64,000 nucleotides of DNA from Halichondria panicea. Taxonomy: Eukaryota > Porifera > Demospongiae > Suberitida > Halichondriidae. The position numbers and the translations under genes are program-made. The notes below the pieces were generated by a model. It had not been told where the DNA came from. It did not search any database and saw only the letters and a list, made by a program, of their open reading frames with translations. Each line of letters starts with the position of its first letter. The first letter of the stretch is position 1. This document shows, in pieces, positions 1-64,000 of this stretch. The stretch spans positions 4,184,979 through 4,248,978 of the forward strand of contig NC_087383.1 of NCBI RefSeq assembly GCF_963675165.1. The letters run 5' to 3'.

Positions 1-1746
1 AACAGGTGAGAATGATATTTTAAAGCAGTTGCTTCATTTAGCTATTTGTGTACATGTATGTGTTTAGTTTCCTGTCATAAACACTGTTTGTACATGTACG
101 TGTTCTCTGATTCTGGTGCCTTCGTGAATCCTGTTTATAGCAGTAACCTTTGAGTAGTTATACTTATTGTCCATATACATCAGAATTTATGGCAGTAAAC
201 CTCCGAGGACGAGGGCGAAGAGAATGATCTGCTTATAATTATGTGACCATGCACAATAGACTGCATGCTTCCATAATTGTATTCTCTCCTTTATTATGCA
301 GCCCCATGTTGACTACCTCCCTGGTCAAGTGTTTGAGGGCGGTGGCTGACACCTTTCACGCATCAGTGCTGGAGACTGCGTTCCCAGGGCAACTGTTTGC
401 CTCCCTCGTCCAATTGCTCCTCATACGAGAGCCCATCACACAGGCCCTACTCTGGCATCGTCTCGTAGATCACCATGCCAATAAAGACAAGATTCCTCTC
501 AACACGTGCGTGGATGTGTGTGTGTGTGTGTGTGCACCTTGCTATGTTCAGTGTGCATTTGAGGCGTACTAGATTTTATTTGTCAGTTACACAGGTCCAT
601 ATGAGCTTTTGTCTTAACTTTCACTATAATTATATACAATCATATGTGCAGTGCTTACAGCTACATGTACGTGTATTTCCTTGTGCAGTGATTGGGTGAG
701 TCTGGAGGCTGTCGGGCTCTCACTGGGTGTGGTTTTGAAAGGATTCATCTCTAAAACAGTCAACTCTCTCTTCACCAATCTCCTGGAACTGGCCAAAGCT
801 CTCTGCACTAGCCCTGCTAACACACTCGCTTTCTACCAACTCGTATTTCTCCTGACACTGGAATTCTCTCATCAAGGGCTCTCAGATATACTGGTCTTCC
901 TACACCAGCTGCAAGAGCTTGCTGTGAAGGAGAAAGGCCTTGAGGCACATCACAGAGTGGTGCTACATACTACAGTGGCGGGTGTGCTGTATCTAGCATC
1001 CAAGATTAGTCGAAACGAGGTACTCAAGATGCACATCGATGGAGTGATTGCTAAGAGGAGGGAGCCAGCTCCAAAGGCTATGGTGGGACATTGGGGTGAG
1101 TGTGTGTGTATGGGGGGCAGTCTTCTAAAGGGTGAGCAGGGTGTCATATAGGGGGGAAGGGGGATATCCCCCTCTAACTCCAATCCCCCTAAAATTTACA
1201 TTTAGGTACTAGTCGGAGTTCATAGCTGGCAATTTTACATACTAACAGCAAGAGCATACTAACAGCAAGAGTTTACTAACAGCAAGAGTTCATGATAAAG
1301 GTCTATTATGAACTCTCTTGCTAACAGTTGACCTTTTTTTGGCAAAATTTTTTAGTCACTTTTCTTATTACCCTCTCTATTTTAAAATTTTGTATGACAC
1401 CCTGGTGAGTATGGGGCAGTCTTGTACATGTGTGGGGGACGGTATTGAGGGTTGAGTATACCTACCAGATCACGAAACTCCTGAATGGGCGGGCGCAGGA
1501 GTTGTTCTAAAAATCATAATTATTTTGCTTTGTTGACCCTTTACCCGTCAATTTGGTAACGATCATCACATGCATATACTAATTACAATGTTGTTTGCAT
1601 GGGAGTACATCTTTACCAAATGCATTAATTTTGATGTGTTTTCCTTTTACCTTCTAGAGTGGTAGTAAGGTCATCTAGACATGGAGGAGAAGCTGCTCAA
1701 GAGGTCTCAAATCATGGACCCGGGTGTCATGGCTGAGCTGGAGTGA
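1..1746 (+). CDS. EFR3-like protein, internal to 3' exons (partial)
   Basis: The window opens at the end of an exon (bases 1-5, then GTGAG). Two clear exons follow: 302-505 and 689-1095, with AG/GT borders and matching phases. They encode an alpha-helical repeat protein. The segment from residues like LVDHHANKDK through HTTVAGVLYLASKI to AKRREPAPKA lines up with the EFR3 pattern I know (LIDRHDNR, then the alternation of helices ending in ETRKKEAPY). EFR3 proteins are plasma-membrane scaffolds that recruit the type III PI4-kinase complex with TTC7 and FAM126; this role is known for the family, not shown here. A candidate next exon, 1679-1776, joins in phase but meets TGA at 1744-1746, which would truncate the protein well short of the usual length of about 800 residues. 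The match is from memory of the family and is moderate; another HEAT-like protein is possible. Confidence 0.55.
1137..1404. mobile_element. Small TIR element in the intron after EFR3-like exon 689-1095
   Basis: The ends are CAGGGTGTCATA and TATGACACCCTG (12-bp inverted repeat). Inside, the motif ACTAACAGCAAGAG occurs three times in a row near 1239-1290. A shorter relative with CAGGGTGT/GACACCCTG ends is at 54003-54085. Non-autonomous DNA element, no coding capacity. Confidence 0.6.
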
Positions 1747-3576
1747 GAATTGGAACTGACCAACAGCAAGGCAGATGTGAGTAGTTTTAAATTGGTATGT
1801 ACACAAGCACACTGTTTCTGTGGTACATGTATATCAGACTAGTCTTACAGGTTGCAGTAGATTTATTGTGTCATATCCGCGAGGTACCGGTGTAAGCAGA
1901 TGTTACATGTACGTGCCCATTCATATCTCTCATGCTAGAGGTTTGGGGTCACGTGACTGCGATTAGATTTAGGGTGAGTACGGAAAGAGGGGCCACTGTG
2001 ATTAGCAGTACAAAGACCCTCATTTAGCCCCCCCCCTAATCGTTAATCCACATCATAGGATGGAAAAGAGGTGGTTAGAGCTTAATAAATGGGAGGGTGC
2101 GAGTTGAGCAGTCAATTTTTCTGTCGCTCACTGACAGCAGTTGTACTTTAGCATGTGTATGATAGTGGCTACGCATGAGCGGGAGACGTGCACGTGACCG
2201 TATCACATGTTCCTCGAGGCCTACGTTAAACATTCTTACACTGTTGCATGGTTGTACATGTGTAGCTTATCACAAGTTATTACAATTGCAAAAGGACTTA
2301 TTGTAAATCCTGTCCTAACTACAGAGACATTTTGATGCTAAAACCTTAGTAACTTCCATGATTGTATCTGTTGGTTAAGAGTTTATTATGTTTTCCTGTT
2401 TCTTTGCACAGTTTGTGTGTGTTATGCCACTTATGCCACTGTGATCGACCCACCCCATGCTGGAGGTTGATGTGAGTTGAGACTGAGAATGATGCCATTG
2501 CAATCACTTCAGTTAGATGAAATATGAGGAGAGTTGATGTTCTGTACAGCTGGAACATTTGGTGATTATTTGGCGAATGCAATGCAATACTATATACAGT
2601 GACGTTGTGTCCACCAGAACATTTTAATTTGGTAATCTTCGGTAAATCGCCAAATTAAAGCACCCATCAAGTTTTCCATTATAAGGGATTTGCATTTTAC
2701 AGGCAATTCCAAGTTATGATTCAGATTCCTTTTGTTGGCTTGTTACTGACCATCATAACAGAAGCCAACCAAAATACTGATTATACCCAATATTTACTGC
2801 ATTGTGGTTGCAGTGCTCAAGAATGATTATCCATCAACATGTGCTACCATAATTATAGCGGGGAATTTTCGTAGGGTAAAAAATTTGTTTAACTCGAAAA
2901 CGGTGATTTTAAAGAGTAAAAATTTCGTTTAGTCACTCATTGCCTGCACTGCATTCAAACGTTCTGGTAAGCCACACCTACGTTAAAATTTCGCGGAGGT
3001 CAGCTTGCCCACGAAAATAATTTTTTACCCCACGAAAATTACCCGCTATACGGCATTAATTGCTCTGGTGCGTATACTTTTGTCTACTTTTTGACTGAAG
3101 CTCAGACTCTACTACTAATCTAGACTTTAACAATTCATGTGTGAAGCCTATTGACTTATTTTATGCCCCAGTCTTAGGTATAACATTACAAGCAATAATT
3201 GTATGAACGTTATTTCTTACTCGCCCAGGTTCAGGTTTGGAAGTGTTGTGTTTGAGATCACGTCAGGCAGATAGAGAAGGTGGAGCTGGTCCTCCAGGTG
3301 AGGGTGTTAATTTGGTAGGTACATAAACTGTTCAAGAAGTTTACTGTATTAATTAGACTAAGATCTCAGGTATAGTGTTGGTATAATTATGCTTAAGAAT
3401 AATTATGTAAGTGCATCTTACAATATATTCATTCTTTGTCTTATGCCAGTTGAAGTGTTTCACTGCCCTCTCTTCTCCCCACACAGGACCTCCTTCAGCT
3501 GCAATACGAGGGCCTGGCAATCATGAAGATGCTTGGGAGGGCCAAAGTGAACGTTAATCTGCTCATCTTCCTATAA
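1679..3576 (+). pseudogene. Three exon-like segments with in-frame TGA codons
   Basis: Segments 1679-1776, 3229-3297 and 3487-3576 each have AG/GT borders and stay in one reading frame, ending at TAA 3574-3576. The joined frame is charged and heptad-like (for example ELELTNSKAD, RQIEKVELVLQDLLQLQYEG), as in a coiled coil. It holds two in-frame TGA codons (1744 and inside 3229-3297), each one transition from CGA (Arg). The first segment also joins in phase to the EFR3-like exon 689-1095. It may be the decayed 3' end of that gene or a relic of another coiled-coil gene. I do not recognise the family. The remaining sequence between the segments (1777-3228) shows only a small repeat (2857-3055) and a minus-strand ORF at 2346-2582 without support. 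Confidence 0.35.
2857..3055. mobile_element. MITE with ATAGCGGGTAATTTTCG-type ends
   Basis: Ends read as (T)ATAGCGGGGAATTTTCG and CGAAAATTACCCGCTATA, an inverted repeat. Close relatives lie at 15163-15373 and 40900-41100, and looser ones near 24983, 44738 and 61745-62203. The interior is non-coding and poly-T/poly-A rich. TA-type targets and these ends suggest a Tc1/mariner-class non-autonomous family; that class is inference. Confidence 0.6.
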
Positions 3577-3771
3577 ACAAAAGGCGTGGATTTGACTAGC
3601 TAATTACTTGCGTGTATAATTATAATTATATTCATTGACAATTTACAGCGCATTTCATTATTACTGCGCTATAGTTGTAAAAACCTTAAATTTGTTTTTA
3701 CTACACTATCGCAAATTATCACATTGAATATCATTATGGCAGAATAAAATTATTATTGTCAAAACTTTAAA

Positions 3772-6700
3772 TTAGAATGCATCAATCTGAGTCAGTCCAT
3801 TTCTCTTCCTCTCTTTGTTAGCGTCCCTGAATACAGTCTCGATACAGGATCTTAGGGGATAGGATACCGCCAATAGTGTTAGTTCAGAGCAGTGGGTGGT
3901 TAGATGTCTGGCAAGTATCTTCATTCCATCTTCTGTTATTGAGTCATTACCCATAATGTTCAGTGTTTCTGTATTGCTAATCAGTCCAGTTGATAGCTCC
4001 TCGATACTCTGATCAGTCAGTTTACAGTAACCCAAGTGCAATGTTCTCAGAGTCTTATTGACTGCAAGTCCAGCAGCAATGTGACGACAGCTAGTCACTG
4101 TGTTATAAGACAAATCAAGATGTTCAAGGGAATTGTTTGTATTCAGAAGTTGATAGAGGGCAGCTCCATTGTCATCTGATACTGTTAGTGAGCATCTGCC
4201 CAGGTCCAGGCTCTTTAATGATGTATTAGTTGACAAGGCCTCACAGATATTCTTCAGTTCAGTGTTACCAATAACATTGTTTGACAAGTTGAGGATTTCA
4301 AGAGTACTGTTTGTGTTCAGTAGTCGAGGGATTGCTCTGTGATCATTGAGAGATAGGAAGCACTTGGAGAAATCGAGAGTCTTTACTGATGTATTAGTTG
4401 ATAAGGCCTCGCAGAGTGTGCTAAGGCCACTGTTGCCAATGGCATTAATAGACAAAATCAATGTAAATATTGAAATAGTGTTCTCAATCACCTCAGCGAT
4501 GTGGTGTATCCCTTCTTCATGAATATCATTATTGCTAAGGTCAAAATTAATCTCGGAGTGTGAGTGTGAACACTTGGAGAGTCCTCGGGCCAGAAATTTG
4601 CAGCCTTGGTCACCAATAGAGCAACTGGTGAGGTTCAGTGTGAATCCATTACTGGTGTTGGAACAAACTGATACGAAATATCCAACAGAAAGGCAGTCAA
4701 TAGGATTCATTGTAGTGAAATAAAGATCTAGATTGTGATTAAGAAGATTAGCCACAAACACACACAGTGATGAGTCTTCAGCTTCGTACAAACAATTGAT
4801 GAGGGACAACAAAAGGATCTTCGACTCATACTCTTTCTCTTTCTCATTTTTAACAACTTTTCTGACCAGATCAAAAACAGTAGCTGGAACTGGACACAAG
4901 AATTGAGGTAGCAAACTGAGGATTGGTCTACTAGTTCTTAGTTTGGTGATACCAGCATAAAACTGGAAGACTGCATTGAACCGAGAATTACAAAACAGCT
5001 TCTGGAAGACAGAGATTTGTTGCTTGGGAGACATGAGAGAGATGTGGATTGCTGCTAGTAGCTCTTGAATAGACAGGTGAAGAAAGCAGTAGTAAACCAG
5101 ATGACAATCGTTAATGATACTAGGAACAGTTTGTAATAATCCAACGTTTGAAATTTCCTTCGTAATGCGAAGAGCAGCCAAATCCCTGTCAGTAAATGTT
5201 ATTTTGTTTTTTTCAATCCCATGATATGCAAGTTGACAAATTTGTACGGACTGTGTTCTGATTTCTGGGGGCAGTGAGTCTGGGGATGTGATGTCTCCCA
5301 CTGGAGTGGTCTTCCCCAACCTATCCTGGAGGTATCTCTTGAGAGAGCTCTGGACAACTGATGTGAATATCCCGTGGTTGGATGTTGGGAGTGAGTGGTT
5401 ATCAGAAAGGAAGCAATTAACGACAATGGAAGCATTGAGGGGGAGGTAGCAGCTACCTTCTACCACTGGGTTCTCTCGAATTCTCTCCAGTAGAGTCTGC
5501 ACAGCTTGTGAGTCACCTTGCAGACACTTGGTGAAGTACTGTTCTAGTTCATGTGAAGTGAACCCCAATACCTCCACCCTGGACGAGACTAGTGGGTGGA
5601 GCTCAGCCGAAGATGACGGTCGAGATGTTAAAATCACAGCTGATTCATGTAGTGGACTTTCTTGTGACATATCTGGTCGAATTAGTTTGTTGATAATGGA
5701 GTATCTAGGGAGGTCAGAAGGAAGCTCGTCCCATCCATCCAGCACCCACAGTACACCTTTGCCATACAATGATTTTATTACTGCCTCTGTCTCATTAGCC
5801 ATGGCCATATCGATGCAGGGAAGTATGTCAGTAATTGTCTTTGCTTCTCTAACAAGTGGATCTCTCAGTCTCACGAGGATTGCAATATCGAACTCTTGGA
5901 AAAGTTTCCCCTTTGCCCACTCCCGACAGATGTGCAGAGCAAGGGTGCTCTTGCCAGAGCCGGGAGCTCCTTCAATCAACACAAAGTTTCGTGTATCCTC
6001 AATCTCAGAGAAAATGTTAGTCAAGTTAACCGGAGTTTTTTTAAGTAAAATATCATCAATTTTCCCGGTAATTGTTAGTCTAACAAATTCATCGTCGATT
6101 CTTCCTCTCTGTATTTCTTCCCTCTGAATCATGGCTAGTTTGAAAATTTTCTTTGTTGGGACGGGAGGCCATTGTGTGGCTGATGTGGATACTTGTGTTT
6201 TGTAGCGACTTTGTAGGTAGTCCCTGTACGAGGACAGCTTGTGGTTCAGCAGGACCCTCTCTCGGGAGAGAGGACACGAGGTGGTGGAGTCTAGGGAAAC
6301 AAAACAATAGGTGAGTACCATTCCTAGTGATAGTATAATAGAGAATTGCATGTGTGTAACAATAGCAACTTCAACAACCTGTTGTGTGACTAATGCTAGT
6401 TGAGGAACTCAGACACTCGTGCTGATTGTACCGAGACTGGGGTCTATTGGCACACTTACGTTTTTCCCATCTACTACTAAAGGCACTCCTTTGCTACAAA
6501 TCTGGCTCTCTGTATTTATTGGATTGTTTGTGTAGCTACAGGGTTTTGCAGAATCTTTGAAATAGAGGGTTTAGAGCGTTCCTTATATGGATATCTAATC
6601 TTTACACATTGTGGTGTCATAAACACATTGTGGTGAAATGCCAAGTCTGCTTAGGAAGCAAAATTCAAAAACAAAATGGTTTTTTCTTGTGAAAAAAACT

Positions 6701-7580
6701 GACCAAAGCATTATTTGGGATATAAGATGGAGAATAGTGCATCAGACAGAGCTGCTTGGACTATCTTATCAAAGTGTTGCTGAGAATCTTCAAGTTGATC
6801 CATCAACTGTTTGCAGAATAGTGCATTGTTGACATGCTGACTAAGATCTACAACTTATGGTTGACCACAGATAACCTTATAAGGAATGCTCAACGCAAAA
6901 CGCTTTTTTGTGGATATTGCAAAGATTCTGCAAAACCCTGTACCTGATTTTCTTTTGCAGCTTGTAGTTAATTTAATTGAAGACATTCTCACAAAACCAC
7001 TATGTTGTTACTTGTGGTTACTACTATACTAGCGCACGCATTGAAATTAAATACTGGGTGTGCAAGTCTCAGGATCTAACCGGTGCATTTTTGTGGTTAA
7101 ATTATGTCAATTTGTTACTATGTGTGGGCACCCTTACTACAGAAATTAAGTTGACAATCCCTTATTTGGTTGCAATCATTCCCACAATGTATGGTATCAC
7201 AATGACGACACAATGACCACACTCTCACATGACAGACTCACATTTGTCAGACAATTGCAAGTACTTGCACACTCGAATAGCAACGTCTCTTTTGAGCAGG
7301 GAGAGTATGGTGAGTAGCAGAGCTTGGAAAGTGGCGTCTAGTCCGTTGGTCAGTATCCAGAATTTCAAAGCCAGCAACATTCCTGCCAGAGTGCCATCTA
7401 CATATGCTCTAGTCCTAACATCAGTTTGTTCTCCAGGTAAGAGCTCCAGTTTTTCAAGATAGCCTTTGTGAACATTGTCGAAACATGCTGCTAACTCAGG
7501 TAGATCTGGTTCTTGTATTGCTGTATTGAGCTGCTCATCAGTCAGTTTCATTTCTGTTTTCAGATTGTCAATTGTGAGCT
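3772..7580 (-). CDS. NLR-A: DEATH-NACHT-LRR receptor, exons 2 and 3
   Basis: Cytosolic innate-immune-type receptor (family role). Exon 2 (7580-7242, 339 nt) encodes a DEATH-like helical domain ending in LLTILSLLKRDVAIRVCKYL. Exon 3 (6290-3772) encodes NACHT and LRRs. The P-loop is GAPGSGKS (about residues 229-236 of the assembled protein), Walker B is LWVLDGWDELPSD (about 302-314), and a sensor-like VILTSRPSSSAEL follows. About seven ribonuclease-inhibitor-type leucine-rich repeats occupy the C-terminal third. Exon 2 starts with AG after TCTGTTTTCAG and needs one G from exon 1; that exon is found at 21613-21637, giving 961 codons with stop (960 aa). Intron 2 (6291-7241) carries a small transposon. 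Long stretches are nearly identical to NLR-C. Upstream sequence 7581-7698 shows nothing coding. Confidence 0.9.
6539..6940 (+). mobile_element. TA-flanked element keeping only a transposase helix-turn-helix
   Basis: Ends CAGGGTTTTGCAGAATCTTT and its reverse complement (6921-6940) are bordered by TA on both sides, as for Tc1/mariner-class elements. The only ORF (6638-6832) reads like the N-terminal HTH of an IS630/Tc1-type transposase: RWRIVHQTELLGLSYQSVAE then NLQVDPSTVCRIV. No DDE catalytic region fits in 402 bp. It sits in intron 2 of NLR-A, on the opposite strand. Confidence 0.75.
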
Positions 7581-7698
7581 CTGAAAACAGATAAGCAAGC
7601 ACACAAGGTTATAGCAATCATCAATGGGGGTTTTATGCTTTAGCATGCAATTATTAAAACGTTTTATAAACCCACATTGCTAAGGTTATACACCCTAT

Positions 7699-7960
7699 CA
7701 CAGCCAAAAATCCACGGGTCCGTTTCAGGCCGTTAGTTGAAAACGGGCCGTTACGGGCCCGTGAACGGCCTGTATACAGGATGTAGCCCACCCACGTCCT
7801 GTATACAGGCCGTTCTCACGGGCTGTAAACAGGACGTTAGCCCACGTCCTGTTTACTATGGCACGCCATTTGTAACAAAATTCAGCCGGTCTAATTACAC
7901 GAAGGAAGTAAATGAAGACGTCATGGGCGGCATGTCAATACCTTTGTGTGACCTTTGACC
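7699..7960. repeat. Left TIR of the 13.9 kb insertion
   Basis: Inverted partner pieces are 21430-21593 (outer part) and 19735-19920 (inner part). The inner parts share the string ATTACACGAAGGAAGTAAAT and the flanking TATGGCACGCC..TTGTAACAAAATTCAGC segment. Confidence 0.75.
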
Positions 7961-8006
7961 TCATGTACTGTCGATTACATCCATATCCACGTGTTCAAAA
8001 GACAAT

Positions 8007-10231
8007 ATGGAAGTCAGCCGTGAAGAAGAAGATGATGATGTAGTTGTGGACATATCTAGCTGGTGTGACTTCTTCTCAGAAGTTTCTAGGTTTGTAGACA
8101 TGCTTGAGAGGCAGTACGGCTTGGCAAACGTGGCCTTCACTGAGTATGCTGTTTTAAGGCTCTCAACAACTATCAGAAGCCTGCAGAGTATAGAAGAAGC
8201 ATTGATCGCTCATGAAAACTCCGATGATTTAGAGGAAATAATTGGTTATGTAAACGAGCTTTCTGACATTTTAATGGTGTTACAATCTGTTTGGAGTAGT
8301 TATGAGGAGGCCATGAAGAATACCTCGGTGGTACAACGAGTACCACCTACTGTTGGTAATGGTAGAGGAAGGCCACGGTTTGACATAACACAGGAACAAA
8401 TTGAATATCTTCGCTATCTATCATTTAGCTGGAGTTCAATTTCCTCGTTGTTAGGAGTATCAAGAATGACACTTTACCGGAGAAAAAAACAATTTGGCAT
8501 TTCTTCAACAAATTCGTCTCTGACTGATTCTGAGTTGGACGAGCGTATTCGTGAGATCCGTAGAGAGCTACCATACAGTGGTGAAACAATTGTTATGGGA
8601 AGATTAAGAAGTATTCAGTGCTGTATTCCGCGTAAGCGTGTCAGGGAAAGTATCCGACGAATTGACCCACTGAACACTCCTTTACGATGGGGAAGGAATC
8701 GACACTCAAGAAGACCATATTCTGTTCCGGGTCCTAACTGCTTGTGGCATTTAGGTAAATAAGTTATAGTACGAGTGTTTATATCCTATGACAGTCACAA
8801 TATGCCATGGTTCACTTTCAAAGTAGTACCGTGGATGCAGTATATGTAATACTTTTTAACAAGCTAGACAAAATTAATTATCTGCAAGATTTTGTGCCAA
8901 ACTTGTCTAGTCTAGGGATCACAAATACCACAGTTGGCAGCCAGGGGAGGTTGAAAGGAAGTTGAGATCGTGCTCAATTAAAGCTATAAATGTGCTGAGT
9001 TGGCGCTATTATTATTGTGTCTAGTCAGCCTTTTAGTTATACTTATTAAGATATCAAGAGCTAGAGATGAGGAGTAGAAGAGCACCTACACGCCAGACTC
9101 CTGTCCAGGAAGAGAAGTCTCATCTCCGTAGATCTAGTACTTTAGCTAGGAGAAACCTTAGTTGAGATTTTTAAATCAGAAGCAGGTGCAGTGATCAATG
9201 TTGTACAGCTTGGGGTGAGAAAGAAGCCAGACCGCTCATTTTCTTGATGTCCAGTAGTTATCTATGAAACTGTTGACCAGACACAAAAATAGCGCCGATT
9301 CAGCACATTTATAGCGATATTTTTTGCATGTGATCCTAACTTCCTTCCAACCTCCTCGTTAATCGGTTGGCAGCACCTGCATGAAAGTAGGATGTATTTA
9401 TTCATAACCATAACAAGGCATTATGTATATTATTTCCTTTCCAGATGGTCATCACAAGCTGATAAGATGGCGTCTAGTGACCCATGGAGGCATTGACGGT
9501 TACTCCCGCCTGATTGTCTACCTCCACTGCAGCTCAAACACAAGGCATCAACGGTTTATAAGTATTTTTTGTCAGCAGTTGAGGAGAACGGTCTCCCATC
9601 ACGTGTGCGTACAGATTGTGGATTGGAGAATTTTGAAGTCGCTCGTCACATGCTACAACATCGTGGTCTTAACAGAGGTAGCATAATCACTGGTAGTTCC
9701 ACGCATAATCAGCGAATTGAGCGGCTATGGCGTGATGTTCACGGTGCTGTCACGAAATTGTATTACGAACTGTTTTACCACTTGGAGGAGTGTGGACTCT
9801 TAGACCCTCTAAATGACATGCACCTCTTCTGTCTTCATTATGTGTACCTACCACGCATAAATAGGGCCCTGGGTATTTTCAAGCGTGCTTGGAACAATCA
9901 TGGAGTACGCACGATGCACAATGCCACACCTCAACAGCTATTCACGGAAGGTGCCCTTCGTATGCACATTTCTGGATTGAACCCAGTTGAGTATCCCAAC
10001 AGTGAGTATTCTGAGTACGGTGTTGAAGAACTTCATGCCGATGAAAGTGATGATAACTCTGACTTGGAAGGTGTTCATGTCCCTCAAATGGATGCTAACA
10101 ATCAATATTCTCATCTTATCGAATTTGTGAGCAATCAAGTCAATCCACTTGCTGAAAGTGACAGTATTGCTATTGATATTTACCAGCGTGTGCTGCGAAC
10201 AATGGAACAATCTATTAACAATATAACCTAG
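8007..10231 (+). CDS. Integrase-type (rve, D-D-E) DNA transposase, one frameshift
   Basis: Two exons: 8007-8754 and 9445-10231, joined ...[14 protein letters not shown] across a 690-bp intron. The N-terminal half has helical sequence and a helix-turn-helix ([20 protein letters not shown], residues about 133-152). The catalytic part shows D in [10 protein letters not shown] in RTDCGLEN and E in [12 protein letters not shown], the order expected of an rve/IS3-like integrase core. Near 9548 the frame breaks: the upstream frame reads SSNT, the downstream frame resumes [16 protein letters not shown], as if one G were missing from AGGGCA. Everything else is open, so the loss is recent or an assembly error. 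It lies 308 bp inside the left TIR, as expected for an encoded transposase. The family looks like the eukaryotic IS3-like (IS3EU) group; this name is inference. Confidence 0.8.
8947..9356. repeat. Foldback element in the transposase intron
   Basis: Left arm GAGGTTGAAAGGAAGTTGAG and, further in, GCTATAAATGTGCTGAGTTG are matched inverted by 9332-9356 and 9290-9317. It fills most of the intron 8755-9444. Non-coding, non-autonomous insert. Confidence 0.6.
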
Positions 10232-10847
10232 CTGACTTTGTTCATATATATATACTCACATATAGACATCACTTGTTTGTCAGTTTGTATTATTGTGTAT
10301 GTGATTGATCCTTCAAGATGGGAGGCTATAGTGATCGCATTATGTATAATTGAAAGCAGGTGCTGATGCATCAATCAATTATTTCCAACGCATGTAAAAT
10401 ATCAACCGCGAACGCTTGACGTAGCAGCTAAGAATTTTGTTTAGCTTGCTCCAAGAACGTTGTTAAAAGAACAAGAAAAAGGTTGCACAGCACTAGTGCA
10501 GTCAACTCAACTTACTCTAGCTCCTTGACTGGCTAACAGTAGCCACAGTTAGGCTGACTAGCGCTAGCTATAAATGTGTCCTACTGTAAAGAACGCATAC
10601 GCTTCTTGTCATTCATTATTTCCTTTAATTAATTTAGTCAATCTTTGATCTCCGCCAAAAAGTTCAGACTAAAGTGCTCAGACGGTGTCTCTACGACAGC
10701 GGCTGATTCATGAGACTATATACATTTTGGTGTATGTGTATAATGGGTTGATTTATACTATGTATAAAGTGACTATAACTGTAGAAATTAACATCTCTTC
10801 GCACAATAACTCAAGGAAAAGAGAGCTGCATGCTGTACTGTCCTCAG
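10232..10847. other. Non-coding stretch inside the 13.9 kb insertion
   Basis: No ORF with recognisable content. Possibly the 5' region of the HECT gene that follows; I see no promoter I can defend. Confidence 0.3.
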
Positions 10848-13174
10848 AGGAAAAGTAATTACATTTCGTTTCCCCAATGGAGCCACAACTGTTGAAAGAT
10901 TCAGCCTGACAGACCGTATAAAGGCAAGATTTTTTATAATTATTACCACCTTCATTATAATTATATAGGATTTATACAAGCATGTGTTCTGCTCCAGTCA
11001 ATTGCAAGATACACCCTGCTTTGGCTTGTTCACTACTTATCCAAGGCAATACATGGATCCACTCTGTCAGTCTGAAATTGACCTTCCATCCGCTATTGCT
11101 GTTAGCTAGAATCAAAGGATCTCAATTTTCCGAACCCCTTAGACTATCTTCATGATGAGGCAAGGTTTAGTATAAATTTCAAAATTCAATAATTACAGCG
11201 CTTTGGTATAGTAGATAAGATCTGGATATAACATTATTGGAGAATCAATCTCTCCGAACTCTGCTTTCTCTTTTTAAGAGTAACAAAAGACGCTTCACCC
11301 TTACCCCTAGTGTTGTTGGCTTTAGGTACAGCCTAGCTAGCTAAAGTCTATTTGAGTTGAGTTCAACCCCAGAAATTATGTGGTCAATTATGGCTTCATT
11401 TATGCTTTAAATGTGTGGTGGAGTATGCCTGGGACTTTTACATGGTACCCTTACTATAATGACCTGATATGTCCTTCGAACCACACAATGTTTATTGTAA
11501 TATTTATTTTTAGGGTGACTTACCAGCTCTGAATGTGAAAGAAGACGCTAAGGTGTTACGTAAAGGTATGTATATAATAGTAATTATGCCTCGAGGTGTA
11601 GCCGCACGAGGGATACGGTAAAGCTGACTGTGTATCTGCATGTGTGTCTTTTCCAGCTTTAACTGCTCAACGGTTGCAATGCGACGAAAACTAACAGCTT
11701 CTGTGCTTTGAGCCACGTTGTTTTGGATTTTGCTTTGTGGATAAAGTGCGTCTAACCTCCTCTGAGTTTGCATAGGGTCTATGTTGTGCTTTGGAGGAAT
11801 GATGTGAGAATAGGCGATTTGATAGGCTGTTACTTGTGCTTGAGAATAAAAGAATAGCATAATAGGAAATTATCTTGAGCATAACAACCCCTACCATTAG
11901 GGCATCAGCACCTGCGATGCTTTTTTACACAGCAAGTAGCACGTTACAAACAAGAAAATGTTGTGGCTATATAGAGTCGAGGCAATAATTATTGTTTCCG
12001 CGAACGTATGCATAGTTGTGTCTACTCATTAATTTTGTTCCTGTTAATACATGTGTACACTATAAACGTTGAATCCCTTTTTATTAGCGGATAGTGCCCG
12101 TCAGCAGTTTATGAAGTCACTGGCTCTCAGAAGCAGTCTTCCTTTCACCATCACTCGCCAGCATGTGTTTGAAGAAATAATACTTCTCTACCGCAACCAC
12201 GAGCAAGTAGTCCTGCAAGTGTATCCGTTTAGAGTTAAGTTTGCTGATGAGCGAGCAATGAGTTACGAGGGATCTCTTTTCTGCGTTCTTTGAAGAAGCG
12301 TATAAGAAGCTGTTCGATGGATCCTCACTTCTCTGCCCCATTGTTCATCCCGGAATGGATGTGTCCAACCTGACAGTGGGCTTAATCATTTCTCATGCAT
12401 ACTTAGTAACCGGACTGTTGCCTACTCGGGTTTCATTTCCATGTCTAACACAATCTGTATTAGGTATTGATGTTGTTATATCCTGAGGGGGTGCTCTTAG
12501 ATTGTTTTGTGGACACCATTAGTAATCATGAAAAAGATATCATCAAGCAGGCAATTCAGTATGGTGCAGACTCGAGCTCATTCACACCTTCCCTCCAATC
12601 AAATTTAATAAACATCCTCAGTCGCTTTAACATCCGTGAAATCCCAACCCCCCTGAATCTTCGGCAAATGCTAATTAACATATCCAAGTACGAATTTCTA
12701 GCCAAACCTGTGCATGGCTGCTCTTGTTTTGATGAATTTAGGTGTACCAGCTCAACATAAGCCTTTTTGGAAAACTGTCGACGTAAACAAATTGCTATCT
12801 ATTTATCGTGCACAGAGTGTTTCCACATCTATATGACTCTCAAAATGTTTGAGAATGCCGAGGGCGCAAATGAAATTCAAACACGCATTTTGCTGTACCT
12901 CAGACAGTATATTGGGAATATGTCGAACGATGAATTCGCACATTTTTGAGATTTGTAACTGATTTTTGAGATTTGTAACTGGGGCTGCAACCTGTTCATC
13001 CCTGCAACTTTCGGTGCTTTTCAACAACACAGACGGATTTTCGAGACGACCTATCGCTCACACTTGCTCACCCTCAATTGAACTATCTACAAGCTACTGC
13101 ACATACAAGGAATTTGTGGATGAATTTAAGGCTTGTCTTAATTCATCATACGCATGGCTAATGGATTCTGTCTG
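10848..13174 (+). pseudogene. UBX-like / HECT-domain E3 ubiquitin ligase relic, transposon-borne
   Basis: HECT ligases pass ubiquitin through a catalytic cysteine. At 10848-10930 an open segment reads KVITFRFPNGATTVERFSLT, resembling a UBX/ubiquitin-like fold. From 12080 the HECT lobe appears in pieces: FTITRQHVFEEIILLYR and LQVYPFRVKF (12150-12250), then after a frameshift near 12265 DLFSAFFEEAYKKLFDGSSL, then after another near 12480 PEGVLLDCFVDTISNHEKD, then RQYIGNMSNDEFAHF, and finally LRFVTGAATCSSLQLSVLF up to TGA at about 13174. The active-site segment RRPIAHTCSPSIELS is kept, with Cys codon 13065-13067. A 20-bp tandem duplication near 12946-12985 breaks the frame just before the last piece. 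Introns and decay cannot be fully told apart. Such HECT genes are known near transposons in animals. Confidence 0.75.
11586..11705. repeat. Dispersed repeat, inverted partner at 33416-33525
   Basis: Shares GCCTCGAGG-type start, CGCACGAGGGATACGGTAAA, AAGCTGACTGTGT and CAGCTTTAACTGCTCAACGG with the reverse strand of 33416-33525. Related CTCGTACGGCTACGCC pieces occur at 40862 and 52710. Non-coding. Confidence 0.55.
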
Positions 13175-13619
13175 ACTCAATAGATATACATATAATATGT
13201 CGTGCCTCACTATAATAGTATACATGTATGCATGCATGGCATGGGCCGCATGGCTAAATTATCTGACTCAATAGGTATAGATATTATATAATTATGTCAT
13301 TGTGCCACACAATTTGTGCTGATGTATTTCGTTTATATGAATATAACTTCCAGAAACAAAACACTTATTTTGCATGACTGTGCTTATGTATAGGGAGTGA
13401 CAATTAACCATTAATAACTGAAATTGAGGTTCTTAATTATAGTAATTGTCAATAATTAAGAAACTCGATGGTGCTCAAATATACACATTAATACAATGTA
13501 CCAAAGTCACTACTTTCAGCCATTGGGTTTAGTAATTCTGACAATCATGTTCTGATGAATTTGAAGGAACATTATATACACGCACTGTATATAATCACTC
13601 TGCTCTAGTGCATGTGCCA

Positions 13620-13955
13620 TCTTTTGCTTCATATGTTCGTCCACTCATTCAAATGCCATCAACACTTCTTTGAAATCATATAGTGCACCTGACACGAACA
13701 CTTGATGAGGCGAGAGATTGTGCTCTGTCCTAACAACAGCATGGTCATCCCACCCATCTCAAAACTCAGCTATTGAAGTGAACATGCATAGTGGAGGGCA
13801 AATCGATGAATATTATTGCTTGGGTCTAGGAAGCCACTATGCTCGAGATAATAGAAAAGTCTGTAGTACAACAACTGCCTACAGTCATGCAACGGTGTAA
13901 ATCTCTCCAAAAACGCTCAATGCGTTGATTATGCACCGAACTGCCTGTATTCATA
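13620..13955 (-). pseudogene. Decayed second copy of the rve transposase
   Basis: On the minus strand the segment gives [20 protein letters not shown], then in shifted frame LYYRLFYYLEHSGFLDP and NNIHRFALHYAC. These match the E-box and following helices of the 8007-10231 transposase ([43 protein letters not shown]). Several frame breaks and no N-terminal half. It faces the HECT relic tail to tail, the same layout as in the 45278-55413 transposon. Confidence 0.8.
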
Positions 13956-16674
13956 TACTATACAAACTTAATTATTATTCGTGATCTAATAAATCATTTG
14001 GCTAATTATAGTAATAAATTACCTGATTGCGTACAACAATTTAATTGATTCTCGACCTATATGTACCTATTATGCGAGTGCATGGTGATGCTGATGGAAC
14101 ATCGGGACAGACACATGCAACTAAAAGCAGTTAAGCTATTTATTTCAGCTGTATGTTTCACGTAAAAAAGGTATGCATGGCAGCTGTATACCTATTTCCT
14201 AATAATACCAGCAGCATGCACCTACACCACTGCATGCATGTGTACACATGCACACTCTTGAGTAATTAAAAGTATGACAGGCATAATTCAACTGCTCAAC
14301 CTAGCTTGCTTCTATAAGCCATTGCATAACACCGTATTGCTGGTTACAGGAATTTCAGTAAGTAAGCAGCCGTCAGGTGAACATAATCATAATAATAATT
14401 ATACTGAGTGGTATAAGACATTTTATAATATAGTTGCACATAATTGTACACTTGTGGACACAACAAAGATCATGCAGAGTTATTGGAAATGGTTATATTG
14501 ATGTACTATGATAATAGCTGCCCATCCAATATAATAGTGGTGAGGAAAATAAGTTATAGCTTTAAGTGGTGAGGAATAAAGTTATTATGTAGCTAGCTAA
14601 AGCAACAAAGTCCAAGCCAAAGTTCAGACTGATCTTTGACAATGTATGTATATAATTATACATAAGTACAAATTCAACCATCACACTTTACTTATCTCCT
14701 AGAACTATGCGCATGGGTCCAAAGGTCAAGAATGCAGTACGCAATAATTTTCTAGTGTCAATATCCTTGACCTTTTGACCCTGTCGAACCTCCTCTGGCA
14801 CCTACCTAATACTTTTTCTAGTCCTCCACTGAATTTCCCCAGTATATACATAGGAGAGCCAATGGGCACTAAAACTATAAAGCTCTCCTATATTACTTCA
14901 GGGAATATTTAATGCTCGGTACTAAATCTCTCCTATAATAACGTACAGCTTTCATTGGGTGATGAAAATATGTATGTATTGGCATTCTTGGTTAAGGTAA
15001 CTAGCTAATTTTTAACCTCAGTATAGTAGTCAAGGTCAACAAGGTTTTTCACAATGACTGGTGTCTAGAATACCACACAGCATGTTATTGCACTTGAAAC
15101 AGGAAATATGACAATAAAAAGCTGTTTATAAAACACCATTTTATATAAATTATAATAAATATCGTATATAGCGGGTAATTCGTGGGGTAAAAAATTCGTT
15201 CAACTCGAAAAACGGTGGTTTTCGTGAGTAAAATTTTTAATTAGTCTCATGGCCTGCATTGCATTCCTACATTCCGGTAAGCCACGCCTACGTTAAAATT
15301 TCGTGGAGGTCAGCTTGCCCAAGCAAGAAAATAATGAATATTTTAACCCACAAAAATTACTCTCTATACGGTAGTGATGTAAAGTAGTAAACAACAATTG
15401 ACATTGTGCATGGTGAAGCCATTATAGGTACAGTATACTAAGGCAGTCTTGATCTGAGACAGTCAACAATGTAGTATGACCAACTAAGGTGCTGCTAGAC
15501 GATGAAGTGAGTTGGCCCTTGAAATAATTATTATGACTGATCAAATTCAGCCTGAGGAGCAGTTTTGGAGGTACACCTGAGAATAGAAGGCACAAGTGGT
15601 TTCTTATAGGATACAATGTCCACTATAATAAAATTATTACCACTATACTGTAAACATGTATACACTATTATTATAGTTAAGCTGGTGATTTTTCCTTTAA
15701 CCCACTAGCCTGGTCTAAAATAAACCCTGATTATAAGTTTGTAATTATAGCTCACCAAAAAACTTGATCAAAGGAAGTGTGTCATAAATTTCTTTTAAGT
15801 GGAGGTAGAGGTAAAACAGAGGGATGAAAGAGGGAGACACCACGAGACAGTCCAACATGCTCCGATCTGATACTTATAGGGAACTTTCGCCTCTAAGTCT
15901 CCACAGCAAGCGCTATTAAATGTAGTGCGCTGTTTAAGATATTACATGCGCGTTATGGTACTTATACGTTATAGTACTTAAAGCTTCATGCACTGTTTGC
16001 ATAATAATAATCTACTAACCACCCACGCATAAAATAATTAATTGTATGGCCACATGAGCTTGAAATAATACCACGAGACTGCTGTTTAATCGCTGCTAAC
16101 TCACATGTATAATTATAGTGTACTTACAATATTTTCTGTTCAGCTGTTGTTAAATGTGGCTTCGCAATTAATCTCTTTCGGTCAGCAGATTTTGGTAACA
16201 CAAGAGTATACATCTGTATATTGAATAAGTTGTTAAAAATTAGCATTATGAAATAATAATAGAGTGTACTTTCCTTATAACAACTGCACAAATACGTATA
16301 TACAATTCACATGTAAGTTTACTACTCACTGAGCTGGGATATAACACAGGGACATGGAAACCTATCTCTATGTCATGTATTCATGTATAACTATAAAGGG
16401 GTGACATATACCAGGCTTTGTACAGATACCAGAAATGAAGCTAGAGCAAATGAGAATAAACGCTCGTCCAGTTTTGGTACCATGCACCCAAAAAATGGTT
16501 CTTTTTATTGCATACAAACATAGACACCTAAAATTTCAGCCCAGTTTACAGAGGCATAACAGGACAACATGTACATGTGTGTATAATAGGCAAAACAGCA
16601 CAACTCATGTTTTCATTGCAGGTAATTGTTTACGTTGAGTTTCATGCCATACATTGAAAGGACTAGATGTTGGA
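13956..16674. other. Long non-coding interior of the 13.9 kb insertion
   Basis: AT-rich, no ORF I trust. Holds a MITE at 15163-15373 and an unsupported minus ORF at 15422-15616. Confidence 0.4.
15163..15373. mobile_element. MITE, same family as 2857-3055
   Basis: Left end TATAGCGGGTAATTCGTGGG, right end ATTACTCTCTATACGG. Interior collinear with 2857-3055, including TAAGCCACGCCTACGTTAAA and TTTCGTGGAGGTCAGCTTGC. Confidence 0.7.
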
Positions 16675-16770
16675 TTAAGTTGAAGGTACTTGCTTGGCTA
16701 ACCTTTGTTTAATTTCTTTCCACTTTTCTGATGCAGCCTTATTTCTGTCATAAAAACATTGAAACACCCT
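16675..16770 (-). CDS. Possible terminal exon, unknown protein
   Basis: After TTTATGCAG on the minus strand, 32 codons including the stop run open, with a basic helical look (RNKAASEKWKEIKQRLAKQV) before TAA. No family recognised. It could be the last exon of a third gene on the minus strand of the 13.9 kb insertion, together with 18266-18505 and 18976-19227, but I could not join them. Weak. Confidence 0.2.
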   Translation of the reverse strand, partial: RVFQCFYDRNKAASEKWKEIKQRLAKQVPST

Positions 16771-18265
16771 CTGCATAAATGCACATGACGTTACAGAACA
16801 CCCAATCAATTTGAGAGAAAGGAATGAAGACACACAATTAAGATCACGAGTGGAACTGGTTACGACCATTAAGAGAAACCATTATGTATTATAATAATAC
16901 TGTAAATTGTTTGGCCACTACATTAACACTTCATTTAGCAAATTTAAAGTATAAGTATATACTCTGTTCCTAAGTTATTAGTACAACCCATGGATATCAA
17001 TGTGTGCAACAGTCATGCACATAATCTAATTTCATTTTTATTGGGTAAGTATAGAGCTAAAGTATCCTAAACCAATAATTATTAATAGCTGCTCAACAGA
17101 ATCAAGTGGGATCTAAAATAAAATACTTGCCTTTTTTAGTGAAGAACTCCTTTTACGAATATATTTTGTGGCAGTTTCTTTGCACACAGTATCATCATCA
17201 TCATCATCATTATTTCGACCACACACTCTTTTCCTACATGCTCTTTTGTTGGCAATTCAATTCTGCAATGGAAGAATGTATGTACATCTAGATGAATTTT
17301 ATAGTCAATCAGAAAGTGGTGCACTCACTAAAATGAACGAGTACAGGATCTACAATTGTATATATACCAGTACATCATTGTACACTATCATGGTGAAACA
17401 TAGTCAAATACATGGTTAAAATAATGAGTGTGTGGGGGGGGGGTGAGAAGACCAATAGTGTACGTATAAGACTAAGCAAATTAACAACGTGTGCATGCTT
17501 ATAGAAATTACATTCCACCATGACACACTTACCCAATGCATGGACATAAATACAAAGCTATAATATTATCGGCTATATATATGCGATATTTACGACTATA
17601 ACCTATAATTATATGTACGGTGAAATAGGCGCAAAGTAAACTTTTCAGTAATTAGCTAGGGGGTGGGGTATGAAATACTGGAATACTATAATTATAGACT
17701 TCACACCGGCCACAGTGCACCACAACTACAACAAAAGTAGCCTCAATTCCAGGCCAGGAGGGTTGAAGGGTTGGAGTTGAACTGGTCAGCTACCAATGAA
17801 TCAATATGATCAATGAGAGTGAAGGACCAATATCATGTGACATTTACAGCGTACTTCACTAGTCACTGGGGTATGACAATGAAACAGTCAAAAGGTCATA
17901 AAATATCACATGGGGTTATCATTCACGCACTTCATCCTTCCCCTGTTAAAAGTTTCCACAAATAACTGATCAAAAAGAGGAGCTAACTCTTCAGCATGGT
18001 AAAAGTGGACCTTATTGACCCTGTCGTACATATATACGTATCCCCCTACACACTCTTTGTAACTTTAGGAGGTACGTTGTATAGTATTCCCATGCTAGAA
18101 CTCAAAATCATGTCACACATTCTAGATAGGAAGTTGACCCATTCCCAGTGGGAAGTGGGACTGTCAACTACTTTAGCTACATGAGTGTATAATTAATAGC
18201 CCGGCTAAGAGGTTTTGGTCAGGGCTACAATGTACGCCTTCAAATGTTATAACAACTTTATTGGC

Positions 18266-18505
18266 TTATCCAGCTGTTGAACCATAAGCAGTTATATCAA
18301 ACTTCTCCTTGGACACATTATTCATCACATCATCAAATGCCTTAGCAATTAACAGTTTGCTTTTCCTGCTATGCATAAACTCCACTTTAGCCGTCTTTGA
18401 CTTTGATTCCAGTGATCCTGCTACAGTCTGCAGACACTGTTTCAGCTCAGCTAACGTCACTGTCAAGCCACCATGCCACGTGGGTGTGCTATTATCTTGT
18501 ACAAG
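18266..18505 (-). CDS. Unassigned exon-like ORF in the 13.9 kb insertion
   Basis: A minus-strand frame open for about 80 codons with protein-like composition: GGLTVTLAELKQCLQTVAGS, SKTAKVEFMHSRKSKLLIAK, AFDDVMNNVSKEKFDITAYG, ending TAA at 18266-18268. No ATG within the open part, so it would be a terminal exon. I do not recognise the family. Position near the right end and orientation mirror a possible second coding strand of the element. Confidence 0.3.
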   Translation of the reverse strand, partial: LVQDNSTPTWHGGLTVTLAELKQCLQTVAGSLESKSKTAKVEFMHSRKSKLLIAKAFDDVMNNVSKEKFDITAYGSTAG

Positions 18506-18664
18506 TAGCTATGGTGATGAAGACACTCCAGCTGCCTTCTGCACTCGTTGTATTAGCATCAGTCTATCCAAACATGCGATAATTATAGATTAGATACAGT
18601 CAGCACGCACATACCCATCTACAGTACACAGGTAATACTTGATTACAACACATAAACAACTATA

Positions 18665-18890
18665 GTACCTATAATAGAGCCTGGAAATAACATGTGAAGC
18701 CGGTGATTCTACTAAACCACACCCAAACGTCATATCTGACCGTAATAAAACATACATTAAAAATATAGTTTGAGGCAGCCAGTACACGAATGGCCCATTT
18801 CAGGGCCACAGTATCTGTGCCAAACCAAATGGCCGGTATATCGAAATGGCCGTACTTTAGAGAGCTGGAATAGCGAGAGTTTACAGTATC
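18665..18890 (-). mobile_element. Truncated copy of the CAGTAGACTCTCG TIR element
   Basis: Reverse strand shares TAGCGAGAGT end, CCGTACTTTAGAGAGC and AAATGGCCGGTATATCGAAA with the intact copy 59485-59928. Confidence 0.65.
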
Positions 18891-18975
18891 TTTTGCCAAG
18901 TTATGTTATCGCTTCTACTAATTAAAAAGCGAAACATAGATGAGATGAAAGTTCTTTTAAACAAGCGTTTTAAGT

Positions 18976-19227
18976 CTATGTACACAGAGCATATGCAATC
19001 CGTTCTTTCCTAGGTGCAGCGCGGTCGCGAGGGTAACAACGTTCATCTAGTGTGAGAGTGAATACTGTCCCCCGAACAAAATTCACTAGTCGAATAATGT
19101 CCCTCCCTGCAGGGTGAATTATCAGCAGCAGAGATATTTGTTCCAACTGGTTTCTCCAACCAGAAAGAGTTGAATACTTTAAAGTGGAAAGAGGTAGTTT
19201 ATTTAGACCCCTCAGGGCAGCAACCAT
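18976..19227 (-). CDS. Unassigned 83-residue ORF in the 13.9 kb insertion
   Basis: ATG-initiated frame with mixed composition (LSGWRNQLEQISLLLIIHPA, GRDIIRLVNFVRGTVFTLTL) ending in TAG after YALCT. Not recognised. Could be part of a minus-strand cargo gene or chance. Confidence 0.3.
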   Translation of the reverse strand: MVAALRGLNKLPLSTLKYSTLSGWRNQLEQISLLLIIHPAGRDIIRLVNFVRGTVFTLTLDERCYPRDRAAPRKERIAYALCT

Positions 19228-20399
19228 GCAGGAGTATAAAGCTGATGAGGATTGAGACTATTTCTCCAATTTCCCTGCATGGTTAATATTATGAGTGTAG
19301 TCAGTATAAACTTTGTTGCAGTCTGCAAATATTAACATCAATATTTACAAGAGGACATGCACTGCTCACTATATAAGTTCGTATATCATAACCTCCGACG
19401 TTACAAATCTCTACATTCCAAGAACGGCACACTAAAATGCTGCAAGAGTCTCTCCCGGCAGATACGCTTTTCTCACTTCTTCCCCCCTCCCCCTGAGAAA
19501 TGGTGTGGCTCCCAGACTATTAAAAACGCCCGGATACGATCTATAAACCAATGGATACAATAGTATTTAAACTTGGCAATACCTGATTCTATTATCACAC
19601 ATGCACAGGTAACTCCAGGACATCTCCCCTGCAGTATAATCTTGAAGGTGACCAGCAAGGTACAGCTAGCTAGCTTAGGAGCCAGACTGCACAATAACAA
19701 CATGGCCCTGCATGCACTGTGAGGGACAAGTGTGGTCAAAGGTCACGCAGCCCGTTTGACATGCCCCCGTGACGTCTTCATTTACTTCCTTCGTGTAATT
19801 AGAAGGGCTGAATTTTGTTACAAACGGCGTGCCATAGTTTACAGCCCGTGAATACGGGCCTGTATCAGGGCGTAGCACCCACGTCCTGTATACAGGCTGT
19901 AGCTTATGCGCATGCGCTAGCTTGGGGCAGGATGACGTCACCTGACTACAAAAAGAGAATGAGACAGACAGAGCTCTGAGAAAAAATCCTGCTTCTTGTC
20001 ACAAGAGGAGCTGCTGGTCCAAAAAGACAAACTTGAAAGAGAACTATACACTATATAGTCTACCTGTGAACAGAAAAAGGTGAAGCTGTAGCAGCATGTT
20101 ATTATATTAAACAGTTATATTATTTTTATTGAATTTTCTCATAGCAGTTTGTGTTCCTCTAGTTCCACAGCTATTTTCAAATCTGTAGTGAATTTGACCT
20201 CTAGTGCAGTTGGCAACAAAGGTCTGTAAATTTCACCTCTGCTGTATGTTTATAAATTCAGGTTTGCACGTTGTTATGGACTTTTGAAGCTGGAACACTG
20301 GCCAATTTTACAAGGTAAACGTTTCGTTTTGCTTCCTTTGAAATAATCCTCCTCATCGTAGGCTCCCATCTGAAGTTTTTTCACTTTTAATAAAGAGGT

Positions 20400-21130
20400 G
20401 TTGAAGAATGCTCCCAGGTTTGTTATTCTCTTTCACTAGCATTCACATATTAAACACGCGATCAAATTGACTTTAGATAATGCTGCCGAGTTGAAGTCTG
20501 GACTAATTACGTAAGTGCCACTGTTCTATTGTGTTTTGTGATACGTTATTGCTTCTGTAGACACTAGATGTTGTCAGAAGAATGAACTAAAGATAAAGCA
20601 ACAGTTTCCTGGTAAGAAAATTCAGCAACTATGTAATCTGTGTGAATAGCGTATTGGTGTACAGTTGCGAGATATCTTCGAGATGAAAAAGAGCCCTTGT
20701 AATGTGTACAGCACACTGTAAAAATTCAAGCTGTTGACTGACTTCATAGTACGCCGGTAAGATTATTCACAGTGGTGTGTTCTTCTTTTTTAATCTCCTA
20801 ACTCTTCAGATGTTGCAAAACTCAAGGTTTGTTTATTGTTTTCATCTTTAGCACTCGTTACACATGTTATTTAATAGATTTCTTTATTGGCATGCCGAGT
20901 TGGAGTCTGGATGTGTTAGGTAAGTGCCATTATTTTGTATGTGTTTGGTGATGCATTATATGCCTCATAGATTGAAGTTTTTAGACGAATGATAAAGAGA
21001 ATGCAACAATTGCCTGGTAAGCAACTTAGTTTAATCTATGTGAATAAATATTATTAGTGTACAGCTGGCGAGTTATCTCGGAGATGAAGAACGGCCCTTC
21101 AAGCTGTTCACTGACTTCATAGTACGCAGT
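20400..21130 (+). repeat. Two diverged copies of a ~400 bp unit with splice-like signals
   Basis: Copy 1 (about 20410-20765) and copy 2 (about 20820-21130) share, in order, TGCCGAGTTG, TCTGGA, GTAAGTGCCA, GTGTTTGGTGAT-like, GAATGAnnnAAGA, CCTGGTAAG, CTATGTGAATA-like, GTACAG, GAGATGAA, CCCTT, and TGACTTCATAGTACGC. GGTAAG/GTAAGT donors and TTTTAG/TCATAG acceptors recur at matching places. No long ORF. It lies in the part that splits the right TIR. Confidence 0.55.
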
Positions 21131-21612
21131 GCTGTATTTTTTGTATAATTCCCAGCCTCTTCTCCTCAGAGTCTATCTTTGTGTATCTGCACAAAAACAA
21201 GACGAATATAAGTTAGTATACTTATGTGGCGTTAACGTACGGTTCAACTGGTTGTTTTTATCTGCAGTGCCACCGTGGGATGTGAAGACACGGACGTGAT
21301 AATGAGAGACATAATTATATAATGTATAGCTGAACAGAAATTAATATATCTTGTTCTTGTCTTCTTTGTCTTTGAATTGTGACCTTTTGAAGCATGATAT
21401 ACTAGCTTATTAAATTGTGCATGAGAACAGTATGATACAGGCTGAATACAGGCCGTTTGTACGGGCTGTTTACAGGCTGTATGTGAACGGCCTGTTTAGT
21501 AGTGTCTACCCAACGGTCCCGTATCAGGATGTGGTAAACGTCCTGTAACGGACATGTAACGGACCTGACACGCCCCGTGGATTTTTGGCTGTGTAAACAT
21601 GACGGTCTTTAC

Positions 21613-21637
21613 CTTGGTTCTGCTCTTTAGTAGCCAT
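21613..21637 (-). CDS. NLR-A exon 1 (start codon exon)
   Basis: Minus strand ATG GCT ACT AAA GAG CAG AAC CAA G then GTAAAG: MATKEQNQ plus one base. The trailing G plus AG of exon 2 (7580) gives Glu, so the protein continues ELTIDNLKTEMKLT. The homologous first exon of NLR-C (45157-45181) reads MATKEQNK with the same phase, which supports this call strongly. The 13.9 kb insertion ends 20 bp downstream of the donor. Confidence 0.85.
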
Positions 21638-22347
21638 TTCAAATCTGTGCCTTGCCGCTAGCTAGCTAGCTCTCTGAAATATTGGGTGTTGTTTTTGATG
21701 ACTTGCAAAGAAAAGTGGGTGTCTAATACTGAGATACACCCACTTTTCTTTGCATTTACCACACCCAAAGGAGGTTGGTCATGATTGTTAATTAATCTTG
21801 TAATTTTCTTTGTAACCTCCAATTCCGTGGAAACTTAGAGAAAGTGAGAGAAAGTAGCTATCCTAGCTAAGCCAAAAGGCTGCAAACGATCACAGCCTTT
21901 TATACTAGTAGAAAATGATGCTAACAATACTCAGTGACACTAGAAAGTGAGTAGCATAGTCATACTCGAAGTAATAAGGCAGAAACTAAGATTAGTCAAG
22001 AAGTTCCAGTTGTTGCTGCACTTTCCTTGTTTTTTTGACTTCTGTTTTAATATAGCAGGTGTAGCAACGATATTTTTAAACTACTACGACTCATAGACTA
22101 ACAGGAGACGTAATACAAGACAGATAAACGCTCAAGAATGCCAAAGCGAGCAGAAGTACAGTTAGCCTCGAGACCAGGCCGATCAAGGGGCCTGGTCTCG
22201 AGGCTAAAGTACAGTAGACACTACTGCTGAGTCAGCACAAACGAAAACGCCTGGAATGTCTAATAAAAGGTCATAAGTGGGCGTATTGGTGATATGTCCG
22301 ACCTCCTTTTTTAGTTGTTTGGACTCAGGCTGCATGCTAGCGGCCTG
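21638..22347. promoter_or_regulatory. Divergent intergenic region of NLR-A and the methyltransferase
   Basis: About 710 bp between two start codons on opposite strands. It contains a perfect 19-bp stem (21704-21722 and 21736-21754, loop 13) and a 44-bp palindromic transposon (22163-22206). No TATA box that I can assign with confidence. Confidence 0.35.
22163..22206. mobile_element. 44-bp palindromic TAGCCTCG element with 9-bp target duplication
   Basis: Two 18-bp arms, TAGCCTCGAGACCAGGCC and its reverse complement, around an 8-nt loop. AAGTACAGT flanks it exactly on both sides (22154-22162 and 22207-22215). Terminal TAGCCTCG..CGAGGCTA and the 9-bp duplication are shared with 31070-32178 and 48079-48137. 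Confidence 0.8.
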
Positions 22348-23164
22348 ATGGATCTACATGCAAGCCACCAATCTGAGAAGTATCAACACTTTAATGCCAA
22401 GACCTACTTGCAGAGAAGATTTATTGCTCCCAATGGCATCATTGATGAGGAGAGAGGAGTGCAGCCATTTTACCTCCAGTGCTACCACCACTTTTACCAA
22501 ACGTTCCATAGCTCTTGGGATCCCACTAAAGCCTAAGGCAAGGCTTCTCGAGCTAGGTGGTGGACCCGTAATTTACCCTCTCATAAGAAGTGCACCGTAT
22601 TTTGCCGACATCACTTTCGCTGACTTTTCCAAACCGAATCTCGAACAGGTGGAGCTCTGGGTAAATAAAGATGCTGAAGCTCATGATTGGACTCCATACT
22701 TTAATTACATTGTGGGATCATTAGAGGGCAAGGTTGGTGAATCACAAAGTCGAGTGACGTCGCTAAGAAGTAAAATCAAGACGATTGTAACATGTGATAT
22801 TCTCAAAGAAGACCCCAACGGAATTCTCGATATTGGTAATCGTTCTGAATGGTTTGATGTCATCTCTTTCAACTTTTGTTGTGAAGTCGTATGCAAAACG
22901 ATTGAGAGCTATCAAGAAACGCTTCTACGACTATGCAAGCTGGTCCGACCCCAAGGATACCTAACTAGCCTGATTTCGCTGGAAGAAAGCTGGTATATGA
23001 ATGGAGAGGAGAAGATGTTTAATTTGGGTCTTACGTTTGAAAATGTGACGAGCTCTTTCAAACAAGCTGGATTTTCAGTCGAGTTTAGTGATGTATTCCC
23101 AATTCCGAATGAAGCTCAAAATATTCTCAATGATTGTAAAGCAATTGCTTTGGAGAAAGACTAA
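22348..23164 (+). CDS. NNMT/PNMT/TEMT-type SAM methyltransferase, one frameshift
   Basis: Transfers a methyl group from SAM to a small amine-type acceptor in this family (nicotinamide N-, phenylethanolamine N- and thioether methyltransferases); the substrate cannot be read here. Start chosen at ATG 22348 (MDLHASHQSEKYQHFNAKTY), which fits the family N-terminus YxxxFxxxxYL. SAM motif I is RLLELGGGPVIYPLI; DFSKPNLEQVELWVNKDAEA and FDVISFNFCCEVVCKTIESY match later family blocks, and the C-terminal SWYMNGEEKMFNLGLTFENV matches the YYMxGxxKFxxL region. The frame moves by one base between 22526 and 22540 (WDPTKA-stop upstream, KPKARLLELG downstream); no intron signal is there. About 271 residues if one base is discounted. 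Either a recent pseudogene or a sequence error. Confidence 0.75.
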
Positions 23165-23217
23165 TAGCAAATGAATGTTTAATCTTCCATCGTAGCTAGT
23201 ACTTTTGTCTACATGTA

Positions 23218-23686
23218 CAGTGGAACCTCCATTAACGACCACCTCCAAAGAGCAACCACACGCTATATAACGGCCAAGAGCTCAGGTCCGGATTGAAACT
23301 ACAATGACTTCAATGTAAAGCAACCTCTCAGGAGCGACCACCTCTCTACTCCGTATAACGAGCAGCTTTCTAGTCCCCAACTAGCTTTAGCAATGGAAAA
23401 TTACCTCCCAGAACGGACAGCCACACCCAGAATTAGCAGAAAATTATTGCTGAGATAGCATTATTTTGTACAATCGTGAAAACCTGGCTGTAGCTTGTCT
23501 CTACAGCCTTTTCAAAGCTTGTATGAGCTAAAGAAGCAGTTAGCAAAGCTCCAAGATTCATTTGCAGCAAGAAATGAGTCATAGAAAATACATAGCTGGC
23601 AATCGAAACCTCCCAAGGAAGACCACCTCTCTATAACGGCCAAAAGGCTGGTCCCCAATGGTGTCCGTTTTATGGAGGTTCCACTG
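23218..23686. mobile_element. Tigger/pogo-like non-autonomous element
   Basis: TA-flanked ends CAGTGGAACCTCC and GGAGGTTCCACTG. Interior repeats of ACGACCACCTC and TATAACGGCCAA. A diverged relative is at 57942-58130. Confidence 0.75.
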
Positions 23687-23765
23687 TACTTCATTTTTTT
23701 GGGCTATACAAAAATGATAATATTATTTTATTTCATTTATATAGAGATACTGTATCTACTTCTAA

Positions 23766-24061
23766 TTAGGCCATGCAAAGTCAATTTGTAGTTTCTCAGG
23801 CTATTGTTCCTAAAATAGGAAGCGGATTGAGGCATTTGTTTATAATAATGATATTCATAGAATTTTAATTGAAACACACCCCTAACTTCCTTAATAAGCG
23901 GAAGTGCATAATTTTTACTAATTAATTTTAGTCATAATTATATTCATGACCAAAAACCATATAAAAATTAATTTATCCTCTTAATTTGAGGTCATATGTG
24001 ATATTTATAATTTCCAAGCGGGAGGGCCTGAGTAACTATGAATTGACTTTGCATGGCCTTA
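23766..24061. mobile_element. MITE with AGGCCATGCAAAGTCAATT ends
   Basis: Left AGGCCATGCAAAGTCAATTT and right AATTGACTTTGCATGGCCT are inverted. A fragment of the left end recurs at 24940-24985. Non-coding. Confidence 0.65.
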
Positions 24062-24249
24062 CAGCACCATGCGAATTGATCAACCATCGCAAAGTTCGCA
24101 AAGAATGTATACAGTACATGTACAATTGTGATATAGCCTCTTGGAAACAGCTACTATAGTAAATCTACTCTACGTTCTTATAGCTAAGCGCCAAACTAGA
24201 ATTATGGTTTTTTTGTGCGCCACTGGAAATCATAATTAGCGCTGTAATT

Positions 24250-24880
24250 AAAAGAAAGACGGAAAGACGGTATGACGGTATGACAAACTCAAGCATGCAC
24301 ATGCAGCTAGATCGAATATATGATACAGCAGTCCACTAAAATAATTATGCCTTTTAGTGTACTGTGTGCCTGCATGCATGAGTAAGGGCCGAATACATTC
24401 AAATTGAAGAACAATACCATTGATCATAGCTAGGATTGAGAACAAGAGTGCATGCACCAATAATGTTTTGCCACTTTTGTCATAAAGGCAACCCACTGCA
24501 TGTATTATATTGGCAGAGTTGAGTGCAAGAACTATAGCTAAGCGGCGGAGTCCGCTCAAGATTGACAAGGGTTTAATTAACAACGATATAGACAATTATA
24601 ACAACTGACAAAACAGAGACATACATGCACCAAAAACAAGAGAGACATGCAGGGTCTCTTTACAGCTATTGTTAACTAAGTAAACAATGTACATGTACGC
24701 AAATAACAACACATAATTACACCATCCAGTTGATCATAAGTAGATCTAGTATAGCAATGTTTTTAAAGCACTTGCACACGTAAGCCTGACATAAGCGAAG
24801 CAATAAATTAGTCGATAACCGAAATACACAGCCCAGCAAAGAAACGGTATTGGTCTTTGAACGCATTCTGCAGATGGCCA
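24250..24880 (-). pseudogene. Decayed C-terminal copy of the beta-helix/multi-span protein
   Basis: The minus strand gives GACAAAAGTGGCAAAACATT then HALLFSILAMINGIVL, and near 24840 CAAAGACCAATACCGTTTCT TTGCTGGGCTG; both match the 26794-30495 gene at residues about 1065-1145. Frames are broken and the order is kept. Confidence 0.75.
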
Positions 24881-25479
24881 GTATCAGTTTTACTATACTG
24901 GACTCATGTTGACTAGAAAGCTAGCTATAATTATTAAGGCCAAACAAAGTCAATTTGTAGTTTCTCAGGCTATTCCTAAAATACCGTATAGCTGGTAATT
25001 TTCGTGGGGCAAAATGTTCGTGGTTTTCGTGGTTGAAGCATATAGATAAACCATAGTCTCGCCATACATAATTATGAACTGGTATAGTGACTATATATAT
25101 AGCCAGGTTTTCACGTCGAGTTCTGGAAATTCGGAACGATGGTATTTCCAAGAAAAAAATGTACTGCAAAAGGGGCGTCGTTTACAATTGTTCATGCACC
25201 ATTGCTAAAAGATGACTGGCTACCAGGCTACATTGTATTACTGTACAGTTGATTGTACAATCAGGCACTCTAAAAGATCAATACTATAATAATATCATAT
25301 AGTATATATATGGCCCGGGAGACTATAATATGATAAACCATACTTAGTCTACCATAATTATACTATAAAAATTAAGCCCCTCGGAAATTTCGCGCTATAT
25401 ACGGTAATTATTAACTGTGCATGTTGTTTTATAATTATAGTCCCAAAGTTTACTCCTGTTAAAACAACTGTCATGGATC

Positions 25480-26030
25480 AGCAAGCTTGTTTGTTTATCG
25501 AATGTTTCTGCTGAAATTGTTTGCTCTTTTGTTTCGCCTTTGGGAAGCTATATTATAATGATGTCATGTAATAATTGTACGGTCTCAGAAACGTACTTTT
25601 TCATTTCACAGTTCCCATGCCACGAGTGTCTCTGATGATACTATAATTATAACTACTGCATGGCACTGACAGTTGGACCTATACACTATATAGATCTATA
25701 TAAAGTAATACAAGTTTATAAGTCTGTTGTCTTCTACAATGGAGACTATATAAGCTTATGGGTTTGAATATGCATTATATAGCTGCCAATTTTCTTCCTG
25801 CATGTTTACGTAGCTGTACCTCCAATGCTTTGACAGTCCACGAACACACTCACTGCATGTGTTTGATTTGCTGAGAATAAATGAACCAGCAGATAACATG
25901 TAAAGTCTATAATTATGGAAAAAATCGAGCGTTCAATTCCATCCAGGGTGCGTTATATGCTGGGCTGTATTTCGCGTATCAACTCAGAGCTTCTCTTATA
26001 TCTTTATATGTTTGCATGCTTTGAATATGC
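25480..26030 (+). pseudogene. Second decayed copy of the same gene, plus strand
   Basis: Patches TTTCGCCTTTGGGAAG, CACGAGTGTCTCTGATGAT, GTCGTCTTCTA-like, GTAGCTGTACCTCCAATGCT and ATTCCATCCAGGGTGCG follow the order of the intact gene (29450-30040). Stops and indels throughout. The rest of 24880-26793 is AT-rich, with MITE pieces near 24983-25030 and 25370-25405 and no gene. Confidence 0.75.
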
Positions 26031-26793
26031 TATACATGTACATGCATGCACCAGCTTGGTATCACCTGCAGAGCTCAATATAATTATTTATTATGGGCTC
26101 CTGCATGGTATCACTGCATGTATAGTATACTGACACGGTCGTCTAGATCAGTTCTACTATATAGACTGTGTATTATATAGTGCAGCAGTCGGTATTAATA
26201 TCCTCTAGGTATTTTGGTAGATCTAATAATTTCCTATAGTGTATGGATTTTGTGTAATTCTATAGATTCCTACACTGCACGGGAAATTTTGCACTATCTT
26301 TTGTTAAGTATATACGTTTGCAGGAAACACAAAATATATTTCTCAGGAAAGGTGCAGATTTTTAAGCCTGCATGCACTGTAGCAGGAAATGTAAGGCATG
26401 TCATTGTGCTTACATCACATGTCAGTATAATTATAGTCAATTTGCTCAGTCATAATTATATAACATCATATTTTTGATTGAAGTAAACATTATACAATCC
26501 CGAGTTTGATACTGTCAAGTGCATAATAATTATAAGGTACGTTTGTGTCTCTACAATCCCTATATATACATGACTGCATGTATGTTTTAGACAAGATTAC
26601 CGTGAAAAGAGAACGAAAACATGAAAATGTTGAATTTGTTATTTATGAAAGCTATATAATCATAATCTAAAGTTGACTCCTGTTACAAAGCTGTATAGTG
26701 GGGAATTATCAGGCCCTTTAGTGTATATATCTATATAACACCTACAGACTAGCTAGTTGTGACAAAATAATTATATAGTAGTATACACAAGCA

Positions 26794-29700
26794 ATGGCTA
26801 GCCTACTTCTTTTTGCCGTCATTTTTAGCCTTTACTTTGGTCCCTCGTTCACCACTAACAAAGACTGGAACTATCTGAATGTTCCTTGCAGTGAAGGAAA
26901 TGTATCCTTTGAAGCATTGAGAACTGTAACTAGCAAGACAGATATACACCTGGATCACTGTACATTTGATCTGAGGTCCCTGCTAAATATTTCAGACATA
27001 AACGACCTTCGTATTATTGGCAGTGGTGATGGCACAGTGATTAACTGTACAAGTGGCAATGCTGGTCTATTGTTCACAAGGATTACTAACCTTCTGTTGG
27101 AGAGTTTGATTATACGCAATTGTGGAGTAAAAGTGCATGGTGATGATGGGTTGCAACTTGCTAGCGTTCAAATCGTGGAAGGTAAAAAAGTAACCATCAT
27201 GAATGTGACTATAGAAAATGGTACAGGAACTGGTTTATCTCTTGTCAACATTAAGGGTGCTGTGATGATTGAGAATTGCATATTTCGCCACAATCTATAT
27301 TATGTAGATCGAATGTATCGTGCTGGGAATACTATATATAATGACTTTACCCAAAGAGGTGGAGGTATGCAAATAATTCTTGGAAGCCAAATTATTAAAA
27401 AACACTGCAATAGTACATATAGCATTCAAGGGTGCCAGTTTTTGTACAATTATGCTTCCAGTGGGGGAGGTCTATTTGTTATGATTTCTCATGCAAATAA
27501 CAATTGTGTTATTATTGAAAATAGTACCTTTACTGAGAATAGATGCCAAAATGGTGGAGGCGGAGTACAGTTTGGCTATGCAGTTCCTCGTCATCGTTTC
27601 TCACAAAAAGTAAAAGCAAACTTAATTATATTCCAAAACTGTATGTTTAAAGGCAATGCAGCTGGGTATGGTGGAGGAGCATCAATATTCTCTTCTTTGC
27701 ATTTGAAAAACATGATTAAGCTGGAAGATTGTTTATGGACTAGAAATACCGCCACTAAACATGGAATGGCCCTTGATATTGCTACTGCTCCTTGGGAGAC
27801 ATATAATAGGGCTGATGATTTTCCTAATCTTACACCTACGTTCAGATGTTGTAGTTTTACAAACCATACTCATTCTGCTTTTCTCAGCAGCCCGAAAAGT
27901 GTTTTCACCGTAACAAGATACCAGGTAACTTTTGAGGGGGAAATACTTTTTGAAAGAAACAATGGTACTGCAATTGAGGCCACATCAGCTGAACTGAATT
28001 TCGCTAAACAATCAAATGTTAAATTTATTAACAATCAAGGAATCGACGGTGGGGCATTGAGATTGAAAGGAGTATCCATGATGATTGTTCAAAAGTATTC
28101 TACGATTTTGTTTTGGAAAAATAGGGCTGTGAAAAGTGGAGGTGCCATATACGTTGATTCTTCTGACAGACTTTCTGAGCCTTTTTGTTTTATTAAGACC
28201 AAAAGCATCAAAAACCAAACTTTCTTCATATTCAAAGATAATACAGCAGGTTTTGAAAATTCTCGACAAAGAGGTGACTCAATATATGCTTCATCTATTT
28301 TGCCCTGTCTTGAAAGATGTTCACATGATTTTCTATATAACGTGTCAGTGCCAGAAGCGTTAGAATGCATGGGTAACTTCGTATTTGAGGCAGTAAGTTC
28401 TAGACGACAGCTTATCTCTGCACCACATCATTTTTCAAGAATTGATTTAGCAAGTGAGCAAGATTCAATGTGTATGTTGTTTATGGTGAATGAAACAATT
28501 TACTCAAACCAGAATTACGTTGTGATGAATGTCGAGGACTGTATTGATATGCACGGATGTTTGAAAGCCATACCTGGCAAAACTACCAAGATACCTCTTA
28601 AACTAGTGGATGAACTTTGTGGAGAAGTTATTTTTCATATATCAGTAGAAGTGTTGAATTCAAACAATGGAAGTATATTTATTGATTCAACACACTCAAT
28701 AATTACCAACAATTTTATCACAATATATGGAAATCCAAATGACTTCGGCACTTTACAGTTTTCTGCTCCTGGAGTATCTTGTGTCAAACTGTCTGTCAAA
28801 TTAGATGATTGCCCCCCTGGTTATATACATGATAATATCAGTAAGAGTTGTGTGTGTTCTTCGGCTACACTATTAAGCTATAATGGAATTGAGAAGTGCA
28901 GCAAAACTAACTTCACAGCATACGTACATCATGGGTATTGGTTGGGATACACCATTAATAAGACTAAGACACGACAGGACCGCTTAGCTTCTGCGATATG
29001 CCCCAAAGGTTTTTGCATCACTACATTTTCCTCAGCTGAACACCCACTAACAAATGTATCTTTGGACGATTTGAGCCCATACATCTGTAACAAAAAAAGA
29101 AAAGGCATTATTTGTGGCAGTTGCAAAAAACATAACTCTGCATATTATCGCTCTTCTTCATTCTCATGCAAACCCAATAATTTGTGCCACCTGGGATGGT
29201 TGTTCTACATTCTGTCTGAGATAATTCCGGTGACTGTTTTGTTCTTTATTGTCATTTACTTCAACTTGTCATTCACATCTGGTGCCTTGAATGGTGTTAT
29301 TTTCTTCATGCAAATAATAGATACATTTAAAATCGATGGTGAAAACTTTATACGATTCCCTGAAGAAGTAAAACAACTGGCACGGATTTACAAACTTGTT
29401 TATCGTGTATTTCTACTCAAATTTGTTGCTCTTGAAGAAACTTCATTTTGCCTTTGGGAAGGTGCTACTGCCCTTGACATGCTAGCGTTTAGGTATGTCA
29501 CTATCATGTACAGTTTGTTTCTAGTAATTGTTACTGTCATCTTCCTAAAGAAATGTACATTCCGACTTCACTGTTATCAGGTATCAAAACAGTTAAAAAA
29601 TGAACAGCTAAACTTGAAGCATTCCATACTTAATGGACTGTCAGCATTTCTGGTGATGAGTTACTCCGAATGCACACGAGTGTCTCTGATGATTCTAACT

Positions 29701-30495
29701 ACTGGAACACTTACCGTTGGGCCTACAACTAAACAAAAGTTTGAGCCTGTCGTCTTCTATAATGGAGAGTATCCCTACATGGGTGAAGAGCATTTGAAGT
29801 ATGCGTTGCCAGCCCTTTTCTTCCTTTTTACGATTGTAGCTGTACCTCCAATGCTTTTGATTGTCTACCCACTGTGTTACAAACTGTTTGCTTTGCTGAG
29901 GATAAATGAATCAAAGTGTGTCCAAATTACATGTAAGGTCATTCCCTTAGAGAAAATCAAGCCGATGTTCGATTCCATTCAGGGTGCATTCAAGGACCAA
30001 TACCGTTTCTTTGCTGGGCTGTATTTCGTTTATCGACTCAGTGCTTCTCTTACCTTTTCGTTCCCGAGTGCTTTGAAAACATATTACACTGCTACTAGTG
30101 CTCAGCTGATATTCATGTTGATGGTACATGCAGTGTGTTGTCCTTACCGACAAAAGTGGCACAACGTTTTGGATGCCCTCTTGTTCTCAATCCTAGCCAT
30201 GATCAATGCAATATCGTTCTTCAATTATGAACGTTATCAATCGGATGTAACGTATTTAGCAGGAGTTCAATGCGTACTAATTTTACTTCCATTGGTATAT
30301 TTGGTCATATACACCACATACAACATTTATGTAAAGATTAAGACTGCCATGGCCTCATGCTCAAAAAGAAACGATACAGAAGACGAAGATGACGATTTAA
30401 ATGGGATTTTAGATATGGTTGATGCAAGAATTATTGAACACTGTCAAGCAGATGTTGGGGAAACAAATGATTACATGTTACTGAAAGCGAAATAG
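26794..30495 (+). CDS. Large surface protein: signal peptide, parallel beta-helix, ~8-9 membrane spans
   Basis: Intronless, 1233 codons. Residues 1-20 are a signal peptide (MASLLLFAVIFSLYFG). Residues about 50-520 show repeated IENCIF/GGGLFV/NSTFTEN turns and many N-x-S/T sites, as in right-handed parallel beta-helix (polymorphic-outer-membrane-protein-like) ectodomains. A Cys-rich part (about 670-795, CPPGYIHDN, CGSCKKHNSAYYRSSSFSCK) leads to hydrophobic spans near 799-818, 825-840, 899-918, 947-968, 1003-1027, 1071-1090, 1100-1115, 1129-1145 and 1159-1178. The C-terminal tail is acidic (DTEDEDDDLNGIL). It is likely a plasma-membrane receptor or adhesion protein; function unknown. Two decayed partial copies lie just upstream, so the family is expanding. 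TATATA-rich DNA precedes the start. Confidence 0.85.
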   Translation: MASLLLFAVIFSLYFGPSFTTNKDWNYLNVPCSEGNVSFEALRTVTSKTDIHLDHCTFDLRSLLNISDINDLRIIGSGDGTVINCTSGNAGLLFTRITNLLLESLIIRNCGVKVHGDDGLQLASVQIVEGKKVTIMNVTIENGTGTGLSLVNIKGAVMIENCIFRHNLYYVDRMYRAGNTIYNDFTQRGGGMQIILGSQIIKKHCNSTYSIQGCQFLYNYASSGGGLFVMISHANNNCVIIENSTFTENRCQNGGGGVQFGYAVPRHRFSQKVKANLIIFQNCMFKGNAAGYGGGASIFSSLHLKNMIKLEDCLWTRNTATKHGMALDIATAPWETYNRADDFPNLTPTFRCCSFTNHTHSAFLSSPKSVFTVTRYQVTFEGEILFERNNGTAIEATSAELNFAKQSNVKFINNQGIDGGALRLKGVSMMIVQKYSTILFWKNRAVKSGGAIYVDSSDRLSEPFCFIKTKSIKNQTFFIFKDNTAGFENSRQRGDSIYASSILPCLERCSHDFLYNVSVPEALECMGNFVFEAVSSRRQLISAPHHFSRIDLASEQDSMCMLFMVNETIYSNQNYVVMNVEDCIDMHGCLKAIPGKTTKIPLKLVDELCGEVIFHISVEVLNSNNGSIFIDSTHSIITNNFITIYGNPNDFGTLQFSAPGVSCVKLSVKLDDCPPGYIHDNISKSCVCSSATLLSYNGIEKCSKTNFTAYVHHGYWLGYTINKTKTRQDRLASAICPKGFCITTFSSAEHPLTNVSLDDLSPYICNKKRKGIICGSCKKHNSAYYRSSSFSCKPNNLCHLGWLFYILSEIIPVTVLFFIVIYFNLSFTSGALNGVIFFMQIIDTFKIDGENFIRFPEEVKQLARIYKLVYRVFLLKFVALEETSFCLWEGATALDMLAFRYVTIMYSLFLVIVTVIFLKKCTFRLHCYQVSKQLKNEQLNLKHSILNGLSAFLVMSYSECTRVSLMILTTGTLTVGPTTKQKFEPVVFYNGEYPYMGEEHLKYALPALFFLFTIVAVPPMLLIVYPLCYKLFALLRINESKCVQITCKVIPLEKIKPMFDSIQGAFKDQYRFFAGLYFVYRLSASLTFSFPSALKTYYTATSAQLIFMLMVHAVCCPYRQKWHNVLDALLFSILAMINAISFFNYERYQSDVTYLAGVQCVLILLPLVYLVIYTTYNIYVKIKTAMASCSKRNDTEDEDDDLNGILDMVDARIIEHCQADVGETNDYMLLKAK

Positions 30496-31069
30496 GAAAG
30501 TGTCAACAATTAATATTCCCAGTAGATTCATAATAATTATTCCCAACGTATAAATTAGACACATACATGCAATGACTACAATCACTATACTTGTGCTTCA
30601 CATGCAGTAAGATTCGTAAAAATAATGTCATCATAATGCACATGTCTCTTCATACAATATTGAATGTTAGCTATACATTTCTAAATCTGCTAGTCTAGTC
30701 TGTTTTAATTATATTCTGTGGCAGTATTGTATTCATAGCACCCCTAGCTAAGCGGAGAATAGAAATGAATAACAGAACTTGGAGAGAAAGTTGCAATAAT
30801 TATATTGAAAACATGACAGATGAGGTACAATTCCTTAAATGCAGCGATAATGTTCCAATTGTGGTACTGGGAAGCACAAAGTAGAAATGTGAATGGAATA
30901 TTCAGTATTCGAATCACGAAGAACAATAAAATTATTAAGAGAATGACTCCATTGACATAGTATATCTATGGGGCGCCGTTTGTGCCAAAAGTGTTATTTT
31001 TTTCCTTTTATATAAACTAGTAACCTATATAGTAACCTGTATATAGTATCATGCTAGTATAGCTATATC
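30496..31069. other. 3' flank of the surface-protein gene
   Basis: AT-rich, no gene. AATAAA occurs near 30925, too far to assign as the polyadenylation signal. Confidence 0.3.
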
Positions 31070-32178
31070 TAGCCTCGATCCCAGGCTGAGTTTTCACTTT
31101 TATAACGGTTAGGCGAACAACTAGGCCTGGTACCAGTTGTCTGCGCATGCGTCAAATTTTCATTGTATATTTGTGGTCGGCAAAAATATTTAATAAATCA
31201 ATAATCGAAATTTGTACACAGAAAATGCACAGAGTGAGTACACAAAAGATGCACATAGGGAGTACACAAAAGATGCACATAGGGAGCTGCTTCACAAAGG
31301 CCTGGGGAGTTGCCAGTTGTGCTGCAGCACAATTACAGTGACCCAGGGCAACTTCAGGATGATTGAATGCCTTCAAATTACGTTTCAAAAAGATTTAGCA
31401 GGCTGCTGGACTTCTCTGATTCTAGGCCCCAACTCGTAACTCAGTTAAATTTTGCTTGAGAAAACGTAGATTCTCTTGATGTCTCTGAGCTACCCAGCAA
31501 CGCTCGTATGAGCAGGTCATACTCCAGTCCTGTGAGTATAGGACAATATTAAAAGAAACCAAAGACGGTTAAACTCTTACCTCAAACTGTCCAGTCTCGT
31601 CCGTTAGTATAGCCAAGAGGAGCACTGTTGGGATAGCTGGATATTAGCCATTGCTCCTGTATCTAAATACGTGTAGATCTATATATATTAAATTTCTCGT
31701 ATTAAACAGGTTATAGTGTCATTGTCGACGAGCTGATGATGGCAGCACTAAGTTCTCTAGCTCACACTCTTCACTTGATTCACCATATTAATGATGAAAC
31801 TATAGTCTACCTACCGGTAGATCTTGCCAAACATGAACAAGACTTGATAGCATAGCCATAGGGCCCACACAAAATATCTGACCTTAACAAGCTTGACAAA
31901 GCTTTATACCTCTTCCCTTGTTGTTCAGTCTTCAGAATAAGCTTCAGAGAAGAGAGAAGCTTCAGCTAAGAGCCATTCCAATCGATTCCAATAATGATAA
32001 AACGGGAACTGACTTCTAGTACACGATAGTACACGAATATAAATGTTACGAAAGTGAACAAGAATATCCATTCGTCAGAATCTGACGAACGACAGACGCA
32101 TGCGCAGACAACTAGTACCAGGCCTAGTTGTTCGCCTAACCGTTATAAAAGCGAAAACTCGGCCTGGGATCGAGGCTA
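31070..32178. mobile_element. 1.1 kb TAGCCTCG element with ~80-bp TIRs and 9-bp target duplication
   Basis: Left arm starts TAGCCTCGATCCCAGGC and runs to the GCGCATGCGTC motif at about 31153; the right arm (32095-32178) is its near-perfect reverse complement. AGCTATATC flanks both ends (31061-31069, 32179-32187). No transposase ORF, so non-autonomous; the 9-bp duplication and long TIRs suggest a Mutator-like class (inference). A left-end fragment lies at 32468, and a compact fold of the same ends at 36697-36765. Confidence 0.85.
31218..31290 (+). repeat. Three ~24-bp tandem repeats
   Basis: Unit GTACACAAAAGATGCACATA plus GGGA, repeated inside the 1.1 kb element. The related copy at 48190-49399 lacks this expansion. 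Confidence 0.7.
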
Positions 32179-33096
32179 AGCTATATCATGCATACTATAT
32201 ATATCATGTACATACTATATAATTATATCATGCATACTATATATATCATGTATCTTGTTGCTGTAGCTAGAGGATGTGTACATGTGTGTGTGTATGCGTG
32301 TGTGGCCGTTTGGATCAGCTGGGAAAGCAAGCATTATATGATTTGGTGAATGTGAATATGAGCCACATGCCATGGTCATGATAATATATTTACAAGAACA
32401 AATAATTATGCCTAAACATGATGAGGAAGACTTGAAATTTCATTTGCAAATAGCAGGGCCATCCTAGCCTCGTTCCCAGGTTGAGTTGTCTCTAAAATAA
32501 CGCTAGGTCGCCAACTACGCCTAGTATTGATTGTATCTGGGCATGCATAGGCCAAAAAACAAAAGCAGAGCAAGAACAACACACTTAACTTGTCACTTGT
32601 CAACAATTAGGGCCAGCCGGAAGTGTTGGTTTTACCAATTAGCTTGTAGTCTATCACAAAGGGCATGCAGTAATTGATAGCAAAGATACTTAATTACCAT
32701 ACCATGTTGAAAACCAGACAAAGACGTTTCTTCCTTCTGACAGGAGCTGAAGAGGCTGGGACTGTTCTGCCATGAGAGTGAGGCGACAATGTATACTTCA
32801 ATCTGAACAATTTAAACTTGCCATATAGGCTATAGCTATAGCTAGATAATCTATGAGAGCGGGGAAAAACGACAGGAAAAAATGTGAAGAATCTCTGCTT
32901 TTGTTTTCCGGTTTTTAACCACGCCCGTACTATGCTGTATTTTTCAACTTTGTTTAAATCGGCCTGGAAACGATATAATTATAGCCATCCCTTTACTGTA
33001 CAATGAGCATATGCTAACCATAACCAGGCTAATACCTATAGTGAGGATTTCTATCTAATAAATTATATATAATATATCTTCTGATCCAGAGTATAC
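32179..33096. other. Region after the 1.1 kb element; possible last TLC exon
   Basis: TATATA-rich repeats 32190-32260. On the minus strand from 32766 a phase-compatible open run (NSPSLFSSCQKEETSLSG) follows an AG; it could be the last exon of the TLC gene but has no family support. Confidence 0.25.
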
Positions 33097-34273
33097 CTGT
33101 TTAACTTCAGTGGCCAATAACACCACTGAGCAAAATATAAGAACAATGGCAGTGCCTCTATCAAGAGGGACAGCAATGAACAATGAAGGAATAATCAAAG
33201 CAATGGCAAACATTGATTTACTAGACAATAACGAGTGTTGCAAGCTGCGCTAGCTGTGCTAACTGTATGATGCTATGAAACATTCTGAAGAGAGTCAGTG
33301 CAACAGCCTTCACTGTGAGTCAAACTAGCCATAAGTCGAGAAAGAATTTAGTTTAATTGCTAATCTACGAATTATAATCCAAGATAATGTGGCTAGAAGC
33401 CTATAGAAGCTGCTAGTTTTCGTTGCATATTGCAACCGTTGAGCAGTTAAAGCTGGAACAGACACACAGACAGACAGACACACACATAGTCAGCTTTACC
33501 GTATCCCTCGTGCGGCTACGCCTCGAGGAATAATCATAAGTTATCAAATGAACTTAGAACTCACCACTTTCAAATGATGGCCATGTTATGGAAAGGATTA
33601 CTAAAGTCCTGAGCCATGAAACCTCCAATCATAAAATCGCCCATCCCTCGGCGATAGCTGTACGTCTGCAGAGGGAAGAATAATAGGCTAGTATGAAATT
33701 AATGAGAAGCAGGCAATTTCAGTATAATTATAAATATACCAACAGCTACTCAGATAAACTTGTACACTCTGATAACATTCTTCATAAAAATTGAGTATCA
33801 TAACAAGATTGTATTATATAGCTACTCATTGTTTCACAATGTACTTACACAAGCAATGGGGTATCCAAGGAAGAGTATCAACAGGTGATGGATAATGAGA
33901 GCTCTCTCTCTCCTCATAAACAGCAGAATCCGCTTCACTAAAGGTTTAAGTGTGAGAAGTTCTTACGAAGAATGAAAGCTTTGTAATAGGTGACCAAGTC
34001 AGGAACAAAGTACCAGGATATGAAGTGGGAGTAGGAAACAACAACACTGGACCTGCACATCGTGGGAGTTTTAGCAAGTCACGACTGCCATTGTATGTAC
34101 AAAACAACACATGTTTTACTCAACCGATTAAACTAAGGAGAGTGCATATGGGGGGTCATTACAGAAGCAGCTCAATTTAAACTTACTGAGCATGTATAAC
34201 GTCAGTTTTGGTTTGCCATATGATTATCACCGCAGCAAAAGATGTTATCACTGCCATAACAATAGAGATTGAC
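33097..34273 (-). CDS. TLC-domain membrane protein (TLCD-like), internal exons, in-frame TGA
   Basis: Five exons join in phase on the minus strand: 34273-34187, 34052-33967, 33937-33849, 33665-33565 and 33220-33097. They give SSVVVSYSHFISWYFVPDLV, then RERALIIHHLLILFLGYPIA, then RRGMGDFMIGGFMAQDFSNP F, the pattern of TLC proteins (membrane proteins with lipid-related roles) with the conserved HH and the (S)xPF motif. The last exon adds two hydrophobic stretches (MFAIALIIPSLFIAVPL, AIVLIFCSVVLLATEV). A TGA at 33570-33572 interrupts the frame between exons 4 and 5; ending there would cut the TLC domain short. First exon not found. Sequence 33221-33560 also holds the dispersed repeat 33416-33525. 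Confidence 0.6.
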
Positions 34274-36145
34274 CTGCATTGAGTGAGCATGCAGGGAATG
34301 GATGGAAATAACTCTAATGACTGCCATGGAAATGTTTACTGATGACAAGCATGAAGCAGCGAAGATACACTCTCTCTTTAACAACTCAATCACTTAATTT
34401 AATATCCAGAACAAAATCAGAGCAGCATAATTAAATAATTATATACAAACAGTTTTACAAGGTTCTAGCTTAGGGTTAATAAGTAAGGGGTGTCAGTGAA
34501 AGAAATGTTCTTCCTGCCATTTAGTATGTTAAACCCTCTGTAGTTTAATTTACAAATGAAGCCGGGGAATCTAGACTGTTTGGGGGGAAGCTGAAGTGTG
34601 TCTGGGGGAGAAGCTTCCAGCCCTCCCCCCCCGCTGGATTAGAACCCTGCTAGTTCTTCTAGACACATGCATCTCTAGAACGATCTAACGGGCACCAACA
34701 AGTACCTCAAACCACAAACCAGGAAGTTAAGTTCATTAGGTACACAGTCGGGCCAAAACAGGACTCTTTCGATGCTTATAAACTATATGCTCAGAATCCT
34801 CTTTCGCCATTTATTATTTATAGTTATGGTAAACACTTGACACTTTTGTGAAACTTAGCAACTATTATACCGGCCAAAGGTAGAGTGTACAAAATGTGAT
34901 TTCGTAAGACTCACAGATTAGCAATCTTTATATGAGATCTCCTTCAGATAAACACATGACACAGGGTTCACCTGTGCCTCCAGTCCTGTCACCTACATTC
35001 TTCTGTTAATTAATAGCATGTAAATTATACATGGTACCTAGTCGGGCGCCGCTGCCCTCTACCGTTGCCCGGAAGGAGGTCGGAAATCAAGCCTATCCAC
35101 AGTTTTGTTCTGTTGGTGGAATTCCACCAACCCAAGCAGATTGCAGTATCTCAAGTGGATTGATCACACCCACTCAACTTTACCACGTGTGAATTTTGCA
35201 CACGTTGGATTGACTGAAAGGCGTGGCCAATGCCTTAATAAATGATATTCATCACTATTGGCTAGCACCCACGTACATAGAATGAATGATATTCATGATA
35301 CTATTGTGTAACAGGCCAGAACAAAACTTCAACTACTCTATATCATTGTACGAACTTTGTGAAGGAGGATGTCAAATCTAACTGATCTGTCCCCTAGACA
35401 TTTTCGTATGATCCACTTTAACCCTTTCCTTGCCATTCGTGAAATCTGGAACAGGAGCGTCTTTAGGTCGATCAATTAGTGTGGATCCGGCCTCACCACG
35501 CCTCCAAGTCATTCTATTAGTCTAGATCCGGCTAGCAATTCTAGCTGGGACTCCCAGTTCTAGCTCCTTTTGTTTAGCGTGTCAGAGACTGGGAGAAGAT
35601 GATTGGCACTCCCTGGCTCCTTTGGATGTACAGCTGTCCAGATCCCTAGAACATACCCTCCATTCTGACGAGTTATCAGTGCATAGGGTGCTTACTAGAT
35701 TCTTGCCAGCCAGTACAGTTCAAGCTACACACAGCACCGCTCAACTATTCTCTACCCCATTATCTAGCTAAATCTGGTCCAACTAGACAGCAGACACAGC
35801 TAGTTAATTCAGTAAAGCCAGGGGTAGCCCTACTTCTACGGTTGTTCAGTACCCACGGTAACAATTCCTCTGGGCTGGGCTAACTAGTTGAGCCACGCCT
35901 CCCAATTCTCAAGGCTAGGTACATGTCTCTGTCTAGCTGCTTCTTCAGCTTCTTGCTCAGTTTTGTGGCTTAGAGAAAGGCCAGCTACTCAGGGGGAAGA
36001 GTCCAGATGAAAGTCTGGCAGCCAGGTGACGTCCAAACGGTCAGTTATTCTTTCCACCAACTTTTTAATCTAGTCTAGTCCTGCTTGCACTGCTACTACT
36101 ACTGCTGCCTACTGCTGCTACTCTTCCTAGCTAGTCAAAGGTTTC
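34274..36145. other. Gene-poor stretch between the TLC and NLR-B genes
   Basis: No supported gene. 35000-36130 is less AT-rich than its surroundings, which may mark an old repeat, but I could not identify ends. Confidence 0.3.
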
Positions 36146-36340
36146 TTTTTTTTTTTTTTTTTTTTTATAACTACATATGCACAAAGAGACATCAAAGCTT
36201 ACATCAAAGGACACAGATTTTTAGCCTACTTGACTGATAAGGCGGTTACCTAGACTACAGTTTGTTTGTCAGGGAGGAGCTCACATACAACTTCATCTAA
36301 TTCATCATAACGATTCCTTACCCATTGTTGTAATTTCTAC
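36146..36340 (-). pseudogene. Poly(A)-tailed 3' end on the minus strand (retroposed fragment?)
   Basis: A run of 21 T (36146-36166), that is poly(A) on the minus strand, lies about 85 bp after a minus-strand stop (TAG, 36250-36252). The open run before it reads QWVRNRYDELDEVVCELLPD, a protein-like acidic sequence. This is how the 3' end of a retroposed cDNA looks; the parent is unknown and no target duplication was found. Confidence 0.35.
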
Positions 36341-36861
36341 AACAGATTGCCAAGGAAAGAGTTAACGCCCATCTCTTGAGTAGCAGATAGAGGGTGGTGT
36401 ACCATGTTAGGCTAAACAGAATGATGCAGGTACTGGGAAAACTGATCATCCACATCTCTAGCTCTCGAGATCTTGAAGGTGTGGTTTGAGACTTCGCAAA
36501 ATAATTATGGAGGTGGAGACCGTGGAGCTCGTTTTTCGTACATGTATACGTAGTTGGCATGCGCAAGCACGGAAATGCAGTGCTTGTTCTCACTCCTACC
36601 AATATCAAAACTCTGAACTATAAACTCTGAATTTTTGCTCAAACATGTTTACACTTCTACCTTTTGCTCATAAAGAGACTCTACATGAAAAAAATATCGA
36701 TCCCAGGCCGAGTTTCGCTGAACAACCTTTCTATATAAAAGCAAAAACTCGGCCTGGGATCGGATTCAGCGCATGCGTGTTCTCAGCTGCTTGTATATAA
36801 GAAGACAGTGCGTAGGGGTACGGGTAGATCTAGATTTCTTCCTTCAAACTAGTCTAGTGAG

Positions 36862-39785
36862 ATGGCAGAAGCTTGTGAAAGCAGAGAATGTGAGTGATTA
36901 AAGTATATAGGCTATCCAGCTTATAATAGTGATGTGTCAAAAATGCATTTTGACATGTATATATGACTGTGTAGACTGCATGAGCTGACAATAATGCATG
37001 TTCACAAATGCAGATCTTACAATTTCGGTTTTGAAGAGAGAATTTGAAGTAACTGATTCTCAGTTAGACACAAAGGTAAAAGAAATTGAAATACCTCAGT
37101 TAGCGGCATGTTTCGACAACACCGATGACTATCTTGAAAAGCTGGAGCTATCACCTGGACAGCAAACTGACGTGACCGAAGAGAAAGCTAAAACACGTTT
37201 AAATCGAACTCAAGCTGGAATGAAACTTGCCCTAAAATACTGGCTATACAAGAACCAACTGCAAGCCACTTTCCGAGCTCTGCTACTCATCATACTCTCC
37301 CTGCTCAAAGGAGACGTTGCTGTTCAAGTGTGCAAGTACTTGTCTGACAAATGTGAGTCTGAATGCACGTATATATTAAATGCAGTCTAGTTTATTACAC
37401 ATACAATATACAGATACGCTCTCATCGTACAAAAATGATCAGCTGGAATTTCCCTACACGTACATGTATTATCTACGAAATCACTACCAAACTCAAGCAT
37501 TTGGATCATCCACACAATGGCCTCCCGTCCCGATAACGAGAATTTTCAAATTGGCCATGATTCAGAAGGAGAATGTACAGAGACGTAGAATTGATGATGA
37601 ATTTGTTACGCAAACAATAACTGGAAGAGTTGATGATATATTACAAAAGAAAGCCCCTGTTTGCATAGAAGATATTTTCACTCAATGTGAAAGAAGAAAA
37701 CTTGTTTTGATTGAAGGAGCTCCCGGCTCTGGAAAGAGTACCCTTGCTCTACACATCTGTCAAGAGTGGGCAGAGGGAAAATTATTCCAAGAGTTCGATA
37801 TTGCAGTCCTCTTAAGACTCAGAGACCCGCTAATTAGAAAAGCTAAATCAATCGATGACATCCTCCCCTGTAAAAAGTCGGCAGTTGCACATCAGGTAGG
37901 ACCTAGTATTGTAAACAGTGATGGCAAAGGTGTACTGTGGGTGCTTGATGGATGGGACGAGCTTCCTTCTGACCTCCCTCGAGACTCAATCCTTAACAAA
38001 ATTATCCCCTTGGATTCGTGTAGTGAGACATTACTCAACCAATCCGCTGTAATCGTAACATCTCGACCATCATCTTCAGCTGAGCTCCACCCACTAGTTT
38101 CATCCAGGCTGGAAGTTTTGGGGTTCACTCCATTTGAACTGGAGCAGTATTTCACTGAGTGTCTACAAGGCGACACAGAGTCAGTACAAATTTTACTGGG
38201 AAAAATTCGAGAGAATCCTGTTGTAGAAGGCAGCTGTTACCTCCCCCTCAATGCTTCCATTGTAGCCCATGTTTTTCTCTCTGGAGACCACTCAATCCTC
38301 ACATCTAACCATGCAATATTCACTTCTGTGGTTAGATTTAACTTATCACTCTACATGCAAAATCGATTAGGTGTAGCTCCAAAGAAAGCTATGATCAGGT
38401 CTTTAGATACCATTCCAAAAAGGATTAGAATTGTTTTCCGTCAACTTTGTAAAGTGGCTTATTACGGAGTAATAGAGAATAAAGTCACATTTACTGCTGA
38501 TGATTTTAAACTTTGTGGCACCTCAGATAAAGTTGCTGAAATTGGTTTGCTTCAAGCCGTACCAAGCATTCTTGTTGATAATCGAGAATTTTATTACAAT
38601 TTTGTTCATCTTACGATTCAAGAGCTACTGGCTGCAGTTCACATATCTCACATGTCCTCAACTGATCAAATGGCTATCTTTAAGAAAATGTTTGGTCACC
38701 CTCGATTCACATCAGTGTTTAAGTTTTATGCGAAGTTGACCAAGCTCAGGGCACATCGGCCACTTATGAGCTTGCTACCAAAAGTAATTTTTCCAAGTTC
38801 ACCTCGAGGAATATTGGATCTAATCACTGAAATTTTGATGGAAAGACGAAACTTGCAAATTATTTCTCTACTCCACTGCCTGTATGAAGCTGAAGACACG
38901 TCGTTGTGTGTGTTCGTTGCTAGTCGTCTCGGTTTAAAACTAGATCTTTCTCACACTCTGCTGAGTCCCCTAGATTGTCTCTCTATTGGGTATTTTTTGT
39001 CACTGGTTTGTATGAGCAATATGAAAGGAGGTTTTACAGTTAATCTTACTGACTGTTGCATGAGTGATCAGGGATGCAAATTCTTGGTTCATGGACTAAG
39101 AAAGTGTCTTTATTCTCACTCTAGGAAATCATGTAAACTTGATCTTCTTCTCTTGGCTAACAGCATCGGTTGTGATGGAGCACAGTTCCTAGCAGAAATT
39201 CTCCGGAGTACTAATGTGTTACGTAAGCTAGACTTGTCTGAAAATGAGCTAGGCAACAAAGGAATTTCATTACTCTGTGAGGCTTTGACAGTAAACACAT
39301 CAGTTGAGGTGTTGTACCTGAAAAAATGCTCGCTGACTATTGATGAAGAGTGTGGTTCAGCAATCTGTCAACTACTAAGCAGAAATGTTTCGCTCACATT
39401 TCTTAATCTCTCTTGGAATCATATCACAAACTGTCATCACATAGCTGCTGGGCTCGCAAACAACAAAACATTAACAACATTACATCTATCTAATTGTGAT
39501 CTGACCGATCAAAGTGTGCAAGATCTGTCTAAAGGCCTGAACAACTACATTGAGGAACTGTACATCCATGGATGCAACACAATCATAGAAGAACATGGAA
39601 TGCACATTCTCACAAATTGTGTTGCAAATCTTACTGCATTAAAACACTTGTGGATCCCCAGCACTTCCATGAACCATGTGTTTATAGAGGTCAATAAAGA
39701 GAGGAGAAAATATGGACTTTCAGAAATCAAAGTGACTTGTAAGTGCAGTTGTAATATAAATAGTTGTACGTATTTCCATGGCTAA
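36862..39785 (+). CDS. NLR-B: DEATH-NACHT-LRR receptor
   Basis: Three exons with the same phase plan as NLR-A and NLR-C: 36862-36889 (MAEACESRE), 37014-37352 (DEATH-like, 339 nt) and 37414-39785; 912 residues. DEATH domain ends LLLIILSLLKGDVAVQVCKY. NACHT P-loop GAPGSGKS at about residues 224-231, Walker B LWVLDGWDELPSD about 297-309, IVTSRPSSSAEL after it. LRRs of the ribonuclease-inhibitor type fill the last third (KLDLSENELGNKGISLLCEA, TLHLSNCDLTDQSVQDLSKG). The C-terminus (KVTCKCSCNINSCTYFHG) differs from the other two and contains TTGTAAGT, so a further intron there is possible. It is the most diverged of the three and lies on the opposite strand. Confidence 0.92.
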
Positions 39786-40107
39786 AAACAAACCTATTTA
39801 AAGCCTCTTACTTAGCACATAATTTATACAATTGTCATAATTATAATTATATGCATGCATGCTAGTCTTTAGACAGCATACATTATCATCAGCATTATGA
39901 TTGTTGTCTTCGTTGTCTGCAGTTCGGAGTCAGTGACAAGCATGCAGGCAGCTCAAGGAACTTGAATAATTATGTCCATCAAATAACTGATATTTACATG
40001 GTATAGTTGTCTTTCAACAGTACGAACATTTTGTCTGTTCTGTTGGATATAATTATGTGCATATAAGAGTATACAATGTACAGTACAACTTAATTATTTT
40101 TACATTG

Positions 40108-40410
40108 CAGTTTACTTTGCACTACTCTCGTGCGGAAATCAAAAGTTTATTTTAGAGCTAAGAAAAACTCTCACTGCTTTCACCTATGGTATACAACAAA
40201 AACTGACAACATGTATAATTTTAATTATCGCAGTTTATTTTGCACTCTCGTGCGGAAATCAAAAGTTTATTTTAGAGCTAAGAAAAACTCTCACCTATGG
40301 TATACAGGTATACAACAAAAACTGACAACATGTATATCGCAGTTTATTTTGCACTCTCGTGCGGAAATCGAAAGGGTCTTTTTGAGCTACGAAAACTCTC
40401 AGTTCTAGTA
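40108..40410 (+). repeat. Three tandem ~110-bp repeats
   Basis: Copies start at 40108, 40231 and 40340 with CAGTTTATTTTGCACTCTCG then TGCGGAAATCAAAAG and TTTTAGAGCTAAGAAAAACT. The third is partial. About 320 bp downstream of NLR-B. Confidence 0.8.
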
Positions 40411-40529
40411 TAACACCCTCGGGGCCTGACACCCACTTGCATGACTGTGTATTACCTTATGGTTTATCGTGGTTAAGTTGATCACCCTTTACCAAATCCC
40501 TCAAGCTAGTGAGGAGGTTAGGACAACAC

Positions 40530-40819
40530 CACGTGCGTGGACAATTGAATTTCAACAGCAGAAAAGTAGCGTGGGTGTGGTCTACATGATAACGGCCCCT
40601 CCCAGAGGAGGTATGACACGCGTGCCTCGATTTAGCAATAATTATAATTGTTAGCCTCTGCAATAACATGAGTGTGGGCGGATAATTAGATGCCCACGCT
40701 CAACGTTATTGCAGAGGCTAATTGCTAAATTCAGGAACGCGTGTCGTACCTCCTCTAGGCCCCTTCATCATCATCATCATTACTGCATGTTAAATGACAT
40801 TCCATTGTCCACGCATGTG
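40530..40819. repeat. Foldback element
   Basis: Outer arms ACGTGCGTGGACAATTGAAT / ATTCCATTGTCCACGCATGT, inner arms TTAGCCTCTGCAATAAC / GTTATTGCAGAGGCTAA and central GTGTGGGC / GCCCACGC. The whole 290 bp folds on itself. (CAT)n tract near 40768. Confidence 0.75.
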
Positions 40820-40899
40820 ATGTTGTCGTACCTCCTCTGGGCGCCAGTCATATTTTGTATCTCTCGTACGGCTACGCCTTGAGGCATAACTACAAACTA

Positions 40900-41100
40900 C
40901 CGTATAGCGAGTAATTTTCGGGGGACAAAATATTCGTGGTTGAGCAGTATTTAGTCATTTTGTCGATAATATTTTCGTGGTTGCTGCTTGCACTGCAGGT
41001 AGACAAGGTCGCTTTATTTGTGGGTAAAATATTTGTGGTCAGACATTCAACCACAAAAACCACGAATATTTTGCCCCACGAAAATTACCCTCTATACCCC
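40900..41100. mobile_element. MITE with CCGTATAGCG ends
   Basis: Left CCGTATAGCGAGTAATTTTC, right CGAAAATTACCCTCTATAC. Related to 2857-3055 at the ends only. Confidence 0.6.
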
Positions 41101-41614
41101 GGTATACTACTTGGATTCGAAGCAATTTAAACGTAATATGACATCACTTCCTGTTGTACCTCCTCCGGTACTGCGTGCTTATACCACAAAGAAATGCACA
41201 GGTGGCATTTAGACAACAAACGACTGATAAAATTGTTTTATTACAGTACTTAATCGATTTAGCTTTAATTAGAGTACATCCATGTACTCTATAATTTTGC
41301 TATGCTTCAAACGCAATGATCAATTCTAGGATGGCCTACTGCATTTTGCTGGGTTTCGTGTTTCTAGGCAGTCCGATACTGCATGGATGAGGCCTCTTGT
41401 AAACTTGCGTAGATGAGCAAATCTACATTTTTTGTATCGATTCGCCTTTAGCGTTAAATAGCCTGCATACTTACGTTTCCTTCGAATTCATTGAGTTGTA
41501 AAATCAATTTTGCAACCACAGTGACACTGGCTATAAACAAAACTAAATCAGTCTGCAAGGTCAAGTACATAAAGAAGAGTAATTATAAATAAGAAGCTAA
41601 GTGCTTTTTGTAAA

Positions 41615-44600
41615 TCAAACAAAAGCTACATTAATCCCAGTTAGTCCACTTCTTTTCCTCTCCTTGTTAGCCTCCCTGAATATTGTCTTGATACAGAAAC
41701 TTAGGTTGTTGGATATGAACACTTTTTTCAGTTCAGAGCAGTGGGTGGCTAGATGTCTAGCAAGTGTCTTCATTCCCTCTTCTGTTATTGAGTTGTTACC
41801 CCAAATGTACAGTATTTCAATATTGTTGATAAGTCCAGTTGATAGCTCCTCGATACTCTCATCAGTCAGCCTACATTCATTTATCTTCAATGTTCTCAGA
41901 GTTTCATTGACTGCAAGTCCAGCAGCAATGTGACGACAGCTATTCACTGTATTACCAGTCAAAGAAATGTGTTTTAGAACATTGTTTTTTTTCAGAAGTT
42001 GATAGAGGGCAGCTCCATTGTCGTCTGATATTGTTAGTGAACAATGATTCAAGTTCAGGCTATTTAATGATGTGTTAGTTGACAAGGCTTCACAGAGATT
42101 CTTCAACTCTATGTTACCAACAGGATTGCGTAACAAAATGAGAACCTCAAGCGCAGAGTTTGTGCTCAGTAGTCGAGGGATTGCTCCGTGATCGCTGAGA
42201 AATAGTGAGCAGTTAGAGAGATTGAGAATCTTTAATGAGGTGTTAGCTAACAAGGCCTCACAGAGTGTGCTAAGTCCATAGTTTCCAATGGGATTACCAA
42301 GTAAATCTAATTCAGATATCAAAGTAGTGTTCTCAAGCACCTCAGCGATGTGATGTATTCCTTCTTCGTGAATACTATTATTAAAAAGGTAAAGATTAAT
42401 CTTGGAGTGAGTGTGGGGACACTTGGAGAATCCTCGTGCCAGAAATTTACAGCCCTGGTCATCAATGGAGCAACTACCAAGGCCCAGTTTTAGTACATTG
42501 CTGTTGGTACAAATTGATGAAAAATAACCAACGGAGAGACAATCGATAGGATTCATTGCAGTTCCACAAAGATTTAGCTCATGGTGAAGGAGATTACCAA
42601 CAAATGTACACAGTGATAAGTCTTCAGCTTCGTACAAACAATTGATGAGAGACAACAAGAGGGTTTTTGGCTCATTATACTTCTTCTCTTTTTCACTCTT
42701 GACAACGTTTCGGACCAGATCAAAAACAGTCGCTGGAACTGGACACAAGAATCGAGGTAACTTGCTGAGGATTGGTCTACTAGTTCTCAGTTTGGTGATA
42801 CCAGCATAAAACTGAAAGACTGCACTGAATCGAGGGTTACCAAACAGATTCTGGAAGACAGAAATTTGTTGCTTTGGAGACATGAGAGAGATGTGGACTG
42901 CTGCTAGTAGCTCTTGAACAGCCAGATGGAGAAAGCAGTAGTAAACCAGACGACCATTTCTAAAGATACTGGGAACAGTTTGTAATAATCCAATGTTTGA
43001 AATATCTTTTGGAATGGAAAGATTAAAAAAGTCTTCGTCGCTAAATGTTACTTTATTTTTCTTGATCCCATGATATGCAAGTTGACACATTTGTACGGAC
43101 TGTGTTCTGATTTCCGAGGGCAGAGAGTCTGGAGATGTGATGTCTCCCACTGGAGTGGTCTTCCCCAATCTATCCTGGAGGTATCTCTTGAGAGAGCTTT
43201 GGACAACTGATGTGAATATCCCGTGGTTGGATGTGGGGAGGGAGTGGTTGTCGGAAAGGAAGCAATTAACGACAATGGAAGCATTGAGGGGGAGGTAGCA
43301 GCTACCTTCTACTACTGGGTTCTCTCGAATTCTCTCCAGTAGAGTCTGAACAGCTTGTGAGTCACCTTTCAGACACTCGGTGAAATACTGCTCTAGTTGA
43401 TGTGGAGTGAATCCTAATACCTCCACCCTGGACGATACTAGTGGGTGGAGTCCAGCCGAAGATGACGGTCGAGATGTTACAATCAAGGTGGATTCGTGTA
43501 GTACTTCTGTTTGTGACATGTGTGGTCGAATTAGTTTGTTGCTGATTGAATCTCTAGGGAGGTCAGAAGGAAGCTCGTCCCATCCGTCCAGCACCCACAG
43601 TACACCTTTGCCGTACAGCGATATAATTATAGCCTCTATGTCATTAGCCATGTTCCTATCAATGCAGGGAAGTAATTCAGCAATTGTCTTGGCTTTTATA
43701 ATGAGTGGATCTCTCAGTCTCACAAGGACTATAATATCGAACTCTTGAAACAGTTTTCCCTCGGCCCACTTTTGACAGATGTGTAGAGCAAGGGTGCTCT
43801 TGCCAGACCCAGGAGCTCCTTCAATCAACACAAACTTTCTTGCATCTCCAATGTCAGAGAAAATGTTCATCAAGTCAATTGGTGTCTTCTTATGTAAAAT
43901 ATCATCGATTTTTCCTGTTATTGTTAGGCTAACAAACTCTTCATCAATTCTTCCTCTCTGTATTTTTTCCTTCTGAATCATGGCCAGTTTGAAGACTTTG
44001 TTTGTTGCGACGGGAGGCCATTGTGTGGCTGATGTGGATAGTTGTGCTATGTAGCGACTTCGTAGGTAGTCCCTGTACAAGGACAGCTTGGGGTTCAGCA
44101 GGATCTTCTCTCGGGAAGGGGGACACGAAGTGGTGTCTGAAGAACAAAACAATAGATAAACAGCATTCTTAGTGTCAAATTGATTGCTTCCTAGCGGGTA
44201 TACTGTATTTTGCAGTTCCACGTACATGTGTATGGTATCACAAATGTGATACCATACACATGTACATAGCGTGGTCATTGTCAAACCACCCTAACCACAC
44301 TTTCCCACACATGTAGATCTTGTAACTCACATTTGTCAGACAAGTACTCGCACACTCGCACAGCAACGTCTCCTTTGAGCAGGGAGAGTAAGATGAGTAG
44401 CAGCGCTTGGAAGGTGGCTTGTAGTTGGTTCTTGTTCAGCCAATATTCTAGGGCAAGTTTCATTCCGGCTTGAGTGCGATTTAGACGTGTTTTAGCCTTC
44501 ACTTCGCTTACGTCAGTTTTCTGCCCAGGTGACAGCTCCAGCTTTTCAAGATAGTCATCAGTGTTATCAAAACATGCTGACACTTCAGGTAGATCTGGTT

Positions 44601-45181
44601 CCTTTATTGCTGTATTGAGCTGCTCATCAGTTAGTTTCATTTCTATCTTCAGATCGTCAATAGTGAGCTCTGTACGAGTGAATTCACAATAACAATTTTT
44701 TAGAGTTATATAAATTATTGGCACATTGGGTATAGACTACCGTATAACGGGTATATTATTTCGAGGGTATAAACCTTCACGGTTTTCACTGATTAAGCAT
44801 GTAGACTACTGCGAACATCTATATCCACGAATATTAATAATTGCATATACACAAAAGTTAAATCAACGAAATTCTTTCGAGCGATCTTTCCGCGAAGGTT
44901 TATACCCTCAAAATCTACCCATAAATTCATAATTATGGTGCTATTATGGGTTTTTTCTGGCGCACAATGCACGATGCATAATCAGGGTTGATACCATAAA
45001 GAAGTTTTAATTTATTAATGAATTCATATGGTGCTATTATGGGTTTTGTCTGGCGCACAATGCACAATGCATATAAGTTGATACCATATTAAAGAAGGTA
45101 GGCTGGACTATTTATAGTGTACACTGTGCTAGCTCTAGCTGGAATCATGCCCTCACCTTTGTTTTGCTCTTTAGTGGCCAT
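41615..45181 (-). CDS. NLR-C: DEATH-NACHT-LRR receptor
   Basis: Three exons on the minus strand: 45181-45157 (MATKEQNK plus G), 44669-44331 (DEATH-like, 339 nt, LLLILLSLLKGDVAVRVCEY) and 44136-41615; 961 residues. NACHT P-loop GAPGSGKS, Walker B LWVLDGWDELPSD, IVTSRPSSSAGL, then LRRs to GLTGINVAFV and stop. From the NACHT winged-helix region (ERIRENPVVEGSCYLPLNAS through LQDRLGKTTPVGDITSPDSL) it is almost identical to NLR-A, while LRR surfaces differ. Intron 2 (44137-44330) contains a 20-bp perfect palindrome. The start codon is 96 bp from the end of the 10.1 kb transposon. Start chosen because phase, length and sequence match exon 1 of NLR-A. Confidence 0.92.
44223..44264. repeat. Perfect palindrome in NLR-C intron 2
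   Basis: Arms TACATGTGTATGGTATCACA and reverse complement, separated by only AA. Confidence 0.85.
44738..44932. mobile_element. MITE-like repeat in NLR-C intron 1
   Basis: Starts TACCGTATAACGGGTATATT; GAGGGTATAAACCTTC and GAAGGTTTATACCCTC are inverted. Relatives at 61745 and 62106-62203. Confidence 0.55.
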
Positions 45182-45277
45182 TTCAACATCTATATTTTGG
45201 GTTGGTATATCATAGCCCTTATGGTTAGCACGCATGTGCAAGCAGTCCAATACCAGGATGTGGTTGCAGAGATGTGG
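45182..45277. promoter_or_regulatory. Residual upstream region of NLR-C
   Basis: Only 88 bp plus the 8-bp target duplication (45270-45277) separate the NLR-C start codon from the transposon end. Its other half is 55422-55493 in front of the dehydrogenase gene. Without the transposon the two start codons would be about 170 bp apart, so this was probably a shared bidirectional promoter (inference). Confidence 0.5.
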
Positions 45278-45323
45278 CTGCAGTATGGCAAGCGGTTTGT
45301 AACATAAGTATTATTATGACGTT

Positions 45324-45385
45324 GACGTGCTTTACAGCATGACGTGAGGGCCTTACGGCCCTCACGTCATGCTGTAAAGCACGTC
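45324..45385. repeat. 29-bp perfect palindrome at the transposon's left end
   Basis: Arms 45324-45352 and 45357-45385 (GACGTGCTTTACAGCATGAC...) with a TTAC loop. Part of the subterminal structure of the 10.1 kb transposon; CACGTCATGCT-like words recur at the right end. Confidence 0.9.
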
Positions 45386-45409
45386 ACGTAATGTAGGATG
45401 TGCAAGGAA

Positions 45410-45571
45410 CCGCGCATGCGCAAAGTGGAAAAGGTATGTGGACCTCCTTGGAGCACAAGTGCTACTGCAGTTATACATGGTGGCTGGATGCCGCGCATGC
45501 GCAAAGTGGAAAAGGTATGTGGACCTCCTTGGAGCACGAGTGCTACTGCAGTTATACATGGTGGCTGGATG
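45410..45571 (+). repeat. 81-bp tandem duplication
   Basis: Units 45410-45490 and 45491-45571 differ at about one position (CACAAGT/CACGAGT). Each starts CCGCGCATGCGCAAAGTGG. The period is a multiple of three, so frames stay open through it; this is not evidence of coding. Confidence 0.9.
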
Positions 45572-45978
45572 TCCCTCTATATCAGAGACTGTTAACTCTC
45601 TTTCCTGATGTCATGGTGTTGTGATGATGCAAAAGGTGTAAGCGGCTCAACTTTAAATCATAACGGTTGATGTACAAACAGACAGTGGAAGCCTTACTCT
45701 CAACTCTTCACAAGTGCAGTGCAGTTTATTTTTCCCCTCAATCATCACAACACTGATGTATATACTAGCATTGGTGAATGTGCTATTTGGCTGGTTATTA
45801 ATCTCCTTGTGGAGGAAATGCAAGTGCCCTGTGAAGAAACCTTTTACAGTAGCTTTCTCAACTGAAGGCAGAGCCTCTAAAATCGGCTCCCTCTCTGACT
45901 ACACAAGACTGTGGTGATCTGAATGATCCACAGAGGAGAACACTATCATGAGGTGGGTATAAAGTATATTATGTGTGT

Positions 45979-46320
45979 ACAGTATCATCGACTCTCGCTA
46001 TTCTGGCTCTCTGAAGTACGGCCACCTCAATATACCCGCCATTTGGTTTGGCACGGATTGCTAGCTATATAGTTGTTTATACTACACACTTGCCTTGAAA
46101 TGTATACCTGCCAGTTCTGGCTGCCCCTAACTATATGTGATATATACGTTTTTATTTTTATTACGGCCGGATGTGACGTTTTGGGTGTAGTTTGGCAGAC
46201 AAGAGCATTATCTTTGCACCGCAAAATCATGCAGTCATTAGATTCGAGGTAGGGTCGTTTTAGCCGCGGCTATTTTCTGAAATGTGGCTACCTCGCTATT
46301 CTTGCCAAGCTCCACTGTCT
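45979..46320 (+). mobile_element. Diverged copy of the CAGTAGACTCTCG TIR element
   Basis: Collinear with 59485-59928: CTCTCTGAAGTACGGCCACC, ACGGCCGGATGTGACGTTTT, GTCATTAGATTCGAGGTA. Nested in the 10.1 kb transposon. Confidence 0.75.
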
Positions 46321-46426
46321 AAGTGTGGCTGGATTAACAATGTATGTGCATGGTATTGCATGCATGTGTGTGTGCAAATTAATAAAGTGTGTTTTATCGT
46401 TGTGTTTTCCATTCAGGTTTTTGAGT

Positions 46427-46970
46427 TGATTGAATCATAGATTGAAGAGTTAGAGGGATAGGAAGCGGAGTGGTGCACGTGATGATTTTACATTGAATCT
46501 GCAGTGGAGCCTCGAAAATTATCCGCGTTACTCCCTATAAATGAGGCTATTAAGCACATTTTTGCCGGGTAACTCCCAAAGCTGTGTTTCCTCGAGAAAT
46601 CATCTCTTTCAGCAACTTATAACACGCCTAGTCCATGAGCCACGTGTAGTACTTGCTAATGACTGACCACACCCAGTAAAAAGAGACTTTCCAATAAAGT
46701 TATATATGTTCCCAAGGCTGTTTTAGAGCTATTGGAACATGTAACGTGTAAGCGTGCTGGTTATGACTACTACAATAGGTATAGACCTTGAAATATAAGT
46801 GAGTTGCACGGACTAAGCACAGTTACTTGTAGTTTATTATGCACTGCATGGGTGTAGAAATAGATATTGTTGTGGTGGCCTCGATTAAACTGCAGCGTAT
46901 ATAGCGCAGATGTTACTCGAGATACCAACCGTTTCCTATCCCTATAACTCTTCAATCTATGATTGAATTA
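46427..46970. repeat. Inverted-repeat-bounded segment
   Basis: Left AATCATAGATTGAAGAGTTA GAGGGATAGGAAGCGG is matched inverted by 46929-46968. About 540 bp, non-coding. Confidence 0.65.
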
Positions 46971-48069
46971 AGCTGTTGAGATGCATGGTAGTGTGCGGCC
47001 ATTTATAATAATAATGCTGTATCCAGCGTGAGTTTTTAAGCCTTGGCTATTTTCTGAAATAGCAGCTTGCCTGATAGAGTGGACATGGTCACTATAGGTA
47101 GATTGTTGTGTTAAGATCTGTACGCTTATATATAATTATAATTATGCTTCGATCAAGTCCAGCTCATGCAGTAACGATTGGTCTATAGATACAATAATTA
47201 TATTTAATCTGCTATAATTTATTTATACCTTTTACAGGAAGCTAGAATTATATTAGCTGTTCCTGGTATAACTGCATTGATCACCTAAAAAAAGCTTGCT
47301 GAATGGAACCTCATGCACAGACTGTCAGAGCTCACTTCACTTTGCATGGTCCAGTGATAGCTATGCATACACGAGCTGATAGCACCAGATTCTGTGATGG
47401 CAGTCCTAAATTTAACTTGGCCATTTTGGTCCACTGCGCATGCACTGTGTAAAAGCTCATAGCCATGGCAGCAGAACCTAATTTCATATACGCACCAGAT
47501 TCTAAATTGAAGTTGGCCACTTTGGTCCACTGATCCATCAGCAATTATGTATACCAGGTCTAAGATTTGTTGATTCACCTTATAGCTGCTACAATACCAT
47601 GCATATGCACCCTCAATAGCCTTCACTCCTTATCCAATGTGCAACAAGTATCCAATATGAATGGAAGTGTTAGAACTAACGGTTCTTAAGAATTCCAGGT
47701 AATAAAGATAGAGAAAGAAAGCAAAGCAAATCTGAGTACCTGAGTTTCTTTAAAGTGGTTTGTCAGATATTATGATACTGTTGAAATTGGTGTATAGGAC
47801 ACTACCAACAAGAAACGATAATCTGTCGTTTAATGGAATTATATATATACACAAGGATAATAATAATCGGCAACTACTAAAGCCGCTATATATAGAAATC
47901 CTGGTAAGACTGCAATGTTATGCTATATTTTTAGCTCATAAAATTAATGTTCACTCTGGAATAATAAACTGTATATAGTAACTGAACTCTAAACTCGTTG
48001 AACCTATTTACTTATAAATCTTATAAATTATTATTATGTATATTTTATCCTCACGTGATTTTTGTGTTT
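46971..48069. other. Non-coding interior of the 10.1 kb transposon
   Basis: A local duplication (47383-47433 and 47494-47532, ending GGTCCACTG) is the only structure seen. Minus-strand ORF 47285-47626 spans it and looks non-coding. Confidence 0.4.
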
Positions 48070-48078
48070 ATGCCATGC

Positions 48079-48137
48079 TAGCCTCGTTGTTCGCCTAACT
48101 GTTATAAAAGCGAAAACTCGGCCTGGGATCGAGGCTA
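48079..48137. mobile_element. 59-bp TAGCCTCG mini-element with 9-bp target duplication
   Basis: Starts TAGCCTCG, ends CGAGGCTA, and contains the TTATAAAAGCGAAAACTCGG segment of the right TIR of 31070-32178. ATGCCATGC flanks it exactly (48070-48078, 48138-48146). Confidence 0.8.
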
Positions 48138-48189
48138 ATGCCATGCATGTGTTTTCTGAAATAAGATTTAATTTGTCACTGGTGTCTCA

Positions 48190-49399
48190 GAACTAACTAT
48201 GGTCCTATATAGTTGTCAGCGCATGCTTAAAATTTTCATTGTATTTGTGTCGGCTAATTAACCAATAATACATTGTATTATAGAAAATTCACAGATACCA
48301 TATGCCGGTGGAAAATTTCGAGGTGTTTTTTAATTTCGCGTTTTTTGTGGGTGGCTGCATGCAGAACACGAAAATTAGAACCCGTGGAAGGCTTCATATG
48401 CGCATGCAAGATAGGTGCCACAACACCCTACTACCCGCGAAATGTTCTAAATATTGAAAATTTTCCACCCGTATGGTACATATAGTATACACATTATAGA
48501 GAGCTGCTTCACAAGGAGAGTTGCCATGCAGTTGTGCTGCAGCATGATTATAGTGACCCAGCTAGGGCATGTAACTTCATGGATGATGATTGAATGCCTC
48601 AAATTATGAAGGTTTAGCAGGCTGCTGGACCTCTCTGATATTCTAGACCTCTATTTGTAACTCATAATTTATGTTTGAGAAAGGTAGATTCTCTTCATGG
48701 CTCTGAGCTGCCAGAAACAACACTCGAATGAACAGATATACATATACACTCCAGTCCTGTGAGTATAGGAAAGATTACCAAAGACAAAAAGAGGGTTTCA
48801 ACCTTACCTCACACTATCCAGTCTCCTCCCTTAGTAGAAAAGAGGAGCACTGTTGGGATAGCTGGATATTATCATTGCTCTTGTGCAGAGAAGTATAGAC
48901 ATTCTATAATAATATATGTGTACATGCGATGTAAATTAAATGTGTCGTATTAAACAGGTCATTGTCAATCCCCCTGATGATGGCACCACCAAGTCCTCTA
49001 GCTCACATGCACTCTTCACTTCATCCACCATAAGATAATTATACCAATGATGGATCTAGATCTTTCCAAACAAAAATGACTTGATATGATAGAACCACAC
49101 AACAAATCTGACCTTGACGAGCTTTAATTGTCAAGATTTGTAGCCTCCTCACTTGTTCTTCTGTCTTCAGAATAATGTTTTCTAAATAATTAAGAGCCAT
49201 TCCAATCGATTAATGATAAACGGGATACTGACTGCTAGTACGATAGTACACGAATATAAATGTGAACAAAAATATCCATTAGTCTAATTTTTAATCTACT
49301 TGAATGACTGGCGCATGCATGCGCAGACAACTAGTGCAGGCCTATAGTTGTTCACCTAAACGTTATAAAAGCGAAAACTCGGCCTGGGATCGAGGCTAG
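48190..49399. mobile_element. Second copy of the 1.1 kb TAGCCTCG element, left end lost
   Basis: Collinear with 31140-32178 (GAGCTGCTTCACAA, GTTGTGCTGCAGCA, GATGATTGAATGCC, GAGGAGCACTGTTGGGATAG). Right TIR ends CGAGGCTA at 49399. A nested repeat with CCGGTGGAAAATTTCGAGG / ATTTTCCACCCG ends is at 48297-48480. Sequence 49400-50560 holds no gene I can see. Confidence 0.75.
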
Positions 49400-50564
49400 C
49401 TATAATATAAAGCTACGACAATTCAGATGTATAGATTAAATTTGGAATGTACCTTGCCATGTCTTGAACATGCACACGCATACATTGCATGCAAAAATAG
49501 TTTTTTTATGCATGAGTCTAATCTATAGCTACACAATTGTATTGGCCGCATCTCCTTTAACACGCAGGAAGAAACATCAATGATCATTAACTCTATCTGC
49601 TGCCATTGACTATAAGTTGGACTTACTATTCCTCACGAATACTATAAACTATTAATTTTTATCTTTACACTATATACTTGTAATAATTTATACACTTGTA
49701 CACCTATCTCTGGTGGTGTGTTAATTGTTATTATTGTTGTAACATGCATGATATTACTACATGTTTTACTTCATTGAAAGATATTTTCCCCGCCTATAAT
49801 TATAGCATGCAGTATGCAAGGATATCGGGTACACTTACCAGTACTATAGGTTTTGCGTTATTGTTGAGAATTGATTATTTAATAAACTGATTAAATTTGC
49901 TGATTATATAAGCATGTACCGCGAACATTTATATGCAAGATTAACGCATGCATGCATGTATGCTGCAGAAAGGCTGCGCTATTCTGTGAAAATTAAATCT
50001 GCGAAAACCTTTTTATTAAACAGTCATCGTGCGAAGTTTATGTATACCCACTATATACAATGCTCGTAAAAAATTCATTTTTGGTACATGTATATTGAAC
50101 TGTAATATGCATGCTAGCTATTCTTTTATGCTCAAGTTAACAGCCTATATTATAATTGCCTCCAAAACACGGCATATAGGCCCCATGTCGTTGCACAATT
50201 AAGTAACACAAACTAATAATGGCCATAAAATTTATGCATATGACCTCTATCTATTAATTCTACAATATATAGGAGATAATAAATTATTACCTACCATGCA
50301 GTACTTCCGGGCCTACAAAATATGTTTATACTATAATTATGACTCGTATATTGACCTGTACGTATTTCAAAACCTCCCTATTATTCTAGCTCATAAATGT
50401 AATAAAAGTGCCTATTATCAGTGCAATCTGTTGAAGGTGTGCATGCATGTGCTCCATTTATAGGATGCTTATATACGGTCTCACCAAAGAAAGTTTGGCA
50501 TTATCAAACTGCCCGTGTTGGTGAATCCTGCTGAGGAGCGTGTTGGTGGCTATCTTGTAGATAT

Positions 50565-50812
50565 TGATTGGCAATATGTCGACTAATCTGCTTCAGCGAT
50601 TTCTTCACTTCACAACTGGGAGCAGTGTATTGTCTGTCAGCAGTATCATCGTACAATTCAATCGTCTGAGTGGGCCAGGAGGCCCTGTGCGCACAACACA
50701 TGTGATGCTTTGCTAAAGCTACCAATCTCGTATGCCAATTATAGCGAATTTCACGGAAAGTGGATGGCAATCCTCAACGACAATGACCTTTGTTGCATGG
50801 GTAATGAACTGT
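50565..50812 (+). pseudogene. HECT-domain C-terminal relic in the 10.1 kb transposon
   Basis: Frame 1 gives FLHFTTGSSVLSVSSIIVQF, and after a one-base shift near 50675 RRPCAHNTCDALLKLPISYA then NYSEFHGKWMAILNDNDL. This matches LRFVTGAATCSSLQLSVLF, RRPIAHTCSPSIELSTSY, TYKEFVDEFKACL of the relic at 12966-13174, active-site Cys included. It points at the minus-strand transposase that ends 580 bp further on. Confidence 0.75.
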
Positions 50813-51390
50813 TTGTAACTTCTTTCTGAATGGACCATGAACTTCTTAATTAAGTATCGTCATTATCATTATGTTACTATTCCCTGAATGGACCTTGAAC
50901 TTCTTAAGTTTAATTATTTGTGCTGATCACATCATAATTGTTTTGGTTATATACACAGTAAAAACAGATAATTATGTTATAATAACATAAAACATCTCAA
51001 ATAGAATGCATCATTTGAAATTATTTTAATGTAGAAATGACATAAATTTCTGTCATTTTAACACTAAAATACGATGATGCATCCCATATAACATATGTGT
51101 TTTTGCTGTGCTATAGCTAGCTTACTCTCAGTGTCATCCTTCATTTCAATCAATCACCTTCATGGATGTTCATAATAATTATATGATTATCGTCAATTCT
51201 AACAATAACTCCCTTTCATTATATAGGTAGTATTGTTTTGGCTTATAGCTATGTACTGCATGCATACTCTCATTAATCATTTTTCATGTTGATAATTATG
51301 AGCTTTGTTTACTGAGCATCACAATGGCATGCATCAAAATAATAATTATGTAAGAATAACATCAAAATTGAGTCATCATGGTCATGTTTT

Positions 51391-54300
51391 ATACCGTAAT
51401 CGTTGACATAAACTGCAAAACTTGTTCATACAAATCAATGCCAAACTCATCAGAAGGTGCTAACGGATTAACAGCTTGCTGTAGGAGAGCAAAATTCTCT
51501 GAACTTAGCCTTATTGGCACCTCAGGCACAACTATAGAACGTCCCTGAGACGGGATGGGGCCTTCCATATCAATTCCATATTCTTCCTCCACATTCTCAA
51601 AAAAATCCAAAGCTGCGAGTCGTGCTGCAAAAGTAGTGCCCCTGTTGTAAACAACTGGTGTGGAGACTTATGGTGTGCAGTTCGGATTGAGTGATGGTTC
51701 CATCCACCAATGAACAGTGCAAGTGCCTGATTAATACGTGGAATGAACACATAATGAAGGGAATACAGATGCGTCTCATTCAAACAGTCTAATAGATCCA
51801 CTTGTTCCATAAAGTAAAACAGCTTGTAAAAGAGAATAGTCACAGCGGTGCATGTCCCTCCATATAGTCGCTCTATGCGTTGATTATGGACCGAGGCTCC
51901 TACAATCACACTCCTCATATCATGTCCTAACATGTGACGTGCGACCAATACATTTTCCCCACCTTGGTCCATTCTTATAATTATACGAGATGGCAGCTGA
52001 TGCTTTTGAACTGCACACAAAAATAATTCGTACACGGTTGACGATTTATTATTGCCACAACACTTCAAGAAAGTCACCAGCCTACTGCAGCCGTCAATGC
52101 AGCCACGAGTGACGATTCTCCATCTAATAAGCTTATGATGTGAATCTGAAACAAGATAATTCAACCATAATTAATTTTAATGTGATGAAAATTAGTCAAT
52201 ACTATAATGAAAGCACCGCAGGTGCTGACGCCTCGATGGAGATGCCAAAGCTACATAACATAAAGCTACTAATAGCTTTTATACACATGATAAACATTTT
52301 TGATTTTGCTGCATGCAAACTTAGAGTGGGTAATGATTGACCATGATTATTTAAACAATAAAACAATCGATGCCAAAAGTTCAAGTCTAAAATTAATGGC
52401 TGCATCAGCAGAGCCTTGCAGCTCTCTTCTCACTCTTGTAATGCAGCTACCAATAGCTAGCATTCTAGTGCAGAGCTAACTACTAAGTAGAGTAGCAACA
52501 CTCGGTAAATAAGTTTGGCTACGTGCCCGGCTTCTGAAAAGACTGCAATGGCATTCCAAGTAAGCAAAACTAGGCGTAACTCGAGAACGAAGCATTATTT
52601 TGCAAATCCACGAATTAAAATCCAAGTAAACATGACTATAGAAGCCTATAGAAACTCTTACTTGCACTTGATTGCAGTCTACACACACATAGACACACAA
52701 ACGTATACCTCGCTTGCGCATGCGCACCGAGGCATAATAATGGTCTAACTGGTTTGGGTTTACGGGGCTGCCCAGGGTAATTAAAAGCGTATCACATACG
52801 GATCAGTAATTGCACAGGATTCAAACAACAGCTGCGGCTAAAAATATTATTAAAATTGCTGAGAACGGCATCATAAACGATTAGGTTACTCGTATAAGGG
52901 ATTAAGAACACTCATAACAAACACAGGCAAGGGCCAATTAGAAGCCTTGCCATTGCTTGTTACTCGTACTACTTGATCAGAGGCTGCAGCTATATACGAT
53001 ATTTTGCTAGCAATTAGAATTCGAGAGACCAGAAAGGTGTTCATTACGTCTACTAACGCTCCAGTAAAATGAGACCGCTTCCTTTTTTGCCTTTGGAAAG
53101 GGCTACTTTTAACCGTGCGTAAAGAATCTCACGCACGGAATAACTCTTCTTTGATAAGAATACACAAGTCATAAATTAATACTCGCGCTTATTTATTAAT
53201 GTTACCATGCAGACTCAATTACAAACACATCTATGACTGCTTGTCGCGGCTAAATGTTTGGCATCCATCCACGCATTATGTAATTTGTGGTTAGTTCTAC
53301 GCTGGGACAACTCTTTGATAAGTAGCATACCAGTTCAACAGGAAGTGGTTTAGCAGGTAAGTTCTTTTCACCTGCACAAACTCAAAGTCTACCATGTGAA
53401 AGTCTACACTAAAAAGCTGCTACTTAGCTAGCAGCTACTGTAGATACCAGTATCAATATGACTCAGAGGTGATTACGGTTAAAGTTTATTGAGGCTACTA
53501 TTTGAGAGCGGCTTTTATCGCACTGAAGATGGGGATTAATTTTAGAGGCTACTACTCTTTGAGTGTGGGCTTTATACAAGGGCAGATTTTGACGAATATC
53601 AAAAGGATGATACCGTATATTTATTCGATCTAAGGTGACACTTTTAAAGCCTAATTTTGGAGGTTGAAAAATTATGTTGAAGTCTTGGTGTTGCATATTT
53701 GATCGTTGTTTCTCTATAGAGGCTATATAGTTTGACCTCTATTTAGAATGTGACATACAAAAATATTGTCAACACAGCAGTCGCTACAGTATAGCCGGAC
53801 CACGAATATTTTACCCAGCGACCTTGACTACCTTTACCTGCAGTGCAAGCAGAAAATAAGATCCACGAATGGACTTCCTCCCGCTCCCCCCCTAAACATC
53901 TGCATTCAGGAATATGGAAAGGCAATCTCAAAACCCACTAGAATTTATCCTAGATCGACCTTCGAATGAACACCAGTCATGTCTCTGTTATTAATTATTA
54001 AACAGGGTGTTGAAATAATTATGGTGACTTTTAGACCCCCCTTATTTCCACTCGCTACTTCAAAGTCCTGTAAATGACACCCTGCTGACTAAATAACCCG
54101 AAATAACCTGCTATACAGTACTTTTAGAGGTTACAAAATTGCATATTATGGAGGGCCGTGCATGTCCCATATTTGGAGGGCTGCTTTACATGGATACCTT
54201 TAGCTATTTTCCAACAATCAACATCAAGCTTTTGGGAGACTTAAAGAAGGCCTGTAAGGCCTTAAAGTTATTGCGGGGGACAAGATAATCCCTCTTTCCT

Positions 54301-55178
54301 ATTTTTCCTATAATTATATCTACATGTATATGGTTCCAGTTTTCAATATGCATTTACAAAAACTTGTACAAATAATAATTATACCCACCAATATGCCAGA
54401 GGGAGTTTGGACCAGCAACTGAGTAAGGCTGTCGTCGACTAAGACCACCCATCAATCTTGAAGCTGCACTTAATGGGTCAGATGACCTTAGAGAACATCG
54501 GACTCTATCCCTTGACATTAATCCCATTCTTCTCAGCCTTCCACATACCATCATAATGACTCTTAACGTCGGGGACTCTGAATGAATTTCCTTGACAATT
54601 CTGTTGAGCTCATCATTTGATAAAGTTGTTGCAGAGTCATCCAGCAATTCAAACTCAACTCGTCTTCTGTATACACTAGTAAAACATGTATTACTTATGT
54701 TTATCAGTCAAAAACTTAATTATATATGGTCATACAAGACACACCCAGCAGGGCCGCAATTTCAGTCCAGTTAAAATTTAGTGATGATAGGTACACTAGT
54801 TGTTCCTTTTCAATTTCAAACTTAGGTCTTCCTCTTCCCAAGATTCTTCTAGCAGCTTGATACTGGAATTTGCTGGTTTCTACATCCAACATCTCTTCAT
54901 ATTGCACCCACTGTCTGTGTACACTTCTCAGGCACTCTAGTAGATGAGCCAAATTCGATTGATTACTAGCTCATCTTCTTCTCCAACTTCAGAACCCCCT
55001 TGCAGCATTTGATCAGATAGTTGCATGCAAGTACTCAGACAAACTTCTAGTCTTGACAAAACATAGTCACAAAATTCTCGATTCGCTATTCATGTTGATG
55101 TTCTGTGTTCTCTAGGAATCTACTGACATCAATAAAGTATTGACTCCATGCTCCAAACAATTCATCCTGCTCAGCCAT
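51391..55178 (-). pseudogene. rve (D-D-E) transposase of the 10.1 kb transposon, frameshifted
   Basis: Homologue of the 8007-10231 transposase. Start ATG at 55178-55176 (MAEQDELFGAWSQYFIDVSR). Pieces follow in several frames: LLECLRSVHRQWVQYEEML, the helix-turn-helix FNWTEIAALLGVSCMTIY, then RRQPYSVAGPNSLWHIG. The donor at 54388 and acceptor at 52146 enclose a 2.24 kb intron at exactly the same codon position as in the other copy ([14 protein letters not shown]). The core keeps D in [10 protein letters not shown] in RMDQGGEN and E in [11 protein letters not shown] shift near 51630 separates it from the acidic tail ([16 protein letters not shown] to FMSTITV). Breaks near 55090, 54960, 54700 and 51630 mean it is not functional as read. 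Confidence 0.85.
52146..54388. other. Intron of the minus-strand transposase
   Basis: No supported gene. Contains GCGCATGCGCACCGAGGC near 52720 (fragment of a dispersed repeat) and a short CAGGGTGT/GACACCCTG element at 54003-54085. Confidence 0.5.
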
Positions 55179-55245
55179 TCTAGCTAGCTAGCTTGTTATG
55201 AAAGCTAAGGCATGCAAGGTTGCTTATGCGCATGCGCATATGAAA

Positions 55246-55345
55246 AGGTTATAAGGTCACGTACGTCATGCTATAAGGTTATGTACGCCACGTTATAAGG
55301 TCAGGTACGTCATGCTGTATGCCACGTTATAAGGTCACGTACGTC
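55246..55345 (+). repeat. ~22-bp subterminal tandem repeats, right end of the transposon
   Basis: Words TTATAAGGTCACGTACGTCA / TGCTATAAGGTTATGTACGC repeat four to five times. Typical of transposase-binding subterminal arrays, by analogy. Confidence 0.75.
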
Positions 55346-55493
55346 ATGTTATAACATTCAAACGTCATAACGCCATCATTTCTTTATGTTACAAACCGCT
55401 TGCCATACTGCAGAGATGTGGCTGACTGCTACACCCCCAAAACTTGTTCTAGACACACCCCCACAACTTGAGGAGGTTGAATATTATTTTAAT

Positions 55494-58400
55494 ATGAGTC
55501 ATCTTCCAGAGAATACCTTCAGGCTGGTAAAGGAGAAAGAGGGGCCTTCTTACCTTTACAAAGAGGTGCCTGTACCTGCTCCAGTTGGGGATGAGCTGCT
55601 AGTGAAGGTGGGGAAGGTTGCTCTCTGTGGAACAGACATCAGTCTCTATCAGTGGAACAGTGGTGAGCGATCATCTGGCCGGATATCCTATTCACTATCT
55701 ATGTTTGTGCTATATTTACGATTGTGTTTCCATCCCTACTGCATTTGGCAATTGTATTATATAGTGTATACTGAGGTCTAGATGCACCATCTATTTTGTT
55801 GTTTGCAGTTGCTAAGGAGATTGCAGAAGTGCCTTTTACTCCTGGTCATGAGATGGTTGGACAGGTTCGTAATTTCTGTTCAATGGAGTTGCATGTACTG
55901 TTCTCTAAGAAATATGCGCTGCCATACAGATAGTGTGTGTGGGTCCAGAGGTTCCTCCTGAGTACACTATTGGCAGGCGCGTGTGTGTGGAGAACCACTT
56001 CTACTGTGGACACTGCTACCAGTGCACTCATGGTAATAATTTCCATCAACTATTATATTGATATTTTAGTTACTCATAATATAAAGTGGATTAACAGTTA
56101 ACAGCCATGCATGCATGCATGCAGGTGATTACGTTCATGCGTGGGCTTATATATCATTTTGTTTGTGTGTACAGACCTTCGTCACATTTGTCAGAATCTC
56201 AACCAGTTTGGTTATGGTAAAGGAACGAAACATGGCGGACTGTCAGAGTACACTATTGTGCCTGCGAGATATGCCTACTTGCTCAAAACACAACTGGAGG
56301 ACTCAAAAGCAGCAATACTGGAGCGTAAGCTTGTACTCATCTCTAGTTTATTCAAGAGATAATTATATAGAAGGAGAAAACCATTTTTGCGTTTCATCCA
56401 CGGGAAATGTCACCCTCGAATTCAAAAGGTTCTCATTGCATTTCCCATGTGGTGACAAAAAGTATTTCGAGTTACTAGGAGATCGAGTTAAGGTTTAATA
56501 TTTTTACCAAATCAATGACTTACTCTTATAGTTCGTATGTATTGGTAATCATTAGGTCTTTCGAATTATTTTACAGTAACAGTTGGTTGTTTATAAGGTT
56601 CACCCCAGCCCCCCCCCCCCCCCACTAGATGAAACCCTGACAGTAACAGTTGGTTATTTATAACCTAAAGGCATAACTTATTATATTCATCTCTCACACA
56701 GCCTGTGGAGTGGCCCATCAAGCGTTAGAAGCTATTGAGCCACGTGGAGAAAGCATCCTGGTTCAAGGTGAAATCCGTTGGTGCAGATCAAGACATTAGA
56801 TACTGGTTGTTTTTGCAGGATGTGGGCCAGTTGGACTGCTAGCTATTGGCATTGCAAAAGTGATGGGAGCAACTAAAATGTGAGCTCATGGTACAAAGAA
56901 CTAGTCATTAAAACTGGCCTGGCTGTAGGAATAGCCTTAACGCAGTTTGATATACAAAATGATTATATGCAGTAGATTTTTTAGTTGATGAAAAGTCTGG
57001 TGCTACTTTAGATTGGCCACGGACATCAACGAGAGTCGCCTGGTGGTTGCTGGTCTGATGGGAGCTGACGTGCTAATTAATGGAGGGAGGGAGAGTCTAA
57101 GGGACAGAGGTTTGTACCTACCAGTGTTAGAAATTACTCACTGTCATCGGTCATTGACCGGACATTTAATTAGAATGACCATGCATTCCTGCATGTGTCC
57201 GGTCAGTATATGCATGGCCACTGGCCAGGCACAAATGACATTTGACCATACAGTCAATAAAAATTATTTCTAACATTGCCTGCATGTAAGCATGTTAATG
57301 GAGGGAGGGAGAGTCTCAGGGACAGAGTTTTGTACTTTAGGCATGTTACTGGAAGGAGGGAGAGTCTAATAAAGGACAGAGGTTTATACCTGTAGGCATA
57401 TGTTAATGGAGGGAGGGATCGAGAGTCTAAGGGACAGAGGTTCGTACCTGCATGTAGGCATGTTAATGGAGGGAGGGAGGGAGAGTCTCGAGGACAGAGG
57501 TTCGTACCTGTAGGGCATGTTCTTTTCAGAAGCAGCATAGAATTTTCGGGAATTTATGATTAATGTGCAAGCCTACATGTACAATTCAATTTAATAGTTG
57601 TGCTGTCGAGGGTGGTAATTAATTATTCTATAAATTTGCGCACAATGAATAATTTGTTGTACTATAATAAACATATCCTATACCAAGGTACATCCTCATG
57701 TATCAGATGGCACCTATACGTGTCCCCTGTCAGCATTTTTTATAGTATCCCCCTGCAGTGCTGGAGGAGACAGACGGGAATGGAGTTGGTAGACTCTTTG
57801 AAGCCACCGGGGCTGAGGCCCTGCTCAACAATTGCTTCTCTCTGGTCAGGTAGGCTGAGACTGAGGTCAAGTGTGGCCAGGACCTCTAATTACAGAGACT
57901 TTTAGGGCTTGTGAATTGTTAAGGATTCTTGATTTGAACTACAGTGGAACCCCTCTATAACGGACACCTTTGGGGAACAATGTTTTGGCCTTTATACAGA
58001 GGTGGCCTTAATTTGTTGAGAGGTTGTTTTGTACACAAACTGTTCATTTGGGACCTGGGTGCCTGGCCGTTATATAGAAGCTGGCCTTTATTCGGAGGTG
58101 GTTGTTAACAGAGGTTCCACGTACTGTACTTGTACTGTAGAAACTGGATTATTGCTCTAATGGGGTCAATAGCATAATTATGCACTTATATATTCGAGGA
58201 TGCGCTTATACTGCAGTCATTTTCGAGCTGCATCCTGCAGTAACCGGATGTCTCTGTGACGAGAAAGTGAGCGAACAGGCAATCCTGACTAGTCCATATT
58301 ATAATTATCATATTATGTACAGCTAGTTCATTTTACCAGTGTTTATCATAATTAATCGAATCAATTCTAGAAAAGCGCTTCAATTCGACCTGCAGTTGAG

Positions 58401-60064
58401 CATAAAGATACGCTTATGATCGAGTAAAACGCTAATAATTATAATCCAGTTCTACGGTATGTGATTTTGTTTAGTGTCCTGATTGTAAAAGGTGCGGAGT
58501 CCATATACATGTAATTAAGGGTTCCAGGTTGCATGATTAAGCTGGACCAGTAATTTAATTGTTGGTTTGATAAATAGATAGTTCTGAAATAACTATAATT
58601 ATGCACGTTTTGGTACACGTACGTAGGCTCCTGGTGCGAGTATCATGTATATAATTATATGCAATGTATTTTATTTAGGAAAGGTGGACAGATCGCTCTA
58701 GTAGGAATTCCTAAGGTACGTACAATTTTAGTGTATTGCTTGTGTATGATATGTATAATTATACACTTCACGATCACAATTGGCACCTTTATCCAAAGGT
58801 TCATGTGCACACACCCCATGCAAACATATACATGTACACAGAAGCCACTTCACATAGAGCATCCCCTGCCAGACATGGTGTTCAGGTCTCTCACCGTGAA
58901 GACGTTTCACGGCCGCAGGATATTCAGAGACTGGGAGGAGTCGGAGAGACTGCTGGCTAACAATTTGTGAGCAGCAAAATATTAATCAAACCAGCAGGCC
59001 CGAAATTAAGACATTCATTGTGCAATGCAAGTACCTCTGCATGCATGATGTGCTGTTTGTTATTTGATAATAATTTGTGTACGTATATAGCTATAATTAT
59101 TATATACTGCATCTCAACTGAACAGCTACGCATTGTAATTCTACTAGATATGTGCCATTAATAAATTATGTTTGTCCAACTTCAGAGTGAATGTCGATTC
59201 AATTATCACACACGACTTTCCTTTGAGCAAGTTTGAAGAAGTGAGTGTATGATTCCCCATTCTTTGCATATAATTATACATACAAAAGTTTTGAAAATTT
59301 TCGTATATTTCGTATAATTGCAGAGCATCATACGAAAATTACGAAATTATTCTACTGCAATAGATTCAACATCACTATTATAGGAATACGTATTTAGTTC
59401 ATAATTTATAATGTAAATTTTCGTTAGTATATGAAAATTTGTACCAATAAAAATTACCCGCTATTGCATAATTATTATAAATTACAGTAGACTCTCGCTA
59501 TTCCGGCTCTCTGAAGTACGGCCACCTCGATATACCGGCCATTTGGCTTGGCACGGAATGCTAGCTATATGTTTGCTGCACAAAACTCATCCTGAAGTAC
59601 GGCCACTCGCTATTCCGTTTACCGGCCAGTGCTGGCTGTCCCAAACAAGGTTTTCAATGTAATTTTATACGTATATATATTACGGCCGGATGTGACGTTT
59701 TGGGTGTGGTTTAGCAAATAAGATTAGATTACACTTAAATAGCTAGAGAACAGAATGATTCATTATCTTAATTATCCTCGAGACAAGAACCGCAAAAGTA
59801 GTCATTAGATTCGAGGTAAGGTCGTTTTTAAGCCGCGGCTATTTCCTGAGCTGCAGTCAGTCACCTTGCTATTCCAGCCAAGCTGCAGCATGGTCCCAAT
59901 GGTAACCGGATTAACGAGAGTCTACTGTATACAGTTCTGACATATCGTTTCCTATTATTTAATTATCATTTCCCACGGTTTAATAATTATTCCCCTTCAT
60001 ACAGGCATACCGAGTGCTGATCAGTGGTGAGGGAGTCAAGGTCCTTGTGTCACCTGGACAATAG
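55494..60064 (+). CDS. Zinc-type threonine/alcohol dehydrogenase-like protein, 12 exons
   Basis: Medium-chain NAD(P)-dependent dehydrogenase; closest in memory to bacterial L-threonine 3-dehydrogenase. Exons 55494-55662, 55809-55864, 55930-56032, 56175-56324, 56702-56767, 56819-56879, 57012-57109, 57759-57849, 58679-58715, 58842-58966, 59186-59240, 60005-60064: 1071 nt, all phases agree, 356 residues. Catalytic-zinc ligands: C in ALCGTD and HE in TPGHEMVGQ. ENHFYCGHCYQCTH holds only part of the structural-zinc cysteines. Cofactor loop GCGPVGLLAIGIAKVMGATK, then ATDINESRL. C-terminus KTFHGRRIFRDWEESERLL and IITHDFPLSKFEEAYRVLIS match the Tdh end. An upstream in-frame ATG at 55386 lies in the transposon TIR and was not chosen. 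ATTAAA at 60111 may serve polyadenylation. Substrate is inference; another polyol or alcohol is possible. Confidence 0.9.
57083..57525 (+). repeat. Minisatellite seeded by exon 7 and its splice donor
   Basis: The exon 7 end (TTAATGGAGGGAGGGAGAGT ... GGACAGAG|GTTTGTACCT) is repeated four more times in the intron (starts near 57291, 57341, 57396, 57460), each copy carrying the donor-like GACAGAGGTT. Spacer GTAGGCATG lies between copies. Confidence 0.85.
57942..58130 (+). mobile_element. Tigger-like fragment in the dehydrogenase intron 8
   Basis: TACAGTGGAACCCCTCTATA start and AGAGGTTCCAC end resemble 23218-23686. The right end is degenerate. Confidence 0.6.
59485..59928 (+). mobile_element. 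Intact copy of the CAGTAGACTCTCG TIR element
   Basis: TA-flanked, ends CAGTAGACTCTCG and CGAGAGTCTACTG, 444 bp, non-coding, in the last intron of the dehydrogenase gene. Pogo-like class inferred from TA target and ends. Other copies at 45979-46320 and 18665-18890. Confidence 0.85.
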
Positions 60065-60301
60065 TTATACACTACACTGTGTAGAGCATCTATATATTTT
60101 TCATGATGGTATTAAAGGAGATAAATTATTGTATATTATTATATGACCAACTTGAATATATAGCAATCAACAGAAAATTATGACATACATGATATGACTT
60201 GTGATACTGTGCATGAAAATAGACAACCAAATGCCAGTTCATGATCAGACGAATCAACTTCATCAAGGTGTTTTAGTGACTCTTAGTAGGCTGCCCTTAA
60301 C

Positions 60302-63300
60302 TTATTGCCTGGCATGTTTCTTAAGGTGAGCCAGCTGCAGAAAAATAAAATGACGTCTACTGTATGGTAGCAACTGCGCATATACGGCTAGAAATAATAC
60401 ATATTTCCAATGTTGCTCCATACTTTATACTGTATTACTAGAATGTTTTGCGAGCATCAAACATTTGCAAATGTTGATCGATCAATTTGCAACAATAAAA
60501 TCTGCAAAATCTGTAGTAAATACACACGATATCCTTGCCAGAACGCAATAGTTAGATCACAAAGGGTAAAATTTTCTGCTGATTTGGCTCATTCGCAAAT
60601 GTTTTTCACTCGCTAGTAATACGGTAGCTGTTGCAAGTTATGTACATGCAATGCAATTACATGCAGGTGCATGTATAACTATAGGCAAGAGTAGATAAGA
60701 GTATATCTACTCTTGCCTATAGGTTATTGACAAAACAGAGGAATCTTAGTTATAGTTATCTCACCAGTTCGCTTGGGTTGAGAACTTGAGTGCAATCTCT
60801 CCATTCACATTTTGTCGATAGTTTTTCCTCAGAATTTACATGGTCTGTAGGAAGGCAAGGGTTAATTATTAATTATTGGAAGCAAAAGATAATATGGTTA
60901 AATACTTGAGGGGTAAAACTAAGGTAAGGATACAAGCTAGGATACAAGCTAGTATCGGAATAATCATAATCCACCTCCGAAATTATTATAAGGAGATGTA
61001 GCCGTCTTTACCTGATAAGTGATACGTGGTTAAATGTTGCAGAGCTCCGAACTTGAGTTCACAATCCTTCCACTATATATACATGTGACGAGTGATGTGA
61101 AGCGTGAAGATAATAAGTTAATAATGGGAGCGATGCATGTATGCACATAGTGGTATGCATGCATGGTGTCACTATGACACTATATGAGTGCTCAACTTAA
61201 TGTGAGGTACAGTAAAGTACATGGCACGCGAAGAGTAAATACATTGTAAAGTGTATGTTGGCACTGACGATGCTCTTAATGGCTAAATGAGAATGTCACA
61301 CGTACTATACTATACTAGGGTAGTGTATGTATTACAATCATGTACTGGTACATGTATATAGTACATACTGTAGGAGCAAAGCCTTGCATTACTAAGCAAT
61401 GGTGTTGAGAAATCACCTCACAGGTGTAGAAGTTAGTCAGGTTCAGCTGCACACATTCCAACGAGCCATTCTCCAACCCAGCGACAATCTATACACAAAA
61501 CCAGCGATAAACTATACAAAATGAATGCACTGTAGAACCTCGGACACCTTGCATTGTTCCAGAGGCAGAAGGTACAACACGAGTACTTTGATCAGGTGCA
61601 AAATTTAACGTTAAAGCCATAATTGTTGCATGTGACTATTTTAGCCTAATCGAGGTACTCGTGTCGGATCTCCTCTGATGCCGGATGATCGAATGGATAA
61701 ACCACACCTTAATCCACCCACTTTATATTGATAAACAGCAGTGCCTACCGTATAGCAGGTATATTTCGAGGGTATACATTTTTGCAGATGGACCTCTACA
61801 AAGGATTTCGCGGATTTCATTTTCGTGGTCTGAGTTCCAGCCTTTTGGCGCATGCGCACATCAACATGCAGCTGTACCTCCACACCGTTAGCCTCGAATC
61901 CAGGCTTAGCCTGTATGAATCGGTGAGGAACTATGTCCTCCACCTCTAGCAGAAAGTTTGCTGTGCAGGCCATGGTCAGGGGATACAGTAGACGTAGAGC
62001 AAGCTAGCTGGCTATACCGGTGTCCTTGTCTCTAGATTCCTTTTTCTTTCCTCTTATTGTCGATAGGTGTGGTCAATAATACTGAACACACCTACTATTC
62101 AATAAGATATAAAATTTCGTGGGTATAAATTTTCGCGGTACAGGCTCTATCCGCAAAAACCGCGAACATTTATACCCTCGAAATGTACCCGCTATACGGT
62201 ATTTAGTGCACGTGGGCGTCTGCGCATACGCAGAAGATAAACATGCCTGTGCCCATGGCAACAGCAGGTAATTGCGCACGCGCATAAAGGGACAGAGAAA
62301 ATGGCCAAGCCAAGGTTTCTGATAATAGAGGTTCTACTGTATATCCAAAACAGAACCGTTTTTGTAAATACAACAAACTATAATACCGTGCCGTACTGTA
62401 CGTTATGGTAGTAGGGTTAGTGGTACATAATCATAGTGATACATGATGATTGTACAGACATACATGTATACAGTACAACCCACACAGCATTATAGTTTTA
62501 GTCAAACAGTGTGAACACAACTACATACATAAATTGGTACAACGTAGTTTTGCTGACCTTGCTGTTAGCTGCACAAACACAGAAGATGCGTGACTCAAAA
62601 CAGTACAGCTGCAACAGCTGGAATGTCTGCACAGGAAAACCATAGGGTTAGTGGTAATCTATCACATGACAAAGTATGGCTGGCCTTAGAGGTTTAACTG
62701 CAATACGAGGATTTCAAAGATGGTCTCTTAAGGAACTCTATAGCACCGCAAATTTTTGTAGATCAGAGATCTCTGACATTTTGTTACCTTTGACTAAGGC
62801 TAGATTTACGATAAACACCATGGTGACAGTACTCTAAACTCGTAATATAATTATGTACTGAGCATGTCTATATGCAACAACATATGCATATACGCACCTT
62901 TATGTCATAGCAACGGATGCGCTTGTCGAAGCCGCCAGTGATGAGAACTCCACCCATCACATCCACACACGTCACAGGAGTCTTGTGTTCTAGCTTGCGA
63001 GACATAGTCCAATCCTGTATAGTGTATGTGTTTGTTTGGGGGGTGGGGGAGAGTATATTACTGCTTGGCATTATCGACCACTTCCGAGTGTCACAGAACA
63101 AATTAAAGTACGTACCGAAATGCACTTGAAATTCGTTATACAGGAAAAAGGGAAAATTGTGGAGTCACTCTCGTTGTGACTACTGAAGTTAATGCTTATG
63201 CTCAAGAGACTACTGATTATACTGTACACCAACATAAATTTCAGCTCTAGCTACTTACGTACGTACCGTACATGTACATACCTGTGTGCTGTAAATGTAC

Positions 63301-64000
63301 AGTTGACCATCACCACAGCCAATAAAAAGGTGATTACCATGAATCTGTGTGATGAAAGAAAAATTTAAGTCAATATTGCACCTCCATATTAAATACGTAG
63401 CAAGATCAATAAGCTTATTGTCGTTTCAAGTACCCAGGGATGCATGTGCCCACACTGGTCGATGGTGGTTGGTATTAACCACCTCTAGCCAAACATTAAT
63501 TACCGCCACTAAACAAAAAACAATCATGTGTTAAGGCCTAGTTTAATTACTACATAAAAGAAAGGCAACTTTGGGTGTTGTCGAATTGTGATCAGAATTG
63601 AAAATAACAATCACTTTTCCAATTGCATCTAACCTTGACACAGAGAGGTGTTTGTGGTAGAGCGAGTGCCTTCACGCTCTTGAGGGCAGACCTGTCTTTA
63701 CCAAAGGTCTGGCGAATATCCCACACCGAGACTAAGTTATCAAAGGATCCTATATCGTGCGTATGAAAAATGCAACAACATTTGTATCATTAATTTAGGG
63801 GAAGGGAGGGTACACTTGGGAGCTAATTAGATACATAGTGTTGACAGTGTATACACAGTGTACTACACTGTACTTCCAATATATTTACTGCACGTACGTA
63901 CAAGTACAGTCATATGATATTCGGGTCACTAAGGTAAGCTACACTAGATCAAATCATGTAAAAATGTTCTCACCCCCAAATACAGTCATTCAAGTCACCC
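60302..64000 (-). CDS. WD40-repeat / C2H2 zinc-finger protein (ZNF106-like), C-terminal part
   Basis: Eight exons join in phase on the minus strand: 63749-63634, 63344-63282, 63014-62898, 62626-62558, 61488-61417, 61072-61012, 60844-60765, 60334-60302 (stop TAA); about 203 residues. A further exon probably lies at 63974-64000 but its phase did not fit. WD40 blades: GSFDNLVSVWDIRQTF, HLFIGCGDGQLYIYST, CVDVMGGVLITGGFDKRIRC YD, and IVAGLENGSLECVQL. The end has two matching zinc fingers: CEWKDCELKFGALQHLTTYH and CEWRDC..LLAHLKKH. WD40 blades followed by a C-terminal finger pair is the ZNF106 plan as I recall it; the name is inference. It is convergent with the dehydrogenase gene, whose stop is 237 bp away. 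Confidence 0.75.
60679..60722. repeat. 19-bp perfect hairpin in the WD40 gene's penultimate intron
   Basis: Arms CTATAGGCAAGAGTAGATA and reverse complement, 6-nt loop (60698-60703). Confidence 0.85.
61745..62203. mobile_element. Pair of MITE-like pieces in a WD40-gene intron
   Basis: ACCGTATAGCAGGTATATTT at 61748 and AATGTACCCGCTATACGGTA at 62182 are inverted ends; TATAAATTTTCGCGG and CCGCGAACATTTATA pair inside the right piece. Possibly one element with an insertion between. Confidence 0.45.

Follow-up and report, generated by a model that had tools for sequence, protein, structure and literature searches.

A probable IS3EU/GingerRoot-type transposon between the divergent start codons of an NLR gene and an alcohol dehydrogenase gene in Halichondria panicea

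In the window, by which we mean the whole stretch of 64,000 nucleotides analysed here from the sponge Halichondria panicea, an NLR gene (NLR-C) and a zinc alcohol dehydrogenase gene stand head to head, with start codons at 45181 on the minus strand and 55494 on the plus strand and a transposon between them. The locus raises the question of what kind of element was inserted, where exactly it begins and ends, and whether it has separated two genes that were driven by one promoter.

Element boundaries and target site

The original prediction of a complete 10.1-kb transposon at 45270-55493 between NLR-C and the dehydrogenase holds with respect to the insertion itself, but judged by the sibling copies the boundaries were placed six bases too far out. 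A perfect inverted 30-mer is indeed found in the sequence (45278-45307 and 55384-55413), and AGATGTGG is present twice (45270-45277 and 55414-55421); these had been taken for 30-bp terminal inverted repeats and a perfect 8-bp target-site duplication. Among the genome copies with a recognisable end, however, homology ends at TATGG/CCATA, and CTGCAG was found outside the element in no other such copy. By this comparison the true inverted repeat is 24 bp long (TATGG...CCATA), flanked by a 6-bp target-site duplication, CTGCAG; being palindromic, this duplication mimics an extension of the repeat to 30 bp. With its ends set by the other copies, the element is a complete DNA transposon of 10,124 bp (45284..55407), the minus strand being that of its transposase gene. 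The left 24-bp repeat, TATGGCAAGCGGTTTGTAACATAA, occupies 45284..45307 on the plus strand, its perfect complement 55384..55407 on the minus strand, and the two copies of CTGCAG lie at 45278..45283 and 55408..55413, in a 6-bp geometry also seen in sibling copies.

The sequence AGATGTGG thus falls outside the 6-bp duplication and within a host tandem repeat with a 14-bp unit, which was the target of the insertion. To the left of the element this repeat reads CAGGATGTGGTTG, CAGAGATGTGGCTG and CAG (45254..45283), and to the right CAGAGATGTGGCTG (55411..55424), the origin of the claimed 8-bp duplication; the left flank by itself holds a second, imperfect unit. A hAT element, or one of another superfamily with 8-bp duplications, was ruled out on the same grounds. 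Note that a palindromic target-site duplication within a tandem repeat can mimic both longer inverted repeats and a duplication of another length.

When the ends were paired by position, eight copies had a perfect 24-mer at each of them, and five of these, the focal element among them, carry an exact 6-bp duplication. The three without a matching duplication all lie at C1 16.82-17.38 Mb and have flanks in common in inverted orientation, which suggests rearrangement. A ninth copy, one of whose ends is degenerate, has a duplication matching at five of six bases. The 17 fetched stretches further comprise four without a recognisable end (L020, L023, L024 and L026), one with an end at chance level only (L025) and three with degenerate ends (L017, L021 and L028).

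The focal element looks young and recently moved, because its aligned parts show 99.0-99.5% identity to copies on C3 and C4, and because only 8 substitutions in 8,701 gap-free columns are private to it. An empty site was not found within the assembly, where the left flank has three matches (itself, a neighbouring partial tandem copy and a paralogous exon) and the right flank two (itself and a paralogous exon), and where an assembly gap could hide one. The 17-mer CAGAGATGTGGCTGCAG occurs a single time in the assembly, so that no further instance of the tandem unit in this form turned up. There is no enrichment of elements of this kind in the NLR array: at least four rows (three elements) fall in C7 1.51-4.25 Mb against about three expected, a rough estimate in which the expectation follows from length alone for 151 matches, the best 150 of 176 candidates having been scored.

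Transposase and family

The transposase gene begins at a start codon at 55178, and its 5' coding part (54719..55178, minus strand) has a weak, sub-threshold HTH_23 match near its end and a frame that is broken twice. A second coding part (54389..54698, minus strand), whose junction with the first is unplaced, comes next; after it lie an intron (52146-54388) of likely GT..AG type and the catalytic exon (51535..52145, minus strand), which matches Pfam rva_4 with an E-value of 9.7e-62; the C-terminal part runs on in another frame (51392-51667). If the intron is spliced as we infer, the D, D and E residues are present in the catalytic exon, with 31 residues between the second D and the E compared to 34 in the other element of the window. 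As the same broken 5' coding sequence is found in all six copies aligned, the element has likely lost its autonomy and was probably moved in trans, although a shortened transposase initiated at a later methionine is conceivable.

The left subterminal region (45317..45386) contains a perfect 30-bp hairpin (45323-45386) and five TGACGT/ACGTCA sites, and the right one (55238..55367) direct repeats at spacings of 22, 22 and 34 with four such sites, so that the ends hold 9 of the 30 sites in the window.

The TA..TA ends, the 6-bp duplication and the integrase-type rva_4 transposase together point to the IS3EU/GingerRoot DNA transposons, a known type. Excerpts of the published description give TA..TA termini and a target-site duplication of usually 6 bp for IS3EU (PMC10045372). 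At the focal site we find TATGG...CCATA, with the boundary set by the siblings, and CTGCAG. The DDE transposase may be distantly like IS481/rve, as in the known members; besides the strong rva_4 match, the profiles rve (E 0.005) and IS481 (E 0.006) give weak matches that stay below their cut-offs. A further trait of the group is the absence of an HHCC zinc motif ahead of the catalytic core, and from the 5' part of the focal transposase the sub-threshold HTH_23 match was the one match obtained. The focal element differs from known IS3EU/GingerRoot elements in its length of 10.1 kb, of which about 6 kb lie outside the transposase gene, and in a transposase gene that probably has an intron and is broken in frame. 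Among the literature titles listed on IS3EU/GingerRoot, on sponge NLRs and transposons and on insertions into bidirectional promoters, none reports this case.

Related elements whose ends match the focal terminal repeat at 21 of 24 bases occur in the genome, some with open catalytic frames. Two copies of this sister subfamily, at 7857-19836 of the window and at C4:2652716-2664607, resemble the focal element in 20-21 of the 24 terminal bases, in their rva_4 transposase, in a similar length (11.9-12.0 kb) and in exact 6-bp duplications (GTTTAC for the second element of the window), but their catalytic exon is only about 56-58% identical, and in the C4 copy, unlike the focal element, the catalytic frame is open. 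A further sister copy at C4:3497737-3508608 shows no exact duplication (AGATAG/AGATTA, read by eye). A second complete relative sits within the first intron of another NLR gene.

We are highly confident of the structural account, in which a young, full-length, frame-broken cut-and-paste transposon of the IS3EU/GingerRoot type, probably moved in trans, entered a host tandem repeat.

The gene pair and its private interval

The first coding exon of NLR-C (MATKEQNK, 45157..45181, minus strand) was placed from the sequence and by comparison with other NLR genes, and a matching exon is found in 14 of the 14 NLR genes compared; for the plus-strand NLR of the window (open frame 37380-39785) a window search gave no match to it. 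The rest of the coding region (41615..44669, minus strand) comprises an N-terminal domain exon from 44669 and a NACHT-LRR frame open over 891 aa, and exon 1 and its splice site are intact. The N-terminal domain has no Pfam match worth naming and no PDB sequence match, and a fold search with its poor AlphaFold model (mean pLDDT 50) gave no significant match; a death-domain identity is therefore not claimed. On the other side, the first exon of the dehydrogenase (ADH_N) extends over 55494..55662 on the plus strand, its end read by eye.

Once the element and one CTGCAG are removed, the distance between the two start codons shrinks to 182 bp. The predicted close head-to-head pair split by a transposon is thus borne out, but not the gap of about 170 bp. 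At present 10,312 bp lie between the start codons, host DNA making up 102 bp next to NLR-C and 86 bp next to the dehydrogenase. The start codon of the dehydrogenase now faces that of the transposase at a distance of 315 bp, and two CACCC boxes remain on the dehydrogenase side of the insertion.

Of the 150 NLR matches scored, the one with the highest coordinate on C7 is NLR-C; in a large NLR array of 2.7 Mb, no member was found further out. Its 5' flank has at most 14 bp in common with any of the 14 NLR genes compared, while 12 of the 13 non-edge genes have at least 54 bp of 5' flank in common with another. As NLR-C lacks the 5' flank of the inner array members, its proximal promoter, if there is one, must by this comparison lie within the private interval.

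Consequences of the insertion for the two genes

Given the close spacing, a shared promoter is possible, and the uncoupling of NLR-C from the dehydrogenase can be put forward as a hypothesis. Spacing by itself says little, however, because in a compact sponge genome many genes are arranged head to head: excerpts of a study on Amphimedon queenslandica give 18,054 genes (45%) in this arrangement and 11,379 whose start sites lie no more than 1 kb apart (PMC4773876). The bidirectional promoters described there resemble the present case in short head-to-head distances within a compact animal genome, but their 5' ends are backed by RNA-seq, whereas here the distance is that between start codons.

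The partners of the paralogues of both genes appear to differ. A paralogue of the dehydrogenase has another head-to-head neighbour, about 226 bp away (read by eye), whose identification is weak: it has a sub-threshold SapB_1 match and no PDB match, and we take it to resemble an acid-sphingomyelinase gene. Upstream of the NLR paralogue L031, no exon could be recognised within 1.6 kb, and the first one beyond belongs to a multicopper oxidase.

We propose that a related intact transposase most likely mobilized the element in trans, that the element entered the host 14-bp repeat in the gap between the two genes, and that staggered cutting would have led to the duplication of CTGCAG. Each gene may have kept a core promoter in its own remaining flank, a point on which we are much less confident than on the structure, and any change in expression would then be confined to the loss of regulatory sequence common to both, if any.

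A tentative alternative is that the gap did serve both genes as a promoter and has been split by the element, wherever its boundaries lie, leaving NLR-C with 102 bp of host DNA and the left end of the element and the dehydrogenase with 86 bp and the right end. The spacing of the start codons, the private flank of NLR-C, the TGACGT/ACGTCA sites dense at both element ends and the Amphimedon base rate (PMC4773876) are consistent with it, but given the two CACCC boxes the core promoter of the dehydrogenase may be intact, and the partner genes seem not conserved. An equally tentative possibility is an accident of the array edge, whereby the outermost NLR-C lost the array promoter, may be silent or decaying, and tolerated the insertion without effect. 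Its position on C7 and a flank unlike the 14 others would suit such a course, against which stand the long open frame and the intact first exon and splice site. It is highly improbable that a 10.1-kb transposon with 30-bp inverted repeats and an 8-bp duplication, a hAT-like geometry, split a functioning bidirectional promoter and uncoupled both genes: the inverted 30-mer, the repeated AGATGTGG, the 182-bp spacing and the missing array-type flank would agree with this, but CTGCAG does not flank any other copy with a recognisable end, the siblings' duplications are of 6 bp, the transposase is of the integrase type, and the paralogues appear to have different partners.

The most far-reaching version of events, which we consider unlikely, is that NLR-C, having lost the promoter of the array, was driven by 182 bp of unique DNA in common with the dehydrogenase, until a young, perhaps segregating transposon cut this shared promoter, gave the dehydrogenase the transposase gene as a new partner 315 bp away and provided both genes with TGACGT-rich ends. 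If true, the insertion would provide a natural experiment, with and without the element, on whether an immune receptor shares its promoter. Exact boundaries and a likely family are now given for a young, possibly polymorphic transposon beside such a receptor, and if the insertion segregates, a comparison of carriers and non-carriers would directly test whether a short divergent gap is one promoter.

Ends and target-site duplications

The element inserted between the minus-strand immune-receptor gene NLR-C and the plus-strand zinc alcohol dehydrogenase gene (45284-55407; 10,124 bp) had been described as bounded by 30-bp terminal inverted repeats (TIRs) and an 8-bp target-site duplication (TSD), AGATGTGG. 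An inverted 30-mer and a repeated AGATGTGG do occur just as located in that description, but sibling copies give a 24-bp TIR and a 6-bp TSD instead. When the left 143 bp and right 224 bp were searched against the sponge's own genome (131 Mb, 39 contigs, with the window at C7:4184979-4248978), the best matches stopped 2 to 6 bases short of the predicted left end and 4 to 6 bases short of the right one. With flanks lined up, homology among copies runs out at TATGG...CCATA, the few bases shared beyond this point being chance. Judged by these alignments, the TIR is 24 bp long and the CTGCAG adjoining it on both sides is the 6-bp TSD; as CTGCAG is palindromic, it makes the inverted repeat look 30 bp long.

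AGATGTGG is rejected as a TSD: it lies outside the 6-bp duplication and belongs to a 14-bp tandem unit of the host. Host DNA reads CAGGATGTGGTTG, CAGAGATGTGGCTG and CAG to the left of the element and CTGCAGAGATGTGGCTG to its right, and with the element and one CTGCAG taken out, 14-bp units become adjacent. Being part of this unit, the repeated AGATGTGG requires no second duplication mechanism. The unit, searched in one exact form, has no other occurrence in the genome.

A pattern search of the genome with the 24-mer yielded 33 sites at up to 3 mismatches, and the reversed 24-mer, used as a control, gave none. With ends paired by position, eight copies carry perfect 24-mers at both ends, and five of these show an exact 6-bp duplication: the focal copy (CTGCAG), those on contigs C3 (CGGACT) and C4 (CGTCCG), and C1:3142171 (AGGCCG) and C1:8209434 (CGGAAG). 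The other three, C1:16820386, C1:17016978 and C1:17369385, lack an exact one. These three (C1 16.82-17.38 Mb; loci L003, L005, L011-L013 and L016) have mismatched duplications and share flanks with one another in inverted orientation (99.5% identity across 185 bp and 99.8% across 591 bp), which suggests rearrangement between copies. At C4:4072046, a ninth copy, one end of which is degenerate, has a duplication matching at 5 of 6 bases. Among the 17 stretches fetched, four had no recognisable end, one had an end at chance level only, and three had a degenerate end.

Some further arrangements were observed. At C1:8209434-8239558 a distance of 30 kb, threefold the normal element length, separates two ends that share the duplication CGGAAG, as a nested insertion would explain. 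The 563-bp element at C12:2731739-2732301, with related 24-bp ends and the duplication CGTCCG, is a short non-autonomous derivative. The window itself holds a complete sister-subfamily element (7857-19836; 11,980 bp) with 24-bp TIRs, one end bearing 1 mismatch, an exact 6-bp TSD, GTTTAC, and a broken transposase frame; it interrupts intron 1 of a further NLR gene (exon 1 near 21637 on the minus strand, exon 2 near 7580). A 52-bp repeat occurs twice inside the focal element (48086-48137 and 49347-49398), and its end, CCTGGGATCGAGGCTA, recurs beside other copies (loci L019, L027, L040 and L041), as if the family often landed in the repeat that ends so.

Transposase, family and age

On the minus strand, the catalytic exon (51535-52145) gives a hit to the Pfam integrase core rva_4 (E 9.7e-62); rve (E 0.005) and IS481 transposases (E 0.006) are matched weakly, each under its curated cut-off. 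A 2023 paper (PMC10045372) gives TA..TA termini for all complete IS3EU families, with TSDs usually of 6 bp, and 6-bp TSDs with mostly TA..TA ends for GingerRoot families. The focal element fits both features, and its likely assignment to the IS3EU/GingerRoot type is based on these together with a transposase of the integrase kind.

The catalytic exon is open and 99-100% identical in seven loci, the focal one included, among the matches listed. The 5' coding part of the focal transposase is broken in frame, and all six aligned copies (focal, C4, C3 and three on C1) share this broken sequence; past the transposase start codon they show no indel, and one more stop is common to three of the six. 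The simplest reading is that the subfamily's own transposase was damaged first and that the subfamily then spread in trans; a truncated protein initiated at a later methionine is possible. Distant relatives (at most 58% identity) are numerous in the genome, many with open frames, among the matches listed, and the ends of some match the 24-mer at 21 positions.

Over aligned parts, the focal copy is 99.0-99.5% identical to those on C3, where the final 76 bases were left out of the comparison, and C4, where about 1.26 kb is missing and 239 bp is extra. Of 8,701 gap-free columns in the three-way alignment, 8 set the focal copy apart from the other two, 8 do so for C3 and 17 for C4, and all three differ in 1. 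Of these three, only the focal copy carries an 81-bp tandem duplication near its left end (45410-45571).

TGACGT/ACGTCA motifs crowd both ends of the focal element, which hold 9 of the window's 30 sites, and may be transposase-binding sites. They resemble CRE half-sites; an effect on NLR-C or the dehydrogenase is speculation.

The gap between NLR-C and the dehydrogenase

The first coding exon of NLR-C is short (MATKEQNK, start 45181) and agrees in splice phase with the exon that follows at 44669. All 14 NLR genes compared (12 from the array, the paralogue L031 at C7:1512734 and the NLR at the window's left) have a first exon that matches it; the window search showed none for the plus-strand NLR at 36995-39785, between two minus-strand NLRs. 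The dehydrogenase, recognised by an ADH_N match, starts at 55494. With the element and one duplication removed, 182 bp separate the start codons; the close head-to-head spacing of the original prediction thus holds, its figure of about 170 bp being corrected. After insertion, 102 bp of host DNA remain at NLR-C and 86 bp, with two CACCC boxes, at the dehydrogenase, which now faces the transposase start codon (55178) at 315 bp.

The original prediction made this gap a candidate bidirectional promoter. Such spacing is ordinary in a compact sponge genome, going by the figures for Amphimedon (45% of genes head-to-head; 11,379 genes with start sites at most 1 kb apart; PMC4773876). The dehydrogenase paralogue at C7:3689497 faces a different gene, identified weakly, and as read by eye about 226 bp separate the two start codons. 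Upstream of L031 the nearest recognised exon, of a multicopper oxidase, is more than 1.6 kb off, and nearer unrecognised exons are possible. On this evidence the NLR/dehydrogenase pairing appears not to be conserved in paralogues.

Of 150 scored matches to the NLR-C NACHT domain (241 candidates), 65 lie at C7 1.51-4.23 Mb (residues 2-154 of 154, 72-100% identical). They mark out an array of closely related NLR genes that extends over 2.7 Mb, NLR-C being outermost at one end and L031 at the other, among those scored. Flanks 5' of 14 NLR genes were compared among themselves and against the NLR-C flank; the array sample, 12 of the 65, was picked non-randomly among higher-identity matches. At least 54 bp of flank is shared with another gene in 12 of 13 non-edge genes, a proportion inflated by recent duplicates, and 24 bp in the thirteenth. 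No compared gene has more than 14 bp of flank in common with NLR-C, or more than 8 bp with L031. The array has at least two 5'-flank classes, and these edge copies, alike at the start of intron 1, have neither.

We regard the focal insertion as a well-preserved example of an ordinary kind of event. In favour of a possible shared promoter, NLR-C, by its sequence, is without the usual array flank, so any proximal promoter would have lain in the private sequence between the two genes, into which the element has since inserted.
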